Below the pieces are notes generated by a model, which saw only the letters and a list, made by a program, of their open reading frames with translations, searched no databases and was not told where the DNA came from. A DNA stretch of 64,000 nt from Deinococcales bacterium (GTDB taxonomy: Bacteria; Deinococcota; Deinococci; Deinococcales; JAAFIG01): NCBI GenBank assembly GCA_013298595.1, contig JAAFIG010000001.1, forward strand, positions 249,056 to 313,055, in the 5' to 3' direction. This document shows positions 1 to 64,000 of the stretch, piece by piece; within the stretch, counting starts at the first letter, position 1, and each line of letters begins with the position of its first letter. The translations under genes were made by a program, and so were the position numbers.

Positions 1-1284
1 AATTATCCTTCCGATGGACGCGGTGGTGGTTTAACATTACCCGTTGGGTTAATCAATTTCTTTGTTAATCCACAAATGAATGTGCTGGATTTTCTTAGCA
101 ATCGCTCGCCGTACTTAACAGGCAATCCACCTGCAAAAGTCTTTAATTTTTTAGCCGCTTTTGATCAAGTCACGCATTTGAATAGTTTTATTCTCAATAC
201 AGCATCTGCGCCTAGCGAACTGAGCATTAACCTCAGCAAAAACGGTATTACCTTATTTGATGTTGGCGCTAACAAGCCCCTTAATTTGGATTTCTCGAGC
301 TTGGGTTCTTTTGGCACACCCAGTGCCACCAGTGGTGTGACCCCAATTTTTAGTGTTCCTTTTAGCATCGGACCTGTGGCAATTAAAATAGGTGTCTTTG
401 CCAATGTTACCCCAACTTCCCCAAGATTAGACCCTGCAATTGTTGCCGATGTCAGCGATGGCAACCTTGATTCTATTTACAACAATGCTGTCACTGCCAG
501 TGCCCAAGCTGCGGCTGGTATCACCTTAGACATTGGTTTTAGTACCCCAATTCAAGTGGATCAAACAACAGTCTTTGTTGGTGCTCGAGGCAATGGTTTC
601 TTTGGATTGGCTTTTGTGGATGCGAGTGGTCGAGTGATTGTGAAACCAGGCAGTACGCCCAGCATTGGTAATGCCAAAATTGGCTATGAATACACGGTTT
701 TCCTTTCAAGTCCTTTTGCCAGTAATTTAGGCGCGGGGTATTCCAACGGCTTAGGTTTTGGTGGCTCTGCTGATGTTGGTGTGGTAGCCGATATGCCAGG
801 TAGCTTACTTGGTGTTCCTGAACTCGAGAAATTCACTGTTGGGCTTGGGTTAATTGGTGTAGTCGAAGCCAACACTTGGACTGGTACCACAGCAACAACT
901 ACGTATGATCCAGATGTTGGACCAAACGCTATCACTGTGATCACGCCAAATGTGACTCGAGGTGGTATTAAATTTAATCCACTGATTACTGCTAACGCTG
1001 CTGGTAAATTCAGCGTTGGTGGCGGACTGAGTGTGCTTGCACTAGCCGATATTCAACTCGGACGTGGCAATTTCAATATCCATATCGGTGCAGAAGTGCA
1101 ATGGACTTTATTTGTGGTGCGTGCAGGTGTCGGACTCGAGAATGGTCGTTTCCGCTTTGGCTTAGGTGGCGGACTCGAGTTTGCCCCTGGTATTGGCATG
1201 GATTTAGCCTTAACTGCTCATCCAACACCTTTTGTCGGTGGTACCTCGTTTGGTATCGCTGTTGCTGTGCGCTTTGGTTTCTAA
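1..1284 (+). CDS. Large secreted or outer-membrane beta-barrel-like protein, C-terminal part
   Basis: The reading frame is open to the left edge without a stop, so the gene starts outside the window and only about 427 residues are seen. The sequence is rich in Gly, Val, Phe and Thr. It ends in alternating hydrophobic/polar strands with Gly turns and a terminal Arg-Phe-Gly-Phe; a terminal aromatic residue is typical of outer-membrane beta-barrels. I do not recognise a specific family. A lipoprotein gene follows after 9 bp, so the two are probably cotranscribed. The barrel call is inferred from strand pattern and C-terminus only. Confidence 0.6.
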   Translation, partial: NYPSDGRGGGLTLPVGLINFFVNPQMNVLDFLSNRSPYLTGNPPAKVFNFLAAFDQVTHLNSFILNTASAPSELSINLSKNGITLFDVGANKPLNLDFSSLGSFGTPSATSGVTPIFSVPFSIGPVAIKIGVFANVTPTSPRLDPAIVADVSDGNLDSIYNNAVTASAQAAAGITLDIGFSTPIQVDQTTVFVGARGNGFFGLAFVDASGRVIVKPGSTPSIGNAKIGYEYTVFLSSPFASNLGAGYSNGLGFGGSADVGVVADMPGSLLGVPELEKFTVGLGLIGVVEANTWTGTTATTTYDPDVGPNAITVITPNVTRGGIKFNPLITANAAGKFSVGGGLSVLALADIQLGRGNFNIHIGAEVQWTLFVVRAGVGLENGRFRFGLGGGLEFAPGIGMDLALTAHPTPFVGGTSFGIAVAVRFGF

Positions 1285-1293
1285 GGAGTCCTT

Positions 1294-1872
1294 ATGAAAA
1301 AACTTTTACTACCTTTAGCTGCAGCAGCGTTACTTGGTGCGTGCAGCACTGCAACCCTAATTAACATTAATGTGGATGGCGATAGCTTTATTGATGCTAC
1401 AACCAAAACCATTTCCTTACCTGCTGTACCACCTATAACCCCACAAGTTGTGGTTATTCCTGATGGCGGTGCTGGTCTGCCATTGCAATTACCAACACTG
1501 ACATTTTTAACTGGTATACGCTTAAATATTGGGGTCAGTGTTGTTGCCACCGACCCAACCGCTGGAGCTACTGGCACCATTGAAATGTTTGTTGCCCAAA
1601 GCAGCACCGCAAATCTATACGACCCTGCCAATAAAGTACCAACCGCTGCCAACTGCGTTGGTGATGCCACACTCACCGAAGCAATCAACTTGAACTTGAC
1701 CGCCACCAGCCCAGCGGCTTGTGCAGCTGCGTTTAATCTGATGAAGGCAGGCAATTTTAAAATTGGTGCTCGAGCCTCATTTAATTTAGTCAATGCCAGC
1801 CCAGTAACAGTCACACTGACCAATTTAGATGTTGGTGTTTCTGGTTATCCGGCTAAGCTTCTACCGCTGTAA
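1294..1872 (+). CDS. Putative lipoprotein of unknown function
   Basis: The 192-residue protein begins with a lipoprotein signal peptide: two Lys, a Leu/Ala core and the lipobox Leu-Leu-Gly-Ala-Cys, giving a lipidated Cys at about residue 17. The rest is Thr/Ala/Val-rich and probably beta-structured, with two further Cys (near 128 and 149) that could form a disulfide. A Shine-Dalgarno AAGGAG precedes the ATG. It lies 9 bp after the barrel-like gene and a strong terminator follows, so it is probably the last gene of that operon and may be a partner of the barrel protein. No known domain is recognised. Confidence 0.75.
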   Translation: MKKLLLPLAAAALLGACSTATLININVDGDSFIDATTKTISLPAVPPITPQVVVIPDGGAGLPLQLPTLTFLTGIRLNIGVSVVATDPTAGATGTIEMFVAQSSTANLYDPANKVPTAANCVGDATLTEAINLNLTATSPAACAAAFNLMKAGNFKIGARASFNLVNASPVTVTLTNLDVGVSGYPAKLLPL

Positions 1873-1891
1873 TCTTTAACAAACCTTAAAG

Positions 1892-1930
1892 AAAGCGGCT
1901 CGAGACACCTTCGAGCCGCTTTTTCACTTT
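1892..1930 (+). terminator. Intrinsic terminator
   Basis: A 12-bp perfect stem (1892-1903 with 1911-1922) with a 7-nt loop is followed by a T-rich tract. The left arm contains the iterated CTCGAG motif. It closes the barrel/lipoprotein operon. Confidence 0.88.
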
Positions 1931-1961
1931 TTTTTGTTCAAAAACCATTATGCTAATGCGT

Positions 1962-2414
1962 ATGAAACCTATTCATTTCTTTGCCGCTGCAACCATCGCT
2001 GCTTTTGGTATTGCCAGTACCAGCACTGCTAAGAATTCGTATCGTTTACAAGCCATTGTTCAATTCAAACTCGACCCAGACCGCGACGATGGCACTCGAG
2101 TTGTGGGTTGCACTTATTGCCATATCAACAGTACAGGCGCTGCGCCGTGGAATCCATTTGGTTTGAATTTACGCAACACCTTCCGTAATGAAACCAAGAA
2201 AAGCGATCCATCCGATGTGCGAATCAAAGAAGCTTTGTTTGAAGTGTTAAAAAAGAAATTGGACAGCGACGATGACGGTTACTTCGATGCGCTCGAGGTC
2301 TACGCTGGCACATTACCTGGCAATAAGGTCAGCACTCCAACTCGAGATGAAAAAGAACTCGAGGCTGCATTTACGGCTTCTGGTGGTTTTGCTCAGTTTA
2401 AAGCTGCACCGTAA
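1962..2414 (+). CDS. Secreted monoheme c-type cytochrome-like protein
   Basis: The product is about 150 residues. An N-terminal signal peptide ends near Ser-Thr-Ala. A single Cys-Thr-Tyr-Cys-His motif fits covalent c-type heme attachment outside the cytoplasm. An acidic stretch Asp-Ser-Asp-Asp-Asp-Gly-Tyr resembles a calcium-binding type-3 thrombospondin repeat. I chose the third of three in-frame ATGs (1950, 1956, 1962) because it starts the signal peptide and a TATGCT -10-like box lies 8 nt upstream without a Shine-Dalgarno, suggesting a leaderless transcript. Electron transfer is plausible, but no partner redox gene is adjacent. Confidence 0.72.
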   Translation: MKPIHFFAAATIAAFGIASTSTAKNSYRLQAIVQFKLDPDRDDGTRVVGCTYCHINSTGAAPWNPFGLNLRNTFRNETKKSDPSDVRIKEALFEVLKKKLDSDDDGYFDALEVYAGTLPGNKVSTPTRDEKELEAAFTASGGFAQFKAAP

Positions 2415-2496
2415 GAATAGGCAAAAAACCCTAATTTCCTAGTCATTTTCTTGCTTTGTTAGATGCTCATAATACCCGTTTCACTAGGTATTTTCG

Positions 2497-3102
2497 CTAC
2501 GCCGTCTTTGTGAGGTTTAACAGGCGGCGGATCACGGCTTGTCCAGAGGCTCTCAGCGCCTTAGGGTCAGTGGCGGTTGGCAACATTAGTGCAAGCTTGC
2601 AGACCATTGCGTCAATCATACGACACAGCGTTTCGATATCGCCAAAGTCAAGCAGCCCTGCACGACGCAATGCTTTCAAGTTGTCCATCAAAAGTGCCAT
2701 TGGATAGGTCTCGTCAATCTCACGAAAGCGGTCGAGTCCCAAAATTGATGGGGCTTCACGCACAACAATACGAGCATACCCAGCTTCAAGGCAAACATCG
2801 AGATACACTTCAAGACCCTCGAAGAGCATATCCACAAGATCGCCCTTCCCTGAGACTCGTCTGCGAATCGTCTGTATCGCTTCAGCCTGCATTGAAACGA
2901 CCACCGCATCGAATAGCGCATCCTTGTCAGCAAAGTGATGATAGAACGCACCACGTGTAACACGGGCAGCGCGAGAGACTGCCTCAATACTTGTTGCAGC
3001 AAACCCATACTCGGCGAAGTTAACGCGACCCGCAGCGATAAGCGCGTCGCGTGTCGCATCGCTATACTCTTCGCGCCTCGTCTTTTTCGGTTCAATCATC
3101 AT
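2497..3102 (-). CDS. TetR/AcrR-family transcriptional regulator
   Basis: The 201-residue protein has a TetR N-terminal helix-turn-helix at about residues 20-65 (Ala-Ala-Thr-Ser-Ile-Glu-Ala-Val then Arg-Gly-Ala-Phe-Tyr-His-His-Phe) and a helical ligand-binding domain. It is divergent from the SnoaL/DUF3237-type pair, with an 85-bp shared control region containing an inverted repeat, so it probably represses that pair and itself. Its codons are more G+C-rich than the neighbours to the left, and the gene contains no CTCGAG. Confidence 0.88.
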   Translation of the reverse strand: MMIEPKKTRREEYSDATRDALIAAGRVNFAEYGFAATSIEAVSRAARVTRGAFYHHFADKDALFDAVVVSMQAEAIQTIRRRVSGKGDLVDMLFEGLEVYLDVCLEAGYARIVVREAPSILGLDRFREIDETYPMALLMDNLKALRRAGLLDFGDIETLCRMIDAMVCKLALMLPTATDPKALRASGQAVIRRLLNLTKTA

Positions 3103-3121
3103 TAGACTTTAAGCCTAACGC

Positions 3122-3164
3122 TTGACATAATATATTCATAGTGTATATTACATACAGTATGAAT
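3122..3164 (+). promoter_or_regulatory. Promoter and probable TetR operator
   Basis: TTGACA at 3122-3127 and TATATT at 3144-3149 (16-bp spacer) form a rightward promoter. The inverted repeat ATTCATA (3134-3140) / TATGAAT (3158-3164) straddles the -10 box, as expected for a TetR-type operator controlling the divergent genes. Confidence 0.6.
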
Positions 3165-3187
3165 GTGAATTCCAATCGGAGGCTTGA

Positions 3188-3652
3188 ATGAATGTTACTC
3201 AACAATTTGAACTTGTAAAAACACTAGGCGAGGCAAAGAGTCGCCAAGATGTCCGCGCTGCAATGAAGGTTCAGCACGAAAACATGCTCCTCGAGACCCC
3301 AGCCTTTGGCAGCACTGTTCGTGGCAAAGCTGCCAATGCTGCCGTGCTCGAGCATTTCTTCCAATCGTTCCCAGATTACAACGTGCATCTTGAAGGTTAT
3401 GCAGGTGACGGCAAGTATCTGCTCTGCTGGGGCACAGTCTGTATGACAATGACTGGCAGGTGGTTTGGTCTGACAGGGAACGGGCATCAGACGAAGCTGC
3501 CCGTCTTTTTACGCTTCACATTCAAAGACGATCTGATCGCTAGTGAATATTTTCTGTTTGATCTCGCCGAATTCTGTGCCCAGTCGGGTGTCTCGACCGA
3601 CGCTGTCCGCGCTCAGTTGTTCGTACCGCGCACCAAGGAGGTTCAATCATGA
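3188..3652 (+). CDS. SnoaL/NTF2-like fold protein
   Basis: This 154-residue protein resembles the SnoaL-like ester cyclase group of the NTF2 superfamily: an N-terminal helix pair, a Glu-His-Phe-Phe-Gln-Ser-Phe-Pro-Asp segment near 55-65, and a curved beta-sheet including Phe-Leu-Arg-Phe-Thr-Phe. Members catalyse cyclisation or hydrolysis of small polyketide-like molecules, or only bind them, so no reaction is assigned. A GGAGG Shine-Dalgarno precedes the ATG. Its stop overlaps the next start (ATGA), so translation is coupled. Divergent from a TetR regulator. Confidence 0.72.
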   Translation: MNVTQQFELVKTLGEAKSRQDVRAAMKVQHENMLLETPAFGSTVRGKAANAAVLEHFFQSFPDYNVHLEGYAGDGKYLLCWGTVCMTMTGRWFGLTGNGHQTKLPVFLRFTFKDDLIASEYFLFDLAEFCAQSGVSTDAVRAQLFVPRTKEVQS

Positions 3653-4140
3653 CTATTGATGCTGCCATAACCAATTCCCCAGTGAACCTTACACACTTAT
3701 TCACTGTCACTTACGGTATCAATCCAGCCATTCCGATCGGAGACACACCATTTGGCAGACGTGTGCTATTTACCTGTAACGGCGGTCATTTTGAAGGACC
3801 GCGTCTTTCTGGCAAGGTGCTCGAGGGCGGAACCGATTGGGTCATGGTCGGCGCTGACGGCACAGTCAAAGTTGATGTTGATCTTGTTCTCGAGACCGAA
3901 GATGGTGGTCTGATTCATGGCGCTTGGACTGGACAACTGACCGTATCACCACAACTTCTGCCAATCATCGCCGACCCTAGACAATGGGCGCAACTCAATT
4001 CCGAGAACTACTACTTTCGGGTCACGCCGCGCTTTGAGACTGGACACAAAACGCATCGGTGGCTGAACAACATTATCTGCGTTGCAAACGTGCGATTCCT
4101 CGAGAACGCGCTCGAATACCAAGTCGCGCACGTTCTGTAA
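3649..4140 (+). CDS. DUF3237-family protein
   Basis: This 163-residue protein matches the DUF3237 pattern I know: a beta-rich fold with Gly-Gly-x-Phe-Glu-Gly-Pro-Arg-Leu-Ser-Gly near 45 and Asp-Trp near 62, and a C-terminal Glu-Asn-Tyr-Tyr-Phe-Arg segment ahead of Phe-Glu-Thr-Gly. The biochemical role of the family is not established. The gene overlaps the SnoaL-like gene by 4 bp and is controlled with it, suggesting a common small-molecule pathway. Confidence 0.7.
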   Translation: MTIDAAITNSPVNLTHLFTVTYGINPAIPIGDTPFGRRVLFTCNGGHFEGPRLSGKVLEGGTDWVMVGADGTVKVDVDLVLETEDGGLIHGAWTGQLTVSPQLLPIIADPRQWAQLNSENYYFRVTPRFETGHKTHRWLNNIICVANVRFLENALEYQVAHVL

Positions 4141-4185
4141 TATCGATTTTGGTAACTAACATAGGGGTGCGTGCCAACGCCAATA

Positions 4186-4214
4186 GTTGACCGTTGGGCG
4201 GTTTTCGCGTAACT
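4186..4214 (+). promoter_or_regulatory. Possible promoter for the PEP-mutase-like gene
   Basis: TTGACC and TAACTT are separated by 17 bp in the 194-bp spacer upstream of the gene at 4335. No operator is evident. Assigned on spacing alone. Confidence 0.3.
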
Positions 4215-4261
4215 TCTGAGTGACTATAAAATAAATAATTGAAGTGAGAAGTAATGCTTAT

Positions 4262-4318
4262 TTGAAGAATTGGATTCGCTATTTTTCCGAAATTTCGACC
4301 TTCATTACATTAACCCCC
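4262..4318 (+). repeat. Left copy of an inverted homologous fragment flanking the PEP-mutase-like gene
   Basis: This stretch is similar, in inverted orientation, to 5200-5262; the best core is TTACATTAACCCC, identical over 13 bases, with further similarity on its 5' side. Read as protein it gives Trp-Ile-Arg-Tyr-Phe...Thr-Phe-Ile-Thr-Leu-Thr-Pro, resembling the frame read leftward from the other copy. Both are probably remnants of one gene family that I do not recognise. Confidence 0.45.
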
Positions 4319-4334
4319 AGAATGGAGAACATTT

Positions 4335-5081
4335 ATGACTGAAACCTTGAACAAAACCGAACGTTTTCAAGCACTGCACGTACCAGGCAAGCCGCTGGTG
4401 CTCTTCAACATCTGGGACGCGGGAAGTGCGAAGGCAGTAACCACAGGAGGTGCGAAGGCACTCGCCACTGGAAGCTGGTCTGTCGCCAACGCCTTGGGTT
4501 TCGCAGATGGCGAGCAAACCCCGCTGGGTCTCGCCATCGAAAACCTGCGGCGCATCGTGACCGCCACCGAGCTGCCAGTGACCGTCGATCTCGAGAGTGG
4601 CTACAATGAGATCGACAAGACGGTGGGCTTGGCACTCGAGGCTGGCGCTGTCGGCTGCAACCTCGAGGATAGCTTTCCGAAAAATGGCACGCTGCGAACA
4701 GTGCAGGATCAGGTCAAACGGCTCCGCCAAGCACGACAGGCAGCTGGTGATCGGTTCTTCATCAATGCTCGGACGGACGTGTTCTTTCAAAAGCCAGCCA
4801 TGCAGCACGACGCGACCATGCTGGCAGAAGCCCTCGAACGGGCGCGGGCATACGCTGAAGTAGGCGCGGATGGACTCTTCGCCCCTGGACTGATGAACCT
4901 CGAGTTGATCACTCAGTTGGCTAAAGCTTCGCCACTACCCCTCAACATCATGGTGTCCGATGCAACTCCGCCCCTCTCAGCCCTGGCTGAAGCTGGTGTC
5001 GCTCGAGTGAGCTACGGTCCACGTCCTTACCTGCTGGCGATGCGGGCGCTTGAGAAGGCTGCGCGGGAAGCCAGTCGTTGA
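4335..5081 (+). CDS. Isocitrate lyase / PEP mutase family enzyme
   Basis: The 248-residue protein has the phosphoenolpyruvate mutase-like barrel: Phe-Asn-Ile-Trp-Asp-Ala-Gly-Ser near 26, Asp-Leu-Glu-Ser-Gly-Tyr near 84 (metal/substrate loop), Asn-Leu-Glu-Asp-Ser near 110 and Asn-Ala-Arg-Thr-Asp near 145. Family members cleave or rearrange C-C or C-P bonds of 2-oxoacids. The specific substrate cannot be read, and the lyase Lys-Lys-Cys-Gly-His loop is absent. A GGAGA Shine-Dalgarno precedes the ATG. Codons are more G+C-rich than those to the right, and the gene lies between inverted sequence remnants, suggesting insertion as a cassette. Confidence 0.82.
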   Translation: MTETLNKTERFQALHVPGKPLVLFNIWDAGSAKAVTTGGAKALATGSWSVANALGFADGEQTPLGLAIENLRRIVTATELPVTVDLESGYNEIDKTVGLALEAGAVGCNLEDSFPKNGTLRTVQDQVKRLRQARQAAGDRFFINARTDVFFQKPAMQHDATMLAEALERARAYAEVGADGLFAPGLMNLELITQLAKASPLPLNIMVSDATPPLSALAEAGVARVSYGPRPYLLAMRALEKAAREASR

Positions 5082-5083
5082 TC

Positions 5084-5293
5084 TCGAGATGCAGGTGTGA
5101 AATAAGCCTTAAGTTGTCCAATCTTCGGGTTGCCTTGATAATGACCATAAGCTCGGTAAGTATTGGGTTCATTACTGTCGTTAGTTTCTGATGTTGTATT
5201 CGGGGTTAATGTAACGAAGCACAAATTTTCGGGAAAGTGATTAAACCAACCCGTAATTGAAAGATAGCTGACCGCTTTACTTTTACACACCAA
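5084..5293 (-). pseudogene. Possible gene remnant in the 230-bp spacer
   Basis: The leftward frame here encodes a protein-like stretch (Gly-Trp-Phe-Asn-His-Phe-Pro-Glu, Phe-Val-Thr-Leu-Thr-Pro-Asn, Gly-His-Tyr-Gln-Gly-Asn-Pro-Lys-Ile-Gly-Gln-Leu) that then runs into the reverse of the PEP-mutase-like gene. The part at 5200-5262 resembles 4262-4318 in inverted orientation. I read it as the 5' part of a broken gene of unknown family. Confidence 0.35.
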
Positions 5294-5311
5294 TAAATCG
5301 TCTAGGTTTTC

Positions 5312-5905
5312 TTATGTCAACATTTGCATGATAACCAGCATGATTGCACCGCCCAGAACCATCACCAGCAAAGCTTGTACTCGAATTTTTTTTAAGTAAA
5401 ACAGTAAACCCAAACCTGTTGCCGAAACCAAAACCAAAAACCAACCTGCCACATCAATCAGCACAGCCCAAACCCCACCTGCATTGCGCCCTCGGTGGAA
5501 ATCATTGATGATGGCAATAAATCCTTGAGCAACAATGGTTAGCGTATACTGACCACTCGAGGTTTCAATAAAACCATCTGCTGAGTAGCCAGGGGCAGCA
5601 AAACGCAAAGAACTTTCGGTGTCATCGGAACGGTAATCTTTGGCTTGCCCACGCAAATTGTGTTTGGCACGTAAGAATTCCACCACCTCGAGCCAATTAA
5701 CTGTTTTACCTGTGCGCCATGCAGCAGGTAATGTACCTTTGATTTCAACTCGAGATTCGTTTGCCAACCAATCTGGGTGGTTTAAGGTTACACCTGTGAT
5801 CGAGAAAAACAGCACCACAATTAAACTCAGCATCGAAGTGTAAATATGCAGCCAACGCAACCAAGCATTCAATCGTAAACGCCACGGACGAACTCGAGAT
5901 GGCAT
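5312..5905 (-). CDS. PepSY-associated membrane protein
   Basis: The roughly 197-residue protein has an N-terminal helix (Trp-Leu-Arg-Trp-Leu-His-Ile-Tyr-Thr-Ser, then Leu-Phe-Phe-Ser-Ile-Thr-Gly), a soluble extracytoplasmic region, and two C-terminal membrane segments ending Met-Gln-Met-Leu-Thr. The His-Ile-Tyr...Ser-Ile-Thr-Gly-Val-Thr-Leu-Asn-His pattern is the PepSY-associated TM helix domain. I take ATG 5905, one base after the upstream stop; a TTG at 5929 would overlap it. It ends a DUF2271-ApbE operon, so a role in transmembrane electron flow to flavinylated proteins is likely. Confidence 0.8.
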   Translation of the reverse strand: MPSRVRPWRLRLNAWLRWLHIYTSMLSLIVVLFFSITGVTLNHPDWLANESRVEIKGTLPAAWRTGKTVNWLEVVEFLRAKHNLRGQAKDYRSDDTESSLRFAAPGYSADGFIETSSGQYTLTIVAQGFIAIINDFHRGRNAGGVWAVLIDVAGWFLVLVSATGLGLLFYLKKIRVQALLVMVLGGAIMLVIMQMLT

Positions 5906-5906
5906 T

Positions 5907-6482
5907 TCAGCTACGTGCTCGGAATTCAAGCTTTGCCTCCTTAATTTCTTCGTTGCTTCCTAAGGATTTACTAAAAGCAGCACTGGCGAACATATGTTTT
6001 TCACGAATCAATTGGTATGTCCCATGTTCTCGAGCCGCTTCAACACAAACATAGTATTCACCTTGGTCGAGCAGCGCACCTTTGTCAGATTTTCCATCCC
6101 AGATGAGTTTGTAGACTCCTGGGTTTCTAGTCGGACCAGAAACAGTTGTGGCTAAATCGCCACCATCTGCTGCTTGACGGTCTTGTTCGTTGCGAAACCA
6201 GCGGCGCAAATCTGGAATCCAACGCGAACCTCGACCTTGTTGCACCCATAAACCAACGGTTCGCACAGATTTACCTTTGCTATCCTCGAGCCAAACAGCA
6301 ATATATGGGCGGTTATAACGCCCAAAACTTGGTTGCTGAATTTCAACTGTCACAATAGCTTCCATTTTGCTATCCCATTTGCTGGTCGCGGCTCGAGCGA
6401 TTGGTGCAATCAGCAAAGCTGAAGTCAAACGAAGCATTTGCCCAATAACACTACGGCGTGAAAATGTGCTGGTTTTTTTCAT
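5907..6482 (-). CDS. Secreted DUF2271-family protein
   Basis: The 191-residue protein has a twin-arginine-like start (Ser-Arg-Arg-Ser-Val-Ile) and a hydrophobic stretch ending in Ala-Arg-Ala, so it is exported. The mature part (Asn-Arg-Pro-Tyr-Ile-Ala-Val-Trp-Leu-Glu-Asp, Trp-Asp-Gly-Lys-Ser-Asp-Lys-Gly, Gly-Glu-Tyr-Tyr-Val-Cys-Val-Glu-Ala-Ala-Arg-Glu-His-Gly) matches DUF2271, an Ig-like fold often encoded with PepSY and ApbE genes in extracytosolic flavin-transfer loci. Good Shine-Dalgarno (AAGGAGAAAG). Its stop lies directly before the PepSY-type gene. Confidence 0.82.
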   Translation of the reverse strand: MKKTSTFSRRSVIGQMLRLTSALLIAPIARAATSKWDSKMEAIVTVEIQQPSFGRYNRPYIAVWLEDSKGKSVRTVGLWVQQGRGSRWIPDLRRWFRNEQDRQAADGGDLATTVSGPTRNPGVYKLIWDGKSDKGALLDQGEYYVCVEAAREHGTYQLIREKHMFASAAFSKSLGSNEEIKEAKLEFRARS

Positions 6483-6494
6483 GGTTCTTTCTCC

Positions 6495-7457
6495 TTAATT
6501 GAATTGATGGTGTTGCCAAAAATCGTTGGTTTGTACTGCATTTGCTGTCACCAAGCAGCAACCCACATTTGGTAAAGTATTTGCTAACTCGAGACTTTGG
6601 CTTAGCTCGAGCACACTAAAAATTGTTGAGAGCACATCGGCTGTAGCAGCATCGGCAGCAATAACCGAAGCAGAAACCACTTGTTGCACAGGATAACCGC
6701 TGCGTGGGTCGAGGACATGCGAATACCAACCATTAGGAAATCGAAACCCCCGATGGGTATTGCCACTGGTTGCTAACGCCTGAGAACAAAGCTGCACTGT
6801 TGTCAGTAATGGCGCGTTATCGGCACTCGAGAAAGGATTGGCAATGCCAACTTTGTACGGTTCTTGCCCCAGATGCTGAATATCGCCACCCAGATTAACC
6901 AGCACTTCGGACACCTCGGTTAATGCCAGAACTTTTTGTGCGGCGGCGTGGGCAATAAATCCTTTGGCAATCGCATGAAGATTGATTGGTAAACTCGAGC
7001 AGTGCATGGCTTTGTTTGCCTCGAGTTGCACAATTGGCGCTTGAATCTGCGGCAACAGTGCTGCAATCTGTGCTGAGCTTGGTGGTATTCCCAAACTTTC
7101 AGCTGCTCGCCACAAATTCATTAAAACCTCTGCACCACAAGAAAACGCATGGTTCGAGCGCTGCTGCCAAAACAAAGCTGCCTCGAGTACTTGCCATAAC
7201 TCGGTGGACACAACCACTGCTTGACCTTGGGTTGCCAAAAAAGTATTTAATTCGCTACTCGGTAAAAACCGACTCAACACAGCCTCGAGCCGCGCAATTT
7301 CGGTTAGTAAAACCCGTTCTGCTTTTACGCCAGAGCCAGTGGTGCAAACCCGAAACTCGAGCGAAGTACCCAGCACCCATTCAAAATGCTGCACGTACCA
7401 AGAAGCTTTACGAGTTTGGAATAGCCCTGTCAACACCAAAAAAGTGTACGCAAGCAA
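6495..7457 (-). CDS. apbE: FAD:protein FMN transferase (ApbE family)
   Basis: The roughly 320-residue protein has ApbE features: the start of the domain (Gly-Thr-Ser-Leu-Glu-Phe-Arg-Val), Ile-Ala-Lys-Gly-Phe-Ile-Ala near 155, Val-Asn-Leu-Gly-Gly-Asp near 178, His-Val-Leu-Asp-Pro-Arg-Ser-Gly-Tyr-Pro near 235, and Ala-Asp-Ala-Ala-Thr-Ala-Asp, which binds the metal and flavin. Family enzymes attach FMN to a Ser/Thr of extracytoplasmic target proteins. The first possible start is TTG at 7457, 9 nt after the MFS stop; GTG codons a few residues later are alternatives. No classic flavinylation target is encoded nearby. Confidence 0.88.
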   Translation of the reverse strand: MLAYTFLVLTGLFQTRKASWYVQHFEWVLGTSLEFRVCTTGSGVKAERVLLTEIARLEAVLSRFLPSSELNTFLATQGQAVVVSTELWQVLEAALFWQQRSNHAFSCGAEVLMNLWRAAESLGIPPSSAQIAALLPQIQAPIVQLEANKAMHCSSLPINLHAIAKGFIAHAAAQKVLALTEVSEVLVNLGGDIQHLGQEPYKVGIANPFSSADNAPLLTTVQLCSQALATSGNTHRGFRFPNGWYSHVLDPRSGYPVQQVVSASVIAADAATADVLSTIFSVLELSQSLELANTLPNVGCCLVTANAVQTNDFWQHHQFN

Positions 7458-7466
7458 TGTGAAGAT

Positions 7467-8672
7467 TTAACGAAAAGTTTTTTGATCTCGAGCACCCAGA
7501 ATCAGTGTCGTTGCAGCGCACAATGCCGCCACCAATAACCACAACACCCATTGATAATTGCCTGTTCTTGTATGCAGCCACCCAGCCACAAAAGGCATAG
7601 TGGCACTCGAAAGTGCTACCAGTAAGCTAACCGCACCATTGACCCGACCATACATTTTCGTATCAAATAAATCGGCGAGTAATGCCGCTCGTGTTAATGT
7701 GATAGCACCATTGGTTGCACCGTACAACAAGACAAAACCGTACACTCCAACATCCGAACCCAGCGTTAAAAGCAGTACACCCAAACCATGCACAGCAAAC
7801 GTAACACTGGATAACACAAGCAAAGCCGCTCGAGAAGTCATGGACGTAAAAAAGATGCGTCCCACCAGTTGTAAAACACCAATACTAGCCGCAATCAAAG
7901 CGGCAAACCCACTCGAATACCCACGCTCGAGCAGTAAAGGCACCAAATGCGGTGCCAGCACCGACACAGCCGTTCTACCCAAAGCAAAAGCCAATGCCAC
8001 ACTCCAAAAGGCTCTGGAATACCAAAAACTAATAGGCACCACCGTTTCTTGAGTGGTCACAACTTCGGGTGCGTCAGGTAAACCATCCACACTCGAGCCA
8101 ACATCTCTGGGGTGTTGCCGCACAACCCACCAAAGCAGTGGTGCGGTGCACAGCATCAGCACAGCCAGCACTTGCACTGCACCACGCCAACCAAGCAATG
8201 CCAATAGCCAAGTATCCAGTGGTACAAAAATGGTACTTGCCAGCCCAGCCACCAAAGTAATGGTCAGCATTGCCTTAGCACGGTAGACCCGAAACCAAAC
8301 AGCGATAGCTGTAAATGCAGGATCATAAAAAGTTGCTGCGGCACAAACCCCAAGTAACAACCAAACAACGTACAATAACGGCAAAGAAGTGGTTAAAGAC
8401 CAAATCCACAACAACCCACTCGAGCCAATAGTACCAACTGTCATGATCGCTCGAGCACCACGTTTATCAAGGATTCGCCCAAGCAACGGTGCAACCAAAC
8501 CTGTAACCAATATTGCCAAACTAAACGCCCCAGATGTTTGTGCCCGATCCCAACCCAATTCGCGTTCCATAGGTTGCACAAAAACTGCGAAGCTATAATA
8601 CAAAACACCATAAGCAATTGTTGTGCTCAAGGCTAAAACCCAAACCATTTGCCAACCGTAGAACTTGGGCAT
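7467..8672 (-). CDS. Major facilitator superfamily transporter
   Basis: The 401-residue protein has about 12 hydrophobic segments. Between TM2 and TM3 lies Gly-Arg-Ile-Leu-Asp-Lys-Arg-Gly-Ala-Arg, the MFS motif A. It begins Phe-Tyr-Gly-Trp-Gln-Met-Val and resembles monocarboxylate/oxalate-type carriers. The substrate is not readable. It directly precedes apbE with no room for a promoter, so the two are cotranscribed; a link between substrate import and flavinylation is only contextual. Confidence 0.87.
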   Translation of the reverse strand: MPKFYGWQMVWVLALSTTIAYGVLYYSFAVFVQPMERELGWDRAQTSGAFSLAILVTGLVAPLLGRILDKRGARAIMTVGTIGSSGLLWIWSLTTSLPLLYVVWLLLGVCAAATFYDPAFTAIAVWFRVYRAKAMLTITLVAGLASTIFVPLDTWLLALLGWRGAVQVLAVLMLCTAPLLWWVVRQHPRDVGSSVDGLPDAPEVVTTQETVVPISFWYSRAFWSVALAFALGRTAVSVLAPHLVPLLLERGYSSGFAALIAASIGVLQLVGRIFFTSMTSRAALLVLSSVTFAVHGLGVLLLTLGSDVGVYGFVLLYGATNGAITLTRAALLADLFDTKMYGRVNGAVSLLVALSSATMPFVAGWLHTRTGNYQWVLWLLVAALCAATTLILGARDQKTFR

Positions 8673-8726
8673 TGATAAAACCTTTGCGTGAAGGAGAAAA
8701 ATAAAGGTGGAAATTGATCAGGTTTT

Positions 8727-9428
8727 TTAAAAACCAAGTTGAAAACCTTGCCAAATAATCATGGCAGCACCAGCTACAAGCACAATAGCACTCGAGAAAC
8801 CCATGATTTGCCTAGCTTGCAAAGGTGGGTTACGGTATAAAAAACCCAGTACCAAACCACCAAATACACCTCCGATATGCCCCCAATGGTCAACATTAGG
8901 AATCAAAGCAGGTAACACTAAAGCAATCAGTACCATACTGCCATTTCTAACCAATTGCTGTTGTAATGCCGAAAAATCTCGAGTACCCACCGAAATAAGA
9001 AAACCCAGTAAACCAAAAATAGCGCCGCTAGCACCAATACTAATGGCTTGAGGATTGCCAAAAAATGTACTCATCACAGACCCCGATAAACCCGTAATCA
9101 CAAAAGCAAACAACAATTCTTGCCAACCTTGTAAACGCTCGAGTTGCCTGCCCAAATTCCATAAAGACAAGCCATTCATGGCTAAATGCACCACACTGCC
9201 ATGCAGTAAAGCAGCTGTGATAACACGCCAAAATTCGTTTTGCTCTAAGGTTAAAACCCGAGCATTACCACCCAGTGCAGCCAGCACAGGTACACTCGAG
9301 CCATCAAAAAATCTGCGCCAAGCCCCACCACCACTTGGGTCAAACACCAAACTCGAGAAAATATATAAAATTGTTAATGCCAGTAATAAAACAACAGTGA
9401 TGGGTGGGTAATCTGAACGACGATTCAT
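8727..9428 (-). CDS. Rhomboid-family intramembrane serine protease
   Basis: The 233-residue protein has six or seven membrane segments. The catalytic Ser is in Gly-Ala-Ser-Gly-Ala-Ile-Phe-Gly near residue 133, the catalytic His in His-Trp-Gly-His-Ile-Gly-Gly near 187, and the TM2 His-Gly-Ser-Val-Val-His-Leu-Ala-Met-Asn signature near 75-85. The enzyme cleaves transmembrane helices of substrates within the membrane. It is 54 bp upstream of the MFS gene on the same strand and divergent from another intramembrane protease (RseP). Confidence 0.93.
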   Translation of the reverse strand: MNRRSDYPPITVVLLLALTILYIFSSLVFDPSGGGAWRRFFDGSSVPVLAALGGNARVLTLEQNEFWRVITAALLHGSVVHLAMNGLSLWNLGRQLERLQGWQELLFAFVITGLSGSVMSTFFGNPQAISIGASGAIFGLLGFLISVGTRDFSALQQQLVRNGSMVLIALVLPALIPNVDHWGHIGGVFGGLVLGFLYRNPPLQARQIMGFSSAIVLVAGAAMIIWQGFQLGF

Positions 9429-9521
9429 ACAAGCAGTATAAGGACTTTACTGAGCTTAGAGTTTACAGTTTCGCTTCCCGCGCCACATTCGTTTTTCACA
9501 CCAAGCTGTAGACTACTAAGC

Positions 9522-10580
9522 GTGGGTATTCTTGTTTGGCTTATTATTATTAACGTGGCAGTCTTTGTGCACGAGTTAGCGCATTATGCTTTGGCTCGAG
9601 TTCAGGGTGTGACTGTTAAAGCTTTTTCCATTGGTATGGGTCCAATTTTGCTACGGCGTACTTGGCGTGATACCGAATGGCGGATTTCTTTGTTACCATT
9701 GGGTGGTTACGTAGACATTGATGGTTTAGCCCCAACCGAATTTGATGAAACAGGTCGAGCTATTCCACCAACGCATGGTTTTGCCAAACTAGGTTATTGG
9801 GGCAAGTTTGCTGTGTTATTTGCAGGTCCATTAAGTAATGTAATACTGGCAATTATTATTGTTGGGTTTGCCTTTTTAGGACAAGGTAAAGAATTACAAA
9901 CCGAACGAATTCAACTGGGTGTCGTCAGCGGATCTGCTGCCGCAAAAGCAGGTTTTCGCAACAAAGATATTCTGGTCAAAATCAATGGTGTACTGGTCAA
10001 AGAAGTGGCTGCTGTCCGTACTCATTTACTAACCAATGGCGAACGTACCTTTACGATAGAACGCGATAACAAACAACTCGAGATTCAATTTAATTGGTCA
10101 CCCCTGATTTTTCCAGGTAAAGACCGCCCCAAATTTGGCGTTGGTATTGGTTTCGAGCGAACCTACGAACCGATTGCGCCACTCGAGGCATTTAGCCAAA
10201 GTGCCACCACACTGATTGGTGGTATTCCACAATTTGTTCAAGCCATTGTTGGTGGTATTTTTAAAACCCTAACTTTACAACGCGATGAAAACCTTTCAGG
10301 ACCAGTTGGAGCTGTCGCTGCAACTGAACAAGTTGCACAACAAGGATTTTTTCCTGTTTTATTCTTAGCTGGTGTGATTAACTTATCGCTGGGTTTATTT
10401 AACTTATTACCCATTCCTGGCTTAGATGGTGGCAGAATTGTTCTCTCGAGCATTGTGGCATTGCGCCGCAAACCATTTGCACCAGGGCAAGAAGAAAAAA
10501 TTAATTTCGCAGGTTTTATTTTTGTCATGGTCTTTATTTTCTTAGTGACCGTTCAGGACATTACCCGATTAGGTAAATAA
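9522..10580 (+). CDS. rseP: RseP/M50-family site-2 metalloprotease
   Basis: The 352-residue integral membrane protease has the zinc motif His-Glu-Leu-Ala-His at about residue 19. A PDZ domain lies around 120-200 (Gly-Ser-Ala-Ala-Ala-Lys-Ala-Gly-Phe). The second metal-site motif Pro-Gly-Leu-Asp-Gly-Gly-Arg is near 303. Family members cut membrane-bound anti-sigma factors and leftover signal peptides. The only good start is GTG 9522, with TAGACT 7 nt before it and no Shine-Dalgarno, consistent with a leaderless transcript. The GT2 gene follows after 2 bp. Confidence 0.92.
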   Translation: MGILVWLIIINVAVFVHELAHYALARVQGVTVKAFSIGMGPILLRRTWRDTEWRISLLPLGGYVDIDGLAPTEFDETGRAIPPTHGFAKLGYWGKFAVLFAGPLSNVILAIIIVGFAFLGQGKELQTERIQLGVVSGSAAAKAGFRNKDILVKINGVLVKEVAAVRTHLLTNGERTFTIERDNKQLEIQFNWSPLIFPGKDRPKFGVGIGFERTYEPIAPLEAFSQSATTLIGGIPQFVQAIVGGIFKTLTLQRDENLSGPVGAVAATEQVAQQGFFPVLFLAGVINLSLGLFNLLPIPGLDGGRIVLSSIVALRRKPFAPGQEEKINFAGFIFVMVFIFLVTVQDITRLGK

Positions 10581-10582
10581 TC

Positions 10583-11230
10583 ATGGTGGTTGTATCTGAA
10601 ATCCATGTGATTATTCCTGCTTTCAACGAAGCCCGCACCGTTGCCAGCGTTGTGCAAGTGGCTCGAGCCGCAGGTTTTACACATATTTTGGTGGTTTCCG
10701 ATGGCAGCACCGATCAAACCGCTACAGAAGCCAGAAATGCAGGTGCCGAAGTCCTCGAGTTACACCCAAACCGAGGCAAAGGTGGAGCAGTCCTAGCGGG
10801 TGCACAACACTGCCAAAGCGAGTATGTGCTGCTATTAGACGCAGATTTACTGAATTTAACAGCCACTCATTTACAAAATATGCTCGAGCCAATAAACACT
10901 GGTACTGCCGATACCACCGCTGGTTTATTCCAAGGTGGCGGTGTAATTACCGACATTGGTAACAGGGGCACACCGCATTGGAGTGGTCAACGAATTATTC
11001 CAAGGCAAACAATTTTACATGCCAAAGATATTGCCACCGCTGGGTATGGCATCGAAATTGCGCTGAACAACCAGATTAAACTCGAGCAGTTGCGTTTACA
11101 ATACGTCAATTTAATCGGTGCTTCGCAAATTATTAAAGAACAAAAACTCGGTGTTCTGGCAGGCATTTTACGCCGCCTGAAGATGTACTGGCAAATTCTG
11201 CGTTACAGCCGCAGCAACCGCCAACACTAA
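10583..11230 (+). CDS. Family 2 glycosyltransferase
   Basis: The 215-residue protein has a GT-A fold: Ile-Pro-Ala-Phe-Asn-Glu-Ala at residue 10, Val-Val-Ser-Asp-Gly-Ser-Thr-Asp near 38, Asn-Arg-Gly-Lys-Gly-Gly near 62, and the metal-binding Leu-Leu-Asp-Ala-Asp near 86. It resembles dolichol-phosphate-mannose-synthase-type enzymes that move a sugar from a nucleotide carrier to a lipid or polymer. The acceptor is unknown. It is translationally linked to rseP and its stop overlaps that of the convergent HD-GYP gene by 4 bp. Confidence 0.87.
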   Translation: MVVVSEIHVIIPAFNEARTVASVVQVARAAGFTHILVVSDGSTDQTATEARNAGAEVLELHPNRGKGGAVLAGAQHCQSEYVLLLDADLLNLTATHLQNMLEPINTGTADTTAGLFQGGGVITDIGNRGTPHWSGQRIIPRQTILHAKDIATAGYGIEIALNNQIKLEQLRLQYVNLIGASQIIKEQKLGVLAGILRRLKMYWQILRYSRSNRQH

Positions 11231-12195
11231 GCAAAACGGCGTTGCAACATGGTCGGACTCATAGATAAAAGCGCTTCCACAACATTGGGGTCAAACTGCG
11301 ACCCCGAGCCTGCAATCACCCGTTCTCGAGCATCCCAAATAGGCATGGCGGCACGGTACGGACGATTTGTGGTCATGGCATCAAAAGCATCTACCACAGA
11401 AATAATTCTGCCACCCAAAGGAATGTCCGATTCACCAAGTTTATCTGGGTAACCTTTACCATCCCAGCGTTCATGATGCGCCCGAACCATTGGCGCGAGT
11501 AAATCGCCATTGGGCATCGAAGCCACAATGTCTGCACCATGGGCTGGATGTAAACGCATTAACTCCCATTCGATAGCCGAAAGTTTATCGGGTTTACGCA
11601 GAATCTCGCCAGGAATTGCAATTTTACCAATATCATGCAGTAAACCAGCCGCTCGAACCACCGCGATATCTCGAGCTGTTAAACCCATATGAAATGCCAC
11701 ATGCCCCGCCAAGAAACGCAAACGTTCAATATGCCCGCTGGTGTACGGATCGTGCTTCTCGACAGCTTTGGCAATCGAACGCATCACATCCAAAGGACCT
11801 GTCATGGCTAAACGATGATGGTGCTGCGTACATAAACGCTGCACTCGCAAAGCAAAAGAATCGTGTTCCCACGGCGCAGGCAAGACATCATCCACCTGAG
11901 AATTAATCAATTGCGACTCGAGATGCCGAGCTTGTGGCGGCAACATGGCAATAATTGGCACATCGGTATGCGGATCGGATTTAATGGTACGAATTAAATT
12001 AATTGGAAAAGAACTGGTGGGTTCGATGACCACACAATCTACTAAACCCATCGAACAAGCATCCAAAATTTGCAAATCGGTACCAACCACATCCACTGTC
12101 ATGCCAAGTTCTTGAATGGCACGTTGTTCCGCGCCAACACTAATATCTAGTGTGCCAAACAAAAACAACACCCGAAATGGACGATCAATGACCAT
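11227..12195 (-). CDS. HD-GYP phosphodiesterase with receiver-like N-terminus
   Basis: The 322-residue protein has an N-terminal receiver-like region (1-125) that lacks a clear phosphorylatable acidic triad. A full HD-GYP domain follows: His-Asp-Ile-Gly-Lys near 191 and His-His-Glu-Arg-Trp-Asp-Gly-Lys-Gly-Tyr-Pro near 238. HD-GYP proteins hydrolyse cyclic di-GMP or related dinucleotides. With the GGDEF protein at 30067 it suggests cyclic-di-GMP signalling. Confidence 0.9.
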   Translation of the reverse strand: MVIDRPFRVLFLFGTLDISVGAEQRAIQELGMTVDVVGTDLQILDACSMGLVDCVVIEPTSSFPINLIRTIKSDPHTDVPIIAMLPPQARHLESQLINSQVDDVLPAPWEHDSFALRVQRLCTQHHHRLAMTGPLDVMRSIAKAVEKHDPYTSGHIERLRFLAGHVAFHMGLTARDIAVVRAAGLLHDIGKIAIPGEILRKPDKLSAIEWELMRLHPAHGADIVASMPNGDLLAPMVRAHHERWDGKGYPDKLGESDIPLGGRIISVVDAFDAMTTNRPYRAAMPIWDARERVIAGSGSQFDPNVVEALLSMSPTMLQRRFA

Positions 12196-12389
12196 GCAAA
12201 CCCCACCCCACTTAATTCAAGCATACCCCAGAAAAATTTGCTTCTTTGGTTAAAAGTAACACAGACCACACCGCATTTCCGTACCCAGCACCCAAATGCC
12301 CTAAACACTGTCAAAGACAATGTCAAACCAATACACAAAGCTAAAGGAATCGCCTATCACAACCCCTACAATGCACTCGGGGGTTTGCA

Positions 12390-14366
12390 CTAATTCATAC
12401 GGTATTTGAGTTCTTGCTTTAACTGCGACAACGTCGGAGGTAATTCGCCAACCTCAGCTAAAAACTGAGATTCCACCATACTCATTGCCTTACGACTTGC
12501 CAGCGCACCCTCGACTTCTCGAGTGGCACGAACCAACAACTCGTTGAGGCTTTCGTCGAGTGGTTCGACTTTTAGTAAGCGTTCTGTTAAACGCCGACAA
12601 GCTTGATAATCTCCGGTTTCGTACATCTCCTGCACCAATTTCAATCCGCTACGTACAAGTAACCATTCCACGTTTGCACGCACCTCCTCGATCCACTGCC
12701 CTTCAAAGCCGCGAAGGAAGGGTCCTTTGCAAAGCTCGAGGGCGGTGTAGAAATCATTTTCCGTAGGAGCGTGCAGCAAACGTGCAACTTCAGCGTAGTC
12801 AAACTCTAACGGAACGGAGTCCGTCTCGAGGGTGTAGGTTTTGGTACTGCGATCATAAGCAAAACGCAGCGAAGGAATAGCCGCTTGAATTTCGTAACGA
12901 GCCGTGTGGAAGTAACTTTTACCCGCTTCGACACCTTTAGAATTTTCAAAAACATCGGTAACAATTTTTTCCAAAGAAGTACCTGGATGCAAGTACAAAT
13001 ACGCCATCATTGCTAAGGATTTTTGTAAACGCACCACCGTCGGTTGACCATTGACCAACAACGTCGCATCACCCATTGCTTGCAAACGCAACACTCGAGC
13101 CGCAGGACGCTCCTCTATTGGCAAACGAGCCGCAGCCTGACGACCATGCAACGCAAACGCACCATACGAAGAAGCAATCGCCGTTAACGGCTCGAGATCA
13201 CCAATAAAACGGCGTTCTAACTCGAGGAAACCAGCATTCTCGGTAATATGAACCACATCCGAAACCAAATCCAAGTGTTGTGAAGCCACAGCCACATTAC
13301 CCATTTTTAAGTGCAAATTAGCAAGTTGCAATAAAGTCCAACCGAGTTCACGCCGCCACTCGAGGTCTTGGAAAATAATACGAGCTGCTTCTAAATGTTG
13401 TAAAGCTGGTTGTAAATTACCAATAGCTACTTGGTACTGCCCACGCCTAAGCTCGAGCAAACCATGTTCCCCACGAGATTGAACAGCTAAATCTAATTGG
13501 CAGAGTTGCCCACGAGCATGGTCGAGTTCTTGGTTATGGACAAACATACCGATTAAATAGAACTGAGCACGAGTACTCAATGACTGATTCTCTGAGCGCT
13601 TTTGGCAATCGTGGATAGCTTGTAATAGTGTTGTAATAGCTTTTTGTGGTTGCTCGAAATACTCATTTAATGATGCGTTGATACTGTACTTAATATTCAG
13701 TTGCGGGTTGTCACGTACTAGATTTTTAACAGCATTAAGCTCATCTTGAGATTCTTCATAACGTTCGAGGAAAAATGTAATTTCAGCTCGAGACATACGA
13801 AGATATACTTCCCAACTACCTTGTGCATTTTGTAAAGCCTGATCAAGATACTCTAAAGCTTTGCCACAAAAACCAGACGCAAAATACGCACCTGCAATAC
13901 CTTGCCCAATAGCTTGAATCAATGAACCACTATCTGCGAGTAACTTGGCTTCTACCCAAGCTTTTTTTAGATAGTTTAGGGCAAGACGCATTTTTCCATG
14001 CCGATAAGCTATATCACCTTTAATAAATTGTAGTTGTACTTGGTCTCGAGGAACCAAGTTATTGATGTCTATACTATTAATAACTTGCTCAGCTTCGTCT
14101 GGCTCCCCTTGTAAAATTGCCAACTGTACCAAATCTACATTTGCACCATAGTCACCAAACTGGATCGCTTTTTTTAAATAAATTGTGGCTTGTGTAAATT
14201 CACCAAGCCCCCAATATGCCCGCCCCGCAGAACGATACTCCGTCCCTGACACATCTTTTAAGTATTGAAAAGCATGAATTGCATTCTGATAATTCCCTAA
14301 TTGCATGAATGTAGCCAAGCGGTTGCACGCGGCTGCATTTGATTGGGAAGCGATTGCATGAGACAT
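12390..14366 (-). CDS. TPR sensor with C-terminal winged-helix and BTAD domains
   Basis: The 658-residue protein has N-terminal tetratricopeptide-like helical repeats (about 15-390). These are followed by an OmpR-like winged helix (about 420-515, starting Leu-Arg-Leu-Gln-Ala-Met-Gly-Asp) and a BTAD bacterial transcriptional activation domain (about 530-640). SARP-type regulators carry wHTH-BTAD at the N-terminus; here the DNA-binding part is C-terminal behind the TPR sensor. It is divergent from a 39-residue exported peptide gene with only 53 bp between starts, as in peptide-pheromone receptor loci. Its C-terminus has a truncated paralogue at 15184-15360. Likely an activator controlled by a peptide or protein ligand; this role is inferred. 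Confidence 0.82.
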   Translation of the reverse strand: MSHAIASQSNAAACNRLATFMQLGNYQNAIHAFQYLKDVSGTEYRSAGRAYWGLGEFTQATIYLKKAIQFGDYGANVDLVQLAILQGEPDEAEQVINSIDINNLVPRDQVQLQFIKGDIAYRHGKMRLALNYLKKAWVEAKLLADSGSLIQAIGQGIAGAYFASGFCGKALEYLDQALQNAQGSWEVYLRMSRAEITFFLERYEESQDELNAVKNLVRDNPQLNIKYSINASLNEYFEQPQKAITTLLQAIHDCQKRSENQSLSTRAQFYLIGMFVHNQELDHARGQLCQLDLAVQSRGEHGLLELRRGQYQVAIGNLQPALQHLEAARIIFQDLEWRRELGWTLLQLANLHLKMGNVAVASQHLDLVSDVVHITENAGFLELERRFIGDLEPLTAIASSYGAFALHGRQAAARLPIEERPAARVLRLQAMGDATLLVNGQPTVVRLQKSLAMMAYLYLHPGTSLEKIVTDVFENSKGVEAGKSYFHTARYEIQAAIPSLRFAYDRSTKTYTLETDSVPLEFDYAEVARLLHAPTENDFYTALELCKGPFLRGFEGQWIEEVRANVEWLLVRSGLKLVQEMYETGDYQACRRLTERLLKVEPLDESLNELLVRATREVEGALASRKAMSMVESQFLAEVGELPPTLSQLKQELKYRMN

Positions 14367-14419
14367 AAAAATGGAATCCTTAAACTTGCAACAATTAGTT
14401 AGACCTTCTAGGAGAGATT

Positions 14420-14539
14420 ATGAAAAAAGTATTACGTATGGCATTGGTAGTGGTTCTTGGTTTAATGGCATCTGGTATTGCAAATGCAGACGGTCAATCA
14501 GGCGGAGTTCTCCCACCTCGAGTTTGCTCATCTTGCTAA
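14420..14539 (+). CDS. 39-residue exported peptide, candidate signal or processed peptide
   Basis: This short gene encodes a signal peptide (Met-Lys-Lys-Val-Leu-Arg, hydrophobic core, Ala-Asn-Ala at 21-23) and only 16 more residues: Asp-Gly-Gln-Ser-Gly-Gly-Val-Leu-Pro-Pro-Arg-Val-Cys-Ser-Ser-Cys. A GGAGAG Shine-Dalgarno lies 4 nt before the ATG. The tail has a Gly-Gly that a C39 peptidase (one is encoded at 24463) might cut, and two Cys. It is divergent from the TPR-BTAD regulator, so a secreted peptide sensed by that regulator is an attractive model. Too short for homology from memory. Confidence 0.72.
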   Translation: MKKVLRMALVVVLGLMASGIANADGQSGGVLPPRVCSSC

Positions 14540-14704
14540 TCCCTAACTTACAACAAAAACTTGCTTCACGTTGTTTATTCCACCCAAATTACCTTCACGG
14601 ATTGTTTATCCTTATTATACGCCCTTAAACCAGCCTAGGATTCTCCCCCAAAAGCTGGCAGCCCAGTAATTGCAATCCCCCGATTAAACACTGGGCTATT
14701 AAGG

Positions 14705-14730
14705 AAAGGCGGCTTAAATGCCGCCTTTTA
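14705..14730 (+). terminator. Intrinsic terminator-like hairpin
   Basis: A 9-bp perfect stem AAAGGCGGC/GCCGCCTTT with a 6-nt loop is followed by a short T tract. It probably ends the transcript of the 39-residue peptide gene, leaving a roughly 170-nt 3' region with further possible stems. Confidence 0.7.
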
Positions 14731-14918
14731 CTTTTGTTACCCACTCGAGCAAATACCAAAAACACACATCTGAACTCACCGTTCTCGAGACAAATTACCT
14801 CGGGTTTATACCAGAGTTTAAATAAGCTCGAGGCTCGAGCCTGAAAGCAATACCCGTTCAGAATAAAAACTCGAGATGTGAAAAGCCGCTCTCTATCCGT
14901 CTCGCTTGAAGCTCGCCA

Positions 14919-15031
14919 CCTTTCTCTCGCAAGCGAAAGAAAGGAAGAAACAATCCTAAAGCACTTTTTGGCAAGCAAAAGAAAGGAAAAAAGCACGGCT
15001 CTTAAAGCCCTCTTTCGCTTGCGAGAGAGGG
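14919..15031. repeat. Inverted pair of REP-like palindromes
   Basis: Two related imperfect palindromes, 14919-14944 and 15008-15031, share the core CTCTCGCAAGCGAAAG, in opposite orientation and separated by about 64 bp. The type (C-rich stem, GCAAGC or GCTTGC centre, then GGTTGGGTGAGAG) resembles REP elements found in many bacteria, where inverted doublets form REPIN units. No REP-associated transposase gene is visible. Confidence 0.65.
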
Positions 15032-15183
15032 TTGGGTGAGAGTTCACCAGCCAACGTTCTTATCATCTCGAGCCAGAGCCTACCCACCAACAACCCTCAA
15101 GAACTAACAAAGCTCGAGTTTTTGTGACTCGAGCCAAAACAAGATTTGTAAAACCTGTTAAGCAGTTCTTTCAACCTCGAGCC

Positions 15184-15360
15184 TTAATTGATAGGCAAAC
15201 GAATTTCTTGTTTCAACTGCGCCAACGTTTGTGGCAACTCGCCAACTTCGGCAATAAACTGAGATTCGACTAAATTCACGGCTTGATGCCCAGCCAATAC
15301 ACCCTCGATTTCTCGAGTCACCCGTACCAGCAATGCGTTTACAGGTTTCAGTACGCTTTC
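15184..15360 (-). pseudogene. Remnant of a BTAD regulator C-terminus
   Basis: Read leftward, this encodes about 58 residues closely matching the last part of the regulator at 12390 (Leu-Leu-Val-Arg-x-Thr-Arg-Glu, Val-Glu-Ser-Gln-Phe, Ala-Glu-Val-Gly-Glu-Leu-Pro), ending at the equivalent stop. Everything upstream is missing. The break at about 15360 joins directly to a remnant of the LuxR-type gene tail, so a deletion removed the divergent region between them. Confidence 0.8.
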
Positions 15361-15387
15361 AAACCTCGAGCATTTAGCCATTCACAA
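15361..15387 (+). pseudogene. Remnant of the LuxR-type HTH gene 3' end
   Basis: The bases match the last codons of the LuxR-type gene at 20884-20908 (Leu-Glu-[Asn/His]-Leu-Ala-Ile then Arg or His) and lead into the same leader sequence. It marks the left limit of the duplicated segment in the first module. Confidence 0.7.
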
Positions 15388-15715
15388 GAATTTGTCATAG
15401 TACATTTATCATATGCAGTTTGTAACTCGGCAAAACACAAACCTTGTGCCAAGATACACCCATCAACTCGAGTTGAAATCCCAAGAAGTAAAAGAGGTAA
15501 CAATGAAGTTTTTGTCTCGAGTAACAAGGATTCTACTAGCAACAATGGTTGCTTCCCAAGGTGCAATGCTTGTTCCTGCAATGGCAGCCAGCCAAGGCAA
15601 GCAATTAGCAGTCAAAGCCATTGGAATGGCTGAACTGAAAAGTGAATTCGGAGCAGGTGGTGGGGGCGGCGGGAGCGGTGGACCAGTTGTAGTTGACCCA
15701 GGTAATGGAGGTGGT
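15361..15715 (+). repeat. Duplicated segment, copy 1: leader plus conserved N-terminus
   Basis: About 350 bp are nearly identical to 20884-21246: the tail of a LuxR-type gene, a 115-bp untranslated leader, and the signal-peptide and Gly-rich coding part of the first secreted protein. Similarity stops abruptly after the codons for Val-Asp-Pro-Gly. Confidence 0.88.
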
Positions 15716-16231
15716 GGAAATCCGAGTTGCCAATATAATTGGAACGCAAATCAATACTGTGATTGGGTTGACCGTAATACCATCACCGAAGTTCAAACTG
15801 ATTACTCAGATTGGATTGAGTTTAGGGATGTTGGTTTTCCTATAATTTCATGTGATGCAGGTAATGGTTCAACATGTGCTCAACGATCATATGAAGCGTC
15901 TGTTGCAGTTGCAATAAATATTCAGTTCTCAGTTGCTGATCCCCAAGGAGTATATTCTGGTGCAGTTGCTTTATCGATTCAAGCTGGAGCAGCTATAAGT
16001 GCCTCTTTTGAAAATGTTCCTAATGGTACACAACTCAAAGGATTTTTAAAACTAGATTGGCAACGTCGTGGTGGATACTATACCGCTGTTTACCGTGATG
16101 ATACTGGTGTTGTAGGAAGGTTTACAGTTGGTCCTAATTGGCAACGAACAACAGTAGCTAGTTATTCCTATACAGTCCTTAAACGTCCAAACGCTAATTC
16201 AAGCTGGATATTACCTAATAGGGGTTATTAA
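15503..16231 (+). CDS. Secreted Gly-rich protein with variable C-terminus, module 1
   Basis: The 242-residue protein starts at ATG 15503 (AAGAGG Shine-Dalgarno); an upstream in-frame ATG at 15413 lies in the conserved leader. The signal peptide ends at about residue 28 (Pro-Ala-Met-Ala). A leader-like segment, Ile-Gly-Met-Ala-Glu-Leu-Lys-Ser-Glu-Phe-Gly-Ala, resembles double-glycine leaders (hydrophobic at -12, Glu-Leu at -8/-7, Gly-Ala at -2/-1). A Gly-Ser linker and Pro-Val-Val-Val-Asp-Pro-Gly follow. The first part up to there is almost identical to the protein at 21033. The remaining 165 or so residues, with four Cys and a beta-rich pattern, are not, and match no family I know. CTCGAG is present in the conserved part and absent from the variable part. 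Confidence 0.82.
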   Translation: MKFLSRVTRILLATMVASQGAMLVPAMAASQGKQLAVKAIGMAELKSEFGAGGGGGGSGGPVVVDPGNGGGGNPSCQYNWNANQYCDWVDRNTITEVQTDYSDWIEFRDVGFPIISCDAGNGSTCAQRSYEASVAVAINIQFSVADPQGVYSGAVALSIQAGAAISASFENVPNGTQLKGFLKLDWQRRGGYYTAVYRDDTGVVGRFTVGPNWQRTTVASYSYTVLKRPNANSSWILPNRGY

Positions 16232-16243
16232 TTTTTATAATCA

Positions 16244-16275
16244 GTTTAGCTTACTTTAATTAAAGTAAGCTAAAC
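16244..16275. other. Perfect 32-bp palindrome between cargo and partner gene
   Basis: A 16+16 perfect inverted repeat (arm GTTTAGCTTACTTTAA) lies 12 bp after the first gene's stop and 21 bp before the next start. There is no T tract, so it is not a plain terminator. It could stabilise or process the mRNA or lower partner expression. A hairpin of unrelated sequence but the same size sits at the same place in module 2. Confidence 0.85.
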
Positions 16276-16296
16276 CAAACACAAATGGAGTTAATT

Positions 16297-16878
16297 ATGT
16301 CGAAATACCTAGTTACAATTTTAGCATTTTCTTTAGGTGGAATTTTGAGTTTTTTATTTTTCGGTGGAGAAAAAACTATTATGGTAAAAGTTGAAAATAA
16401 TTTTTATCCTGTTAGTTTACAGGAAATTAAAAATATAGAATTTAAAAAAGATTATTCAATAAAATTAAATTATAAAAAAAGATCAGAAGAAATAAAAAGC
16501 TCAGATAGTATTAGAAAATTAGCTTTCGACTATTCAAAAAAAGTTTTTAATATCGAAAGTATTAATCCCGAAGAGAAATTACTATCTTCAAAAGCTGTAA
16601 TGATTTATTTAAAAACGAATGTGAAAATTCAAAACCTGACCAAAGTTTTAGTTTTTTCAAAAGATACTCAGAATAAAATCGAAGGAGATTATAAAGTTTT
16701 TAAAGATGGTTATTCCTTAGGATTTTGTCCAAAAATCCCCTATCCAGATGGGGAGTATGAAGTTTTAATAGAAAAAATTTGTTTTAAAGATAATCAATGT
16801 ATAAATAATCTTAAATTTAAATTTATGGTATCTGATTTAGCACAATCAAACCCCTTTGAGGCAAAATGTGAATTCTAA
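16297..16878 (+). CDS. AT-rich membrane-anchored partner protein, module 1
   Basis: The roughly 193-residue protein starts at ATG 16297 with a GGAG Shine-Dalgarno. It has one N-terminal membrane segment (Leu-Val-Thr-Ile-Leu-Ala-Phe, Leu-Phe-Phe-Gly-Gly). The Lys/Ile/Glu-rich extracytoplasmic part contains four Cys near the end (Gly-Phe-Cys-Pro, Ile-Cys-Phe-Lys-Asp-Asn-Gln-Cys, Lys-Cys-Glu-Phe). Base composition is far more AT-rich than the neighbourhood and no CTCGAG occurs. No family recognised. Position after a variable secreted protein suggests a partner or immunity protein. This is inference. Confidence 0.78.
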   Translation: MSKYLVTILAFSLGGILSFLFFGGEKTIMVKVENNFYPVSLQEIKNIEFKKDYSIKLNYKKRSEEIKSSDSIRKLAFDYSKKVFNIESINPEEKLLSSKAVMIYLKTNVKIQNLTKVLVFSKDTQNKIEGDYKVFKDGYSLGFCPKIPYPDGEYEVLIEKICFKDNQCINNLKFKFMVSDLAQSNPFEAKCEF

Positions 16879-16964
16879 ATTATCTTCTCTCTTTCTTTTA
16901 TATTTACATTAAGTTAAACAGACCTTGAAAAGAGCTTGAATGAAAGTTATTTCTTTTCACAATT

Positions 16965-17047
16965 TACATTCGGCTTCTTGGACTTTACTGAATGGTAAAC
17001 GCATCTTGTAATCTCGTCTCACAGACCTACAATTTACGCTCGAGAAA
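16965..17047 (+). pseudogene. Remnant of the TolC-like gene
   Basis: The bases match 22815-22905 inside the TolC-like gene (shared core GGTAAACGCATCTTG, then ATCTCGTCTC and CAGACCT). The copy carries a nonsense change (CAA to TAA) and small deletions. It shows that the first module once continued into the same export gene as the second. Confidence 0.8.
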
Positions 17048-18280
17048 TTACTTTTTTAGCCAATTTAGAGCTGCCTCAAGTTGTGTATCCCGACCTTGGG
17101 TTAACGCATCTAAATCAAGTGGTACAGCTTCATCTGGGATGACTCGAGGCGGTAACCATTTACCATCTAAATCTTGATACTTACCGTTTCCATAAAGTAG
17201 TTTCGCACCAGACTCATATTCTTTCACTGTTGCACTTGTTTCCATTGCCCCTACTGTTGCTTCGCCAAAAACTCTTGCCACACCATTAGTTTGTAACAAA
17301 TGAGCAAGCTGTTCCCCAGCACTATATGTATCAAAAGATACCAGAATAGCTACTTTGCCTTCAAATTTTGCTACTCGGTTTAAAGTCCCTTCGTACTCAC
17401 CTGTTTGGGTGGCATCATCTGCATTACGCCAAGAAATACCTTTTCCGTTAAACTCAAGAATCCAATGGATTCCATCTTTTGGTATAAGAATCCGACCTGG
17501 TTTTGGCATAAATGCCGCTGCCATTTTCATACTAGTCAAACTTGTACCTCCCGAGTTATTCCTGAGGTCGATTATAATATTCTTGATATTGTTTTCATTA
17601 GCTTTAGTGATTAAATCATGAAATGCTTGTTCTCTATACTCGTCTGTTTCTAACACTCGAATAACCATTGCATCTTCTTTGATTAATGAAACAATTGGAA
17701 GAAATGGTTTTGAATCTGTTGCACGTATCGAAAAAAATTTTCGTACTCCCGACCTTAAAACAGTCAATTGTGTTTCTAAAAAACTAACTTCCATTTTCCT
17801 AAGAATTTGACCAAGTTCGTTCGGCTTTCTCGGAAGACCATTGACCTCAATAATTTGGTCATTCACATTTAAACCAGCCCTTTGCGCGGGCGTATCTGGA
17901 TAAATGTACGTGATCAAAAATAATTTACTGTTCCCTGAGCCAAAAAACCCAAATCTACCAGATGGATTAGGAGATCCCAATGAATTATAGCCCCATAAAT
18001 TGTCATAAAAAACTAAATGAACGTCGTTAAACGAACTAAGCATTGTCTTTATAATCTTTTTTACATTTGCATAAGTGCACTCTATGGGCTTTTCACACAT
18101 TTGATTAAGCATTTTTCTATTTAGTGCAATTACCTGATCAATATTCACATTTTTAGGATTTACATATTCTTCTTGAAGAATCTTTGCGACAAAATTGAAC
18201 AATCGTTTACCATCCATATTTTGAGAGAAGACTATTCCAAAAAAGCTGAAAATCGCTCCAAGAAGAATACGTTTAAACAT
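17048..18280 (-). CDS. S41-family (C-terminal processing) peptidase
   Basis: The 410-residue protein has a signal peptide or anchor (to about residue 20). A PDZ domain lies at about 125-190 (Tyr-Pro-Asp-Thr-Pro-Ala-Gln-Arg-Ala-Gly-Leu-Asn-Val-Asn-Asp-Gln-Ile). The S41 core includes Ile-Ile-Asp-Leu-Arg-Asn-Asn-Ser-Gly-Gly near 240 and the nucleophile region Asp-Thr-Tyr-Ser-Ala-Gly-Glu-Gln near 317. Family members cut unstructured C-termini of periplasmic proteins. It carries only one CTCGAG in 1.2 kb, and it is convergent with module 1 and cotranscribed after the TPR/lipoprotein pair. A maturation role for the local secreted proteins is possible. Confidence 0.88.
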   Translation of the reverse strand: MFKRILLGAIFSFFGIVFSQNMDGKRLFNFVAKILQEEYVNPKNVNIDQVIALNRKMLNQMCEKPIECTYANVKKIIKTMLSSFNDVHLVFYDNLWGYNSLGSPNPSGRFGFFGSGNSKLFLITYIYPDTPAQRAGLNVNDQIIEVNGLPRKPNELGQILRKMEVSFLETQLTVLRSGVRKFFSIRATDSKPFLPIVSLIKEDAMVIRVLETDEYREQAFHDLITKANENNIKNIIIDLRNNSGGTSLTSMKMAAAFMPKPGRILIPKDGIHWILEFNGKGISWRNADDATQTGEYEGTLNRVAKFEGKVAILVSFDTYSAGEQLAHLLQTNGVARVFGEATVGAMETSATVKEYESGAKLLYGNGKYQDLDGKWLPPRVIPDEAVPLDLDALTQGRDTQLEAALNWLKK

Positions 18281-18307
18281 TAGACATAACCTCTATTTCA
18301 TTATAGT

Positions 18308-18526
18308 TTATCGGGGCATACAGCCATTTGTACTGCCACCACGAGGTTGTGGATCTGTTGGAACAAAAGGACCTGGTTGTATGTTTTGAAGTGTTACGGT
18401 TGAGCCGCATAGAGTAACTGTACTACCACCTTGGCTTTGTATTGTTTGATTCTGTTGAGGTTCTGGTGTGGTTCCACAACTCGCTAATACTATTGGAATA
18501 ACTAAGACTAACCATACTTTCTTCAT
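18308..18526 (-). CDS. 72-residue lipoprotein coupled to the TPR protein
   Basis: This small protein has a lipobox (Val-Leu-Ala-Ser-Cys, Cys at about 17) and a Gln/Pro/Thr/Gly-rich tail with Gln-Gly-Gly-Ser-Thr-Val-Thr-Leu-Cys-Gly and a final Gly-Cys-Met-Pro-Arg. Its ATG overlaps the stop of the TPR gene (ATGA), with the GGAGG inside that gene, so their translation is coupled. A TPR protein followed by an overlapping small exported peptide gene recalls Rap-Phr pairs. The lipidated signal or tail could be a signal source, but no homologue is recognised. Confidence 0.72.
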   Translation of the reverse strand: MKKVWLVLVIPIVLASCGTTPEPQQNQTIQSQGGSTVTLCGSTVTLQNIQPGPFVPTDPQPRGGSTNGCMPR

Positions 18527-20274
18527 ACATGACCTCCATGTGGTTCTACAACATGCCAGACATCTTTGATGCGGGCATTTCCGAAAAGCACCTTAGAAAT
18601 AATTTTCTCGAGTGCATTTAAGGCTGGAATTTGGGCAGTTTGTTGCAATTGTGGCAATAAACCAAAATTTCGGTACAGTTGCTGAGCAGCTTCTTGCAAC
18701 GTTTCACGCTGCTTTGGTAATTCATCGGCTGCCTCGAGTAATGCAACAATTAAACGAGCTGGTGGTACTGGGTCAAACCAAAACATATTTGCGCCATACG
18801 GACGTTTTAAACACATTGTAAATGCCTCGAGTTGTCCGCCACCCATTCGACTTAGAAAAATAGGGATTGCAAAACTAGCCAGTGTAAACTCGGCTGCTTG
18901 TAATGGACGTAAACCTGTTTGACCATATACACCAATAGGTCGGGCATTTAAGTTAAGAATGGCACTTTGTCCAGCAGCAATAACAATTTCTGGAACATTA
19001 CCTAAAACACTTAGGCAAGCCAAAGCATATGGTGTGAACAACTGTAAAGCATCAACAATTTGGCGCAGCACATGGATTTCAACGGCACTTAGTACATGTT
19101 GCAACTCGAGGGCAATATCAAGTAAATCTGTGCGTTGCACCTGCGAAGAATTAATTCGCAAAACAGCCTCGAGTTTTGTTGTTAAACCAAGAATTCGTGC
19201 CCATTGGGGATAATTTTCTAATTGACTAATTGTTGGTAAATTAGGTAAAACAAGTCCATAATCACCTGCTCTTAACGAGCACAACGCGTTGAGTATTCTC
19301 TCAAACCCAGCTCGCCACGTATTTGGGTTATAAGCGAAATCACTAGAAACCAAACGGGCATTTCGGAAAGCTGTTTGACGTTCATCAGTCTGTAAATTAG
19401 CTGTAAACGCTTTGGTTAAGTACTGATACGTTTTTGCTAATGAAGCAGTTCTATTTGTTACTAAATGAATAGGAATATTTTCTTGTATCACAAGTAAAGT
19501 TAATAATTGGTATGTCTGCAAATGGGCTTTAAGATCGTTTGTTGCATCTGTTTGCTCCGCTGAAATCTGCAAAACACCTGTAAAGTCGCCTTCAAAAAGC
19601 AACGCTTGTGCAATACTTACAGCACCCTGAAAACGAAACGGAAAGTTATTAGGGTCTTTTTGTAACTCACTCATCATAGCAAGAGCGGATTTTGATTTTC
19701 CAAGACAATGTAAACACATTGCCACTAAACTTCTTGCACTATAAATCGTAGTTTGCAAACCAACAATTGGGGCAAGCATTGCCATTTTGCTGGCGTACAG
19801 ATGTGCTAGTTCATAATCCTCTACAACTAAATAGGCTTCGCTGAGTATCAAATATACTCGCATTTCAAGTTCAAGTGCTAAAGCATTACGTTTTGGTAAT
19901 GCCTCTATTTGTTCGAGGATATGTTTTACTGTGGGAATTGCTGTTTGGACTGTAATTGGAGCTTGTGCATCACTTGAAAAACTTTTGCGAATTGTTAAAA
20001 ACGCTGCTTGATAACGTCCAAATAATTGTATCACTTTATCTTCTGCCAGCAGCAATTGCCCAGCCAATTGATATGCCATATCGAATTTATCAGGTTCCAC
20101 ACCTAAAATCAGGGTGGCGCGGAGCAAGCCAATTTCGGTTTCTGTTGCAATCAAATACTCTGCAAGCACCGACCTCGAGACACCTTGTATTTGCAAACTG
20201 TTATTGCGCCATGTTTCGTAAGCACTGGCAACAGCTAAATCTGGGAGTGGTGGTATGGGTTGGCTTAGTGTCAT
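18523..20274 (-). CDS. TPR-like helical repeat protein, possible peptide receptor
   Basis: The 583-residue protein is almost entirely helical with TPR-like repeats (for example Leu-Gly-Lys-Ser-Lys-Ser-Ala-Leu-Ala-Met, Ala-Tyr-Leu-Val-Val-Glu-Asp-Tyr-Glu-Leu-Ala-His). No signal peptide, HTH or enzymatic motif is visible; the C-terminal 130 residues are Leu/Ala-rich. It is divergent from the LuxR-type gene across a 403-bp control region and coupled to a small lipoprotein. It may act as a cytoplasmic sensor for the locus; this is contextual. It contains six CTCGAG sites, so it is an older resident than the partner genes. Confidence 0.72.
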   Translation of the reverse strand: MTLSQPIPPLPDLAVASAYETWRNNSLQIQGVSRSVLAEYLIATETEIGLLRATLILGVEPDKFDMAYQLAGQLLLAEDKVIQLFGRYQAAFLTIRKSFSSDAQAPITVQTAIPTVKHILEQIEALPKRNALALELEMRVYLILSEAYLVVEDYELAHLYASKMAMLAPIVGLQTTIYSARSLVAMCLHCLGKSKSALAMMSELQKDPNNFPFRFQGAVSIAQALLFEGDFTGVLQISAEQTDATNDLKAHLQTYQLLTLLVIQENIPIHLVTNRTASLAKTYQYLTKAFTANLQTDERQTAFRNARLVSSDFAYNPNTWRAGFERILNALCSLRAGDYGLVLPNLPTISQLENYPQWARILGLTTKLEAVLRINSSQVQRTDLLDIALELQHVLSAVEIHVLRQIVDALQLFTPYALACLSVLGNVPEIVIAAGQSAILNLNARPIGVYGQTGLRPLQAAEFTLASFAIPIFLSRMGGGQLEAFTMCLKRPYGANMFWFDPVPPARLIVALLEAADELPKQRETLQEAAQQLYRNFGLLPQLQQTAQIPALNALEKIISKVLFGNARIKDVWHVVEPHGGHV

Positions 20275-20677
20275 ATGGTTTGGCTTTCTTGGTGTTTTTA
20301 CTACTGCATTAACGTAACCTGAATTTTCATTTTTGCCGCGACAGTTCTGCGACAGTTTGCAAGCCAGAAAAATAATAACTCTTTCAGAAAGGCTTAAATA
20401 GATTATTTTACACTCGAGTTCACGTTCGGAACTATTTTAAGTTAGCAACAAAAAACCATATTTTTTCAGGCATTTATTGCAGCATTTACAACCATTAACA
20501 AAACACGCAATGATAAACCCAAAAAAACCGTCGCAAAACCGTCGCTCATAAAAAATAAACGTACCGTATTCTTAGTACAACCAATACAAATTGGTACGAA
20601 ACAAAAAAAGAAATACCCAATTTAAGGTACGACAAAAAGAAACTTCGCTCGTAAAATCTCAATCACGGGAGGCATTT
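20275..20677. promoter_or_regulatory. Divergent control region with 11-bp-period repeats
   Basis: The 403-bp spacer separates the TPR gene from the LuxR-type gene. GCGACAGTT occurs twice at 20338-20346 and 20349-20357, and AACCGTCGC (nearly its reverse complement) twice at 20526-20534 and 20537-20545. Both pairs have an 11-bp period, one helical turn, as in SARP/BTAD operators. A third element, GTACC...GGTACG, occurs at 20562-20620 near the LuxR-type start. These are candidate sites for the BTAD and LuxR-type regulators. Confidence 0.55.
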
Positions 20678-20917
20678 ATGATCAATACGCCCACAGTAAA
20701 ACTCACCACTCGAGAACTCGAAACACTCCACCGAGTCGCCCAAGGATTCAGCGATGTTGAAATATCAAAGCAACTAGGCAACAAAGCAGGCACTGTTCGG
20801 AACACACTCGGCACTATTCGCTTAAAATTATCTGCGTACACCAACAAACCCCTGAATAAACGCGTGAACTTAACCACTTTTTACCTCGAGAATTTAGCCA
20901 TTCGCAACCAAGACTAG
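20678..20917 (+). CDS. Small LuxR-type (GerE) helix-turn-helix protein
   Basis: The 79-residue protein starts at ATG 20678 with a GGGAGG Shine-Dalgarno. It is a stand-alone LuxR/GerE DNA-binding domain: Leu-Thr-Thr-Arg-Glu-Leu-Glu-Thr-Leu, Ala-Gln-Gly-Phe-Ser-Asp-Val-Glu-Ile-Ser, then Lys-Ala-Gly-Thr-Val-Arg-Asn. There is no sensory domain. It is first in the module 2 operon and its 3' end is inside the duplicated segment, so module 1 has lost it. Likely a local regulator acting with another sensor. Confidence 0.85.
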   Translation: MINTPTVKLTTRELETLHRVAQGFSDVEISKQLGNKAGTVRNTLGTIRLKLSAYTNKPLNKRVNLTTFYLENLAIRNQD

Positions 20918-21246
20918 AATTTTGTCATAGTACATTTATCATATGCAGTTTGTAACTCGGCAAAACACCAAACCCATGCAACAATACACGCATCAACTCG
21001 AGTTGAAATCCCAAGAAGTAAAAGAGGTAACAATGAAGTTTTTGTCTCGAGCAACAAGAATTCTACTAGCAACAATGGTTGCTTCCCAAGGTGCAATGCT
21101 TGTTCCTGCAATGGCAGCCAGCCAAGGCAAGCAATTAGCGGTGAAAGCTATTGGAATGGCTGAACTGAAAAGCGAATTTGGAGCAGGTGGCGGCGGCGGC
21201 GGGAGTGGTGGCGGCGGACCAGTTGTAGTTGACCCAGGCGAGGCTG
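20884..21246 (+). repeat. Duplicated segment, copy 2: leader plus conserved N-terminus
   Basis: Near-identical partner of 15361-15715. It includes the 115-bp leader (20918-21032), whose sequence is as conserved as the coding part, implying a functional untranslated region. Confidence 0.88.
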
Positions 21247-21686
21247 GTGGTAGTTGTACAATATATGATGGCTCTTGTAGTCTTGAAATGTATTCATCAA
21301 CAATTGGTGACCTTGTACAATCACAAACTGCCAATGGTGCTTATTCTGGTCAGCAACTTGTGAATGATTCTGCTGTTTTTTCAAAGGTCATCCAAAAAAC
21401 TTTTTCAGACGGTTGTCGCTTGACCCTTTCTGGTTCAGTTGGTGTATCAGTACCTGCTGGAGTTGGAATTGGTGTAGAAAGACCATGCAGTGATGTGCAA
21501 GTTGTTTCAAAAGAATTGCCTCGATTAGGGCGTGCAAATATCTATTATAACGAGTGGACATCCACGTATAAAGAGTATCTGATGTTCAAATGGATACGTA
21601 ATAATGTGAGCGCTGGATATGCTGGTATGAGAACTGATAGTAAGCGAAAAGTTGAACGCGTCTACTATGCTGGACCAAATCTTTAA
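21033..21686 (+). CDS. Secreted Gly-rich protein with variable C-terminus, module 2
   Basis: The 217-residue protein shares the signal peptide, the Met-Ala-Glu-Leu-Lys-Ser-Glu-Phe-Gly-Ala leader-like segment and the Gly/Ser linker with the protein at 15503, then diverges after Val-Asp-Pro-Gly. The unique part has four Cys (Ser-Cys-Thr-Ile, Gly-Ser-Cys-Ser, Asp-Gly-Cys-Arg, Arg-Pro-Cys-Ser), beta-like strands (Ser-Gly-Ser-Val-Gly-Val-Ser-Val) and a basic end. No known toxin or adhesin motif is recognised. It is followed by its own AT-rich partner gene. Conserved export part plus swapped C-terminus is the pattern of polymorphic effectors or antigenic proteins. Confidence 0.82.
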   Translation: MKFLSRATRILLATMVASQGAMLVPAMAASQGKQLAVKAIGMAELKSEFGAGGGGGGSGGGGPVVVDPGEAGGSCTIYDGSCSLEMYSSTIGDLVQSQTANGAYSGQQLVNDSAVFSKVIQKTFSDGCRLTLSGSVGVSVPAGVGIGVERPCSDVQVVSKELPRLGRANIYYNEWTSTYKEYLMFKWIRNNVSAGYAGMRTDSKRKVERVYYAGPNL

Positions 21687-21700
21687 ACAATTGTAGTTTC

Positions 21701-21733
21701 GTTACCGTTATTCATAGTATGAATAACGGTAAC
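21701..21733. other. Hairpin between cargo and partner gene, module 2
   Basis: Perfect 15-bp arms (GTTACCGTTATTCAT and its complement) with a 3-nt loop lie 14 bp after the secreted-protein stop and 14 bp before the next start. The size and position equal those of the 16244-16275 palindrome, but the sequence is unrelated. No T tract follows. Confidence 0.85.
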
Positions 21734-21747
21734 ACAAAGGGTTTATT

Positions 21748-22536
21748 ATGAAAAAAATTGTTTTGTTTTTATTATTTTTATTTATGAGTCTTTGTCTTGC
21801 TAGTACAGATAAGTATATAAAAATTAATGGAAAAAACTATTCAAAAATTGGCTACGTTAGTTTAGATTTAATTCCGCAAAATAATAAAATCGATTTTATA
21901 AATTTAGGTTTTCAGAAGCCTTTATTAGTATCTAAATGCAGTACATCTATAAAAATAGATAAATTGACAAAAAACACAATTTCTTTTTCTTTTTCCAGAG
22001 GGAAAAATGAAAAATGCCTATTTTATCTAAAAGAAAAAACTCAAAAAATCGAAATTAACTTAAATATTACACATGTCGTCGGTTTATTTAAAAATTGCCA
22101 ACTAACCCCTCAATTTGAAGTAGGTTCAGTATCTACTAATCATATTAAAAAATACTATCCAGAAATAAATTTTTTATCTCAAGATTCGTTATCTGTTCGT
22201 TCTATTATAAATTACTATGATTTTACTGAAAAAGTAACCAATTTAACTTATTATTTTGACAATTATTTAAGTCCATTATTCATCTACGGACAGTTTGCAA
22301 ATTATGAATACCCTATTGGGTTTAACGCAAAATATATTTCAAGAAAACTTCCCAGTACTGGTGAAAAATCTACAACATTGGGTGTAATTCACCCTTCAGG
22401 TTTTTTTGCTAGAAGAGATTTAAGTACAGGAGGTGAATTTTACTTTGTACCAAATGCTTTTAGTAAAGGAATCTTTTTTACAAATAGCAAGAATGAACGC
22501 TGTGTTGAATTTCAACGTTTTTCTTCTGGACGATAA
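21748..22536 (+). CDS. AT-rich exported partner protein, module 2
   Basis: The 262-residue protein has a cleavable signal peptide (Leu-Phe-Leu-Leu-Phe-Leu-Phe-Met-Ser-Leu-Cys-Leu-Ala-Ser) and a Lys/Ile/Asn/Tyr-rich, probably beta-structured extracytoplasmic part with several Cys. Start ATG 21748 is weakly preceded by AAAGGG. It is unrelated in sequence to the partner in module 1 yet occupies the same slot. It has strong AT bias and no CTCGAG. Function unknown; a cognate binding or immunity role toward the preceding secreted protein is the simplest idea. Confidence 0.78.
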   Translation: MKKIVLFLLFLFMSLCLASTDKYIKINGKNYSKIGYVSLDLIPQNNKIDFINLGFQKPLLVSKCSTSIKIDKLTKNTISFSFSRGKNEKCLFYLKEKTQKIEINLNITHVVGLFKNCQLTPQFEVGSVSTNHIKKYYPEINFLSQDSLSVRSIINYYDFTEKVTNLTYYFDNYLSPLFIYGQFANYEYPIGFNAKYISRKLPSTGEKSTTLGVIHPSGFFARRDLSTGGEFYFVPNAFSKGIFFTNSKNERCVEFQRFSSGR

Positions 22537-22579
22537 CCCAAATCCTTGACCTATTTCGCAAAATTTACAAAGGATATAT

Positions 22580-23884
22580 ATGCTCAAATACTTTATTATT
22601 TTGTTATTCCTGATTTTTGGATATTCGGATGCTTTAGTTCACTCTGATATAGAGATAGCATTTGAAAAAAATTATGAACCATCTCAGTTCAGTACACAAA
22701 ATATAAACCAAGCATTTTCTGGTCTCGAAGATGCAAATATTGCTTACCTTCCTCGAGTAGGTCTAACCGAAACTCTAAACAGCTCGAATTTCCAAACGCC
22801 TAGTTTACAAATCACATTCAACACTGCTTGGACTCTAATAGATGGTAAACGCATCTTGCAATCTCGTCTCGCAGACCTGCAATTGCAATTTGCTACGCTC
22901 GAGAAAACCCTCGAGAAATCCAATGCTCTGCTTAATCTTCGTCAGTACGTGCAAGCTTTGAATACGTACGAACTGGGTATTACTTTGCTGCGTTCCCTCG
23001 AGTCGGATATTCGTAAGCAACGCCCGCTCTGGACTGTAGAAACTCCCGCGAAGCAATTTGCTCCGAATGAAATTGATTCTTACACTAAGTTCCTCGAGTT
23101 TATTGATACCCGTAAATCGCTCGAGGTGCAAGCGGAGCGTTTGCGTAAACAACTTGTAAAATGGACGAAACTGCCTGCTGCCGATCTTGCCGAGGGTAAA
23201 ATTGTTTTCCCTGGTGATCCAATTTTGCCTAGTTCGGTTTTGGATGTATCCGCTTGTGTTGAACAAAGTGCTAATGTTGTGCGTTCCAAATTACGACTCG
23301 AGCAAGAAAAAGTTTTTGAGGCTTTACGAAATGATGCTTCGCCGACGTTAACAGTCAGTGGTCAGGTTGGTGTGACTACGGCTGCGCCAATTGGTCAGTC
23401 CCCTGTTTCGGCTCAGGTTTCTTTAACCCTGAATATTCCACTTCCTAGCACTGGGGCTGTGACTGGTGGCGCTTCGGCAACAGTTTCTCCTACGGGTGCT
23501 TCGCAAACCGCGAATCTCTCTTTTCCTAATCAGTTTCGTCAGGCAGACCCGCAAGGTGTGAAATGGGCAGAGAAAAACGTAGCCGATACTCGAGAAGCCA
23601 CCACCGATGACATTCTCGAGGCACTGCGTTCTCGGGAGAACTTAAAAAACAATGTTTTGCTGGCTAAGCAACGGCTCGAGTGGGGTGAACGTTCGCTGCG
23701 TGAAGCAACAAGTGCGGATGCTCTGGCAAAAATCAATGCGCGTTTTTCACTCATGGGTTTAAAAATTCGTGGTGCTTACGATCACTTAAATTTGCAATTA
23801 AATTCGTTATCTCTGGCAAATACCTGCAATCTTAAATTCTCTTATGCCCCTCGAGACGCTGTGTTTACTGTGGTGAAACAGTAA
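22580..23884 (+). CDS. TolC-like outer-membrane export protein
   Basis: The 434-residue protein has a signal peptide and two long heptad-rich helical regions (about 80-225 and 325-410). A Thr/Ser/Val-rich beta region between them (Thr-Val-Ser-Gly-Gln-Val-Gly-Val-Thr, Gln-Val-Ser-Leu-Thr-Leu-Asn-Ile-Pro-Leu) and a short N-terminal strand complete the helix-strand-helix layout of TolC/outer-membrane efflux proteins. No ABC or membrane-fusion partner is adjacent. The first 170 bp are AT-rich and free of CTCGAG; the rest is dense in it, so the 5' end may be recombinant. A decayed copy exists at 16965. Confidence 0.62.
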   Translation: MLKYFIILLFLIFGYSDALVHSDIEIAFEKNYEPSQFSTQNINQAFSGLEDANIAYLPRVGLTETLNSSNFQTPSLQITFNTAWTLIDGKRILQSRLADLQLQFATLEKTLEKSNALLNLRQYVQALNTYELGITLLRSLESDIRKQRPLWTVETPAKQFAPNEIDSYTKFLEFIDTRKSLEVQAERLRKQLVKWTKLPAADLAEGKIVFPGDPILPSSVLDVSACVEQSANVVRSKLRLEQEKVFEALRNDASPTLTVSGQVGVTTAAPIGQSPVSAQVSLTLNIPLPSTGAVTGGASATVSPTGASQTANLSFPNQFRQADPQGVKWAEKNVADTREATTDDILEALRSRENLKNNVLLAKQRLEWGERSLREATSADALAKINARFSLMGLKIRGAYDHLNLQLNSLSLANTCNLKFSYAPRDAVFTVVKQ

Positions 23885-23962
23885 AGTCAAAACGATTTTT
23901 CAGATCACAACTCATCCCGAGTTACACATCATTCAAAGCCAGAAGCTTTGTCAGGAGTTCTT

Positions 23963-24466
23963 ATGTTTAAAACGGTTGCAATTGCAATGGTCGCTGGCTG
24001 CATGGGCGCAGTTATTGCCCTCTCGAGTGTACAAGCCATCCCTCAAGCCATTCGTCTTGGCTTTGTGGTTGTACCAGAAGTCATTAAGTCCACACCAGCA
24101 GGTGGGGCATTAAAGAAAATCGAGGCAGCTCGAGATCGGGAAGTCAAACCAATAGCTGCAAAAATCAAGGCGTTACAACCAAAAATGCGTTCTGGAAGTG
24201 CAACGTTCGAGGAACGTGACGAGTGGGATAAATTATCCAAGCAGTACGCAGCCATTGTCAAAAAGTATGATGTGCAATTTCAAAAAGTTTTGCAACCATT
24301 TGATAAAAAATTGCTGACTTCAATTAAGAATTCTGCTAATAAACAAGGATTTAGTTTAATTGTGGATGGCATTATTGCTACTGATAGTGGTTTGTTACTT
24401 TATGCTAATCAGGATGCAGCTAACATTACTAAGAATGTGATTGCCGAGTTTAAGTCACTGAAATGA
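23963..24466 (+). CDS. OmpH/Skp-like periplasmic chaperone
   Basis: The 167-residue protein starts at ATG 23963 (AGGAG Shine-Dalgarno). It has a signal peptide, Leu-Gly-Phe-Val-Val-Val-Pro-Glu-Val as first strand, a long basic coiled coil (about 45-125), and a C-terminal strand-helix (Phe-Ser-Leu-Ile-Val-Asp-Gly...Asn-Ile-Thr-Lys) as in Skp/OmpH. These trimers hold unfolded outer-membrane or secreted proteins in the periplasm. Its stop overlaps the C39 gene start (ATGA). Confidence 0.83.
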   Translation: MFKTVAIAMVAGCMGAVIALSSVQAIPQAIRLGFVVVPEVIKSTPAGGALKKIEAARDREVKPIAAKIKALQPKMRSGSATFEERDEWDKLSKQYAAIVKKYDVQFQKVLQPFDKKLLTSIKNSANKQGFSLIVDGIIATDSGLLLYANQDAANITKNVIAEFKSLK

Positions 24467-25056
24467 AACACATGACTACACTTTGGAATGTGTTATTTCG
24501 TGCTACTCGAGTTCGTGTTGTTTTAACTCGAGTTTTCCCTGTGCTGCTGGTTAGCTTCTTATGGTTTGCAGCTTTGTTCGTACCGACTATTGCTGCTATT
24601 CGTGGTACACCAGTAGCTTTACCACAACGTTTCTCGAATCTCGAGCGTTTAGAACTGGGTTGGAATGGAGTCAAACGCCAAGAAAAAGATAATACTTGTG
24701 GTTTGGCAGTGCTGTCTTTGTTGCTCGAGTGGGCTGGTGTTCCTGTGTCCGAAGCGAAACTTGCCAAGCAAACAACAGTATCCGCTCAGGGCATGAGTTT
24801 ATTTGCTTGGCAGGAATTAGCTAAAAAATATGGGGTTCAAGGCACTTGGTACCGAGCTGCTCCGCAAGCACTCGAGGATTTACCGATGCCTTTGGTGGCG
24901 CAAATCAAAGACCCAACTGGACATTTTGTGTTGGTGCAACGAGTGTATAACGATCATGTTTTGCTTGCCGATCCAAATGCGGGTTTGGTGTTGTATTCGG
25001 TTACCGAATTTCTACGGGTGTGGACTGGGCGTTCTTTTGTGCTGAGGGGCGTATGA
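24463..25056 (+). CDS. Membrane-anchored C39-type (double-glycine leader) peptidase
   Basis: The roughly 197-residue protein has one N-terminal membrane segment (about 20-45). A C39 fold follows: Gln-Glu-Lys-Asp-Asn-Thr-Cys-Gly-Leu-Ala with the catalytic Cys near 79, Gly-His-Phe-Val-Leu-Val with the catalytic His near 149, and Leu-Ala-Asp-Pro-Asn-Ala-Gly with the Asp near 167. C39 peptidases cut bacteriocin-type leaders after Gly-Gly or Gly-Ala, normally fused to an ABC exporter. Here it stands alone and probably faces the periplasm. The operon's secreted proteins carry a leader-like segment ending in Gly-Ala. Coupled on both sides by ATGA overlaps. Confidence 0.85.
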   Translation: MKHMTTLWNVLFRATRVRVVLTRVFPVLLVSFLWFAALFVPTIAAIRGTPVALPQRFSNLERLELGWNGVKRQEKDNTCGLAVLSLLLEWAGVPVSEAKLAKQTTVSAQGMSLFAWQELAKKYGVQGTWYRAAPQALEDLPMPLVAQIKDPTGHFVLVQRVYNDHVLLADPNAGLVLYSVTEFLRVWTGRSFVLRGV

Positions 25057-26543
25057 CTCGAGTTTTACCAAGTGTAACGGTTTTACCCAGAGTGCCTTTG
25101 TTTGTTTGGGCGGTACTCTCGAGTGTTGTCCTAAGTTTGGCTTTACGTCCGTGGGGTTTTGGCGCATTGGCTTTGCTGGCATTTATTCCTGTGATGATTG
25201 CTGTTTCTCAGGAACGTTCTTGGTGGAAAGCGGGTTTGTACTCGTACCTCACCATGCTTGGTGGTGTTTGGGTGGCACTCGAGGGTTTAGCTCGAGAGTT
25301 CACATTGGTTTTTATACTTGGTGTTTTTGTATTTTCAGGTGTTTTTGCTTTTGTTGGTATCAGTACTCTTTTTTTCAAACGTTTTTTTGGCTCAAGGGCA
25401 ATTCTGCTTTTTCCTATTATTTGGGTTGCGCTCGAGTTTTTAATCAGTCAACCAGTTTTGCTGGGCAGTTGGGCGAATCCAATTATGGCAATTGGGTACA
25501 CGCAATTTGATACATCTTTGTTGCAAGCAACGCGATGGTCTGGTGTGACAGGTGTGAGTTTTTTGGTTTTGCTTTTCAATGCAGTGCTTGCATTTATTGT
25601 AATTCGATGGCTCGAGCAACACCAATGGAAAGTGATTTCTTTTCTCCCATTGTTGCTTGTATTGCTCCTCTCGAGTTTAGCGGTTTTCTTACCAGTTCCG
25701 AGTAGTACTGCTAAAGGTAAGGCTTTTCGAGTTGGTATTGCCCAAGCGTACTTACCAACCCTCGAGTACACCATTGCTGATTTTGATTCAGGTGCTCAGG
25801 CGATTATCGCTAATCGGTATAAAATTTTACTCGAGCAATTAGTTAAACGTGGTGCTCAGATGGTGGTGCTCCCCGAAACCGCGCTTGGTGGGTGGTACGC
25901 AGACTTTGAGCGCAACGAATTACTGCTTGATACGCTTCGAGGTGTTTCCTTGGCTTTGGTTGGGGTCAAAACAGCTTATGTAGATAGTACTGGCAATCGT
26001 GAGGGACGCAATGCGATTCTCGAGTTTCAACGCGAAGCGAACCGAATTCGTGAAGTGTACGCTAAACAAATTCCGATTCCATTAACCGAAGGTGGTTTTA
26101 ACAAAGGTAAAAACCTTGGTTTAGTACGTTTAGGTGGTGTTGTTTTTGGATTGGGTATTTGTTGGGAGAATACATTTCCTGGGCTGGCGAGGGCTTCGGT
26201 GCTTGGTGGCGCTGAGGTTTTGGTGTATCAGAATAGTTTGCTCTGGGCTGGAGCAACTGCTACACCTGTTTTGCATCAGCGGATTAGTGCGTTCCGAGCG
26301 GTAGAAACAGGTCGTATGGTAATTCATGCGACAGCGGGAGGCTCGAGTGCTTTGATAGATGCTACAGGCAAAATAATAGAAGCTGCACCACAAAGCCTCG
26401 AGACAACTTTAATTGGGTTGGTACAACCTCGAGTTGGGTTGACTCCTTTTGTACAGTTTGGTGATTGGTTTGGTGTGCTTTGTGTAGCATTAACAATTTT
26501 TACTTTTGTCTTAGCTGGCATTAAACGCTTAAAGCCTAGGTAA
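25053..26543 (+). CDS. lnt: Apolipoprotein N-acyltransferase
   Basis: The roughly 496-residue protein has about six N-terminal membrane segments and a C-terminal carbon-nitrogen hydrolase domain with Glu in Leu-Pro-Glu-Thr-Ala near 275, a Lys around 330-345, and Cys in Gly-Ile-Cys-Trp-Glu-Asn near 379. Lnt adds the third acyl chain to lipoproteins, which fits the many lipobox proteins in this window. Start ATG 25053 overlaps the C39 stop; a longer frame from 25020 is less likely. Confidence 0.88.
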   Translation: MTRVLPSVTVLPRVPLFVWAVLSSVVLSLALRPWGFGALALLAFIPVMIAVSQERSWWKAGLYSYLTMLGGVWVALEGLAREFTLVFILGVFVFSGVFAFVGISTLFFKRFFGSRAILLFPIIWVALEFLISQPVLLGSWANPIMAIGYTQFDTSLLQATRWSGVTGVSFLVLLFNAVLAFIVIRWLEQHQWKVISFLPLLLVLLLSSLAVFLPVPSSTAKGKAFRVGIAQAYLPTLEYTIADFDSGAQAIIANRYKILLEQLVKRGAQMVVLPETALGGWYADFERNELLLDTLRGVSLALVGVKTAYVDSTGNREGRNAILEFQREANRIREVYAKQIPIPLTEGGFNKGKNLGLVRLGGVVFGLGICWENTFPGLARASVLGGAEVLVYQNSLLWAGATATPVLHQRISAFRAVETGRMVIHATAGGSSALIDATGKIIEAAPQSLETTLIGLVQPRVGLTPFVQFGDWFGVLCVALTIFTFVLAGIKRLKPR

Positions 26544-26581
26544 AGGGTACATCTCAGATGCCGTGAAAACCGTGTTTTACC

Positions 26582-26609
26582 GTAGGAGCGAGGCATGCCT
26601 CGCCCCTAC
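26582..26609. repeat. GTAGG-type palindromic repeat
   Basis: Near-perfect inverted repeat GTAGGAGCGAGGC / GCCTCGCCCCTAC around an AT centre, between convergent genes. Repeats of this kind (GTAGGGGCGAGGCATGCCTCGCC type) are dispersed in several bacterial genomes. It may also stop transcription from both sides. Confidence 0.6.
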
Positions 26610-26657
26610 AAATAATGTAATAGACACATTTTTGAAGAATCTATGTACAGTGAGGTA

Positions 26658-27491
26658 CTACGTAAATGCTGCCTCGAGTGCAGCGGCAATATCTATTAAA
26701 CTCTTGGCATTGGCAAAATGCTCTGCGCCTATGCCCACAGCGGCAAGTGGCACAGGGTTTCTGGTGTGGGTTTTGATGCGTAAATCCTCGAAGTTGCCAT
26801 GATCGCTGGTGATTAAAAATAATGAATCTGGTTGTTGAAACTCGAGACAAGCTGCACAAAATTGCTCGAGACGCATGGCTAAAGCTTGGGCTTCGAGTAA
26901 GTCCATTTCGTGTCCAACACTGTCTGTCCACCATAAATCGAAGATGGTGACATTACTTTTTGAATACATAAAGTTTTTTGCCCATTCACGAATTTGCTTT
27001 GGGTTACCACTACTTGCTTCGTAAGGTCTAAGTAAAGGTGATATGCCTAAACCATTTTCTGCCTCTAAACTGGCTCCTGCGGCAAGTGCACTGGTAGCAA
27101 TCGCATTTAAGCGGCGTTTACCTTGCTCGAGTGCAAGTTTGTACTGCGCTGGGTAATAATTGGCAAGGCGCACCGAACCAAGGCGTTTTAAGACACTGTG
27201 CTCGAGAATTGGTTTTAAACTTGGGCTAACCCAAGGTCCATGATGAAATCCAAGTGCCGCAGACGCGTTTATTCCTGTCAGGATAGTAGTTTGACCCGTA
27301 CCGCTTTGCGGTAGACCTTCGATACCGAGGTTTGCATCTAACGCTCTTACCACAAAATTTTTACTCATGCTGTGCGAAACCGCAGTTACTCCTAAGTGCT
27401 GCAAGGTTGGCAAAAATAAATCAGAAAAAGGGTGCCTGTCATGCGTCTCGAGTAAACCTACGCCGTCTAGCATTAGCCAACTAACACGCAT
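26658..27491 (-). CDS. Alkaline-phosphatase-superfamily metalloenzyme
   Basis: The 277-residue protein has the phosphoglycerate-mutase/phosphopentomutase-like metal scaffold: Met-Leu-Asp-Gly-Val-Gly at residue 7, Gly-Thr-Gly-Gln-Thr-Thr near 65 (the Thr serves as nucleophile in this superfamily), Trp-Trp-Thr-Asp-Ser-Val-Gly-His near 190 and Thr-Ser-Asp-His-Gly-Asn near 230. It is shorter than phosphopentomutase or iPGM (about 390-510 residues). The substrate is not assigned. The Gly-Gln-Thr-Thr-Ile-Leu-Thr-Gly motif resembles uncharacterised peptidase/phosphatase-type members. Confidence 0.75.
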   Translation of the reverse strand: MRVSWLMLDGVGLLETHDRHPFSDLFLPTLQHLGVTAVSHSMSKNFVVRALDANLGIEGLPQSGTGQTTILTGINASAALGFHHGPWVSPSLKPILEHSVLKRLGSVRLANYYPAQYKLALEQGKRRLNAIATSALAAGASLEAENGLGISPLLRPYEASSGNPKQIREWAKNFMYSKSNVTIFDLWWTDSVGHEMDLLEAQALAMRLEQFCAACLEFQQPDSLFLITSDHGNFEDLRIKTHTRNPVPLAAVGIGAEHFANAKSLIDIAAALEAAFT

Positions 27492-27604
27492 AAGTAAAAT
27501 TATAGCCTAAAATTGCAACACTCTACCAAGTACGAGTTTTGCTTGTTAAGGCAAAAAAGCAAAGTAATTCCATTGTTAGTGAAGTTTTGTACACTAATCT
27601 GGCT

Positions 27605-27946
27605 ATGAAAAAGCAAATGTCAGCCACCGAATTAGCCCTGCGCGTCATTGGACGCAAAGGCACATTCATCATCCTTGAGACTTTGTTAAAAGGCGCAACG
27701 CGTTTTACTAATCTCGAGAAAGCCCTCAAAGTCAGTCCTCGCACGCTTTCGGAGCGCTTAAAGGAACTCGAGGAACAAGGCGTGGTTAATCGCGTTGCGT
27801 TTCCTGAGGTACCACCACGTGTGGAGTACAGCTTGACCGATAAAGGTTTAGCGTTAAAGCCTTTGCTCGACAGTGTGCGTGACTGGACAGAATCGTTTGA
27901 AAAACCAAAGAAGAAAGTGGTTAAACCAGCTGCAAAGAAAAAGTAA
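27605..27946 (+). CDS. HxlR-family transcriptional regulator
   Basis: The 113-residue protein is an HxlR-type winged helix: Thr-Arg-Phe-Thr-Asn-Leu-Glu-Lys-Ala-Leu, Ser-Pro-Arg-Thr-Leu-Ser-Glu-Arg-Leu-Lys-Glu-Leu-Glu, then Pro-Pro-Arg-Val-Glu-Tyr-Ser-Leu-Thr-Asp-Lys-Gly. It lacks the N-terminal Cys of redox/aldehyde sensors and has a Lys-rich tail. I choose ATG 27605 with TACACT 9 nt upstream rather than 27539. Target unknown. Confidence 0.87.
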   Translation: MKKQMSATELALRVIGRKGTFIILETLLKGATRFTNLEKALKVSPRTLSERLKELEEQGVVNRVAFPEVPPRVEYSLTDKGLALKPLLDSVRDWTESFEKPKKKVVKPAAKKK

Positions 27947-27968
27947 TTGCTGTTTTTTTGCACTACAT

Positions 27969-28002
27969 CCCCCCAAAATTATCTTTGGGGGGTAATTTTT
28001 TG
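27969..28002. terminator. Intrinsic terminator between convergent genes
   Basis: A 9-bp stem CCCCCCAAA/TTTGGGGGG with a 6-nt loop is followed by TAATTTTTT. It ends the HxlR-family transcript and may act on the opposite strand as well. Confidence 0.85.
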
Positions 28003-28005
28003 GCT

Positions 28006-29079
28006 TTATTTTGCCGCTGCCACTTGTTGCACTCGGCGCATCCGCACGGCTGCGGCTAAGTTCTCGAGCACCAGCACAGTATCATCCCAGTTAATACAGG
28101 CATCTGTAACCGATACACCGTACTCGAGGGGTTTATTAGGCATAATATCTTGGCGACCTGCGTGTAAGTGGCTTTCGAGCATTAAACCAATAATGCGGGT
28201 GTCGCCATTGGCAATTTGTTCGGCGATATTGGCAGAGACTGGTATTTGATTTTCGTGTTTTTTACTCGAGTTACCATGCGAAGCATCGATCATTAAACGA
28301 GCAGCTAAGCCTGCTTTAGCAATTTCCTGACATGCCGATTCAACGTTCTTAGCATCGTAATTGGGTTCTTTGCCGCCACGTAAAATCACATGGCAATCTT
28401 CGTTACCACCTGTGGAAACAATCGCACTATGCCCGCCTTTAGTGACAGATAAAAAACTATGTGGCTGCGAGGAGGATTTAATAGCATCCACCGTAATTTT
28501 AATATTGCCATCGGTGCCATTCTTAAAACCAACAGGGCAACTTAAACCACTGGCAAGTTCGCGGTGCACTTGGCTTTCGGTGGTTCGAGCACCAATTGCT
28601 CCCCAGGCAATCAAATCCGCAATGTACTGCGGCGAAATTGTATCGAGGTATTCGGTTGCAGCTGGCATACCTAATTCATTAATCTCGAGCAGCAATTCTC
28701 GAGCTACACGCAAACCATTGTTAATATCAAAGCTGCCATCGAGTTTAGGGTCGTTAATAAGACCTTTCCAACCGACTGTGGTGCGTGGTTTTTCAAAATA
28801 GACGCGCATGACAATTTCCAGGTCTGAATGCAAACGCTTTTTGATCTCGAGGAGTTTATGAGCGTACTCGAGGGCTGCTTTAGTATCATGAATCGAGCAA
28901 GGTCCAACCACAACCATGACGCGGTCATCCATACCATGCAGAATGCGATGCGATGCTTGCCGTGAATCAAAGACTGTATTGGCTGCATTTTCGGTCACAG
29001 CAAATTCTCGCATGACATGGGTTGGTGGCACGAGTTCTTGGATTGCTTTGATTCGTAAGTCATCTGTTCGGTGTGGCAT
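28006..29079 (-). CDS. aroG: 3-deoxy-7-phosphoheptulonate (DAHP) synthase, class I
   Basis: The 357-residue enzyme condenses phosphoenolpyruvate with erythrose 4-phosphate, the entry step of the shikimate pathway. Motifs: Gly-Pro-Cys-Ser-Ile-His-Asp near 60, Glu-Lys-Pro-Arg-Thr-Thr-Val-Gly-Trp-Lys-Gly near 90, and Asp-Ala-Ser-His-Gly-Asn-Ser near 265, all typical of the AroF/G/H group. ATG 29079 follows AAGGAG; a TTG at 29097 lies inside the terminator tract. The 5' region holds an apparent aromatic leader peptide and attenuator. Confidence 0.95.
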   Translation of the reverse strand: MPHRTDDLRIKAIQELVPPTHVMREFAVTENAANTVFDSRQASHRILHGMDDRVMVVVGPCSIHDTKAALEYAHKLLEIKKRLHSDLEIVMRVYFEKPRTTVGWKGLINDPKLDGSFDINNGLRVARELLLEINELGMPAATEYLDTISPQYIADLIAWGAIGARTTESQVHRELASGLSCPVGFKNGTDGNIKITVDAIKSSSQPHSFLSVTKGGHSAIVSTGGNEDCHVILRGGKEPNYDAKNVESACQEIAKAGLAARLMIDASHGNSSKKHENQIPVSANIAEQIANGDTRIIGLMLESHLHAGRQDIMPNKPLEYGVSVTDACINWDDTVLVLENLAAAVRMRRVQQVAAAK

Positions 29080-29095
29080 AAGCTCCTTTTTCCAC

Positions 29096-29125
29096 AAAAA
29101 AACCGCCGATTAGTTCGGCGGTTTT
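29096..29125 (-). terminator. Terminator (attenuator) before the DAHP synthase gene
   Basis: On the minus strand an 11-bp stem with a 5-nt loop ends in seven T, only about 17 nt before the aroG start. No promoter fits downstream of it, so aroG transcripts must read through it. Its 5' arm CCGCCG (29116-29121) can instead pair with CGGCGG at 29159-29164. Confidence 0.82.
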
Positions 29126-29142
29126 CTAGGGTATCAAAACGA

Positions 29143-29178
29143 TTTTACGTCCCCTCAGCCGCCGTGTCTGGGGTAAAA
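29143..29178 (-). promoter_or_regulatory. Leader hairpin (1:2 pairing) of the aroG attenuator
   Basis: On the minus strand TTTTACCCCAG (29178-29168) pairs imperfectly with CTGAGGGGACGTAAAA (29158-29143). The loop carries CGGCGG (29159-29164), which is complementary to the terminator 5' arm. The first arm overlaps the Tyr-Phe-Thr-Pro codons of the leader peptide, so a stalled ribosome would free the loop sequence. Confidence 0.65.
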
Positions 29179-29210
29179 TAGATGCTAAAAAACGGCGAAC
29201 GTGAACGCAT
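29145..29210 (-). CDS. Aromatic-rich leader peptide of aroG (21 residues)
   Basis: Read leftward from ATG 29210, the frame encodes 21 residues, Met-Arg-Ser-Arg-Ser-Pro followed by Phe-Phe-Ser-Ile-Tyr-Phe-Thr-Pro, and stops at 29145. Three Phe and one Tyr in six codons, placed directly over the first arm of a leader hairpin upstream of a DAHP synthase, is the arrangement of ribosome-mediated attenuators such as pheL. A TATAAC box ends 7 nt before the ATG, so the leader may be leaderless. Confidence 0.65.
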   Translation of the reverse strand: MRSRSPFFSIYFTPDTAAEGT

Positions 29211-29217
29211 GGCAAAA

Positions 29218-29247
29218 GTTATACAGCTTGGTATACCAAAATTGCAA
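29218..29247 (-). promoter_or_regulatory. Promoter for the aroG leader
   Basis: On the minus strand TTGCAA (29247-29242) and TATAAC (29223-29218) are separated by 18 bp, placing transcription start near the leader peptide ATG at 29210. Confidence 0.5.
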
Positions 29248-29440
29248 GTGCCTGTTCTCAGTTCTCAAGCCGCAAAGTCAGCAAACTCGTTGATTGACAC
29301 GATTAAACGTCCGACTTTTGTACAATGCGAACATGAAGTTAGTCCCTACAGGAAACGATTTTTAATGTAGTGATCGCCCAATCTGCAATGGCAAAAGCAC
29401 TAAATATGTGCCCTAAAATAGGACTTTGCCGTTGCCCTGT
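29248..29440. other. Spacer without a recognised gene
   Basis: The 190 bp between the aroG leader promoter and the deaminase stop show no convincing coding frame. A loose long-range stem is possible in 29389-29436. A rightward 62-codon frame (29182-29370) overlaps the aroG leader in antisense and is not accepted. Confidence 0.5.
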
Positions 29441-30070
29441 TTAGTTCTCGAGCGAAGCTGCTAAGGAATTAAGAACCGTTTTTGCATCGGCTCGAGCATT
29501 AACCAGTTGACGAATACTGCCTGAATCAAAAGCAGATAATGCTAATGTCGCTGCTTTAGGAAAGGTTTTTTCATGACTTTCCACAGCACTTAAACCAAAA
29601 TCTGCGACAAGGTAAGCATGCAGCAACAAGGTTAAAGAAATATTTTCTAGTATTGCGTTTTGTACAGGGTAAACGGTAATACCTCGAGAAATATACGGAT
29701 GTTTTTGTAACAACTCTGCGGTACCTGATGATTGTGCTCGAGCCGCATAATGGACATTTTCAACGTGCATCATGCGAATAGCGCCAGCGCATAATGGGCA
29801 TGGCTCGAGGGTTGTGTAGAGATGAACATTTTGTCCATCAAGATCGTCTGGGAGTTGTATCAATGCATTCAGTTCGGCATGTGCCAATGAATTTCCTGCA
29901 ATGTACTGATTAATGCCATACATTTCACTGATGCGATTGCGCCCAGTAGCAATGATTTCGTTCTCTTGAATCACCACTACTCCAATTGGTAGCGAACCAG
30001 CGCAGTTTGCTTCCCAAGCTTGGGTAAACGCAGCTTGCCACGGTAATGCTAAAGTGTCCCAAAAACTCAC
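29441..30070 (-). CDS. Nucleoside/nucleotide deaminase family protein
   Basis: The 209-residue protein has the cytidine-deaminase-like zinc site: His-Ala-Glu-Leu-Asn-Ala near 64 and Glu-Pro-Cys-Pro-Leu-Cys-Ala-Gly-Ala near 88-96. It is longer than TadA (about 150-165 residues), and the extra C-terminal helical region of about 55 residues is not seen in TadA, so a guanine or other nucleoside deaminase is as likely. The GTG start overlaps the stop of the GGDEF gene (GTGA). Confidence 0.82.
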   Translation of the reverse strand: MSFWDTLALPWQAAFTQAWEANCAGSLPIGVVVIQENEIIATGRNRISEMYGINQYIAGNSLAHAELNALIQLPDDLDGQNVHLYTTLEPCPLCAGAIRMMHVENVHYAARAQSSGTAELLQKHPYISRGITVYPVQNAILENISLTLLLHAYLVADFGLSAVESHEKTFPKAATLALSAFDSGSIRQLVNARADAKTVLNSLAASLEN

Positions 30071-30675
30071 AGTTCATCCTTGTATTTAACAAGTAATGTT
30101 TCGAGTGCTTCGCGTAACAAACTCGCTTCAGTGCGTCCTGTGGCATTCGAGAGTTTACTTAATCGCTCGAGTTGGGCTTTTGGATAAAAATTACTTTTTA
30201 GAGTCATTTTATCTTCAACGTATATCGCAACGCGGCTGCGTCCTTCGCGTTTAGCTCGGTACATGGCTTCGTCGGCGCAACGCATTAAATCGGCAATGGT
30301 TTTAGCGTGTGGTGGCTTAGCGGCAATACCTACTGAAAGTTGAATTTTGCGTGGGACTGCACTGCTAACATTGTTACTCGAGAAATGATTGCGGATTTCC
30401 TCGAGCAGAATTAAGGCACTTTCGGCGGTGCTGTCGGGGATAGCCGCAGCGTATTCATCGCCACCAATGCGTCCGACAATGGCGTTTTCTGGCAGGCTGC
30501 CGCCGAGGGTTCGCTCGAGGCTTCGCAACACAGAATCACCTGCGGCATGTCCAAGGCTATCGTTGATTTCTTTGAAATGATCGAGGTCTATGAGGGCTAA
30601 GGCAAGAGCACTATTCTCGAGTTGATTAACAGCAACTTCAAAGTCGTGACGGTTGAGCACAGGTAAATATTTCAT
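30067..30675 (-). CDS. GGDEF protein with C-terminal ribbon-helix-helix domain
   Basis: The 202-residue protein starts almost at once with a GGDEF domain: Leu-Ile-Asp-Leu-Asp-His-Phe-Lys-Glu-Ile-Asn-Asp near 28, Gly-Gly-Asp-Glu-Tyr near 73, and Ala-Asp-Glu-Ala-Met-Tyr-Arg-Ala-Lys near 130. No RxxD inhibitory site is seen. The last 45 residues (Met-Thr-Leu-Lys-Ser-Asn-Phe-Tyr then Leu-Glu-Arg-Leu...Thr-Gly-Arg-Thr-Glu-Ala-Ser-Leu-Leu-Arg-Glu-Ala) look like a CopG-type ribbon-helix-helix. So cyclic-di-GMP synthesis or binding is joined to DNA binding. A 13-bp-arm palindrome covers its promoter. Confidence 0.8.
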   Translation of the reverse strand: MKYLPVLNRHDFEVAVNQLENSALALALIDLDHFKEINDSLGHAAGDSVLRSLERTLGGSLPENAIVGRIGGDEYAAAIPDSTAESALILLEEIRNHFSSNNVSSAVPRKIQLSVGIAAKPPHAKTIADLMRCADEAMYRAKREGRSRVAIYVEDKMTLKSNFYPKAQLERLSKLSNATGRTEASLLREALETLLVKYKDEL

Positions 30676-30697
30676 GCGTACCTCTTTCGTAAGATGT

Positions 30698-30735
30698 TTG
30701 ACATATATATACTAGATACAACATATATATGTCAA
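30698..30735 (-). promoter_or_regulatory. Promoter within a long inverted repeat
   Basis: TTGACATATATAT (30698-30710) and its complement (30723-30735) flank a 12-bp centre. On the minus strand TTGACA and TATATA are 18 bp apart, forming the promoter of the GGDEF-RHH/deaminase operon. The symmetry suits dimer pairs of a ribbon-helix-helix repressor, probably the gene's own product. Confidence 0.7.
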
Positions 30736-30799
30736 GCGTAACTATGCTGACCAGTATTTCATCAGTCATTCCGACACACATAAAACCAGAGCTTACGAT

Positions 30800-31147
30800 T
30801 TACCGAACAAAATCGATACTCTGAATCAATCCATTTTTCAATGTATAAATTGCTACCACTTCAAATGGTTCTGCCTGCAAACTACGTCGCACAATTTCGT
30901 GATCCACTACAAAATCGCCAAAAGCAATACGATGCACTACTTCGGTACTATTCTCGGGAAATTGTGAAAACACTTCTACGTACCGCTGATAGATTTCTTC
31001 TCGAGAGTGTTGCGCGGTTTCAGCTCGCAATGCGCCATGAAAAGCATCCGGTGCAAAAAAATCTGCGAAAGCCCGAGCACTATGTGCGTTATAGGCAAGA
31101 ACCAATTGATCTATGATCTGACAATTTTTGGCAACAATAGCATTCAT
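30800..31147 (-). CDS. NTF2/SnoaL-like small protein
   Basis: The 115-residue protein resembles the nuclear-transport-factor-2-like ketosteroid-isomerase-fold family: Leu-Val-Leu-Ala-Tyr-Asn-Ala-His-Ser-Ala-Arg-Ala-Phe-Ala-Asp-Phe-Phe-Ala near 17, Val-Val-Asp-His-Glu near 78, and a final strand (Leu-Ile-Gln-Ser-Ile-Asp-Phe). Such proteins are steroid-isomerase-like enzymes or binders; no substrate can be assigned. The 120-bp spacer to the GGDEF promoter lies downstream of it. Confidence 0.78.
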   Translation of the reverse strand: MNAIVAKNCQIIDQLVLAYNAHSARAFADFFAPDAFHGALRAETAQHSREEIYQRYVEVFSQFPENSTEVVHRIAFGDFVVDHEIVRRSLQAEPFEVVAIYTLKNGLIQSIDFVR

Positions 31148-31189
31148 GGTTTTATTATAGCCAGATGCTGTACTTGCCTTAAAACAGAC

Positions 31190-31219
31190 TTGAAAGACTT
31201 GTCACGTCTCGAGTAACAT
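31190..31219 (+). promoter_or_regulatory. Promoter of the TrmB-like gene, leaderless type
   Basis: TTGAAA (31190-31195) and TAACAT (31214-31219) are 18 bp apart. The ATG at 31228 begins 9 nt after the -10 box, so the mRNA likely starts at or next to the start codon. Confidence 0.55.
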
Positions 31220-31227
31220 AAGTGCAC

Positions 31228-31905
31228 ATGGAAGCACATCACTACTTGCAAGCTCTCGGACTGACCGAATACGAAGCTCGAGCCTACACAGCACTTCTTT
31301 CACTTGGACGTGCTCAACCTGCAAAAATCGCACGTCATAGCAATATTCCACGTCCTAAAGTCTACGAAACCTTAGAGCGCTTAGAAGCCAGAGGTCTTGC
31401 CACCCGCACTCAGGTTTCCCCGCTCGAGTATGCGCCGCTTTCGGCTCGGGAGTACATCAACCGTGCTGACCGCGAGTTCAAAGGGCGCTTAGAAGGACTC
31501 GAGCGCAGCCTTGCCCGTCTAACACCAGAACCTGCACCAGAAGCAGTGTACCCATTGCGTGGCGAAGCAGCCACCCTTGCCCTGATCGAGGATATTGTGC
31601 TCAATGCCAGTCGAACATTGCACTTAGCAGGTGAACCAGATGTGGTTGCTCGGTTTTCGGCAAAAACACCTCGAGCCGTGGCTGTGCACACCTCGAGTTT
31701 AGAGAATTTACCTGCCATTGCTGCGCATGGGCAACGACCGTTATTAGTGGCTCGAGATGGTGAAGCCGTAGTCATTGCCCACCTGACCGAAGATGCCAGT
31801 CAGGTGCATGGTGTGCATTCACATAACCCCGTGATTGTGCGTTTAGTCGAAGGGTATATTGAATTGGCTGGGCTGAATAAAGACAAGAAAAAAACAAAAT
31901 CATAA
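31228..31905 (+). CDS. TrmB-family transcriptional regulator
   Basis: The 225-residue protein has a TrmB winged helix at the N-terminus: Leu-Gly-Leu-Thr-Glu-Tyr-Glu-Ala-Arg-Ala-Tyr, Pro-Ala-Lys-Ile-Ala-Arg-His-Ser-Asn-Ile-Pro-Arg-Pro-Lys-Val-Tyr-Glu-Thr-Leu. A coiled linker and a C-terminal phospholipase-D-like or sensor region follow. TrmB proteins often control sugar transport, but no such genes are next to it. ATG 31228 is preferred over GTG 31222. It overlaps the convergent TetR gene by 6 bp. Confidence 0.87.
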   Translation: MEAHHYLQALGLTEYEARAYTALLSLGRAQPAKIARHSNIPRPKVYETLERLEARGLATRTQVSPLEYAPLSAREYINRADREFKGRLEGLERSLARLTPEPAPEAVYPLRGEAATLALIEDIVLNASRTLHLAGEPDVVARFSAKTPRAVAVHTSSLENLPAIAAHGQRPLLVARDGEAVVIAHLTEDASQVHGVHSHNPVIVRLVEGYIELAGLNKDKKKTKS

Positions 31906-32433
31906 TCCGCGTAACCATGCTTCAAGACCAACAAGTAACGCATTGCTCGCACCACTAGCACCAAATGATCCGTTTCGTTGTAAGGTAGCATAACCATGTA
32001 ATAGCGCCCAGATAAAAACGGTGTTTGCCGTATCGTCTGGGTTTTTAGTTATAGGCGCAATAATTTGTAGCATTGTGTTCCACAAAGCTTTCTGAGCACC
32101 TTCACTCGGTTGCGGCTGCATCAATAAATCGTAAAGTTCTGAGTGATTTTTGGCATACTCGAGATAAGTTTGGGCTGCTTGGTATAAAGCTTTTTTTGGC
32201 TCGAGGTGCTGGCAGGCTTGGATGATATTATTTTCTAATTGCTCGGCTGCAACGGCTGCAATACCTTGTTCTAAGCTGGCGCGGTCTGGAAAGTATTTGT
32301 ATAAACTAGGTGCTTTGATACCGCAAGCTTCGGCGAGTACTCGAGTGGATAGGGCTTGGTTGCCGTGTTGCTCGAGTAGCGTTATAGCAGTTTGGATGAT
32401 GGTTTCTGGTGTGGTTTTGCTGGGGTATGGCAT
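31900..32433 (-). CDS. TetR-family regulator with WHG-type C-terminus
   Basis: The 177-residue protein has the TetR HTH (Ser-Thr-Arg-Val-Leu-Ala-Glu-Ala-Cys-Gly-Ile-Lys-Ala-Pro-Ser-Leu-Tyr-Lys-Tyr-Phe near 29) and a C-terminal domain with Trp-Ala-Leu-Leu-His-Gly-Tyr-Ala-Thr-Leu, the pattern of WHG-type TetR proteins. It is divergent from a DUF4260 membrane protein, whose promoter carries 15-bp direct repeats, and is likely its repressor. Confidence 0.88.
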   Translation of the reverse strand: MPYPSKTTPETIIQTAITLLEQHGNQALSTRVLAEACGIKAPSLYKYFPDRASLEQGIAAVAAEQLENNIIQACQHLEPKKALYQAAQTYLEYAKNHSELYDLLMQPQPSEGAQKALWNTMLQIIAPITKNPDDTANTVFIWALLHGYATLQRNGSFGASGASNALLVGLEAWLRGL

Positions 32434-32449
32434 GGGTGCAGCTTAGGGC

Positions 32450-32507
32450 TTGACAAAAGAAATATCAAGGCTTACACTGCTAGTTATGAAGACTTACATT
32501 GATAGTT
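32450..32507 (+). promoter_or_regulatory. Promoter with 15-bp direct repeats
   Basis: TTGACA (32450-32455) and TACACT (32473-32478) have a 17-bp spacer. CTTACActGcTAGTT is repeated at 32471-32485 and 32493-32507 with a 22-bp period (two helical turns). The repeats cover the -10 box and start point, a likely operator for the adjacent TetR protein. Confidence 0.65.
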
Positions 32508-32523
32508 TTCATCGGAGGTAACT

Positions 32524-32889
32524 ATGAACCCACAACAAATCTTGCGGCTCGAGCACATCGCTATCACAACCTTATGCGTCTTTGCATACCACCACTTAAA
32601 TGGCGCTTGGTGGCTTTTTGCACTACTGTTTCTGGCACCAGACATCGCCATGCTTGGCTACTTATTCGGCAATAAAATTGGCGCAACCACATACAACCTG
32701 TTGCATACCCAAAACCTCCCGATTATACTTTTTGGTGTTGGTATGATTTTACTTTCACCAATCACCACGCAGCTTGCCATCATTTGGTTTGCCCATATCA
32801 GCTTTGATCGTGCCATTGGTTACGGACTCAAATTACCAACAGGCTTTCATCAAACGCATTTATCCGCTGCTGGTACCAAGACAATTTGA
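32524..32889 (+). CDS. DUF4260 small membrane protein
   Basis: The 121-residue protein has three or four membrane segments and the DUF4260 pattern: Phe-Leu-Ala-Pro-Asp-Ile-Ala-Met-Leu-Gly-Tyr, Asn-Leu-Leu-His, Trp-Phe-Ala-His-Ile-Ser-Phe-Asp-Arg-Ala-Ile-Gly-Tyr-Gly-Leu-Lys. The role of the family is unknown. GGAGG Shine-Dalgarno. Controlled from a promoter with tandem repeats next to a divergent TetR gene. Confidence 0.85.
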   Translation: MNPQQILRLEHIAITTLCVFAYHHLNGAWWLFALLFLAPDIAMLGYLFGNKIGATTYNLLHTQNLPIILFGVGMILLSPITTQLAIIWFAHISFDRAIGYGLKLPTGFHQTHLSAAGTKTI

Positions 32890-33013
32890 GATAGGGTGAG
32901 ATGATAACAACCAAAAAAACAAATTTTGATTGCGAAACGATTCCCCAAAATCTTAGATTTTCTCGAGATATCTCTAACAACTCCGCGTTGATTTCCACAA
33001 CTTATGGCTTGAT

Positions 33014-35443
33014 TCAATTGTTGAGGTACACATACAGATTCAGGCTTCCATTCGCGTTAGTACCTGTGCTGGATGTCACAGCATAAGTGACCACATCGGT
33101 GTCACCATCGCCATCCCAGTCGGTTAGTCTCATGTTTGAACCTGTTCTCGAGATCGTACCGTTACTGCTAAAACTACTACCTGTGTTTTTGAGAACAGCA
33201 AAATTGGCAGGGTTACCCCTGCATTGGTGCAGTAAATCGGTTTTGCCGTCATGGTTGAAATCAGCAAAAATCATTTCCTTTGCATCATACAACAGGATAC
33301 AAGGCAAAGCTACGTTGCTGCTGGGTGTATTGGAGAATTGACCCAATCCGTTATTCAGATACACATCCAATTGGGTTGGACCCGAGATTCCACTGCCCGT
33401 ACCCGAGAATGGAGCCGTACCAATCAAGTCGTTATAGCCATCATTATTGACATCAAGCAACCAAGAACGGGGTGCCTCACCATCTGGGAAAGTACGAATG
33501 GTTTCAGTACTGGCGCTCGAGAACACACCATTGTTAGTGTGAAAACGAATGGCTTGGTAAACATCTGAATTTGATGATTTGCTTGCATCAAGGTCGCCAT
33601 CACCATCTATATCGGCAAAGGAAACGTCGCCATTGATGGTGCTGATATTTGCCCAAACACTGGGTGGGTTGTTGGGATTGCTTGTACCAAACACACCAGC
33701 ACCTTGGTTCTCGAAGATAATAATGTTGTTGAGACTAGCAAACACAAGATCGTTTAAGCCATCAAAATTCATGTCTGCCAAGCGGTAATGGCTTCTGTAA
33801 TTAACAACGCCAGTAACACTAAAGTTCGTAGGCATATTGGTACCAACTTTGGCAAACGATACAGTGCTGGTGGTACTGGTGTTCAGCCAAGTGTCTATGC
33901 GAATACCTGACGACAAAACGGCTGACGTTGAAACTATTAAAATGTCAATATCACTGTCGTTGTCGAGGTTGCCAAGCAGCAAACGCTGGACACTAAATGA
34001 CTCATTGATTGTGGTACTGAATGCTTGAGTCAGTACATTGGTGCTTCGATTCCAATCAAATACACGAAGCCGCCTAACACTCGAACCACCACCACCTGAG
34101 TAGCCTTCAAACGCAATCAATTCGGGTTCAGGGTCGTTATCAACACTGGCGAATTCGACTTCTGCTTCATTGATTTGCAGACTGCTCAGAGCATTAATTG
34201 TGGTGTTGCCACTAAAAGTACATGTCGCACAACTCGAGCCTTGGTCTGGAGCCACGCCTTCCCACATATACCCACGCCCAAAAGTGCTGGGGAATAGTCT
34301 AAAACCATCACGGTCAAGCACATTTTTCAGGGTCATGGTCAGCGGTTCGTTGGATGCAAAAGGTTGATTATTAGGTGGTCTGTGCAGCATATAACCCACA
34401 TTGGGTGTGCTGGTGTCCAGTGCGCCTTCTGTGCCACTCGAGCGGAAAACCCGAAACCCACTGGGTGTAACAATTTCTGGGAATAATACAAAAGCCGAAT
34501 ATGGGTCTATTGGTGTGAAGTACGGGTTCATCACGGAAAGCGGATTGCTTCTGGAACCCGTTAAGCGGGTGTTGATCATAGCCGCTGCTGTTAAGTTTTG
34601 CGAACCACCGGGCAGGATTCGCAAGCTGGCACCACTGGGCAGGCTCGAGACAGCCTCACCACCAAATGTACCCGAGGTTTGTTCCTCGGGGCTTTGCACA
34701 TAAATAGGGTCGGTGGTAGGTTCGGCAATCACCCGAAAAGTCATACGGAAACCGTAAACATCGCTGTTGTTACGTGGTACACGCAAAGCAATAGTCACCA
34801 TACCATCGCTGTTGGTATTGGTGGCATTGACCACACGGCGATTGGCAGCGGTATTGGTGTTGTTGCGTGCCACAAAACCAAACGGCAAGAGTTGCCCGCT
34901 TAAACTGGTTAGCGTCTCGAGATCAGCAGTTTCATTTTCGCTAAAAAGCTGCATATCGGCGTTGCTCGAGTCCACGCTAGGTGTGGCGCTCGAGCTTGTA
35001 ATGGCATGGGTTGGGGTGGTACTCGCCACCTGACCCGAGGCGGGGCTACCTGTGACTGGTAAACCACCAAAATTGGTGATGGTGTTAATGGCACTGCTAA
35101 AAAGATTGGTTGGTTTTTTCCAAGCCACCAGCGTTAAACGGTTAATACTCGAGCCAGTATTATTTTTAATCGCAAAACGGGCAATCAGAATTCTCGAGTC
35201 GTTTTGTGCTGAATTGACCAGCGTTGCTTGGGTTTGCGAAGTAAAAGAAAGCAATGATTCATCCACAGCTGTGGCTTGCAAACGCAGCGTGTCTGGTGTG
35301 AATTGTGCTTTGGCAACACCATCGTCACCAAAACGAACCTCGAGCGCACCAAGGTCACGGCTGGTTGGTACTTGGGTTTGGGTTTGGCAACTGCTAAATA
35401 AAGCAACCGTTAGCAGGCTTAGGACAATAAAAAATCGGCTCAT
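33014..35443 (-). CDS. Lipoprotein with FG-GAP/VCBS repeats
   Basis: The 809-residue protein has a lipoprotein signal (Leu-Phe-Ser-Ser-Cys at about 19). A Thr/Ser/Asn-rich N-terminal half follows, and the C-terminal part has several FG-GAP-like repeats with Asp-x-Asp-x-Asp-Gly calcium loops (Asp-Leu-Asp-Asn-Asp-Ser-Asp-Ile-Asp, Asp-Ile-Asp-Gly-Asp-Gly-Asp, Asp-Phe-Asn-His-Asp-Gly-Lys-Thr-Asp). Such repeats form beta-propellers that bind ligands at the cell surface. A CxxC (Ser-Cys-Ala-Thr-Cys-Thr) lies near 408. The specific ligand is unknown. Confidence 0.85.
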   Translation of the reverse strand: MSRFFIVLSLLTVALFSSCQTQTQVPTSRDLGALEVRFGDDGVAKAQFTPDTLRLQATAVDESLLSFTSQTQATLVNSAQNDSRILIARFAIKNNTGSSINRLTLVAWKKPTNLFSSAINTITNFGGLPVTGSPASGQVASTTPTHAITSSSATPSVDSSNADMQLFSENETADLETLTSLSGQLLPFGFVARNNTNTAANRRVVNATNTNSDGMVTIALRVPRNNSDVYGFRMTFRVIAEPTTDPIYVQSPEEQTSGTFGGEAVSSLPSGASLRILPGGSQNLTAAAMINTRLTGSRSNPLSVMNPYFTPIDPYSAFVLFPEIVTPSGFRVFRSSGTEGALDTSTPNVGYMLHRPPNNQPFASNEPLTMTLKNVLDRDGFRLFPSTFGRGYMWEGVAPDQGSSCATCTFSGNTTINALSSLQINEAEVEFASVDNDPEPELIAFEGYSGGGGSSVRRLRVFDWNRSTNVLTQAFSTTINESFSVQRLLLGNLDNDSDIDILIVSTSAVLSSGIRIDTWLNTSTTSTVSFAKVGTNMPTNFSVTGVVNYRSHYRLADMNFDGLNDLVFASLNNIIIFENQGAGVFGTSNPNNPPSVWANISTINGDVSFADIDGDGDLDASKSSNSDVYQAIRFHTNNGVFSSASTETIRTFPDGEAPRSWLLDVNNDGYNDLIGTAPFSGTGSGISGPTQLDVYLNNGLGQFSNTPSSNVALPCILLYDAKEMIFADFNHDGKTDLLHQCRGNPANFAVLKNTGSSFSSNGTISRTGSNMRLTDWDGDGDTDVVTYAVTSSTGTNANGSLNLYVYLNN

Positions 35444-35563
35444 AGGAGCATTTTAACGCAAGAATAGAGGTATCATTGGTCACTTATCTTCTTGTTTGTA
35501 AAATTTTTGGCTCAGCCTTGGTTATTTTGGCTTACTGAAAACCAACAATGCGTTATTCATGCA

Positions 35564-35597
35564 AAAGCTCGAGCAAGAATGCTCGAGCTTTCAAGCT
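35564..35597 (-). terminator. Terminator of the Ig-like lipoprotein gene
   Basis: An 11-bp perfect stem (35564-35574 with 35581-35591), each arm containing CTCGAG, with a 6-nt loop, is followed leftward by a short T run. The iterated motif itself builds the stem. Confidence 0.72.
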
Positions 35598-35606
35598 ACG
35601 ATCTAT

Positions 35607-37499
35607 TTATTTGAAACTATAACTTCCTGAATACGCTTCATAATCCCTTGAAGTCACACCATTGCGAGTCGAACCAGTGTAGCTGGATAAACCTGCCGAA
35701 ATTTCAATCGTCACAGTACCACCAGCAAGTTTAGTAATTTTGCCAGCATGAACAGCAGCCGAGCAAATTCTTGAGTCATCGGTGTAGACATCCGTTCCCC
35801 AAATACTACTAATACTGATATTTGGTGGGCAGATAAATGTAAATTGCTGACCATTCTTACCACGTAAACCAAGGAATAAAGGAGCATCAAAAAAGGTAAT
35901 CGTGCCTTGTGCCACAACATTCAAGGTAAAAGTACTGGTGCTCGAGTAACTGCCACTGGTGCCACGTACTGTCAAGTTATACGTACCAATTGGTACAGCA
36001 GCATCTATGGTTAGTTTCATACTAGCAGAATCAGACGTTGTACTCACAGCAGCACCATTAATTTTACCTGCCCCAATAGGACCAACCCTTGGGTCACCCT
36101 CGAGTACCAGATCAATGGCTCCAATCAGACTTGCAGGACGAGCAATTGTAATCCCTACAAAAGGTGTACGATTGCCTAATGCGTAAGTGATGGTTGCAGG
36201 TGAAAGAACAAATGAAAACGGAACATTTGCACTGAGAACAGTCACGGTAAAGTTGGTTTCTCTGGTTAGACTACCACTCGTACCTGTCGCTATAATTGTA
36301 TACTTACCTGCTGGCACATTCGCTCCAACCGCGAGTGTCACAGCAAAAATATTATTTGTAAAAGTGCTTGAGACAGCGATTTTATCCGCGCCAGTGCCAA
36401 CCTGATCTCCTGAGAAAGCAAGGTTAACAGCGTTAGAAAACCCTCCTGATGGGTATAATTCCACATCCAGATTGCCACTCGAGCCTGCATTGACTGCAAC
36501 GGTGCTCGAGATTGCTGAAATGTAAAAACTTGCTACAACAGTTACAGTAAAGTCTAAGCTATGCACCAATGAACCTGAGGTGGCTGTCACTTTAAGCACA
36601 TATACACCAGGCATGACATTTCTACCAACAAGCAATATGAATGAATTATTGCCTAGAATCTCTATTTTATCTTCACCTGTACCAATGATTGCCCCTGTTA
36701 TTTCTAAAGTGGGTGTGTCTGTAAAACCACCAAATTTCGTAACGTTTACCGAAACAATATCGCTCGAGGCTGCTTCTATCGTCAAATTTGTTGTATTTAC
36801 ACTAATGGCAAAGTCTGGAGTTGAGCCTGGAACAGTGACTGTAAAGTTTGCAGTTTTGTTTAGCCCACCACTAACACCAGTGGCAGTGATTGGGTACACA
36901 CCTGCTGGAACATTAGCGCCAACGGCTAACGTGGCTGTGAAAACATTACTAGAAAAAGTGCTCGAGACAGCAATTTTATCTGAACCCGTGCCAACAATGG
37001 CTCCTGTTAAAGTCAGTTTAATCACACCCGAAAATTCTGCTGAAGGTACAACATTGAAGTCCACTGTACCGCTTGCACCTGCGGCAATGACAATGCCACT
37101 CGAGGTACCATTGAGTGTAAAATCGCCAGTTGCTGCTGTCACAGTGATGTTTAAATCTACGTTATGAACTAATGTTCCCGATGTGGCAGTGACTTTCAGC
37201 GGATATGCACCTGTTGGTACACCTGAACCAACATTGAGGGTCAGTATTTTATTGGTGACACTGCCCGAAATTTTATCTGTACTTGTACCAACCACTGCGC
37301 CTGTGATTGCAAACGTTGGTGTACCTGTAAAACCATTGATTGGCTCGAGTTTTAATGCAACTGTACCGCTTGAACCAGCTGCAATTGACAGACTACTTGA
37401 ATCAGTACTGAGGGTAAAATCTGGGGTTTTTGGTTCAGGATTACTGCCACAACCTGCTAAGAACAACGCACCTACAAATAACGCGAGAATCTTTTTCAT
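35607..37499 (-). CDS. Surface lipoprotein with tandem Ig-like repeats
   Basis: The roughly 630-residue protein has a lipobox (Phe-Leu-Ala-Gly-Cys). About five or six tandem beta-sandwich repeats of around 95-105 residues follow, each with Ile-Ala-Ala-Gly-[Ser/Ala]-Ser-Gly-Thr-Val near the start, Gly-Thr-Gly-[Ser/Glu/Ala]-Asp-Lys-Ile in the middle, Val-Pro-[Ala/Thr]-Gly-x-Tyr, and a final Phe-Thr-Val-Thr-Val. The last domain differs and has two Cys. ATG 37499 follows GAGGAG. Likely an adhesin or surface-layer component. Confidence 0.82.
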   Translation of the reverse strand: MKKILALFVGALFLAGCGSNPEPKTPDFTLSTDSSSLSIAAGSSGTVALKLEPINGFTGTPTFAITGAVVGTSTDKISGSVTNKILTLNVGSGVPTGAYPLKVTATSGTLVHNVDLNITVTAATGDFTLNGTSSGIVIAAGASGTVDFNVVPSAEFSGVIKLTLTGAIVGTGSDKIAVSSTFSSNVFTATLAVGANVPAGVYPITATGVSGGLNKTANFTVTVPGSTPDFAISVNTTNLTIEAASSDIVSVNVTKFGGFTDTPTLEITGAIIGTGEDKIEILGNNSFILLVGRNVMPGVYVLKVTATSGSLVHSLDFTVTVVASFYISAISSTVAVNAGSSGNLDVELYPSGGFSNAVNLAFSGDQVGTGADKIAVSSTFTNNIFAVTLAVGANVPAGKYTIIATGTSGSLTRETNFTVTVLSANVPFSFVLSPATITYALGNRTPFVGITIARPASLIGAIDLVLEGDPRVGPIGAGKINGAAVSTTSDSASMKLTIDAAVPIGTYNLTVRGTSGSYSSTSTFTLNVVAQGTITFFDAPLFLGLRGKNGQQFTFICPPNISISSIWGTDVYTDDSRICSAAVHAGKITKLAGGTVTIEISAGLSSYTGSTRNGVTSRDYEAYSGSYSFK

Positions 37500-37753
37500 A
37501 CACACTCCTCATTGGCTCAAAACATGATTTGATTTAAGCTTGACAAATAACTTTGGTCAATCAGCATCTCTGGTTTTGCAATATTTAAGGTGCCAGACCA
37601 AGAAATATTGCTTCCAAAGCAAATAATACCGTACCAAAGGCTGTATAGGTGTGGAAAATGACCAAAGATCTCATACCTGAGTCAAAAAAGCTCTTTTATT
37701 ATTTTTGGCAGATGGTCTCCCCTATGCTGCCATAAAGCCGTACAATAAACAGC
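37500..37753. promoter_or_regulatory. Divergent promoter region
   Basis: The 250-bp spacer holds a leftward TTGACC-17-TTAAAT candidate for the Ig-like lipoprotein (around 37530-37560, within a TTGAC/GTCAA repeat) and a rightward TACAAT at 37741-37746, 7 nt before the M24 peptidase ATG, the leaderless pattern. Nothing else is evident. Confidence 0.5.
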
Positions 37754-38923
37754 ATGATCTTAGATAAAATTGCACAGGCGGCTCGAGCAGCAGGTCTGGA
37801 TGGTTGGCTGCTCTACGATTTTCGTGGGAGTAACCCTTTGGCTTTGCAATTACTTGGCTTTTCGGGTAAAAGTTTTCTCTCGAGACGTTGGTTTTTATAT
37901 GTACCTAAACAAGGTTCTGCCACTTTAATTCATCATCGTATCGAAGCAGGAACTTGGCGTAATTTACTGCCTGGCGAGAACCTCAACCGCCTTGTTTACT
38001 CGAGCCATGAAGAACTTGATGCAGCCTTGGCTCGGGTTTTAACAGCTCAGAAACGTATTGCTATGGAGTACAGCCCCAGAGGTGCTGTACCTGCTGTCAG
38101 CCGCGTCGATGCTGGTACACTCGAGCGAATTCGTGAGCATGGGGTAGAAATTGTTTCTAGTGCCGATCTATTGCAGCGTTGGTTGGTTTGGGATGCAGCC
38201 GATGAAACGGCTCATCAAAAAGCTGTAGAAGGTGTGATTCGGGCTAAAGATGCGGCTTTTGCTTTGATTGATCAGCGGTTAAAAGCCAAACAAGCCATTA
38301 GCGAACTCGAAGTGCAAACCCTGATTATGAATTGTTTTATCGAAGATGGTTTACATAGCGATCATCCGTGCAATGTCAGTTTTGCAGGGCACGCAGGCGA
38401 TCCGCATTACGAAATTACCAGCAGCAGCAACCGCACCCTCGAGATGGGTATGTGTGTGCTGATTGATTTATGGGCTGGTATTCCAGATCGTCCAATGGCA
38501 GATGTGACCTTTGTTGGTTTTGCTGGCGAACCAACCCCCGAGTATTTACGCATCTGGCAAGCTGTGGCAGGTGCTCGAGATACAGGTATTGCCATGCTGG
38601 TTAAACCTGCCAATACCCTACAAGGTTGGATGGTAGACAAAGCTGCCCGAGAAATCATCGAAGCCGCTGGATACGGTGCCGCTTTTACCCACCGACTTGG
38701 GCACAGTTTGGGACGCAATCATGCTCATGGGGATGGTGCAAATCTTGATAATCTCGAGACCCACGACACCCGAGTTTTATTGCCAGGCACGGCTGTCACT
38801 GTCGAACCCGGTATTTACCTCGAGCACATGGGGATTCGCTCTGAAGTGAACGTGCTAATTACCGAAAATGGTGCTCGAGTGACCACACCCATTCAACTCG
38901 AGCCATACCGATTAGGTATTTAA
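37754..38923 (+). CDS. M24-family Xaa-Pro-type peptidase
   Basis: The 389-residue protein has an N-terminal creatinase-like domain (1-150) and a pita-bread C-terminal domain. Ligands include Leu-Ile-Asp-Leu-Trp-Ala (one Asp near 236, followed by Ala-Asp-Val-Thr), His-Arg-Leu-Gly-His-Ser-Leu-Gly near 315, Val-Glu-Pro-Gly-Ile-Tyr near 356 and Arg-Ser-Glu near 366. This matches an aminopeptidase P-like enzyme that cuts after the first residue of Xaa-Pro peptides. TACAAT 7 nt upstream indicates a leaderless mRNA. Confidence 0.88.
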   Translation: MILDKIAQAARAAGLDGWLLYDFRGSNPLALQLLGFSGKSFLSRRWFLYVPKQGSATLIHHRIEAGTWRNLLPGENLNRLVYSSHEELDAALARVLTAQKRIAMEYSPRGAVPAVSRVDAGTLERIREHGVEIVSSADLLQRWLVWDAADETAHQKAVEGVIRAKDAAFALIDQRLKAKQAISELEVQTLIMNCFIEDGLHSDHPCNVSFAGHAGDPHYEITSSSNRTLEMGMCVLIDLWAGIPDRPMADVTFVGFAGEPTPEYLRIWQAVAGARDTGIAMLVKPANTLQGWMVDKAAREIIEAAGYGAAFTHRLGHSLGRNHAHGDGANLDNLETHDTRVLLPGTAVTVEPGIYLEHMGIRSEVNVLITENGARVTTPIQLEPYRLGI

Positions 38924-40323
38924 CGATAATAATTTCGTAGCATTTCTTGGTACTCGGGGGGTAAACGCGGATCAAGGACGGCTGATTCAGCAGCTCGGCG
39001 GTAAGCTGCACTACCTGTTGGACTGGTGAAACCATTTTTCGGATCACCTGCCATTTGCAACGCGCCACTGCGAACATTATCGCCTCGAGCTGTGCCTTGT
39101 AAGTACTCGAGTTTACCTTTACCAGATTTACGATCAGCAGCAACTGGATTACCTTGGGCATCCCTTGCGCCTTGTCCTGGGCTGGTGGTTCTCGAGCCGC
39201 CACCGCCGCTTTTATTATTAGGGTCAAAGCCTTGGTAGTCTTCGCCTCGATCTACATTGTTGCGGTCTGGGTTGTTTGGTTTGTTACCTTGACCATTTTT
39301 GCCATTTTGGCTTGTGCCATTTTGACCATTTTGATTGCCGTTTGATTGAGTACCTTGACCATTTTTTCCTGTCTGAGCACCATTTTGATTACCTTGCTGA
39401 CCATTTTGCCCTTGGCTATTTTGTCCTTGCCCATTTTGATTACCTTGTTGACCATTTTGATTATTTTTCTGTCCGTTTTGTCCAGCACCTTCACCTTGTT
39501 GACCATTTTCCTTACCACTATTCGAGCCTGATTGCCCTGCTGTGGGTGGGTTAGCATCCTCAACTTTGCCACCATTTTCCGTAGCTTTGCTTGGGTCACG
39601 GTCACGCACAGCCCCACGCTCGAGGGCTTCAAGGAATTCTTTGGAAATGGCTGCTGGGTCTTCGTTGGCATTGCCTCCACCTGGTTTTAAGGCACCAAGG
39701 TTTTCTTCTGAAGCACTCCCACCAGAAGCTGCTTGTCCTGGTTTTGCATCACCATTACCTGCTGGTGCATCTCGGGAAGGTGCATCAAGCACTGGTTGTG
39801 ATGTATCTGAATTGGTATTGGGTTGATTAGAATTCTCAAGCGAAGCTTGTGTGACAGCTCGGTCAGCGGCATTGTTAGCCAGCTGGTTTTTTTGGGCTGG
39901 TAAAACCAATAATAAACTCAGTAAAACCAACACCCCTGCACCCTCGAGCCACGGTAAACTGGGCAAATCAACATTTTTTTGCACACTACTTGCCATCTTC
40001 TCGAGCCTTGCATAAAACCCAAATTGGTCTTGGGTGGCAGTTAAAGCAGTGGTGTAGGCTTCACCTGTGGTAGCTTCGATTTCTTGTAAGGTTTTTAAAG
40101 GGCTAGGCACAGGCACAAACACCGCCAGTCCTGCCAGCAATAACCACCACGGACTCGAGCCAGTAAGCCAAATAATTAGTAGTAAAACTGCAATGGCAAT
40201 CAGTCCAGCTCGAGCGCGATACTGCCAAGCTCGGCGTGAGAACCATTTTTTGTGCATGGTTAAACTGGAATGCTGCCAATAGGTTGGTTGATGAGCACGA
40301 TACATTTTGAATAATTGATTCAT
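38920..40323 (-). CDS. Membrane protein with a long Asn-Gly-Gln low-complexity region
   Basis: The 467-residue protein has a basic N-terminus and two membrane segments (about 38-70), a third near 128-145, then a disordered Ser/Asn/Asp region. About 90 residues (near 265-355) are built from Asn-Gly-Gln, Gln-Asn-Gly and Gly-Lys-Asn-Gly repeats, followed by a basic C-terminal segment. The low-complexity DNA is 39250-39540. No enzymatic motif. It is the last gene of a three-gene overlapping operon. Stop codons of the convergent M24 gene and this gene overlap by 4 bp. Confidence 0.75.
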   Translation of the reverse strand: MNQLFKMYRAHQPTYWQHSSLTMHKKWFSRRAWQYRARAGLIAIAVLLLIIWLTGSSPWWLLLAGLAVFVPVPSPLKTLQEIEATTGEAYTTALTATQDQFGFYARLEKMASSVQKNVDLPSLPWLEGAGVLVLLSLLLVLPAQKNQLANNAADRAVTQASLENSNQPNTNSDTSQPVLDAPSRDAPAGNGDAKPGQAASGGSASEENLGALKPGGGNANEDPAAISKEFLEALERGAVRDRDPSKATENGGKVEDANPPTAGQSGSNSGKENGQQGEGAGQNGQKNNQNGQQGNQNGQGQNSQGQNGQQGNQNGAQTGKNGQGTQSNGNQNGQNGTSQNGKNGQGNKPNNPDRNNVDRGEDYQGFDPNNKSGGGGSRTTSPGQGARDAQGNPVAADRKSGKGKLEYLQGTARGDNVRSGALQMAGDPKNGFTSPTGSAAYRRAAESAVLDPRLPPEYQEMLRNYYR

Positions 40324-40820
40324 AAATTCACTGCCTTTTTAGGGAAAAAGAGCATCATCACAAAAAACAAACTTGAGCCAAGCACAAGCTGCATTGGTAA
40401 AGAATAAACACTGGGTTGGAAGTTATTAAAAAATAATGCGAGCACTACCAGTAGTGGGAAAATCTGGGCGGCGCTGGGGAAAACTCGAGCAAAACCATAC
40501 GCGCCAAAGCCTGCCAGTAAACTCGAGAAAATGGTCAGTGGAATGCCTGAGCGGGCTTCTAGGGCAAATGCCCATAGTTCTGGTGGGACTAGAATAATAG
40601 CCCATAAAGTTAAGACAGGCATGGCATGTTGTGGTGAATCTTCAAATAAAAACGAACCCAGCAAACTTAAACCCAGTAACCGCAGGCAACTAATGGCATA
40701 AAACCCTAATGGCTCAGCCCCGCTGGTACGTGGGCTTAATGCTACTAAGGTCAGTATCTCAAGGGCGGCAATCACAATAAATACTTGGTAGGGCAAGTCT
40801 TTCTCGAGAATGTTTTTCAT
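40320..40820 (-). CDS. Small polytopic membrane protein
   Basis: The 166-residue protein is nearly all hydrophobic, with five probable membrane segments and short charged loops, for example Ala-Leu-Glu-Ala-Arg-Ser-Gly-Ile-Pro-Leu. It is flanked by 4-bp overlaps on both sides, so it is cotranslated with its neighbours and probably forms an envelope complex with them. No family recognised. Confidence 0.72.
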   Translation of the reverse strand: MKNILEKDLPYQVFIVIAALEILTLVALSPRTSGAEPLGFYAISCLRLLGLSLLGSFLFEDSPQHAMPVLTLWAIILVPPELWAFALEARSGIPLTIFSSLLAGFGAYGFARVFPSAAQIFPLLVVLALFFNNFQPSVYSLPMQLVLGSSLFFVMMLFFPKKAVNL

Positions 40821-42067
40821 GGTTGCTCCGGTAAGGCAATAATCATTGTTGTATTGGCTTGTTGGGCAATGACTGTGCCATCAGGCAAAACTTGCAGTAA
40901 CCCTAAGTACTGATCTGGTGGTAATGTGCCATAAATTTTATTGGTCAAAACACGGCTTGAACCTGCCTCGAGTACTTCTTGATTACCACGACCACGGACA
41001 AAAATTTGTTCTACCGCTATCGGGCTTTCGTTAACAAGTTTATTGGCTTCTAAACGCAAAGGAACTCGAGTAGCTGTTGGCATAGTGACATAGCGAATTT
41101 TTTGCCAACCTGCGTGTTGTAAGACCGTTTTTTCGTTTGAATACTGACGCGCAATATGGTTTTGCTCGAGTGGTAAAGCACCTGCTGGTAAATTCCATTC
41201 AGGTTGCAAGGAGTAACGTGAATGAAGCTGGAATTTTACACCCCAACCACGTGCGCCAATCAGCACATCTCGGGTGGTTTCGACGTAACTTGTACTGGGT
41301 AAACTTGCCCAGAATCCCAGACCACCAAGTCCAATACTGCCTATGGCAATGGCGACAAGATAGCGAAAATCAAAGCGTTTTAAGCTGAGTAAACCCAGTA
41401 AAACAACAAAAGCTGCCACGGACCAAAACCCTAGTAATTCATGATGTCGGGCTGGCGGACTGGCTTCAGGAGCAAACGCTGCAAGTTGCTCGAGTAGTGC
41501 CTTATGCGGTGCCATTTTTGTAATTGCCCCTAAACCAAGTGCCCCCACTGGTAAACCTGTTGGTTGTAACTCGAGATGTGCCCCACCCGCGAGTGTTGCC
41601 AAGGCAATGCTCGGCTCGAGACGACCTAAAATTCGATGTCCTGTAAGGTACAAACTGGGTTCTATTGGTAAACGTGAAGCATTTAACTCGAGAGCAGTAT
41701 TGCTCGGTTCAAAGCGCTGCACTGCCGAACCAGTCGCCCCCGAAATAGTTATTTTGACCATACGTGTGGTCATGATTGGCAGAATCAAACGGGTTTCTCG
41801 AGTGCCAACACCTTCGGGTAATTCGAGATTGGCTGTGATTGGGGTTAAACCCTCGAGTACTTTGCCTTCGGTGGTTTCGAGTTTGGCATAAAATGCACCA
41901 GCGGCAGTAGCAACCAAACGAAACTCAACCCAACCTCCGCTGGTCAAACGTCCATTCCAACCAACCTCAGCAAATGCGCCAGGAACACGCACCACACCTT
42001 CATCGGCAGCCTGCGCTAAACCAAAGCCAAAGATGTACAACAAAATAACCCAGCCTGCTCGAGACAT
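40817..42067 (-). CDS. Exported protein with a central membrane region
   Basis: The 416-residue protein has a signal peptide ending Gly-Leu-Ala-Gln-Ala and a beta-rich extracytoplasmic domain with Glu-Val-Gly-Trp-Asn-Gly-Arg. Two membrane segments lie near 215-265, and a second extracytoplasmic domain follows. It starts a three-gene operon with a TM protein and a repeat-rich TM protein. The architecture resembles envelope-stress-type or Bat-like membrane proteins only loosely; function is not assigned. Confidence 0.72.
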   Translation of the reverse strand: MSRAGWVILLYIFGFGLAQAADEGVVRVPGAFAEVGWNGRLTSGGWVEFRLVATAAGAFYAKLETTEGKVLEGLTPITANLELPEGVGTRETRLILPIMTTRMVKITISGATGSAVQRFEPSNTALELNASRLPIEPSLYLTGHRILGRLEPSIALATLAGGAHLELQPTGLPVGALGLGAITKMAPHKALLEQLAAFAPEASPPARHHELLGFWSVAAFVVLLGLLSLKRFDFRYLVAIAIGSIGLGGLGFWASLPSTSYVETTRDVLIGARGWGVKFQLHSRYSLQPEWNLPAGALPLEQNHIARQYSNEKTVLQHAGWQKIRYVTMPTATRVPLRLEANKLVNESPIAVEQIFVRGRGNQEVLEAGSSRVLTNKIYGTLPPDQYLGLLQVLPDGTVIAQQANTTMIIALPEQP

Positions 42068-42119
42068 GGGTTATTTTACTGGTTTGGGTGGTTAGAAGGG
42101 TGTCAGGGTTATGCCAATT

Positions 42120-42455
42120 TTAGAAAATCAGCAAACCTGCAATCAGTAACTCAAAAGCAATTCCAGCCAAGTTATACGGTGCCTTAGCGTTCTCAAGCCA
42201 AGCCGACATCCCTCTGACCAGTGCAGCACAGGCAAAACCAATACCCAAAGCAAAAGCAACTTGTTGTTGCTGAAAAATAAATGCGGTTAAAGCAACACCC
42301 AGAAATAATCCACCATAGGTAGCCCGAATCTCACTGATACCCGTTTGACCAATAGCTTGAATCTGCACAAATTTTGCGATTGCTCGAGGAAAAAAGATGC
42401 CTAAAACACCCAGAATTGCCACAATACCTAAACCTATCCAAGTTGTGATTGACAT
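42120..42455 (-). CDS. Small four-helix membrane protein (DUF4345-like)
   Basis: The 111-residue protein has four membrane segments and the central Glu-Ile-Arg-Ala-Thr-Tyr-Gly-Gly-Leu-Phe-Leu-Gly-Val-Ala, the pattern I associate with DUF4345. I take ATG 42455, 8 bp after the SDR stop; a longer frame to 42713 only overlaps the SDR gene. Part of the TetR-SDR operon. Confidence 0.7.
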   Translation of the reverse strand: MSITTWIGLGIVAILGVLGIFFPRAIAKFVQIQAIGQTGISEIRATYGGLFLGVALTAFIFQQQQVAFALGIGFACAALVRGMSAWLENAKAPYNLAGIAFELLIAGLLIF

Positions 42456-42463
42456 TACTGCCC

Positions 42464-43240
42464 TTAATGATTTCTGGCTTGAGCATTTTTGACCATGCTT
42501 GGTACAAAAGCTCGAGGCATTAAACGCGGAACAACTGCCAAAATTTGATTCATCAACCCAGGAATCACGACTCGAGCCTTTTTTTCTAAAGCAGCAACTG
42601 CTTGAATTGCTACTTCTTGGCTGGTCATCATGGGATTCATGGGATTTTGTAAGAGTTTGCTGTCGTTCATAGCAGCACGGTCTTGGAAACCTGTTTTGAC
42701 TGGACCTGGGCAAAGGGTGGTGACACTAACACCTGTGCCGCGCAATTCTTCGTCTAAGGCTTCGCCAAAAGAAAGCACATAGGCTTTGCTGGCATAATAA
42801 ACCGCCATCAGTGGACCAGGCATAAAAGCCGCTGTACTTGCCACATTCAGCACTTTGCCACGTTTGGCTGCCACCATACTTGGTAACAATGCTCGAGTTA
42901 ACATGGTCAGGGTATGGATGTTTAACAAAACCATTTGCTCGAGTTTGGCAGGGTCGGCTAAGTGAAATTCGCCATAATCAGCAAAACCTGCATTGTTAAC
43001 TAAAACTTCAATACTTAATTTTCTTTGTTCGAGTTGCATCATCAACTGTTGGGTTGCGTTTGGCATGGCTAAATCAAGGGCAATCACTTCAGCACCGCCA
43101 ATTTCTTTGGCAAGTGCCTCGAGTTTATCTTGGCTACGCGCCACCAGTACCAAACGGTATTTGTTAGCAAGTTGTTTAGCGATTTCTTCGCCAATGCCGC
43201 CAGATGCACCAGTAACCAATGCAAGGGGTTTTGTGTTCAT
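42464..43240 (-). CDS. Short-chain dehydrogenase/reductase
   Basis: The 258-residue protein has a classical SDR layout: Thr-Gly-Ala-Ser-Gly-Gly-Ile-Gly cofactor loop at residue 10, Asn-Asn-Ala-Gly near 86, Ser near 138, Tyr-Tyr-Ala-Ser-Lys near 151 and Cys-Pro-Gly-Pro-Val-Lys-Thr near 180. Arg in Leu-Val-Ala-Arg-Ser near 35 suggests NADP(H). The substrate is unknown; DltE/YqjQ-type SDRs are similar. It overlaps the TetR gene by 4 bp, so it is regulated together with it. Confidence 0.9.
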   Translation of the reverse strand: MNTKPLALVTGASGGIGEEIAKQLANKYRLVLVARSQDKLEALAKEIGGAEVIALDLAMPNATQQLMMQLEQRKLSIEVLVNNAGFADYGEFHLADPAKLEQMVLLNIHTLTMLTRALLPSMVAAKRGKVLNVASTAAFMPGPLMAVYYASKAYVLSFGEALDEELRGTGVSVTTLCPGPVKTGFQDRAAMNDSKLLQNPMNPMMTSQEVAIQAVAALEKKARVVIPGLMNQILAVVPRLMPRAFVPSMVKNAQARNH

Positions 43241-43869
43241 GATGATTCTCCTTTATGTTGTAATCCTTGAAATAGGGCGATAAGACTATGCTCGAGTGCA
43301 GTTGCAAACGAAACGTGCATGACTTGTATTTCTGGGCGTTGTAAAACTTCTTGCATTGTGCCGACAGGTCGTGACATTTGGGCTAAACCAATCACTAAGG
43401 CATTAAGGGTTTGTAAAATCTCGAGTCCACTTATTTTTGGAAATATAGCCTCGAGTTTAGGAATGACTGCCATACTTTGCTCGAGTAAAAAGGTTTTAAA
43501 TTTAAGTGCCGCTGCAAAACTGAGGTTCTGCTCGAGAATGCTGACTTGGACAGCAAACAATGCAACCAAGGTTTCACGGCTCGAGATGCTACTGGCTATT
43601 TGTTGTGCTAAGTTTTTGGGTTGCTCGAGGATGGTATGTAAATCTGTAAACCAAATCTCGAGTTCTTGGGTGAGGAGTTCTAAAAGGAGTTCTTCTTTGG
43701 TTGCAAAGTATAAATAGGTTGTGCCTTTGGCAAGCGTGGCGGCTTGGGCAACTTCCAGCATCGAGAATGCCATGCCGCGCTGTTCAAATAATGTTCGGGC
43801 AACGTATAAGAGTTGCTGTCTGCGTTCTTCTTTAGCATTTTCTGTTCTGGCTCGAGTTCTAATGACCAT
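43237..43869 (-). CDS. TetR-family regulator of the SDR operon
   Basis: The 210-residue protein has the TetR HTH (Ser-Met-Leu-Glu-Val-Ala-Gln-Ala-Ala-Thr-Leu-Ala-Lys-Gly-Thr-Thr-Tyr-Leu-Tyr-Phe near 37). First gene of the operon TetR-SDR-DUF4345-like, with a perfect 8-bp-arm operator just upstream. Probably an autorepressor that also controls the SDR and membrane protein. Confidence 0.9.
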   Translation of the reverse strand: MVIRTRARTENAKEERRQQLLYVARTLFEQRGMAFSMLEVAQAATLAKGTTYLYFATKEELLLELLTQELEIWFTDLHTILEQPKNLAQQIASSISSRETLVALFAVQVSILEQNLSFAAALKFKTFLLEQSMAVIPKLEAIFPKISGLEILQTLNALVIGLAQMSRPVGTMQEVLQRPEIQVMHVSFATALEHSLIALFQGLQHKGESS

Positions 43870-43881
43870 AAGTCAGATATT

Positions 43882-43900
43882 AAATGACCGTTGGTCATTT
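43882..43900. promoter_or_regulatory. TetR-type operator
   Basis: Perfect palindrome AAATGACC-GTT-GGTCATTT, 12 bp upstream of the TetR start. TGACCNNNGGTCA is a familiar TetR-family operator form. Confidence 0.8.
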
Positions 43901-43915
43901 GTCAAGAGGCAGTAA

Positions 43916-43947
43916 AAAACCACCTCGAGTAACCCTCAAGGTGGTTC
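43916..43947 (-). terminator. Terminator of the thioredoxin gene
   Basis: On the minus strand ACCACCTTGAG pairs with CTCGAGGTGGT and is followed by six T. It separates trxA from the TetR promoter region. Confidence 0.8.
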
Positions 43948-43961
43948 AACAAAAAAACAAA

Positions 43962-44327
43962 CTACGCAGTGGCTTGCAAGGTTTTTTCTTCACCAGCCAG
44001 CGAACCAGAGTTGTGCTTAGCAATCATGGCACGGTACTTATTGCCACTCATATCAGCACCAACCATCAATTCGACTGGTTGACCGTCTTTAAATAAAATT
44101 ACCGTTGGAATGCTCATCACACGGAATTTCATGGCAGTTTGCTGATTCGCATCCACATCCACTTTTGCCACTGTCACTTGACCACTGTATTCCTCTGCAA
44201 GTTTTTCAATGGTTGGAGCAACCTGACGGCATGGTCCGCACCATTCAGCCCAGAAATCCACGAGCGTTAAGCCACTCGCAACTTGGCTATCAAAATCTGC
44301 ATCCGTTAAATTGACATACTTACCCAT
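43962..44327 (-). CDS. trxA: Thioredoxin
   Basis: The 121-residue protein has the thioredoxin fold with active site Trp-Ala-Glu-Trp-Cys-Gly-Pro-Cys at about residues 26-33 and the cis-Pro in Ile-Pro-Thr near 74. It reduces disulfides in the cytoplasm. The C-terminus is about 12 residues longer than usual. GGAGGAATAACTT precedes the ATG. Confidence 0.96.
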   Translation of the reverse strand: MGKYVNLTDADFDSQVASGLTLVDFWAEWCGPCRQVAPTIEKLAEEYSGQVTVAKVDVDANQQTAMKFRVMSIPTVILFKDGQPVELMVGADMSGNKYRAMIAKHNSGSLAGEEKTLQATA

Positions 44328-44421
44328 AAGTTATTCCTCCAAAATCTCGAGACGCATTCTGCGCCAGCCAAAAAAGTGTACTCTCCTAGGCATGAGAAAG
44401 ACGTACTCGGGGTGACAAAAC

Positions 44422-45180
44422 CTACAAACCACTTGGCAAATGCAGAAACTGCCACGGCAAACCAAAAGTATCCTCGAGTTTCATTGATAAAGCTTTCACC
44501 CCAAAGACTTCAGATTCGTAATGACCACAAAAAATAGCATTAATGCCATACTCAAAAGCATCTGGGAAATTGGCATGGCTTGGTTCGCCCGTAATAAAGC
44601 AATCCAAACCCGCTTTGGCAGCCTGATCCACAAAACCTGCTGCACCACCAGAAATAATGCCAATACTCGAGACCATCGCCTGACCACCCGCATGCACCAA
44701 ACACACTTCACCCGTGATTTTTTGTACCTGATCAGCAAGGTCTTGCAAACTTAGTGGCACAGGTAACTGCCCAGAAAAACCTAAACTCAGGTTTTTATCT
44801 AAACCAAATGGTTCGATATCTTGTAAAGACAGCATCTTTGCCATTTGAATGTTATTACCAACCTCGGCATGAACATCCAAAGGTAAATGCGAAACATATA
44901 GATTCAGATTACCTGCAGCGGCAGCTTTTACCCGTTTAGCCAACGGACCTGTAATCGGTTGCACCTGTTTCCAAAACCAGCCGTGATGCACAATCAAAAA
45001 ATCCGCACCCGATTCAACTGCCGCTTCGATGGTCGCTAAGCTCGAGTCCACGGCACATGCTACCCTCGACACAGTTTCTGCACCTTCAAATTGCAAACCA
45101 TTGACGCTGCCATCAGGGATTTTTGCTGTCTCGAGGTAAGAATCTAACCATTGCACCAATTCTGATCTTTGCATACTCAT
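44422..45180 (-). CDS. Nif3-like dinuclear-metal protein
   Basis: The 252-residue protein is of the Nif3/YbgI type: Asn-Gly-Leu-Gln-Phe-Glu-Gly near 26, His-His-Gly-Trp-Phe near 66, Ser-His-Leu-Pro-Leu-Asp near 97, and Cys-Gly-His-Tyr-Glu-Ser-Glu near 220, which together form a two-metal site in hexamers. The reaction is debated in the family (GTP cyclohydrolase-type hydrolase annotations exist). The start is MSMQRSE or two codons later. Confidence 0.9.
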   Translation of the reverse strand: MSMQRSELVQWLDSYLETAKIPDGSVNGLQFEGAETVSRVACAVDSSLATIEAAVESGADFLIVHHGWFWKQVQPITGPLAKRVKAAAAGNLNLYVSHLPLDVHAEVGNNIQMAKMLSLQDIEPFGLDKNLSLGFSGQLPVPLSLQDLADQVQKITGEVCLVHAGGQAMVSSIGIISGGAAGFVDQAAKAGLDCFITGEPSHANFPDAFEYGINAIFCGHYESEVFGVKALSMKLEDTFGLPWQFLHLPSGL

Positions 45181-45451
45181 GGCATGATTCTACCGTTTTT
45201 GCAGCACCATGAAAGCTCACTGAAGAAAAAATTTGTTGACCTCAATGCAATCTTAACCCTTGAACCTCGAGTGTGAGAAAAACCCAGATTCAATCGTTAA
45301 AAAAAACACAAAGCAACTATCTAAATGCAGTCTCAGCTACACTTTTTGTAAGTAAAAAGTAAGATTGTGCCACACGACTTAATTCAATTGTTTGGAAACC
45401 CGTGGAAACCTCATAATCAATCGGCATAAGCTCTGCCTCGGAGGTTCCACC
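45181..45451. other. Spacer upstream of the FAS1 gene
   Basis: The 270-bp divergent spacer contains one CTCGAG and AT-rich promoter-like runs. No gene, no clear hairpin. It must hold the FAS1 promoter, which I cannot place confidently. Confidence 0.5.
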
Positions 45452-45949
45452 ATGAAAAAGTTTTTAGCACTTGGTCTCACGGCAATCCTCGTCTCTACTG
45501 TTGCAGCGCAAACTGCACCTGGCACCATCGTTGAAGTTGCATCTGGCAACAAAGCCTTTTCCACCTTAGTCACAGCCGTCAAAGCCGCCGACTTGGTTGG
45601 TGTACTCAGCGGCAAAGGACCATTCACCGTTCTTGCTCCAACCGACGAAGCCTTTGCCAAATTACCAAAAGGCACCGTCGAAACCTTGGTCAAACCAGAA
45701 AACAAAGCAACCCTTGTTAAAATCCTGACCTACCATGTTCTGAGCGGCAAAGCCATGTCCAAAGATGTCGTTGCATTGGCTGGCAAAAAAGTCAAAACCG
45801 TCCAAGGCGGCGAAGTGATGATTAACGTCAAAGAAGGCAAAGTTTCCCTCACCGACGAAATGGGCGGCACATCCAATGTAACCGCTGTTGATGTCGAAGC
45901 CAGCAATGGTGTAATTCACGTTATTGACACTGTGTTAATGCCTAAATAA
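45452..45949 (+). CDS. Secreted single-domain fasciclin (FAS1) protein
   Basis: The 165-residue protein has a signal peptide ending Val-Ala-Ala-Gln and one FAS1 domain: [11 protein letters not shown] near 39, [13 protein letters not shown] near 57, and the H2-box-like Ile-Leu-Thr-Tyr-His-Val-Leu near 93, ending Gly-Val-Ile-His-Val-Ile-Asp. An adhesion or matrix protein. Strong GGAGG, very biased codons (AAA, GCC, ACC, GTC) and a strong terminator suggest high expression. It contains no CTCGAG, so motif avoidance is not always foreignness. Confidence 0.93.
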
Positions 45950-45960
45950 GAAAAACAAAG

Positions 45961-45993
45961 AAAAGAGCAGCCCTCAAAGGTTGCTCTTTTTTT
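45961..45993 (+). terminator. Terminator of the FAS1 gene
   Basis: Stem AAAAGAGCAGCC / GGTTGCTCTTTT followed by T residues, touching the stop of the convergent gene. Confidence 0.88.
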
Positions 45994-46795
45994 ATGGGCA
46001 AATATCTGCAATAATCTGATCTGGGATTGGATAAAAAAGCGATTTACCCGTACCAATTCGGTACTGAATGATTGGTTGTGCAACCAAAGTATCGTAGCGT
46101 TTACGAATATCTCGGGGGCGCTGACCAAGTTTGCAATTGTACTGAGTGGCAAAACTTGCAGTCACAATAGCAGCAGCAAAACCTCGAGATGGCAAGATTT
46201 TTAGATTTAACTGCATGGCATTCTCGAGTGTGACACCAGCAGGATAACCTTTTGCACCGCTTCGCAACCAATCTTCTATCTTTAAAAAAAACTTTGAATC
46301 ATAACGCGGATGAATCAGCACTCGATCAGCACTAACACCTTTTGGAGCATAAAGAATTTTTTCAATGGTTAAGGTATCAGCTGAATCATTAAAAATTTGC
46401 ATCGCAATAAATAAGGCATTGGTTGGTTCTTGCTCGAGTTTTTCGTAAGACAAAGCATATTTTACTAAAGGTTTAAAATAAAATACCCGAGAAGGAGCCA
46501 CATAAACACTCGAGCCATTGATTTGCAAACGCGAGAATGTGGTATCTAATCCAGGTTTGATATTCACCACTAACTCGAGTTCAAATTTACGAAAAGGTTT
46601 TAAGACACGCCAACTTTTTAAAGGTAAACCAGATATAACCACACTTTTGATATCCGCACCGTCGGAAATTGGATAATACAATTTGATACCATCGCCGCCC
46701 TCCCACTCATGCACAAAATGCACTCGAGACTCGAGCTGAATTGGCGCAGCAGCAATACCAATTGTACCAATCAGCAACAAGAAAAGTCGTTTCAT
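45992..46795 (-). CDS. Secreted protein of unknown function
   Basis: The roughly 267-residue protein has a signal peptide (Met-Lys-Arg-Leu-Phe-Leu-Leu-Leu-Ile-Gly-Thr-Ile-Gly-Ile-Ala-Ala-Ala, starting 46795; an upstream in-frame ATG at 46807 is less likely). The mature part is beta-rich with two Cys (Tyr-Asn-Cys and the last but one residue). I do not recognise the family. It stands alone between convergent and codirectional genes. Confidence 0.72.
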   Translation of the reverse strand: MKRLFLLLIGTIGIAAAPIQLESRVHFVHEWEGGDGIKLYYPISDGADIKSVVISGLPLKSWRVLKPFRKFELELVVNIKPGLDTTFSRLQINGSSVYVAPSRVFYFKPLVKYALSYEKLEQEPTNALFIAMQIFNDSADTLTIEKILYAPKGVSADRVLIHPRYDSKFFLKIEDWLRSGAKGYPAGVTLENAMQLNLKILPSRGFAAAIVTASFATQYNCKLGQRPRDIRKRYDTLVAQPIIQYRIGTGKSLFYPIPDQIIADICP

Positions 46796-46831
46796 AAGAT
46801 CTGCCATAGTCTATGCCAAATACCAAGAAAC

Positions 46832-47398
46832 TTAAAAATCTTGGTTTTTTTGACGGAAATTTTTTATTTTTGCTCGATTACCACATAAATCCATAGCACA
46901 CCAACGGCGTGGCAAACCGCGTCCCACATCAAGAAAAACCCAACCACAATGCTCACCAGGACACGATTTAATCTGCTTAACATCAGGCGATTGCAATAAT
47001 GTCATTGCTTGTACTGCTAAACGCCACAAAGGTAACTCGAGCCTATCTGCCTTCCAGACCCACACAAAACCATTTTCGGAATCTTGCAAAGTTGCATGGG
47101 CTAATGCCTCACGGTACTGCTGCTCGAGAATAATCGTGTCAAAAGCAGCTTCACACAACACAGCGTATAAAGCTTCACGCCAGACCCGAGCTTGTTCGAT
47201 AATAGATTCTGCAAGCTCGGGTTGCTGCGTAGCTAACTCAAGCAATTGGGCAATCTCGAGTTCAGAAAGTAATACTGTGCGCCGCGCAAAAATCAGAAAA
47301 TGCTGGTATTCCTTCAACCATTCTCGAGGTGGATTACAAACCCGAAAAGCTTTGGTATTCAAAAAATCTAAGCAGGTTAAACCAGCATTGAGCCGCAT
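46832..47398 (-). CDS. CGNR zinc-finger (ABATE-domain) regulator
   Basis: The roughly 188-residue protein starts Met-Arg-Leu-Asn-Ala-Gly-Leu-Thr-Cys-Leu-Asp-Phe-Leu-Asn-Thr, the usual N-terminus of this family. It ends in a zinc finger: Cys-Pro-Gly-Glu-His-Cys-Gly-Trp-Val-Phe-Leu-Asp, then Arg-Arg-Trp-Cys-Ala-Met-Asp-Leu-Cys-Gly-Asn-Arg. A TAGTGT box lies 7 nt before ATG 47398, again the leaderless layout; a longer frame to 47488 is possible. Family members are stress-linked putative regulators. Confidence 0.85.
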   Translation of the reverse strand: MRLNAGLTCLDFLNTKAFRVCNPPREWLKEYQHFLIFARRTVLLSELEIAQLLELATQQPELAESIIEQARVWREALYAVLCEAAFDTIILEQQYREALAHATLQDSENGFVWVWKADRLELPLWRLAVQAMTLLQSPDVKQIKSCPGEHCGWVFLDVGRGLPRRWCAMDLCGNRAKIKNFRQKNQDF

Positions 47399-47512
47399 GG
47401 ATTTAACACTACGGCTTTTTGGATGTTTGCTTGGACGATTGCTGGACACGCGGGTATTCTGACATAGGAACAAGCCACTGCTATGCAATGGCTTTTACCA
47501 AAACTGTATGAA

Positions 47513-48127
47513 TTATTGCAACGGTTGCTCTGGGTTGATGCTGAGATATTCAACTGGTACAGCAATACCTTGTCCAACTCGAGTCACCATTGGATTGGGT
47601 GCAACATGACCACCAAGGTATTCTTGTAAGCGTATTATCGAATGGATTTCGGCTAGGCAACTTTCACGTCCGTTACTCGGGTCATACTCTAATCCTAGAG
47701 CTACTTTTCCATACTGGGTTTCATATTTTCGGTCAAAGTTATGGGCTTTATCCACCACATACAAGCCAGCAAAATCGGCGGGTAACTCAAGGCGTAGTAA
47801 AGTATTACCAACGTACTTTTTCATCATCTGTAAGCCAAAATCCTCGAGATACGGGCAGTTACTTAACCACTCTGGCAGTGGCTCAAGCAGTGTTTCGACC
47901 AAGTGATGTCCTGCTAATTCTGGAGCAACATCCATATGAATCACGGGTAATCTGGCATGTAACCCACTGTTGGGTGCAAGGATTTGCTCGAGATGTTCAG
48001 CTCGAGTGTAGTGGTACAACACAATCTTACCTGTGCTGGTGTACTCCACTTTCCCCTTGTCTGGAATAAAACCATGATTACCAAGTAAATGCCCTTTTTC
48101 TTGGATGAACAATTCACTTTTTCGCAT
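47513..48127 (-). CDS. Protein with ADP-ribosyltransferase-like N-terminus
   Basis: The roughly 204-residue protein has Val-Leu-Tyr-His-Tyr-Thr-Arg-Ala-Glu-His-Leu-Glu-Gln-Ile-Leu near 35, followed by Gly-Leu-His-Ala-Arg. This resembles the His-x-Thr...Ile-Leu...Gly-Leu opening of DarT- or RNA-2'-phosphotransferase-like ART folds. An acidic residue region later (Leu-Ala-Glu-Ile-His-Ser) could supply the catalytic Glu. I choose ATG 48127 because the longer frame to 48226 overlaps the next gene. No antitoxin is adjacent. The fold is a guess. Confidence 0.6.
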   Translation of the reverse strand: MRKSELFIQEKGHLLGNHGFIPDKGKVEYTSTGKIVLYHYTRAEHLEQILAPNSGLHARLPVIHMDVAPELAGHHLVETLLEPLPEWLSNCPYLEDFGLQMMKKYVGNTLLRLELPADFAGLYVVDKAHNFDRKYETQYGKVALGLEYDPSNGRESCLAEIHSIIRLQEYLGGHVAPNPMVTRVGQGIAVPVEYLSINPEQPLQ

Positions 48128-48203
48128 TGGGATTATTGTCCAATATCTCGAGAATTTTTGTCGTGTTGAGGTTAACAGATTTTTATCAAAAATTTTGTTA
48201 GAC

Positions 48204-49793
48204 TTAGCGCATCTCAAAAGCACCAATATCTATGCCATTACCTTTTGGGCGTTTGGCTCGAGTAAAATCTTCTTTAGCAGCTCGAGCTGTGTTGCCTGCG
48301 TCTATGGCAGGACTATCGTTTTGTGGTTTAAAGTTTTTGTTATTGGTATCCACAAATTTGGGGTTGATACCTACCAGATTTTTGCTGCTATCAGCATCGA
48401 ATTTTGTGCCACCAAAAACAAGATTATGCTCAAAAACTTGCGTGGCTAATTCGGTCGCATCTTTAGCATAACGCGTGATGCTTGGGCGGTCAGCTCGAGC
48501 GTACATAATGTTATTAAACACATTCACATCACTGGCAGAAATAGTGGTGATTTCACCTTCAGGTGTTTCTGGCTGCATTGAATTTTGATACGTGGTGTTA
48601 TTGATAATCTCTACATGATCGCTTTCATAGACATGCAAACCTCGAGCACCATTGTTGTACACAATATTATTCTCGAGCAGGGTTCTGCCTTTGTATGCAC
48701 CTAGTGCCGAATTGTTCTGGGTATTTCTCGAGTCGTCTACAATAATGCCGTTTCCATCGGTAATACTTCGTTTAGCTGGGTCAGTATCTGAGAATAAAAA
48801 AGGGATCAAATTTTTATTGTCATAAATAATATTACGCCGAGCAATCATTTTAGTTGTTGTGCTCTGGTCACTATTCCAATTTTGGTAAAACGATAATCCA
48901 CTATTGGCATACGGCGAGTAATACGCATTGCCCCAAATGATATTGTCTTCGATGGTCACATAATCCGCACTGTAGGTGTAAATACCACCGCCTGGGCATT
49001 TGGAAACCGTGTTCTTACGAATAACCACATGATGTGCACGATGATTGGGTTCTGTAAACACCGATGTAATCGCAATACCATTACCACCAGTGATTGGATT
49101 GCTCGAGTTATTTTGTTCGGCTTTGGCGTACTCGAGTGTTATTTCGTCACGGTTGCCTTCAATGGTAAATCCTTCAACAATAATGTAGGAAGTATTGACC
49201 GATATCGCCGACCAGTTTTTGGCTTGTAATTTTGGTTTGTGCCCTGGGTACGCCATCAATGTAATCCAAGCGTTAGCGGTGCCTGCTCGTTCTATCGAAA
49301 CTATTGAGCTATTCGGGGTGGTATTGCTGTACGTACCATTCATCACCAAAACTGTATCGCCAGGGTTGGTTGTATCCATTGCTTTTTGCATCGTTGCAAA
49401 AGGTTTTTCTTTACTCGAGCCATCGTTAGTATCAGCACCAGTTGGTGAAACATACCAAACTTTATTTTTGATATTCACGGCTAACCAAGTACTATTTTCG
49501 GCAATTTGTTGTTGATTTTTATCAAAAGCAATAGCTTTCAATTGATACGCTGTTGTTTCATTTTGGTCAAAAGGCAACTCGAGGATAAAAGGGGCTTCGG
49601 TATCAGTACCAACAGCAGTATCGTTACGGTAAAACTCCATTCGGGTAGCCTCGGTTGGAGCTATGACCTCGAGTTTTACCAATTCGGGACGCTCAAGATT
49701 AGAATTGGATAGTGTTAATACTAATGGCGTAGCTCGAGGGGCTGTGCCACTACAAGCAACAATTGCCAAGAGACTGACAGCAATGATTCGCAT
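48204..49793 (-). CDS. Lipoprotein with parallel beta-helix (pectate-lyase-like)
   Basis: The 529-residue protein has a lipobox (Ile-Val-Ala-Cys-Ser), an Ig-like domain (about 25-105), then Val-Trp-Tyr-Val-Ser-Pro-Thr-Gly-Ala-Asp-Thr-Asn-Asp-Gly-Ser near 112 and a right-handed beta-helix with repeated [Val/Ile]-x-[Ile]-x-Asn-Asn motifs. It ends Ser-Pro-Ala-Ile-Asp-Ala-Gly-Asn and Asp-Ile-Gly-Ala-Phe-Glu. It is like DUF1565/choice-of-anchor beta-helix proteins that bind or cut polysaccharides at the surface. Confidence 0.87.
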   Translation of the reverse strand: MRIIAVSLLAIVACSGTAPRATPLVLTLSNSNLERPELVKLEVIAPTEATRMEFYRNDTAVGTDTEAPFILELPFDQNETTAYQLKAIAFDKNQQQIAENSTWLAVNIKNKVWYVSPTGADTNDGSSKEKPFATMQKAMDTTNPGDTVLVMNGTYSNTTPNSSIVSIERAGTANAWITLMAYPGHKPKLQAKNWSAISVNTSYIIVEGFTIEGNRDEITLEYAKAEQNNSSNPITGGNGIAITSVFTEPNHRAHHVVIRKNTVSKCPGGGIYTYSADYVTIEDNIIWGNAYYSPYANSGLSFYQNWNSDQSTTTKMIARRNIIYDNKNLIPFLFSDTDPAKRSITDGNGIIVDDSRNTQNNSALGAYKGRTLLENNIVYNNGARGLHVYESDHVEIINNTTYQNSMQPETPEGEITTISASDVNVFNNIMYARADRPSITRYAKDATELATQVFEHNLVFGGTKFDADSSKNLVGINPKFVDTNNKNFKPQNDSPAIDAGNTARAAKEDFTRAKRPKGNGIDIGAFEMR

Positions 49794-49867
49794 CTGTACA
49801 GTTTCGAGTTTTTTTATGTGAATGCAAATGATTTTTTATGAGCTTCAAACCTACACTGTGAATAATT

Positions 49868-49896
49868 TGACAAAACCCTACATTTGCACCATGCTC
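49868..49896 (+). promoter_or_regulatory. Promoter of the DinB-like gene, leaderless type
   Basis: TTGACA (49868-49873) and CATGCT (49891-49896) have a 17-bp spacer and the ATG at 49903 follows 6 nt later. The -10 overlaps a CTCGAG motif. Confidence 0.55.
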
Positions 49897-49902
49897 GAGG
49901 GA

Positions 49903-50432
49903 TGGATACTTCTTTACCGCTGATGTACAACTGGGTCAAACGCACTCGAGCAGATGTTTTGCAATATGTTGAGTCTTTGCCTGCCGAAATATTTTTAGCA
50001 AAACATCCCGATGTGCCCTATGGCAGTATCCGCGACCTACAAGCGCATTTGGCATATGCTTACCTCTGGTGGGTTGGACGGTATGGGCTTGGTTTACCCG
50101 CTTTTTCCCAAGACCTCGAGACACAAGCCATCACAACTGCCGCAGCCATGCGAGCTAAGTTTCTCGAGGTGGATGCTGTACTCGAGCAAGCCTTTGCTAC
50201 TTTTCAGGACGTGGATGTGCCTTTTACAGTCGTAAGACCTGGACGCGACCAACTCGTGGTCACAAAACGCTGGTTAATTGTGCGTCCAATCACCCATGAG
50301 TTTCATCATCATGGGCAAGTGCTGATGCTGGGGCGTTTACTTGGGTATCCTGTGCCAGAGCATCTTGGTGCCGATTTGGTATTACCGGCTGATGTTGTAT
50401 GTCCGACAGAAATTGTAGGTCAGATTTGTTAA
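49903..50432 (+). CDS. DinB-family metal-dependent protein
   Basis: The roughly 176-residue protein has the DinB/DUF664-like four-helix bundle with metal-binding His: Leu-Gln-Ala-His-Leu-Ala-Tyr near 45 and Thr-His-Glu-Phe-His-His-His-Gly-Gln near 128-136. DinB-like proteins include thiol (mycothiol/bacillithiol) S-transferases. The nearby PIG-L deacetylase at the right end makes bacillithiol biochemistry conceivable, but nothing here proves it. Confidence 0.82.
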
Positions 50433-50497
50433 AATTTTAGGATAGGCACAAGTCGTGCCTATTTTTTGTGGATTGTGTTGTGTAGATTGGATTGATT

Positions 50498-52261
50498 GTG
50501 AATACTTTACTTTTGTACTTAAAACCATATCGTACCCTTGTTATTGCTACCCTTGTGTTAGCTGCCATTAACACAGGGTTTTCTTTGCTCGACCCAATTA
50601 TTCTGGGGCGTTTAGTCAAAGTGGCTTTCGAGCATCAAGCCAAACCACTCGAGTGGAGTGCGTATTTACCAACAGTATTGCAATTGCTTTTAGCCAGTGT
50701 TGGTGTGGCAATGGCGAGCCGTATTGCCAAGAATTTTCAAGATTATTTTCTCAATGTGGTTGTGCAAAAATTTGGTGCAAAAGTTTTTACCGATGGTTTA
50801 CAACACGCTATGAAATTGCCTTATCAAGAATTTGAGGATCAGCGCAGTGGCGAAACCCTTTCGATTCTAACCAAAGTTCGGGCTGATGTTGAAAAATTTC
50901 TTAATTTAGCCATTAATGTGATGTTTGGTGTGCTGGTTGGTGTGATTTTTGTTTTTACTTATGCCACAATTTATGTGCATTGGAGTATCCCATTAGCATA
51001 TGCAGCGGGTGTGACCATATTGGTTGTTGCTACCAACTTTCTTAGTCAGAAACTTAAAGCCATTCAAAAAATAATTGTGGCTAAAACCACGGCATTGGCA
51101 GGTTCAACCACCGAATCTTTACGCAATATCGAACTGGTCAAAAGCCTCGGTTTAACCGAACAAGAAATTACACGTTTAAACAAAAATACTTTTAAAATTC
51201 TTGGGCTTGAACTCGAGAAAGTCAAAAATATTCGTGGCATTGGTTTTATTCAAGGCACACTGGTTAATACATTGCGCCAAGTGATTTTATTTATTTTGAT
51301 GTACCTGATTTATGGTGGCACAATGAAAGCTGATCAACTTGTGACCATGCAGATTTTTGCTTTTTTTGTGTTTGGTCCTTTACAAGAAATTGGCAATGTA
51401 TTGCTTTCGTACCGCGAAGCCGAAGCGTCGCTGAATAATTTTAAGAACCTGATGCAAAAAGCCCCTGAAGCTCAACCGCTCGAGCCAAAAAAACTGGGCG
51501 TGGTCTCCAATTTGCATTTTGCCAATGTTGCTTTTAAGCATCGTAGCGCTCAGCATAATGCCATCGAAAAAATCGAGTTTAGTGTCAAGCGTGGCGAAAC
51601 CATTGCCTTTGTTGGACCTAGCGGCTCTGGTAAAAGCACTTTGATGAAACTATTGGTTGGTTTGTATCGTCCACAACAAGGTAATATTTTTTATAACGGC
51701 ATCGACGAAAATGATGTGAATTTCGAGGAATTACGCGCCCAGATTGGTTTTGTGACGCAGGACACCCAATTATTTTCTGGCACAATCAAAGAAAATTTAT
51801 TATTTGTCAACCCGAATGCCTCGGATGAATTACTGCGTGAAACATTGTCTCGAGCTTCCTGTAATGCACTCTTGGCAAAAGCCGATAAAGGCTTAGATAC
51901 AACCATTGGTGAAGGTGGTTTGAAGCTTTCTGGTGGTGAAAAACAACGTATTTCGATAGCCAGGGCTTTGTTACGTCAACCCAGTATTTTGATTTTTGAT
52001 GAGGCAACTTCGGCACTAGATTCAATCACCGAAGAAGACATTACCAACACCATTAAAGAAGTCTCGAGTTCGCAAAATCAAATGACTGTTCTTATTGCCC
52101 ACCGTCTCAGTACCATCATGCACGCAGACCGAATTTATGTACTCGAGCGTGGTGAAATTGTTGAAACAGGTTCACATGAAGCCTTATTGCTCGAGAAGGG
52201 TTTGTACTATGCGATGTGGCGACAACAAATTGGTGAGCGTAAAAAATTAGTAGCGGCGTAG
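50498..52261 (+). CDS. ABC exporter (membrane and ATPase domains fused)
   Basis: The roughly 587-residue protein has six membrane segments (to about 310) and a nucleotide-binding domain: Walker A Gly-Pro-Ser-Gly-Ser-Gly-Lys-Ser-Thr near 376, Q loop Val-Thr-Gln-Asp near 418, signature Leu-Ser-Gly-Gly-Glu-Lys-Gln near 477, Walker B Ile-Leu-Ile-Phe-Asp-Glu-Ala near 500 and His in Ile-Ala-His-Arg near 531. A homodimeric exporter of lipids, drugs or peptides. GTG 50498 (with TAGATT upstream) or TTG 50492 is the start. Could export the small peptides, but it is distant from them. Confidence 0.92.
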   Translation: MNTLLLYLKPYRTLVIATLVLAAINTGFSLLDPIILGRLVKVAFEHQAKPLEWSAYLPTVLQLLLASVGVAMASRIAKNFQDYFLNVVVQKFGAKVFTDGLQHAMKLPYQEFEDQRSGETLSILTKVRADVEKFLNLAINVMFGVLVGVIFVFTYATIYVHWSIPLAYAAGVTILVVATNFLSQKLKAIQKIIVAKTTALAGSTTESLRNIELVKSLGLTEQEITRLNKNTFKILGLELEKVKNIRGIGFIQGTLVNTLRQVILFILMYLIYGGTMKADQLVTMQIFAFFVFGPLQEIGNVLLSYREAEASLNNFKNLMQKAPEAQPLEPKKLGVVSNLHFANVAFKHRSAQHNAIEKIEFSVKRGETIAFVGPSGSGKSTLMKLLVGLYRPQQGNIFYNGIDENDVNFEELRAQIGFVTQDTQLFSGTIKENLLFVNPNASDELLRETLSRASCNALLAKADKGLDTTIGEGGLKLSGGEKQRISIARALLRQPSILIFDEATSALDSITEEDITNTIKEVSSSQNQMTVLIAHRLSTIMHADRIYVLERGEIVETGSHEALLLEKGLYYAMWRQQIGERKKLVAA

Positions 52262-52365
52262 CACTTTTAATGAATTTTCCAGCCATTGTTTTTTGTACTT
52301 TATGGTCGTGACAAAGCTGCTTTGCCTATATTTTCTTTACTCAAGTTCGCAAGGGACACTGGATC

Positions 52366-52413
52366 TTGACATATTCCGACTAAACCACTATGTTTAATTT
52401 AGATTAAGCAGGT
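52366..52413 (+). promoter_or_regulatory. Promoter and possible iron operator of the FbpABC-like operon
   Basis: TTGACA (52366-52371) and TATGTT (52389-52394) are 17 bp apart. The imperfect palindrome TTAAT-TTAG-ATTAA directly after the -10 resembles a DtxR-type iron box, which would suit an iron importer. The operator part is weak. Confidence 0.45.
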
Positions 52414-52451
52414 GCCAATACATTTGACACAAAAGCCAATCAGGAGAAACC

Positions 52452-53459
52452 ATGAAAAAACAAATCACCATCACCATTTTAGCCATCCTCGCCTCGAGTA
52501 TTGCATTGCTTGGCGTTCAAGCTCAATCCAATGAGATCACTGTCTACACCGGACGCGGTAAAGGACTTGTTGATCCGTTAGTACAAACATTCCAAGCCGA
52601 AACAGGGATTAAAGTCAATGTTCGCTATGGTACAGACGCACAAATGTTGGCTGCTGTCCAAGAAGAAGGCACAAAAAGTCCAGCCGATATCTTCTGGGCA
52701 AATACCAGTGGTACATTGGGTTTACTCAGTAAAAGCAACACCCTTAATACACTCAGTTCAACCCTGCTCAACAAAGCAACTAGCTTCGTTCCAGAATCAA
52801 AACGCTGGGTTCCATTATCGATTCGTTTTCGCGTGTTGGCGTACAACCCAGCCAAAATTAAACCAGAACAATTGCCAACCAGTGTTTTGGATTTACCAAA
52901 ATTAACAGCCCTCAAAGGACGTATTGGTTGGACACCAGCTTATGCAAGCTTCCAAGATTTTGTTGGTGCAATTGCCTCAATTCATGGTGATGCCAAAGCC
53001 AAAGAGTGGTTAAGTGGCATGAAAACCTTAGAACCAAAAGCGTACGGTACCAGTAACACCCAAATGCTCGAGGCTTTACGGGCAGGTGAAATTGATGTTG
53101 CACTAACCAATCATTATTATGTGTTGCGTTTTGTTAAAGCAGGTTATCCAATGGGCACACATTACTTCCAAAATGGTGATGTTGGTAGCTTAGCGCTTGT
53201 CACAGGTGCAGGTGTGCTGCGTAGCAGTAAAAAAGTTGCTAATGCCACTAAACTGATGACTTGGTTATTAGCCCCTAAAGCCCAACAATTTTTTAGTGGC
53301 GAAATCTTTGAATACCCTGTCATCAAAAATGCCATCCTACCAAGCACGCTGTTACCACTCGAGCAAATGCTAATTCGTAGCCCCAAAATTGATTTTGATA
53401 AACTCTCGGATTACGTTGACAACGCTCAGAAATTACTGCGCGAAGCTGGCTTAATCTAG
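52452..53459 (+). CDS. fbpA: Iron(III) ABC transporter substrate-binding protein
   Basis: The 335-residue protein has a signal peptide (to about 25) and the FbpA-type binding fold: Thr-Val-Tyr-Thr-Gly-Arg-Gly near 29, Ala-Asp-Ile-Phe-Trp-Ala-Asn near 75, Ile-Gly-Trp-Thr-Pro-Ala-Tyr near 157, and Asn-His-Tyr-Tyr near 215 whose tyrosine pair typically coordinates ferric iron. It delivers iron to the permease encoded 3 bp downstream. GGAG Shine-Dalgarno. Confidence 0.9.
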   Translation: MKKQITITILAILASSIALLGVQAQSNEITVYTGRGKGLVDPLVQTFQAETGIKVNVRYGTDAQMLAAVQEEGTKSPADIFWANTSGTLGLLSKSNTLNTLSSTLLNKATSFVPESKRWVPLSIRFRVLAYNPAKIKPEQLPTSVLDLPKLTALKGRIGWTPAYASFQDFVGAIASIHGDAKAKEWLSGMKTLEPKAYGTSNTQMLEALRAGEIDVALTNHYYVLRFVKAGYPMGTHYFQNGDVGSLALVTGAGVLRSSKKVANATKLMTWLLAPKAQQFFSGEIFEYPVIKNAILPSTLLPLEQMLIRSPKIDFDKLSDYVDNAQKLLREAGLI

Positions 53460-53462
53460 GCA

Positions 53463-55058
53463 ATGCAATTGACTCGTCTAATACAACGTTCAAAAGCCTC
53501 TAACCCCGCACCTCGTCTATTGACTTGGTTCTCGGGGTTGATGGCATTTGCTGTGCTGATCCCAATTGTTTACCTTGTGTTACGAGCACTCGAGGCAGAC
53601 CCCACTCAACTGGTTGACATTGTTTTTCGTAGTCGCAATGTTTTTTTACTCGCCAATACTGTATTGCTGAGTGTTGCTGTACTACTGACCACAACATTGA
53701 TTGGTCTGCCTTTAGCTTGGGTTTTAGCACGAACCAATCTGCGCTTTAAAAATGTTTGGATGATTTTAGGTGCATTGCCCCTGAGCATCCCTGGGTATGT
53801 TGGCGCGTTTTCCTTACTCGCAGCCAATGGACCTGGTGGCACACTCGAGGCTGTCTTTGGGTTGTCGTTGCCAAGACCATCAGGTTTCTGGGGAGCATTG
53901 GCAGTACTTACCCTCTACACCTACCCTTACTTATTTTTGAACTTACACACTGCCCTAAATAACTTAGATCCTCGTCTCGAGGAAGCGGCTCGGAGTCTTG
54001 GGCGTTCAAGATGGCAAACTTTTACCAGTGTGATTTTGCCACAACTTCGAGCTGCTTGGTTATCGGCAGCTCTACTGATTGTTTTGCATATCCTAGGTGA
54101 TTTTGCAGTGGTTTCGCTGATGCGTTTTGAAACATTTTCCTATGCCATTTACAGCCAATACACATCCAGTCTTGATCGTATTTACGCAGCTTGGTTATCA
54201 CTTGGGTTACTGATTGTTACAATAATTATTTTAATACTCGAGGCTCGGTTAGTTCGCCGTAGTCTTGTACCACGTAATGCCCGTAACTTAGCTCGAGGTG
54301 GCACAGAATTTCGTTTAGGCTGGCTTGAATTTCCTGTGGTTTTGGGTTTATTCAGCTTGGCGGCTGTTAGTGTTTTGTTACCTATTTTCACAGCTTTTTT
54401 TTGGTTACAACGCGAAGCAAGTAACACATTTGTTAACCCTTGGAATGATCTGTTTCAAGCATCTTTAGCAACCATCGGTGTGGCTGCTCCAGCTGCAATC
54501 ATCTGTGCGATTATTGCTATACCATTAAGTTACCTCGGTGTTCGTTACCCAACACAACTCAACCGCATTCTCGAACGCGCCAGTTATCTAGGGTATGCCA
54601 CACCACCATTAGCACTAGCATTAGCCTTGGTATTTTTTACCTTACGGGTTGTACCAGATTTATACCAAACACTGGGTTTACTGATAGCAGCTTATGTTTT
54701 ACATTTTCTTGCCGAAGGGCTAGGACCTGTTCGTGCTGCACTACTCCAAACACCTGTCAGACTCGAAGAAGCAGCCCGTAGTTTAGGAATGCGCCCTGTG
54801 CAAGTCATCCTAAAAATTATTCTGCCCCTTATTTCCAGAGGTGTGCTGGCAAGTGCAGCCCTCGTTTTTTTGAGTGCCGTTAAAGAATTACCATTAACAA
54901 CCATTCTTGCCCCGCCTGGCATTGAAACATTGGCAAAAAATGTGTTTGGTTATACTTCCGAAGCAATGTTCGCTCAAGCCGCTCCACACGCACTTGCTTT
55001 GATTGTTGTCTCGAGCATCTTTATTGGACTTGTGCTGCGACGCAATCAGCGTAGTTAA
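53463..55058 (+). CDS. fbpB: Iron(III) ABC transporter permease, two-domain
   Basis: The 531-residue protein has 12 membrane segments in two homologous halves. Each half has an EAA loop: Glu-Glu-Ala-Ala-Arg-Ser-Leu-Gly near 174 and again near 435, where it contacts the ATPase. Fused permeases are usual in FbpB. It lies 3 bp after fbpA and is therefore cotranscribed. Confidence 0.92.
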   Translation: MQLTRLIQRSKASNPAPRLLTWFSGLMAFAVLIPIVYLVLRALEADPTQLVDIVFRSRNVFLLANTVLLSVAVLLTTTLIGLPLAWVLARTNLRFKNVWMILGALPLSIPGYVGAFSLLAANGPGGTLEAVFGLSLPRPSGFWGALAVLTLYTYPYLFLNLHTALNNLDPRLEEAARSLGRSRWQTFTSVILPQLRAAWLSAALLIVLHILGDFAVVSLMRFETFSYAIYSQYTSSLDRIYAAWLSLGLLIVTIIILILEARLVRRSLVPRNARNLARGGTEFRLGWLEFPVVLGLFSLAAVSVLLPIFTAFFWLQREASNTFVNPWNDLFQASLATIGVAAPAAIICAIIAIPLSYLGVRYPTQLNRILERASYLGYATPPLALALALVFFTLRVVPDLYQTLGLLIAAYVLHFLAEGLGPVRAALLQTPVRLEEAARSLGMRPVQVILKIILPLISRGVLASAALVFLSAVKELPLTTILAPPGIETLAKNVFGYTSEAMFAQAAPHALALIVVSSIFIGLVLRRNQRS

Positions 55059-55129
55059 CTATTCCAGACTCGAGTCCCTGTTTACAAAGCATTTAGTTTG
55101 ATACAACACAGACCGAACGAAGGGATGTT

Positions 55130-56152
55130 GTGGTTATGCTTGCAGTTACTCAGTTACTTAAACGCTTTCACAGTAGTCATCCACCTGTAGTCAACGGTGT
55201 TTCATTCACTGTCCAAGCGGGTAGTATCGCCGCGATTCTAGGACCTAGTGGTTGTGGCAAAACCACCACATTGCGATTAATTGCAGGTTTTGAACGTACC
55301 GATGCAGGAAAAATTGTGCTCGATGATGTCATACTCAGTGACCAAACACAGCATCTTGCCCCCGAAGCTCGAGGGATTGGCTTTGTTTTCCAAGATTACG
55401 CTTTGTTCCCACATATCAATGTTTTACAAAATGTCGCCTTTGGATTACGTGGTGCAGATCGTTTAGAACGCGCCAAAGAAGTTTGTGCTTTGGTTGGTTT
55501 AAATATTTTTACCAATCGTATGCCACATCAACTCAGTGGCGGACAACAACAACGAGTTGCTTTAGCTCGAGCACTTGCCCCAAGACCAAAATTGGTTTTA
55601 CTCGATGAACCCTTCTCGAGTTTAGATGCTGGTTTACGAGAAAGTACTCGAGCTGAAGTGCGCGATATTTTACGCTCCAGTGGTGCAACCGCTTTACTGG
55701 TCACCCATGACCAAGAAGAAGCCATGTCTTTCGCCGATCAGTTACTGGTCATGCGCGATGGTAAACTCGAGCAAGCAGGCGTTCCCGAAACTGTTTACAC
55801 ACGCCCACGAACAGCTTTTGTAGCCAGTTTTTTAGGTAAAACAAATTTATTTCCTGCTCGAGTACAAAATAGCATCGCTGAAACACCATTTGGACAAATC
55901 AATGTGGCGGGTTTAAGTGATGGTTCAACGATGTTGTCTTTACGCCCCGAAGATTTAGCCTTTGCCGATGTTGGCTTATCTGCCAAAATTCTCAGTCGAG
56001 AATTTAAAGGGCATGATGTGACTTATACTGTTCGTGCTGACCAGTTGACATTGATTGTACAAAGACCCAGCCCAGCCATGTGGCAAGTTGGACAGCAAGT
56101 TCATATCAAACTGATAGGACAACCAACTGTGGTTCAAGGCAGCAGTTCATAA
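55130..56152 (+). CDS. fbpC: Iron(III) ABC transporter ATP-binding protein
   Basis: The 340-residue protein has Walker A Gly-Pro-Ser-Gly-Cys-Gly-Lys-Thr-Thr near 37, Q loop Phe-Gln-Asp-Tyr near 88, signature Leu-Ser-Gly-Gly-Gln-Gln-Gln near 135, Walker B Leu-Val-Leu-Leu-Asp-Glu-Pro near 155 and His in Val-Thr-His-Asp. A C-terminal TOBE-like regulatory domain follows. Start GTG 55130 after GAAGGGA, or ATG 55136. It completes the operon fbpABC after a 71-bp gap. Confidence 0.92.
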   Translation: MVMLAVTQLLKRFHSSHPPVVNGVSFTVQAGSIAAILGPSGCGKTTTLRLIAGFERTDAGKIVLDDVILSDQTQHLAPEARGIGFVFQDYALFPHINVLQNVAFGLRGADRLERAKEVCALVGLNIFTNRMPHQLSGGQQQRVALARALAPRPKLVLLDEPFSSLDAGLRESTRAEVRDILRSSGATALLVTHDQEEAMSFADQLLVMRDGKLEQAGVPETVYTRPRTAFVASFLGKTNLFPARVQNSIAETPFGQINVAGLSDGSTMLSLRPEDLAFADVGLSAKILSREFKGHDVTYTVRADQLTLIVQRPSPAMWQVGQQVHIKLIGQPTVVQGSSS

Positions 56153-56332
56153 CAAAATGTTTGCTCGAGTAAGCTTTTATATTTGCAGTGTCAAACAAGT
56201 GCAAAAATGTAAATTCGAGCTGCCAAATTACTGAGAATACTGCGACTGAAAGGCAAAAAACGAATCTCATGAATTGTAAAGTACTCGAGCAAACACCGTG
56301 CTACTGCCTTGATGCGTTAGGCTACTGACAAG
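56153..56332. other. Spacer before the luciferase-like gene
   Basis: The 180 bp hold two CTCGAG sites and a TAGGCT box at 56318-56323, 9 nt before ATG 56333. No hairpin or gene is evident. Confidence 0.4.
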
Positions 56333-57430
56333 ATGCCCACCCTCAACCAAGAACTACCCGTAACAACAAAACAAAAACCTTTTGAACTGGGTATTTACTC
56401 CTTCGTCGAAAACACCCCTGACCCAACAACACACAGCAAAATCAGTGCTGCCCAGCGGTTAGCGGATTTACTCGAGGAAATCGAATTAGCCGATCAAATT
56501 GGTTTAGATGCTTTTGGTATTGGTGAGCATCACCGCGAGGAGTATGTGGCATCTTCGCCCGCTGTTATTTTGGCAGCAGCGGCGACTCGTACCAAAAACA
56601 TCACACTTGGTAGTGCCGTGACAGTACTCAGTTCAGACGATCCTGTGCGGGTTTTTCAAGATTTTGCAACACTGGATTTACTCTCGGGTGGACGGGCAGA
56701 AATTGTGGCTGGAAGAGGATCGTTTATTGAATCTTTTCCACTATTTGGTTACGACTTAAACGATTATCATGAGTTATTTGCCGAGAAACTCGAGTTGTTA
56801 CTCGAGCTTAGAAATACCGAACGTGTTTCTTGGACGGGTCAGCACCGCGCTGCAATCCATAATTTACCTGTGTTTCCACGACCTTACCAACCCAAAATGC
56901 CAATTTGGGTTGGGGTTGGTGGTACACCCGAATCGGTGATACGAGCCGCAACACTGGGTTTACCAATGGCACTAGCCATTATTGGGGGCGAACCCATTCG
57001 CTTTAAACCACTGATAGATTTGTACTGGAATACCGCTCGAGCCGCAGGGCACGATTTAAGCCAATTAGCAGTCAGTGTCAATTCGCACGGCTTTATTGCC
57101 GATACGACACAAAAAGCCTTAGATCAATCGTTTCCATCGGTGGCAATGATCATGAATAAAATTGGGCGTGAACGTGGTTGGTCACCGTTAACCAAAGCAC
57201 AATACGATGCCTCGAGCCAATTGCGTGGACATTTAGCCGTTGGCAACCCCGAAGCAGTGGCTGAAAAAATTATTTATCAACAACAAATCATGGGGCATAA
57301 CAGGTACATGTTGCAACTCAGTGTTGGCACGCTGCCACACAAAGATTTGATGCACGCTATCGAATTGTACGGCACAAAAGTCGCACCAATGGTTCGCCAA
57401 GAAATTGGACAACTTGCTACTCGTACATAG
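56333..57430 (+). CDS. LLM-class flavin-dependent oxidoreductase
   Basis: The 365-residue protein has a luciferase-like monooxygenase barrel: Phe-Gly-Ile-Gly-Glu-His-His near 62, [15 protein letters not shown] near 92, and Gly-Arg-Gly-Ser-Phe-Ile near 125. Such enzymes use reduced flavin to oxidise diverse substrates; the substrate is not readable. Not in an operon. Confidence 0.9.
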
Positions 57431-57510
57431 TCTCGAGTAACTTTGTTTTGACTATCCTAAAAAGCTGTGCTGTGCAAACTAAAATCAAAGATTCCAAAAC
57501 AGATCGGAAA

Positions 57511-58245
57511 TTATTCCTCGAGAAAATCCATATTGGCATTGCTATAAACACTTTGCACATCATCTAAATCCTCGAGTGCTTCGAGTACTCGAGCAACTTT
57601 TGGTGCATCTTCGGCACTGACATCAACAATGTTTTCGGCAATGCTGGTAAATTCTGCGCTAATTGGTTCGATCCCTGCTTTACGAAAACCTTCGGCAACA
57701 CCAATCATATCGGCAAAAGTGGTGTAGACATCCATGCGTGGTTCGCCATCTTCTTCGTAAATCTCGAGGTCGTCTGCACCTAAATCCATTGCCATTAACT
57801 GGGTGTCATCATCGTTTTTGGCTAAAGTAATTAAGCCTTTTCGTTCAAACATCCATGCCACACCACCACTCATATTGCCACCATGTTTGGTAAAAGCATG
57901 GCGAACTTCACCAGCAGTGCGGTTGCGGTTGTTGGTTAAACCATACACCAGCACCGCTACACCAGCCACGGCATAGCCTTCGTAAATCACTTCATCAAGT
58001 TGTACAGCTTCGCCGCCGCCAAGGGCTTTTTTAATGGCATTAGCAATGTTATCCGCAGGGACACCATCGCGTTTTGCCAGCGACAACGCATTTTTTAAAC
58101 CCAAATTGGCTGATGGATCGCCACTACCACCACCACGCACAGCAGCTGTAATAGCTGCCAGATGCTTGGAGTACATCGCGCCACGTTTTTTGTCCGTGAC
58201 TGCTTTCTTACGCTTAATTTGTGCCCATTTACTATGACCTGCCAT
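57511..58245 (-). CDS. yebC: YebC/PmpR-family regulatory or translation factor
   Basis: The 244-residue protein starts Met-Ala-Gly-His-Ser-Lys-Trp-Ala-Gln-Ile-Lys after a GGAGG. The three-domain YebC body includes Ala-Val-Arg-Gly-Gly-Gly-Ser-Gly-Asp-Pro near 35, Tyr-Glu-Gly-Tyr near 90 and Gly-Gly-Asn-Met near 130. YebC proteins act as transcription regulators or relieve ribosome stalling at proline runs. The frame upstream of 58245 is not part of the protein. Confidence 0.95.
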   Translation of the reverse strand: MAGHSKWAQIKRKKAVTDKKRGAMYSKHLAAITAAVRGGGSGDPSANLGLKNALSLAKRDGVPADNIANAIKKALGGGEAVQLDEVIYEGYAVAGVAVLVYGLTNNRNRTAGEVRHAFTKHGGNMSGGVAWMFERKGLITLAKNDDDTQLMAMDLGADDLEIYEEDGEPRMDVYTTFADMIGVAEGFRKAGIEPISAEFTSIAENIVDVSAEDAPKVARVLEALEDLDDVQSVYSNANMDFLEE

Positions 58246-58376
58246 AAAAACCTCCGTAAAACCTCGAGAAAAACAAAACAAAAAGCCGTTTAGCTCGAGT
58301 GAAGCGGGGGTGGGTAGACCGTTTCGTAAATTACGCTGTTCACAACCCGCGAAGATTAACACACTTATGCCAACAC

Positions 58377-58405
58377 TTGCAGCTTACCTACCTTGGTGCT
58401 ATTGT
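58377..58405 (+). promoter_or_regulatory. Promoter of the tRNA gene
   Basis: TTGCAG (58377-58382) and TATTGT (58400-58405) with an exact 17-bp spacer lie 12 bp upstream of the mature tRNA 5' end. Confidence 0.65.
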
Positions 58406-58417
58406 TCGCGTCTGTGT

Positions 58418-58493
58418 GGGGATGTGGCGCAGCTGGGAGCGCGCATGAATCGCACTCATGAGGTCGCGGGTTCGACTCCCGCCATCTCCACCA
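58418..58493 (+). tRNA. tRNA-Ala (anticodon CGC)
   Basis: A 76-nt cloverleaf: acceptor GGGGATG/CATCTCC including the G3:U70 pair that identifies alanine tRNA, D arm GCGC/GCGC with AGCTGGGA loop, anticodon stem CATGA/TCATG with loop ATCGCAC (anticodon CGC, U33 present), T arm GCGGG TTCGACT CCCGC, and encoded ACCA. It reads GCG codons. Confidence 0.95.
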
Positions 58494-58496
58494 AGT

Positions 58497-58524
58497 TCCC
58501 CTCAAGAAACTCGAGGGGATTTTT
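58497..58524 (+). terminator. Terminator after tRNA-Ala
   Basis: Stem TCCCCTC (58497-58503)/GAGGGGA (58513-58519) with a 9-nt loop is followed by five T. A CTCGAG overlaps the right arm. Confidence 0.85.
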
Positions 58525-58558
58525 GTTTTATTAACCATATGAGATAACATCGCTCGAG

Positions 58559-58945
58559 TTAAACAGCTGCCATAGCTTCAATTTCAAGTTTCCATTTTGG
58601 ATCGAGCAATTGGCAACAGATAACAGTAGAAGACACTTGATGCTGCCCTAAGTATTTTACGCGTAATTGAACATTGGCTTCATCATCTTCTGGATTTGCA
58701 AGATATGTGCGTAGTGATACCAGATTGATGTAATCCATATCGGCTGCCCGTAAAAGCGTACCAATATGTTGCCAGATAATCTCTCCTTGTTCCACAAAGG
58801 AGTTAGGCATGGTTTTCCCATCGGCAAGATAGCCATTTAAACCGCTAATCAGTAACAAACGTGAACCTCCACGAATCTCGATAGCATGGCTGTACGCTTG
58901 GTATGGTGGAAATAATTCAGGTGGATTATGGTGAATAATTGCCAT
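58559..58945 (-). CDS. RidA-family (YjgF/YER057c) protein
   Basis: The 128-residue protein has the RidA chorismate-mutase-like fold: Pro-Pro-Tyr-Gln-Ala-Tyr-Ser-His-Ala-Ile near 13, Leu-Ile-Ser-Gly-Leu-Asn-Gly near 32 and Leu-Asp-Pro-Lys-Trp-Lys-Leu-Glu-Ile-Glu-Ala near 113. The Arg that binds the carboxylate in RidA is not clear in the expected Arg-x-Tyr position (Leu-Arg-Thr-Tyr-Leu), so enzymatic imine hydrolysis is uncertain. It is in a leftward run uvrA - small protein - this gene. Confidence 0.85.
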   Translation of the reverse strand: MAIIHHNPPELFPPYQAYSHAIEIRGGSRLLLISGLNGYLADGKTMPNSFVEQGEIIWQHIGTLLRAADMDYINLVSLRTYLANPEDDEANVQLRVKYLGQHQVSSTVICCQLLDPKWKLEIEAMAAV

Positions 58946-58954
58946 ATTGATTTC

Positions 58955-59329
58955 CTAGAGTGTCCAATCGTTGCTTTGTGGATTGTACAAAACCAGTGTT
59001 TTAGCATCTGATAATTCACTAGCATCTTGGAGCAATTCAAAAATAGCATTTTCATCATTCCAATAAGGAACACTAAACGCAATCTGTGTTGCAAAAACTG
59101 TGACACTGATTGGACTTTTGCCAACATACCGCACAAATCCTTTGCTTTCTAGGGACTCGGATTCTACTTGATATTTGTATTTTACGAGCCGCTCGAGAAA
59201 TTGCTGGACATCTCGAGGTTCGAGTGGCACAGGCTCGATTTCATCAAATTGAGTTTTTGGATTAATTTTTTGTTGTTTTTTTAAGGCTTTTCTGGTTGCA
59301 GCATGGAAAATTGAAACGCTGTAACTCAT
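58955..59329 (-). CDS. Protein of unknown function (124 residues)
   Basis: The protein is mixed alpha/beta with a Lys-rich N-terminal part, Leu-Glu-Pro-Arg-Asp-Val-Gln-Gln-Phe-Leu-Glu-Arg-Leu near 37 and Trp near 89 and 122; no signal peptide. It sits 9 bp after uvrA on the same strand and 9 bp before the RidA-like gene, so the three may be cotranscribed. I do not recognise a family. Confidence 0.7.
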   Translation of the reverse strand: MSYSVSIFHAATRKALKKQQKINPKTQFDEIEPVPLEPRDVQQFLERLVKYKYQVESESLESKGFVRYVGKSPISVTVFATQIAFSVPYWNDENAIFELLQDASELSDAKTLVLYNPQSNDWTL

Positions 59330-59338
59330 ATATCTCCT

Positions 59339-62329
59339 TTAATCAGCGGCAAGAGCCAATTTTTTCTTGGCTTTTGGCTTGGGTTTCGGTGCAATTTTCA
59401 CACCGCTCTCAAGACAAGCTTTGACGTATCTCGAGGTATGACTGGTGGGGTGCTTAGCAACATCTTCTGGTGTGCCTACCACAACAATTTGTCCACCTCT
59501 ATCGCCGCCTTCTGGTCCTAAGTCCACCACCCAATCAGCGGTTTTAATCACATCCAAGTTGTGTTCAATCACTACAAGTGTATTACCTGCTTCGACTAAG
59601 CGGTGCAAAACCTCGAGTAATTTACGCACATCTTCAAAGTGTAAACCAGTCGTGGGTTCATCTAAAATATAAATGGTTTTACCTGTGGCACGTTTAGCCA
59701 GTTCGGAAGCCAATTTAATACGTTGTGCTTCGCCACCCGATAAAGTTGTACTGGGTTGCCCAAGTTTGACATAAGTTAAACCCACATCCACCAATAATTG
59801 TAATTTACGATAAATCGTTGGGATGTTCTCGAAAAACTCGAGTCCTTCTTCGGTTGTCATGTTCAACACATCGGAAATCGATTTGCCTTTGTATTTAACC
59901 TCGAGTGTTTCCTTGTTATAACGTGCACTTTTGCACACTTCGCAGGGCACATAGATATCGGGTAGGAAATTCATTTCAATTTTGACCACGCCATCGCCAC
60001 CGCACGCTTCGCAACGTCCACCTTTGACATTAAAACTAAAGCGTCCAGGTCCATAACCGCGCTTACGAGCTTCTGGGGTGCGGGTAAATAAATCACGGAT
60101 ATCGGTAAAAACCCCTGTATATGTGGCTGGGTTACTACGTGGTGTGCGCCCAATTGGGCTTTGATCTATCTCGATAACTTTATCTAAGTACTCGAGTCCA
60201 TCCATGCGTTTGTATTTACCTGGATTGGTTTTGGCACGGTTGAGTTCGCGTGCCAGTACAGCGTGCAAAATATCGTGAATTAATGTGCTTTTACCACTGC
60301 CACTCGGTCCAGTAATACAAGTTAAAGTGCCAAGTGGTATCTCGAGGTCTACGTTTTGTAAATTGTGTTCGTTGGCACCGATTACGCGTAGTTTTTTACC
60401 GTTACCTTTGCGCCGCACTTCGGGAATAGCCACAAAGCGTTCACCACGCAAGTATTGCCCTGTTAAACTCGGTTCGCTCGAGGCAATATCTTGAGGTGTT
60501 CCTTCGGCAATAATATACCCACCGTGGATACCTGCGCCTGGTCCTAAATCAAGTACCCAATCGGCTTCTCGAATGGTTTCTTCGTCGTGCTCGACAACTA
60601 AAAGTGTGTTACCTAGGTCGCGTAAGCGTTTGAGTGTGCCAAGTAAGCGCTCATTGTCTTTGGGGTGTAAACCAATGCTGGGTTCGTCCAGCACGTACAA
60701 CACCCCTGTTAAACCACTACCCACTTGGGTTGCTAAGCGAATACGTTGAGCTTCGCCACCACTTAAACTATTGGCACTGCGTTGCAAACTCAGGTACTCG
60801 AGTCCAACATTCTCGAGGAAAGCTAACCGAGATAACACTTCACGTAAAATAGGTGCCGCAATTTGGGCATTAAAGCCACTCAGTTCCGTCACTTCTTCAC
60901 GAAGCGCATCTGTTAAAGACTCAAGTTGAATCCCATGACGTTTACGCAGTTCAACTGCAACTCCAAGGGCTGCGCCATTTTGTAAGGCTTCAAAGAAACG
61001 TTTTGCCTCGAGCACACCCAGCCTACCTGCTTCGGCAATACTCATTCCTGCAATTCGCACAGCTAACACTTCAGGCTTATACCTCGAGCCTGCACACGCA
61101 GGGCAAGGGCGTTCAATCATCAGTTCTGAAAGTTTCTCGCGGATGTACTCGGAATCGGTATCTTTGTAACGGCGATCAAGATTGGGAATCACACCTTCGT
61201 ACTCGGCTTTAAACTTAAAAGTTTCTTTGCCACCGCGTTTATAACTGATCTCAAATGCGTCTTTAACACCATACAAAACAGCTTTTCGCACCTCGGCAGG
61301 CAAATCTTTCCACGGAGTCTTCAAATCAAAATTTAAGTGCACCGATAACGCCTTTAAGCGCTCCCAATAATAAATGGTTTCGCCTTCTCGAGCTTTCCAC
61401 GGCGCAATACACCCCTCAGCAATGGATAAACGATCATCTTCAATCACACGGTCAGGGTCGAATTCGTACTTAATACCCAAACCCGTACAGGTTGGGCACG
61501 CACCATAAGGGTTGTTAAAACTAAAATAGCGTGGTTCCATATCCTCGAGCACACTGCCACCTTCTGGGCAAGCAAATTTCTCGGAGAACAATTCATCACG
61601 TTCAAGATCAGGTAAAAAAATTCGCACTAATCCTTCACCTTTACGTAAAGCCAATTCGATACTCTCAGAAATTCGTGCCCTGTCCGAAGCCCGTAATACC
61701 AACCGATCCACAATTAAATCAATATCGTGTTTCTCGTACTTCTCGAGTTTTAACTTCTCGGCTTCATCAAGTTCGTAAACAATGCCATCCACCCGAACTC
61801 GAGCAAAACCTTCGCGTTTTAGATCGGTAAAAACCTTGCGATACTCGCCTTTACGCCCACGAATAATTGGTGCCAGAATCATGGCTTTGGTACCTTCAGG
61901 CATTGCCAGCACTCGTTCCGTAATTTCTGAAGGGCTTTGTTTAGACACCACTTTACCCGTTAAGGTACTGTACGGCGTGCCAGCTCTGGCATAGAGTAAC
62001 CGCAAATAATCATGGATTTCGGTAACGGTTCCCACGGTACTACGCGGATTATGGCTGGTGGTTTTTTGGTCAATACTAATCGCAGGACTTAACCCTTCGA
62101 TAGAATCCACATCGGGTTTTTCCATCAGCCCCAGAAACTGCCGCGCATAAGCGCTTAGGCTTTCCACGTAACGACGTTGCCCTTCGGCATAAATTGTATC
62201 AAATGCTAAAGTGGATTTCCCAGAACCAGAAACCCCAGTAATGACCACAAATTGATCTCGAGGAATTGTAACTGTGACATTTTTTAGATTATGTTCGCGT
62301 GCGCCGTGGACAACTATTTTATCGTTCAT
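59339..62329 (-). CDS. uvrA: UvrA, excinuclease ABC subunit A
   Basis: The 996-residue protein is a twin ABC ATPase for nucleotide excision repair: Gly-Val-Ser-Gly-Ser-Gly-Lys-Ser near 31 and Gly-Pro-Ser-Gly-Ser-Gly-Lys-Ser in the second half (about 680). Two Leu-Ser-Gly-Gly-Glu-Ala-Gln-Arg signatures are present, with zinc modules Cys-Pro-Ala-Cys and Cys-Glu-Ala-Cys...Cys-Glu-Val-Cys. The C-terminus is Lys/Ala/Pro-rich. GAGG before ATG 62329; the longer frame to 62488 is not used. No LexA- or RDRM-like palindrome is seen upstream. Confidence 0.97.
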   Translation of the reverse strand: MNDKIVVHGAREHNLKNVTVTIPRDQFVVITGVSGSGKSTLAFDTIYAEGQRRYVESLSAYARQFLGLMEKPDVDSIEGLSPAISIDQKTTSHNPRSTVGTVTEIHDYLRLLYARAGTPYSTLTGKVVSKQSPSEITERVLAMPEGTKAMILAPIIRGRKGEYRKVFTDLKREGFARVRVDGIVYELDEAEKLKLEKYEKHDIDLIVDRLVLRASDRARISESIELALRKGEGLVRIFLPDLERDELFSEKFACPEGGSVLEDMEPRYFSFNNPYGACPTCTGLGIKYEFDPDRVIEDDRLSIAEGCIAPWKAREGETIYYWERLKALSVHLNFDLKTPWKDLPAEVRKAVLYGVKDAFEISYKRGGKETFKFKAEYEGVIPNLDRRYKDTDSEYIREKLSELMIERPCPACAGSRYKPEVLAVRIAGMSIAEAGRLGVLEAKRFFEALQNGAALGVAVELRKRHGIQLESLTDALREEVTELSGFNAQIAAPILREVLSRLAFLENVGLEYLSLQRSANSLSGGEAQRIRLATQVGSGLTGVLYVLDEPSIGLHPKDNERLLGTLKRLRDLGNTLLVVEHDEETIREADWVLDLGPGAGIHGGYIIAEGTPQDIASSEPSLTGQYLRGERFVAIPEVRRKGNGKKLRVIGANEHNLQNVDLEIPLGTLTCITGPSGSGKSTLIHDILHAVLARELNRAKTNPGKYKRMDGLEYLDKVIEIDQSPIGRTPRSNPATYTGVFTDIRDLFTRTPEARKRGYGPGRFSFNVKGGRCEACGGDGVVKIEMNFLPDIYVPCEVCKSARYNKETLEVKYKGKSISDVLNMTTEEGLEFFENIPTIYRKLQLLVDVGLTYVKLGQPSTTLSGGEAQRIKLASELAKRATGKTIYILDEPTTGLHFEDVRKLLEVLHRLVEAGNTLVVIEHNLDVIKTADWVVDLGPEGGDRGGQIVVVGTPEDVAKHPTSHTSRYVKACLESGVKIAPKPKPKAKKKLALAAD

Positions 62330-62581
62330 ATGCTCCTCGAGAGTAAAAGAAAAAAAGAAATCACTCGAGAAATACCTAGATGGACTGGTGGGCGGGCGTT
62401 CAGTGTTAAAGCTGGTTAAATGAGGCTCGAGTTTGAACGCGAAAGCATACCGCTCGAGGAACAATATGTAAAGAGCGAAATGATACAAATTGCTAAGGTG
62501 AACCGTATCACACCATAATAAAGCTATTAAAATGAATTAAGTATTCCGCCAAGCACATCAAATCAAACTTTTGCGAAAAAA
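62330..62581. other. Spacer between higA and uvrA
   Basis: The 250-bp spacer has four CTCGAG motifs in its uvrA-proximal half and an AT-rich promoter-like half. A uvrA promoter must be here but cannot be placed confidently. No gene is seen. Confidence 0.45.
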
Positions 62582-62986
62582 TTATAAGAAAATTTTATAT
62601 GGCACTTGAAAAAATGTGCTTAAACGCTTAGCTAATTCCTTAGAAATTTGGCGTTCACCACTAAGCACTCTGGAAATCACAGGTTGTTTTGCCACTCCAG
62701 CTTTTTGCAATTGATATTGACTAATGCTACGTTCAGTCATTAAGGCTTGTAAATGCTCGAGTGGGCTACTATCTGGCACAGGTGGCTCGTTGTCATCTTC
62801 CCATGTTTTGAGATATTGACAAGCCAATAAGAACAGGCTTTGTACAGGTTCTATACTGATGTCTTGTTCATTGGTGAGCACATGAACAAACTCGAGCATC
62901 TCCATGTACTGCTGCTCGGTTTCTGGTGGACGAATTGCTTGGTGGAATTTTGTCCATGTTGTTAGTGTTTGTTGAATTGAAATCAT
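62582..62986 (-). CDS. higA: HigA-type antitoxin (XRE helix-turn-helix)
   Basis: The 134-residue protein has an N-terminal helical part and a C-terminal Xre HTH (Ser-Gln-Tyr-Gln-Leu-Gln-Lys-Ala-Gly-Val-Ala-Lys-Gln-Pro-Val-Ile-Ser-Arg-Val-Leu-Ser-Gly), the layout of HigA antitoxins with a Glu-rich preceding domain. GAGG precedes ATG 62986. Encoded after its toxin, 7 bp downstream. It likely represses the operon and blocks the toxin. Confidence 0.87.
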   Translation of the reverse strand: MISIQQTLTTWTKFHQAIRPPETEQQYMEMLEFVHVLTNEQDISIEPVQSLFLLACQYLKTWEDDNEPPVPDSSPLEHLQALMTERSISQYQLQKAGVAKQPVISRVLSGERQISKELAKRLSTFFQVPYKIFL

Positions 62987-62993
62987 TTTGACC

Positions 62994-63326
62994 TCAGTTT
63001 CTCTTTTTGCGTTTTGGGTTGTTCCAAGTGTCATATTCAATATGGGTAAAGACATGTTTAATAAAAGCAACTTGGTGTGTAAAAACGATAGCGCAAACAA
63101 TTCGGTATTTATTTCCACCAATATCAAAAATAAAAACGGCTTCTGTATTCTTGAAGTGTGCAATGTCTACAACAAATATTTCACGTAGCTCGACAAAGTT
63201 CTGAGGTTCACTTTTGCATAAACGATTGTACCATTCACGCATCACCTGTTCTGCCTCTGGGTAATGAACAATGAACGCTCTAATGGTGCGAAAAGCAATG
63301 ACGTTCACAAAAGTATTATATGCCAT
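62994..63326 (-). CDS. higB: HigB-type mRNA interferase toxin
   Basis: The 110-residue protein belongs to the HigB/RelE family: Ile-Val-His-Tyr-Pro-Glu-Ala-Glu near 19, Met-Arg-Glu-Trp-Tyr near 29, Asn-Phe-Val-Glu-Leu-Arg-Glu near 43, Phe-Asp-Ile-Gly-Gly-Asn-Lys-Tyr-Arg near 67 and His-Val-Phe-Thr-His-Ile-Glu-Tyr-Asp near 90. It cuts mRNA on ribosomes when free. Toxin-first order is standard for higBA. Length is normal, with a basic tail. Confidence 0.88.
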   Translation of the reverse strand: MAYNTFVNVIAFRTIRAFIVHYPEAEQVMREWYNRLCKSEPQNFVELREIFVVDIAHFKNTEAVFIFDIGGNKYRIVCAIVFTHQVAFIKHVFTHIEYDTWNNPKRKKRN

Positions 63327-63375
63327 TTTGGTATTTACCGCAATAGCTCAAACATGCAAGATAAATCGCCTTAAA

Positions 63376-64000
63376 TTATTCCAAACCAGCAAACATCGTC
63401 TCGAGTGGATAAGTAGCTATAACCCCTCGAGTACCACCTAATGCAAAACGTTCTTCGCTAAAAACTCGGCTCGAGGTTTGGGCGTGTAATTCTGGGAGTA
63501 GTTTATCTATACCGCTACCTAAATGACTTTGGCTTTGATGAGCAAAAATAGCAGCCCGTTTTTTCTCGAGTACCGAACTGGTATCTACAGTCAGAATGGG
63601 GTCTGGAAGTGCAAATTCGTCGAGATCAAAATTCCCAAAACCCGCTTGGTTAAATCGCTCGAGCATGGCTTTGCTGGGCATGATGTAAAACATTCGTTGC
63701 GGTGGTTGGGCTAAACTAGCACTCGAGAAAAAAGCAGCGTTGGTCATGGTGTGCGTAGCAATATGGTCTGGGTGTGCATAATACCCTCGAGGGTCGAAAG
63801 TCAGCAGCACTTGTGGTTGAATTTCGGCGATTACCGCTCGGATTTCTCGAGCCACAGCTAAAACATCAGCTTCAACTAACCGTTTTGCTAATGCACTGGG
63901 TTTACGAAAACCGCTATCGTGATACTCGAGAAAACGTGGTGCTTGGGTACCAAGAATTTGACAAGCTTTTTGCAACTCGAGTTCTCGTAAAGCTGGTACG
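63376..64000 (-). CDS. PIG-L-family deacetylase, N-terminus beyond the window
   Basis: The frame is open to the right edge, so the gene begins outside. About 208 residues are seen: Leu-Glu-Tyr-His-Asp-Ser-Gly near 25, Leu-Thr-Phe-Asp-Pro-Arg-Gly-Tyr-Tyr-Ala-His-Pro-Asp-His near 63, and a C-terminal Glu-Arg-Phe-Ala-Leu-Gly. The His-Pro-Asp-His motif binds zinc in N-acetylglucosamine deacetylases (MshB/BshB group). The first zinc motif (Ala-His-Pro-Asp-Asp) would lie outside the window. A bacillithiol-type or other GlcNAc-conjugate role is possible. Confidence 0.85.
   Translation of the reverse strand, partial: VPALRELELQKACQILGTQAPRFLEYHDSGFRKPSALAKRLVEADVLAVAREIRAVIAEIQPQVLLTFDPRGYYAHPDHIATHTMTNAAFFSSASLAQPPQRMFYIMPSKAMLERFNQAGFGNFDLDEFALPDPILTVDTSSVLEKKRAAIFAHQSQSHLGSGIDKLLPELHAQTSSRVFSEERFALGGTRGVIATYPLETMFAGLE

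What the first reader, a model, noticed from the sequence alone, without database searches (positions are those of the whole stretch)
14384..25056. Candidate new secreted-protein system with swapped cargo and partner genes
Two modules share a leader, signal peptide, double-glycine-like segment and Gly linker almost base for base (15361-15715 and 20884-21246), then encode unrelated C-terminal domains followed by unrelated AT-rich exported proteins. Module 2 continues into a TolC-like protein, an OmpH/Skp-like chaperone and a membrane-anchored C39 peptidase. A conserved export part with exchanged cargo/partner pairs is the hallmark of effector-immunity, bacteriocin or antigen-variation systems, but these domains match none I know.
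Basis: partly seen in the sequence, partly recalled or inferred. Interest (0 to 1): 0.9.

Follow-up and report, generated by a model that had tools for sequence, protein, structure and literature searches.

The report
Double-glycine protein export island, swapped cargo
In a deep-branching relative of Deinococcus, a 12-kb gene island appears to send small proteins across the inner membrane, trim them with a periplasmic protease, probably attach a fatty acid, and pass them out through a TolC-like channel; one copy of the cargo gene has had its business end exchanged together with the gene next to it.

Summary
Two genes share a Sec signal, leader and Gly linker (93% DNA identity over 291 nt) and then diverge completely. 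The homology resumes inside the TolC-like gene: module 1 ends in a broken TolC fragment. So cargo C-terminus and partner gene were exchanged as one cassette. The whole locus is an island of about 12 kb, absent at the same site in a same-genus relative.

The operon ends in a second Lnt (apolipoprotein N-acyltransferase) that forms its own clade (100/100) apart from housekeeping Lnts and keeps its catalytic E-K-C. C39 and this Lnt are adjacent in 14 of 14 Trueperaceae loci, usually with a Sec-exported substrate carrying a canonical double-glycine leader (e.g. LAASELTSVTGG), an exported partner and a TolC-like protein. Cargo 2's domain is homologous to those substrates; cargo 1 matches nothing significantly.

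Best reading: Sec export, periplasmic C39 cleavage, N-acylation by the Lnt paralogue, TolC-like exit. It combines features of Fap (periplasmic C39) and Aat (Lnt-like AatD plus TolC-like AatA), and is filed in neither. Whether cargo/partner is toxin/immunity or a variable surface protein with helper is open. New variant of a known kind.

The parts
14540..26657 (.). Genomic island holding both modules, the regulators and the export machinery (boundaries approximate)
   Evidence: In same-genus genome G001 the orthologues of the genes at 11230-12216, 12390-14366, 26661-27506 and 27526-27978 are neighbours, with only 325 bp between the BTAD gene and the 26661 gene; the machinery is absent there
15185..15339 (-). 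Remnant of the 3' end of a second BTAD/TPR regulator gene
   Evidence: 72% DNA identity to 12391-12545; 58% protein identity over 57 aa
15363..15737 (+). Copy 1 of the conserved segment: end of HTH gene, upstream region, signal peptide, double-glycine-type leader, Gly linker
   Evidence: Aligned to 20883-21265
15503..16231 (+). Substrate 1 (cargo 1 precursor, 242 aa): Sec signal, leader IGMAELKSEFGA at 15620-15655, Gly linker, cargo-1 domain
   Evidence: cargo-1 domain has no significant match
15716..16878 (+). Exchanged cassette 1: cargo-1 domain plus partner 1
   Evidence: No DNA homology to cassette 2; CTCGAG-free gap 15516-17039; GC 40% (cargo) and 24% (partner)
16297..16878 (+). Partner 1 (about 193 aa; N-terminal membrane segment, exported domain); start codon inferred (ORF also open from 16285)
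   Evidence: no Pfam or NCBIfam match; no match to Trueperaceae partner profiles
16862..17050 (+). Broken remnant of a TolC-like gene (residues 40-110) closing module 1
   Evidence: 46% protein identity with 3 stops; DNA 16956-17047 aligned to 22804-22906
20591..20917 (+). LuxR-type HTH protein upstream of substrate 2
   Evidence: Weak NCBIfam LuxR/NarL-type HTH hits; its last codons are duplicated in module 1
20883..21265 (+). Copy 2 of the conserved leader segment
21033..21686 (+). Substrate 2 (cargo 2 precursor, 217 aa): Sec signal, leader IGMAELKSEFGA at 21150-21185, Gly linker, cargo-2 domain
   Evidence: Cargo-2 domain homologous to Trueperaceae substrates: HMMER 6.6e-7, first of 2,004 test sequences; hhalign 79%, E 1.6e-5, 0 of 150 shuffles
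21252..22803 (+). Exchanged cassette 2: cargo-2 domain, partner 2 and 5' part of the TolC gene
   Evidence: CTCGAG-free gap 21046-22752; homology to module 1 resumes at 22804
21748..22536 (+). Partner 2 (262 aa, signal peptide)
   Evidence: no family match
22580..23884 (+). TolC-like outer-membrane channel protein
   Evidence: Pfam OEP 8.4e-5; Trueperaceae TolC profile 1e-18; Foldseek to TolC 7.2e-9
23963..24466 (+). OmpH/Skp-like periplasmic chaperone (ORF listed from 23948)
   Evidence: Pfam OmpH 3.4e-10
24463..25056 (+). Stand-alone, membrane-anchored C39 peptidase; Gln, Cys, His, Asp conserved
   Evidence: Pfam 8.4e-26; PDB C39 domain 8e-14; residues
25053..26543 (+). Second Lnt (apolipoprotein N-acyltransferase paralogue), catalytic E-K-C kept
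   Evidence: Pfam LNT_N 1.9e-17 and CN_hydrolase 3.9e-18; housekeeping Lnt elsewhere; own clade 100/100 and E-K-C

Best explanation
The locus is a dedicated export and maturation system for one small family of secreted proteins. Shown by sequence: a substrate with an N-terminal Sec-type signal followed by a double-glycine-type leader; a stand-alone C39 peptidase with an N-terminal membrane anchor; an Lnt paralogue; a TolC-like channel protein; a Skp-like chaperone. Inferred: Sec carries the substrate and the C39 enzyme to the periplasm; signal peptidase removes the signal; C39 cuts after the leader (after Gly-Ala in this genome, leaving GGGGGGSGG; after TAG or GG in Trueperaceae); the Lnt paralogue N-acylates the fresh N-terminus; the lipidated protein, helped by OmpH and the partner, leaves through the TolC-like channel to the cell surface or medium. 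The cargo C-terminus and its partner travel as one cassette that was exchanged between the two modules. The partner is therefore most likely cargo-specific: an immunity protein if the cargo is a membrane-acting toxin, or a dedicated helper if it is a surface protein.
For: Gene set and order, tightly packed with OmpH/C39/Lnt overlapping. C39 beside the Lnt paralogue in 14 of 14 Trueperaceae loci L025-L038, with substrate, exported partner and TolC-like genes in the same operon where the contig allows. Canonical double-glycine leaders in the substrates, with Leu, Glu-Leu, Thr and Gly of the leader invariant in seven. C39 catalytic Gln/Cys/His/Asp in the window protein and 12 of 14 relatives. Operon Lnts form one 100/100 clade apart from housekeeping Lnts, all 15 with E-K-C. 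TolC-like relatives were found in the class only in genomes that also carry the operon. TolC fold. Precedents: FapD is a C39 peptidase that acts in the periplasm and is needed for secretion (PMC5557850); AatD, an Lnt homologue, acylates the N-terminal Gly of a Sec-exported protein, more strongly with more Gly residues, before secretion by a system with the TolC homologue AatA (PMC7943197). Cassette exchange: alignable flanks with unrelated insides and foreign composition.
Against: No ABC or Lol-type motor and no adaptor (AatP/AatC/AatB equivalents) was seen in the operon, so how a lipidated protein reaches TolC is unknown. The predicted mature N-termini differ between lineages: poly-Gly here, Cys at +1 or +2 in Trueperaceae. 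The window leader has Glu instead of a hydrophobic residue at -4. Two Trueperaceae C39 proteins have lost the catalytic Cys and His. Localisation and cleavage are inferred from sequence only. The OmpH gene is not in the Trueperaceae operons.
Confidence: 0.55

Rival explanations
1. Toxin-immunity system: the exported, trimmed cargo is a membrane-acting (perhaps beta-pore-forming) antibacterial toxin and the partner, made for the periplasm or inner membrane, is its immunity protein. Module 1 is an orphan cargo/immunity module beside the main locus. Compatible with the best explanation; it answers what the cargo does.
For: Cargo and partner change together between conserved flanks; partners are exported, where immunity to a membrane toxin would be needed; orphan module with leader plus cargo plus partner but a broken TolC; AT-rich foreign composition; double-glycine leaders are typical of bacteriocins. 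The substrate profile has a sub-threshold match to parasporin-2, an aerolysin-type protein, over the Asn-rich/Ser-Gly/Val-Pro-Pro segment (E=1.6).
Against: In Trueperaceae the cargo domain is conserved and the operon sits at a fixed place next to rpsF-ssb genes, not the pattern of a fast-swapping weapon. No toxin family match. The parasporin match is not significant.
Confidence: 0.35
2. Variable surface protein: the cargo is a surface-displayed adhesin or coat protein, the partner its periplasmic chaperone or inner-membrane tether, and the swap gives surface (phage-receptor or antigen) variation.
For: AatD-type acylation serves surface display of a coat protein in the Aat precedent (PMC7943197); the Trueperaceae operon looks like a stable, core cell-surface function; partners there have Ig-like sequence features (inferred by eye).
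Against: Only one swap is known; no surface-protein family match; no structure (the cargo-2 model had pLDDT 33).
Confidence: 0.33
3. Fap-like fibre system: the cargo is a fibre or amyloid subunit matured by a FapD-type C39 peptidase and exported through an outer-membrane channel.
For: C39 matches the FapD model among others (E 1.3e-11 here, 3.2e-5 in a relative); periplasmic C39 plus outer-membrane channel is the Fap plan (PMC5557850).
Against: FapD scores (44 and 23 bits) are far under that model's cut-off of 330. The channel resembles TolC, not the trimeric barrel FapF. Substrates are compact, Cys-containing domains without repeats. Fap was not described with an Lnt.
Confidence: 0.08
4. Chance neighbours: C39, Lnt and TolC only happen to lie beside the secreted proteins, and the Lnt is a spare lipoprotein enzyme.
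For: No experiment links the genes; Lnt duplicates also exist in relatives that lack C39 (G001-G003).
Against: The C39-Lnt pair is kept in 14 of 14 loci in a separate family and in a different gene order; the operon Lnts form their own clade.
Confidence: 0.05

Closest known systems
Aat system for CexE / dispersin (Aap), with AatD an Lnt-like N-acyltransferase and AatA a TolC homologue (PMC7943197)
   Same: Sec-exported small substrate, dedicated Lnt paralogue with the catalytic residues, TolC-like channel; Gly-rich predicted mature N-terminus in this genome
   Different: Here a C39 peptidase would create the N-terminus after a double-glycine leader; no Lol-like ABC transporter or adaptor in the operon; unrelated substrate; Deinococcota; swapped cargo/partner cassettes
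Fap functional-amyloid system, FapD (PMC5557850)
   Same: C39 peptidase outside the cytoplasm, not fused to an ABC transporter; Sec-exported substrates; outer-membrane channel
   Different: Substrates here carry canonical double-glycine leaders, which Fap proteins lack; TolC-like channel instead of FapF; an Lnt paralogue; no amyloid repeats
Double-glycine peptide (bacteriocin / class II microcin) type I export
   Same: Double-glycine leader, C39 domain, TolC
   Different: No ABC transporter carries the C39 domain; the precursor also has a Sec signal; C39 is predicted in the periplasm
Polymorphic toxin / orphan toxin-immunity modules
   Same: Conserved N-terminal export part, exchanged C-terminus with the following gene, orphan module near the main locus
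   Different: No recognised toxin or immunity domain; only one swap seen; the cargo domain is conserved in the other family that has the system

Membership tests
Aat secretion system | Dedicated Lnt-like acyltransferase (AatD) separate from housekeeping Lnt, with catalytic E, K, C | tested here: met
   Second Lnt in the operon; own clade 100/100; E-K-C in all 15. Orthology to AatD itself not tested
Aat secretion system | TolC-family outer-membrane protein (AatA) | tested here: met
   Pfam OEP 8.4e-5; Foldseek TolC 7.2e-9
Aat secretion system | Lol-like ABC transporter (AatP, AatC) and adaptor (AatB) in the operon | tested here: not met
   None among the genes at 12390-26543 or in the Trueperaceae operons read
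Aat secretion system | N-terminal Gly of the mature substrate is acylated | not testable with these tools
   Gly-rich N-terminus predicted here, Cys at +1/+2 in Trueperaceae
Fap system | C39 peptidase acting in the periplasm (Sec signal or membrane anchor, no ABC fusion) | tested here: met
   197-aa stand-alone protein with N-terminal hydrophobic segment and C39 residues; location inferred
Fap system | FapD equivalog score | tested here: not met
   44 bits against cut-off 330
Fap system | FapF trimeric barrel and FapB/C amyloid subunits | tested here: not met
   TolC-like channel; no Fap family match in Pfam/NCBIfam
Double-glycine type I export (bacteriocin/microcin) | Double-glycine leader on the substrate | tested here: met
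   Canonical in Trueperaceae; IGMAELKSEFGA here, with Glu at -4
Double-glycine type I export (bacteriocin/microcin) | C39 domain fused to an ABC transporter in the locus | tested here: not met
   Stand-alone C39; the genome's other C39 match, in a 727-aa frame, is on another contig
Apolipoprotein N-acyltransferase (Lnt), enzyme family | LNT_N membrane domain plus CN_hydrolase domain with E-K-C | tested here: met
   139.8 bits against cut-off 132.9
Polymorphic toxin-immunity system | Variable C-terminus exchanged together with the next gene behind a conserved N-terminus | tested here: met
   One case, with both flanks alignable; not seen in Trueperaceae
Polymorphic toxin-immunity system | Toxic C-terminal domain neutralised by the partner | not testable with these tools
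   No toxin or immunity family hit
Aerolysin-type pore-forming proteins | Significant profile or fold match | tested here: inconclusive
   Parasporin-2 third of six sub-threshold hits, E=1.6; cargo-2 model too poor to compare

The most novel reading that the evidence does not exclude
A previously undescribed export pathway of Deinococcota in which a Sec-exported precursor is cut at a double-glycine leader in the periplasm by a stand-alone C39 peptidase, so that a dedicated Lnt paralogue can N-acylate the new end before exit through a TolC-like channel; the pathway carries exchangeable cargo/partner cassettes.
Probability: 0.4. Interest if true: 0.85.

Novelty: new variant of a known kind. Interest (0 to 1): 0.7.

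Why it matters
What periplasmic C39 peptidases cut is an open question: for FapD the target was reported as unclear and Fap proteins lack canonical sites (PMC5557850). Here a non-cytoplasmic C39 sits beside a substrate with a textbook double-glycine leader, so the question becomes testable. The link with an Lnt paralogue suggests that Aat-type N-acylation of secreted proteins, described in enteric bacteria (PMC7943197), has a second, distant form in Deinococcota. It also gives a natural example of a cargo/partner cassette exchange caught with both flanks intact.

Tried and rejected
Cargo 1 as a diverged member of the substrate family: HMMER and hhalign no better than shuffles; Smith-Waterman only suggestive (p=0.017 against cargo 2, 0.005 against one Trueperaceae substrate); left open. 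Partner 1 and 2 as homologues of the two Trueperaceae partner families: no. AlphaFold model of cargo 2 with three sequences: pLDDT 33, useless. Cargo domains against PDB sequences, Pfam, NCBIfam, PHROGs: nothing significant. Cargo 1 in plasmids: none. Genome-contig scan with C39: no confirmed relative; with three close substrates: two Trueperaceae/Deinococcota loci, both already held under other handles. Low-scoring substrate hits in other Deinococcota genomes (L051-L058) were read and discarded as chance. A functional-amyloid reading and a plain bacteriocin type I reading were rejected by the membership tests. The paper library gave no description of this gene set.
Full report
OBSERVATION. 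The window is G000:C1:249056-313055 of a 4.58-Mb genome whose class also holds Trueperaceae (Deinococcota), named by two fetched records. The two modules are real: 291 nt at 93% identity, with gapped homology 15363-15737 / 20883-21265. The leader differs by 7 synonymous and 1 non-synonymous codons of 53, so both copies have been under selection as protein. Beyond the Gly linker the sequences are unrelated until 16956-17047 / 22804-22906, where a piece of the TolC-like gene is alignable again (protein remnant 16862-17050 with three stops). The duplication therefore once reached from the end of the HTH gene into TolC, and the inside (cargo C-terminus plus partner) was replaced as one piece in one copy. 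Composition agrees: the cassettes have GC 24-40% and form the two longest gaps without CTCGAG, a word that occurs 347 times in the window (5.5 expected from dinucleotides). Low GC alone could lower the count, so this is supporting evidence only.

ISLAND. In same-genus genome G001 the genes that flank the locus are neighbours with 325 bp between them; substrate, C39 and TolC-like genes were not found in G001-G003. Gain of an island of about 12 kb is the simplest reading, since all three family relatives lack it; loss in all is not excluded.

THE MACHINERY. Operon 2 reads HTH, substrate 2, partner 2, TolC-like, OmpH, C39, Lnt, the last three overlapping. A C39 search of 111 class genomes found the same set in Trueperaceae. 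In 14 of 14 of those loci C39 is followed by an Lnt, then, where the contig allows, by a Sec-exported substrate, an exported partner of about 300 aa, a TolC-like protein and a further membrane-anchored protein, next to rpsF-ssb-rplI. One genome has substrate, partner and TolC-like genes on another contig. The substrates have textbook double-glycine leaders such as LAASELTSVTGG and LGAGELEAVTAG directly after a Sec signal. The window substrates have IGMAELKSEFGA before a run of glycines: Ile -12, Glu -8, Leu -7, Gly -2 and Ala -1 fit, -4 does not.

C39 AND LNT. Gln, Cys, His and Asp of C39 are present in the window protein and 12 of 14 relatives; two have lost Cys and His. Every genome tested has a better-scoring Lnt elsewhere. 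A tree of 30 Lnts puts the 15 operon proteins, window included, in one clade (100/100) apart from 15 others; all keep E-K-C. The operon Lnt is therefore an old, separately inherited paralogue that may still be an active acyltransferase.

SUBSTRATE DOMAINS. Cargo 2's domain is homologous to the Trueperaceae substrates (HMMER 6.6e-7; hhalign 79%, E 1.6e-5, 0 of 150 shuffles). Cargo 1 is not detectable. Against solved structures the family profile gives only sub-threshold hits; one is parasporin-2 (E 1.6), aligned over a segment typical of aerolysin-type proteins. This is a lead, not a result. The TolC-like protein gave a medium-confidence model (pLDDT 54) that matches TolC at E 7e-9.

MECHANISM. 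Shown by sequence: gene set, leaders, catalytic residues, Lnt clade, cassette exchange, island. Inferred: Sec export, periplasmic cleavage by C39, N-acylation, TolC exit, cargo-specific partner. The two precedents are FapD, a periplasmic C39 needed for Fap secretion whose target was unclear (PMC5557850), and AatD, an Lnt homologue that acylates the N-terminal glycine of CexE, more efficiently with more glycines, in a system with the TolC homologue AatA (PMC7943197). The window's system works like a merger of the two but is a member of neither by the tests made: no Lol-like ABC or adaptor for Aat; no FapF-type channel, amyloid subunit or FapD-level score for Fap.

VERDICT. What the cargo does is not settled.

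Noticed in passing
window, whole (347 sites): The palindrome CTCGAG occurs 347 times in 64 kb (about 12 expected from base composition, 5.5 from dinucleotides) and is also abundant in three family relatives (e.g. 97-115 per 19 kb) and on another contig of this genome. This resembles the HIP1 palindrome of cyanobacteria (PMC4390886); its role here is unknown.
   Followed up: partly
window 14420-14539, beside 12390-14366 (-): A 39-aa Sec-type peptide (MKKVLRMALVVVLGLMASGIANADGQSGGVLPPRVCSSC) lies divergent from a TPR/BTAD regulator. The same-genus relative has MKKVIKIVLVIALGLFAGSTVSANFLGGTLPPTACSGC at the same place, and two family relatives have small Gly-rich exported peptides divergent from the orthologous regulator. 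It could be a peptide-signal/TPR-regulator pair.
   Followed up: partly
L034 2011-2661 and L038 8557-9174 (-): Two Trueperaceae C39-like proteins next to the Lnt paralogue have lost the catalytic Cys and His, yet the pair is kept. Perhaps binding-only C39 domains.
   Followed up: no
window 17048-18526 (-): An S41/PDZ protease gene (GC 37%, one CTCGAG) and a 72-aa lipoprotein-like ORF lie between the two modules.
   Followed up: no
L027 14931-16136 and syntenic loci: A last, membrane-anchored protein of the Trueperaceae operon is conserved in nine loci and has no counterpart recognised by profile in the window.
   Followed up: partly

Follow-up and report, generated by a model that had tools for sequence, protein, structure and literature searches.

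A probable Phe/Tyr leader-peptide attenuator before aroG in a Deinococcales bacterium and its counterparts in Proteobacteria

The leader region of aroG

We analysed a stretch of 64 kb of DNA from a Deinococcales bacterium, here called the window, in which the DAHP synthase gene aroG is preceded by the following features.

29441-30070, minus strand: deaminase-like gene upstream of the leader
29242-29247, minus strand: -35-like hexamer TTGCAA of a leader promoter predicted from the sequence
29228-29239, no strand: perfect palindrome TTGGTATACCAA in the spacer of the two promoter hexamers, a possible operator
29218-29223, minus strand: predicted -10-like hexamer TATAAC, 7 nt upstream of the leader ATG
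29210-29145, minus strand: leader peptide ORF of 21 codons, MRSRSPFFSIYFTPDTAAEGT, with Phe7, Phe8, Tyr11 and Phe12
29143-29178, minus strand: 1:2 hairpin TTTTACCCC/GGGGACGTAAAA, overlapping the 3' end of the leader ORF
29159-29164, minus strand: CGGCGG, the antiterminator strand, which repeats the terminator 3' arm and shows three-strand covariation in 37 sequences
29116-29158, minus strand: remainder of the predicted antiterminator hairpin, with CU/AG and AGGG/CCCU helices and CCGCCG pairing with 29164-29159
29096-29125, minus strand: intrinsic terminator AAAACCGCCG-AACTAAT-CGGCGGTTTT followed by a T-run
28006-29079, minus strand: aroG, type I-alpha DAHP synthase (NCBIfam NF006723)

The gene product matches NF006723, the AroG equivalog, at 574.6 bits (cut-off 568), and AAGGAG (29088-29083) lies in front of the gene. 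The 21-codon frame and the terminator that an earlier note had described before aroG are where it placed them, on the minus strand. The ORF runs from an ATG at 29210 to a TAA stop codon (29147-29145), its aromatic run Phe7-Phe8-Ser-Ile-Tyr11-Phe12 contains three Phe codons and one Tyr codon, and the strong terminator is 16 nt from the aroG ATG at 29079. The fold z-score is -2.1.

The predicted leader promoter has a spacer of 18 nt between TTGCAA and TATAAC. The same spacing is found in two relatives, G001 and G002, with -35-like hexamers TTGCAT and TTGCAA and -10-like hexamers TATAAA and TACAGT, respectively. A strict consensus promoter scan did not list TATAAC, because it has no T at hexamer position 6. 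No Shine-Dalgarno sequence is present upstream of the leader ATG and the -10-like box is only 7 nt away, and we therefore expect a leaderless mRNA. The palindrome TTGGTATACCAA occurs once in the window, against 0.28 matches expected; its arms TTGGT/ACCAA are present in G001 and missing in G002, and it is possibly a repressor site on top of attenuation. Another promoter-like pair, weak (9 of 12) and about as frequent as chance predicts, lies at 29170-29142; from it, transcription could begin beyond the aromatic codons.

How often such an arrangement occurs by chance was gauged with a strict terminator search on the contig of the window, which is 313 kb long. Among 50 terminators, only two have an upstream short ORF with four F, Y or W in six residues; one is the aroG leader and the other, VVLGSRFSWFFQKPPSL, lies on the minus strand of contig C1 about 91 kb outside the window. 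As a separate observation on the composition of the window, CTCGAG is present in 347 copies, against 6 expected from dinucleotide shuffles (examples at 28063-28068 and 28684-28703). This highly iterated palindrome resembles HIP1 of cyanobacteria and is likewise common in loci of the relatives G003 and G012.

Conservation of the element

We examined 111 genomes of the order, a set that class- and phylum-wide searches reproduced identically and outside which further groups of the phylum may fall. A type I-alpha DAHP synthase is encoded in seven of them, and an aromatic leader and a terminator precede the gene in all seven. The AroG proteins of G001 and G002 are 86% and 74% identical to that of the window; their leaders, MRSRSPFYAYFFTPESAAEGT and MCNRSPFYAYFYGTHPAVKAA, are both exactly 21 codons long and keep the aromatic cluster, in which most substitutions leave the Phe/Tyr richness equal or higher. 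Terminator stems in the window and these two relatives read CCGCCG/CGGCGG, CCCGCCG/CGGCGGG and GCCGCCGG/CCGGCGGC, with compensated changes, and the genes upstream of the element are different in G001 and G002. Missing conservation of the aromatic codons had been set as a possible refutation; they are kept in these genomes, as are the stems.

Four genomes have native leaders of other sequence, MQITSNYFHAYWFGFPPGRR (G003), MTGTVYFAGYRLG (G009), MQTTYYFYFAAHPTRVSA (G012) and MKPTNASVFYAEYWLG (G110), each followed by a terminator. They make up a second group of aromatic leaders, with the runs YYFYF, YFHAYWF, YFAGY and FYAEYW, in front of native type I-alpha genes (L084, L085, L086 and L093). None of six copies checked of the type I-beta (chorismate mutase-fused) DAHP synthase, in six genomes of this order, has an aromatic leader, type II DAHP synthases are absent among the 111 genomes, and no aromatic leader was found for pheA in the window's family.

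The AroG of Burkholderia is 74% identical to that of the window, and in a set of 80 proteobacterial aroG loci (L002-L081) an aromatic leader of the same layout was found at about 50. Examples are MSAKFYFYFFWYLRPLADREG in Burkholderia, MKFASPAFYFYFYGFLKPLAEEGTRAV in Bordetella, MITVATSYFWYFSYDSSLAAGGSRSI in Bradyrhizobium and MNASCRSFYFWYYGFPMPLAEEGSRSP in Xanthomonas. Most enterobacterial aroG genes in the set are without a clear leader; E. coli aroG is controlled by TyrR. We built a covariance model, R1, from 46 proteobacterial leaders with the window's group excluded. R1 matched the window element over its full length (39.2 bits, E 8.7e-10), and the aroG leader was its sole match in the window's genome at E<=0.01. 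G001 and G002 scored 32.3 and 34.9 bits, and the native leaders of G003, G009, G012 and G110 went unmatched. In Buttiauxella the best match was the pheM leader before pheST, which controls Phe-tRNA synthetase, not DAHP synthase; as this leader scores 42.6 bits, R1 recognises a kind of element as well as a lineage.

Searches of the window and the other tested aroG loci against Rfam, at gathering and relaxed thresholds, brought no family to its cut-off, and the window element matched no curated model of a T-box or other riboswitch. Phe_leader (RF01859) aligned with the window element over its full length at 22 bits, below the cut-off of 55 that marks membership; what this weak match has in common with it is a Phe-rich leader ORF and a terminator/antiterminator arrangement. 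The known members of Phe_leader control genes other than aroG. We found no description of a cross-phylum or proteobacterial aroG leader family in the open-access literature searched. The family is apparently conserved from Proteobacteria to a Deinococcota relative and undescribed in Rfam and in that literature.

An apparently leaderless peptide start had been thought odd for an attenuator, and the comparison shows that it is not. A Shine-Dalgarno sequence within reach is missing from 55 of 56 aroG leaders as against 15 of 56 aroG starts, and the leader-peptide mRNA of Sinorhizobium meliloti trpL is leaderless and starts at its ATG (PMC7298713). The window's group and several others show a plain -10 box directly before the leader; Burkholderia does not, its -10-like TATAAA being about 36 nt further upstream. 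What is general is therefore the missing Shine-Dalgarno sequence, not leaderlessness. Over all leaders, a -10 box right before the start was not more frequent than in shuffles.

The window's own genome also has a WWW leader without a Shine-Dalgarno sequence behind a -10-like box, before trpE. W-rich trpE leaders were found in four genomes: MKRICANWWWQLV (window's genome, G000; L170, about 1198-1239), MQRVRTNWWWQLG (G001; L169, about 1275-1320), MSFRSVNTGWWWFR (G003; L171) and the shorter MRTKSQQWWPS (G002; L172). These leaders, with WWW or WW, have a -10-like box shortly upstream and a terminator downstream, and lack a Shine-Dalgarno sequence. Since trpE too has W-rich leaders, leader-peptide attenuation without a Shine-Dalgarno sequence looks, judged by sequence, general in the window's lineage.

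Alternative pairings and their covariation

The CGGCGG strand in the leader (29164-29159) duplicates the terminator 3' arm and is able to pair with the 5' arm CCGCCG. The two pairings had been proposed to exclude each other, and covariation of all three strands in 37 sequences bears this out. The antiterminator is paired in 93.1% of cells, with a covariation score that none of 500 shuffles and none of the slid controls reached; the terminator is paired in 98.8% of cells, with compensatory changes in three pairs. Antiterminator strands pair as CGGCGG/CCGCCG, TCGGCGG/CCGCCGA, CCGGCGG/CCGCCGG and GAGGCGG/CCGCCTC, and joint change of the three strands is seen in GAGGCGG/CCGCCTC/GAGGCGG and CCGGCGG/CCGCCGG/CCGGCGG. 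The leader strand reads CTGGCGG in most Proteobacteria, within P-L-A-E codons, and CGGCGG in the window. A universal segment 1, formed by a CGCC near the leader start and the antiterminator strand, was also considered; it is clear in Burkholderia and the window and not general.

Folding was also predicted for nascent RNA that ends at the terminator loop and is partly blocked by a ribosome. A ribosome at Phe7 or Phe12 gave a predicted antiterminator of about -18 kcal/mol, including a second helix, AGGG/CCCU, and with a ribosome at the stop codon the antiterminator was predicted to be unable to form. Of the 1:2 hairpin in the earlier note, the position (29178-29143), with CGGCGG in the loop, stands, and its TTTAC/GTAAA is kept in G001 and G002, but it is only one of several predicted partners of the strand. 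It is partly predicted once upstream codons are blocked; without a ribosome, RNAfold favours a longer hairpin between the 5' part of the leader ORF and the CGGCGG strand. For the full-length RNA, equilibrium folding favours the terminator over the antiterminator even when a stalled ribosome is included; the switch must therefore depend on kinetics, as it does in known attenuators.

Probable attenuation of aroG and origin of the element

Very probably, the element is a classical ribosome-mediated attenuator of transcription, through which the supply of Phe (and Tyr) determines how strongly aroG is expressed. Conservation in relatives and Proteobacteria strongly supports leader-peptide attenuation by Phe/Tyr, as it had been suggested. 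A short ORF rich in codons for products of the pathway lies upstream of the structural gene and is conserved in relatives, an intrinsic terminator stands between this ORF and the gene, and prediction and covariation identify an exclusive antiterminator strand that a finishing ribosome would cover. In the mechanism that we propose, transcription would begin at the leader ATG or right beside it, and a ribosome would load on the leaderless 5' end. With charged tRNA-Phe and tRNA-Tyr plentiful, translation would reach the stop codon (29147-29145) and the ribosome would cover CGGCGG (29164-29159); the later CCGCCG would then pair with the terminator 3' arm, and transcription would halt before aroG. 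When Phe or Tyr is short, the ribosome would stall at codon 7, 8, 11 or 12 and leave CGGCGG free to pair with CCGCCG once this is made, so that no terminator would form and aroG would be transcribed.

Attenuation of a DAHP synthase gene had been presumed new for this kind of bacterium. The kind is already known, because both the aroR-aroF locus of Corynebacterium glutamicum and predictions in Vibrio and Thermus exist. In C. glutamicum, an attenuator with the leader peptide AroR (Phe-Tyr-Phe) was predicted before the DAHP synthase gene aroF (PMC4046766), and it responds to Phe limitation and is insensitive to Tyr according to the account of Neshat 2014 given in PMC11802643. The likeness, a Phe/Tyr leader peptide before a DAHP synthase gene, is one of architecture only; the phylum is another, and the window leader, with three Phe codons and one Tyr codon, contrasts with the Tyr insensitivity of aroR-aroF. 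Attenuators were also predicted before aroA-I/tyrA operons of Vibrio and Thermus (Merino database; PMC1173090 Table 7). These operons begin with a DAHP synthase gene, but the predictions are computed structures without a described leader peptide, and in Thermus (aroA-I-beta > tyrA) the DAHP synthase is of the other type.

Other functions for the same features have to be weighed against ribosome-mediated attenuation. The deaminase-like gene (29441-30070) shares the strand of the element, and about 316 nt separate its end from the terminator, which might merely end its transcripts, with the short ORF an accident; however, a promoter-like pair and the ORF intervene, the element stays while upstream genes change in G001 and G002, and conservation across phyla extends to the length of the ORF, its aromatic codons and the antiterminator strand, all of which makes such a role highly improbable. 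A terminator with an alternative pairing would equally suit a leader that senses a ligand or an RNA-binding protein without ribosome stalling, the ORF being incidental. What is conserved outside the stems, however, is an in-frame run of Phe/Tyr/Trp codons and no folded sensor domain, and no riboswitch or T-box of Rfam matches; we give this explanation very little credence. The leader RNA or peptide might also act in trans, besides or instead of in cis, like rnTrpL and peTrpL of Sinorhizobium (PMC7298713). The window element, as predicted here, shares with S. meliloti trpL a leaderless leader-peptide mRNA in a transcription attenuator, its transcripts ending at a terminator. The trpL system differs in its Trp codons, its target trpE(G) and the trans roles shown in Sinorhizobium, and the peptide of the aroG leader drifts fast outside the aromatic run; a trans role here seems very unlikely.

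The preferred reading, attenuation in cis, would hold irrespective of where the leader came from. In a maximum-likelihood tree, the AroG proteins of the window, G001 and G002 nest within proteobacterial AroG, beside that of an Anaerolineae MAG, and those of G003, G009, G012 and G110 form a separate clade. By this tree and NCBIfam, the R1 element in the window precedes a type I-alpha AroG that falls in one clade with the genes whose leaders define R1. Because the tree puts the window gene inside Proteobacteria, leader and gene probably came together by horizontal transfer.

Local evolution of the window leader, which would leave the mechanism the same, is rather unlikely. In its favour, the native aroG genes of G003, G009, G012 and G110 have aromatic leaders of their own, which indicates that such leaders arise or persist easily, and with the pheM leader at 42.6 bits a score of 39 bits alone is no proof of descent. 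Against it stand the nesting of the window, G001 and G002 inside proteobacterial AroG genes, the failure of R1 on native leaders while these three match, and the close similarity of the antiterminator motif and the terminator sequence to those of Proteobacteria; tree, unmatched native leaders and stem sequences, taken together, argue for common descent. On the wider proposal our judgement is evenly divided: that a self-contained aromatic attenuator without a Shine-Dalgarno sequence travels with aroG between phyla as a regulated cassette, and belongs to an unnamed RNA element family that over half of the examined proteobacterial aroG genes have in front of them. The route would lead from Proteobacteria to a Deinococcota relative and perhaps also to Chloroflexota. 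As RNA polymerase, ribosomes and tRNA would be all that such a cassette requires, it could work in a new host.

The synthesis of all aromatic amino acids begins with DAHP synthase, and the element is probably a common, apparently uncatalogued control of this step in many Proteobacteria. With about 50 of 80 loci and seemingly no Rfam family, the proteobacterial aroG leader is a good candidate for a new one. The leader peptides add a conserved group without Shine-Dalgarno sequences and bear on how translation starts directly behind the polymerase in attenuators. The occurrence in the window suggests that a regulatory RNA moved into a distant phylum together with its gene.
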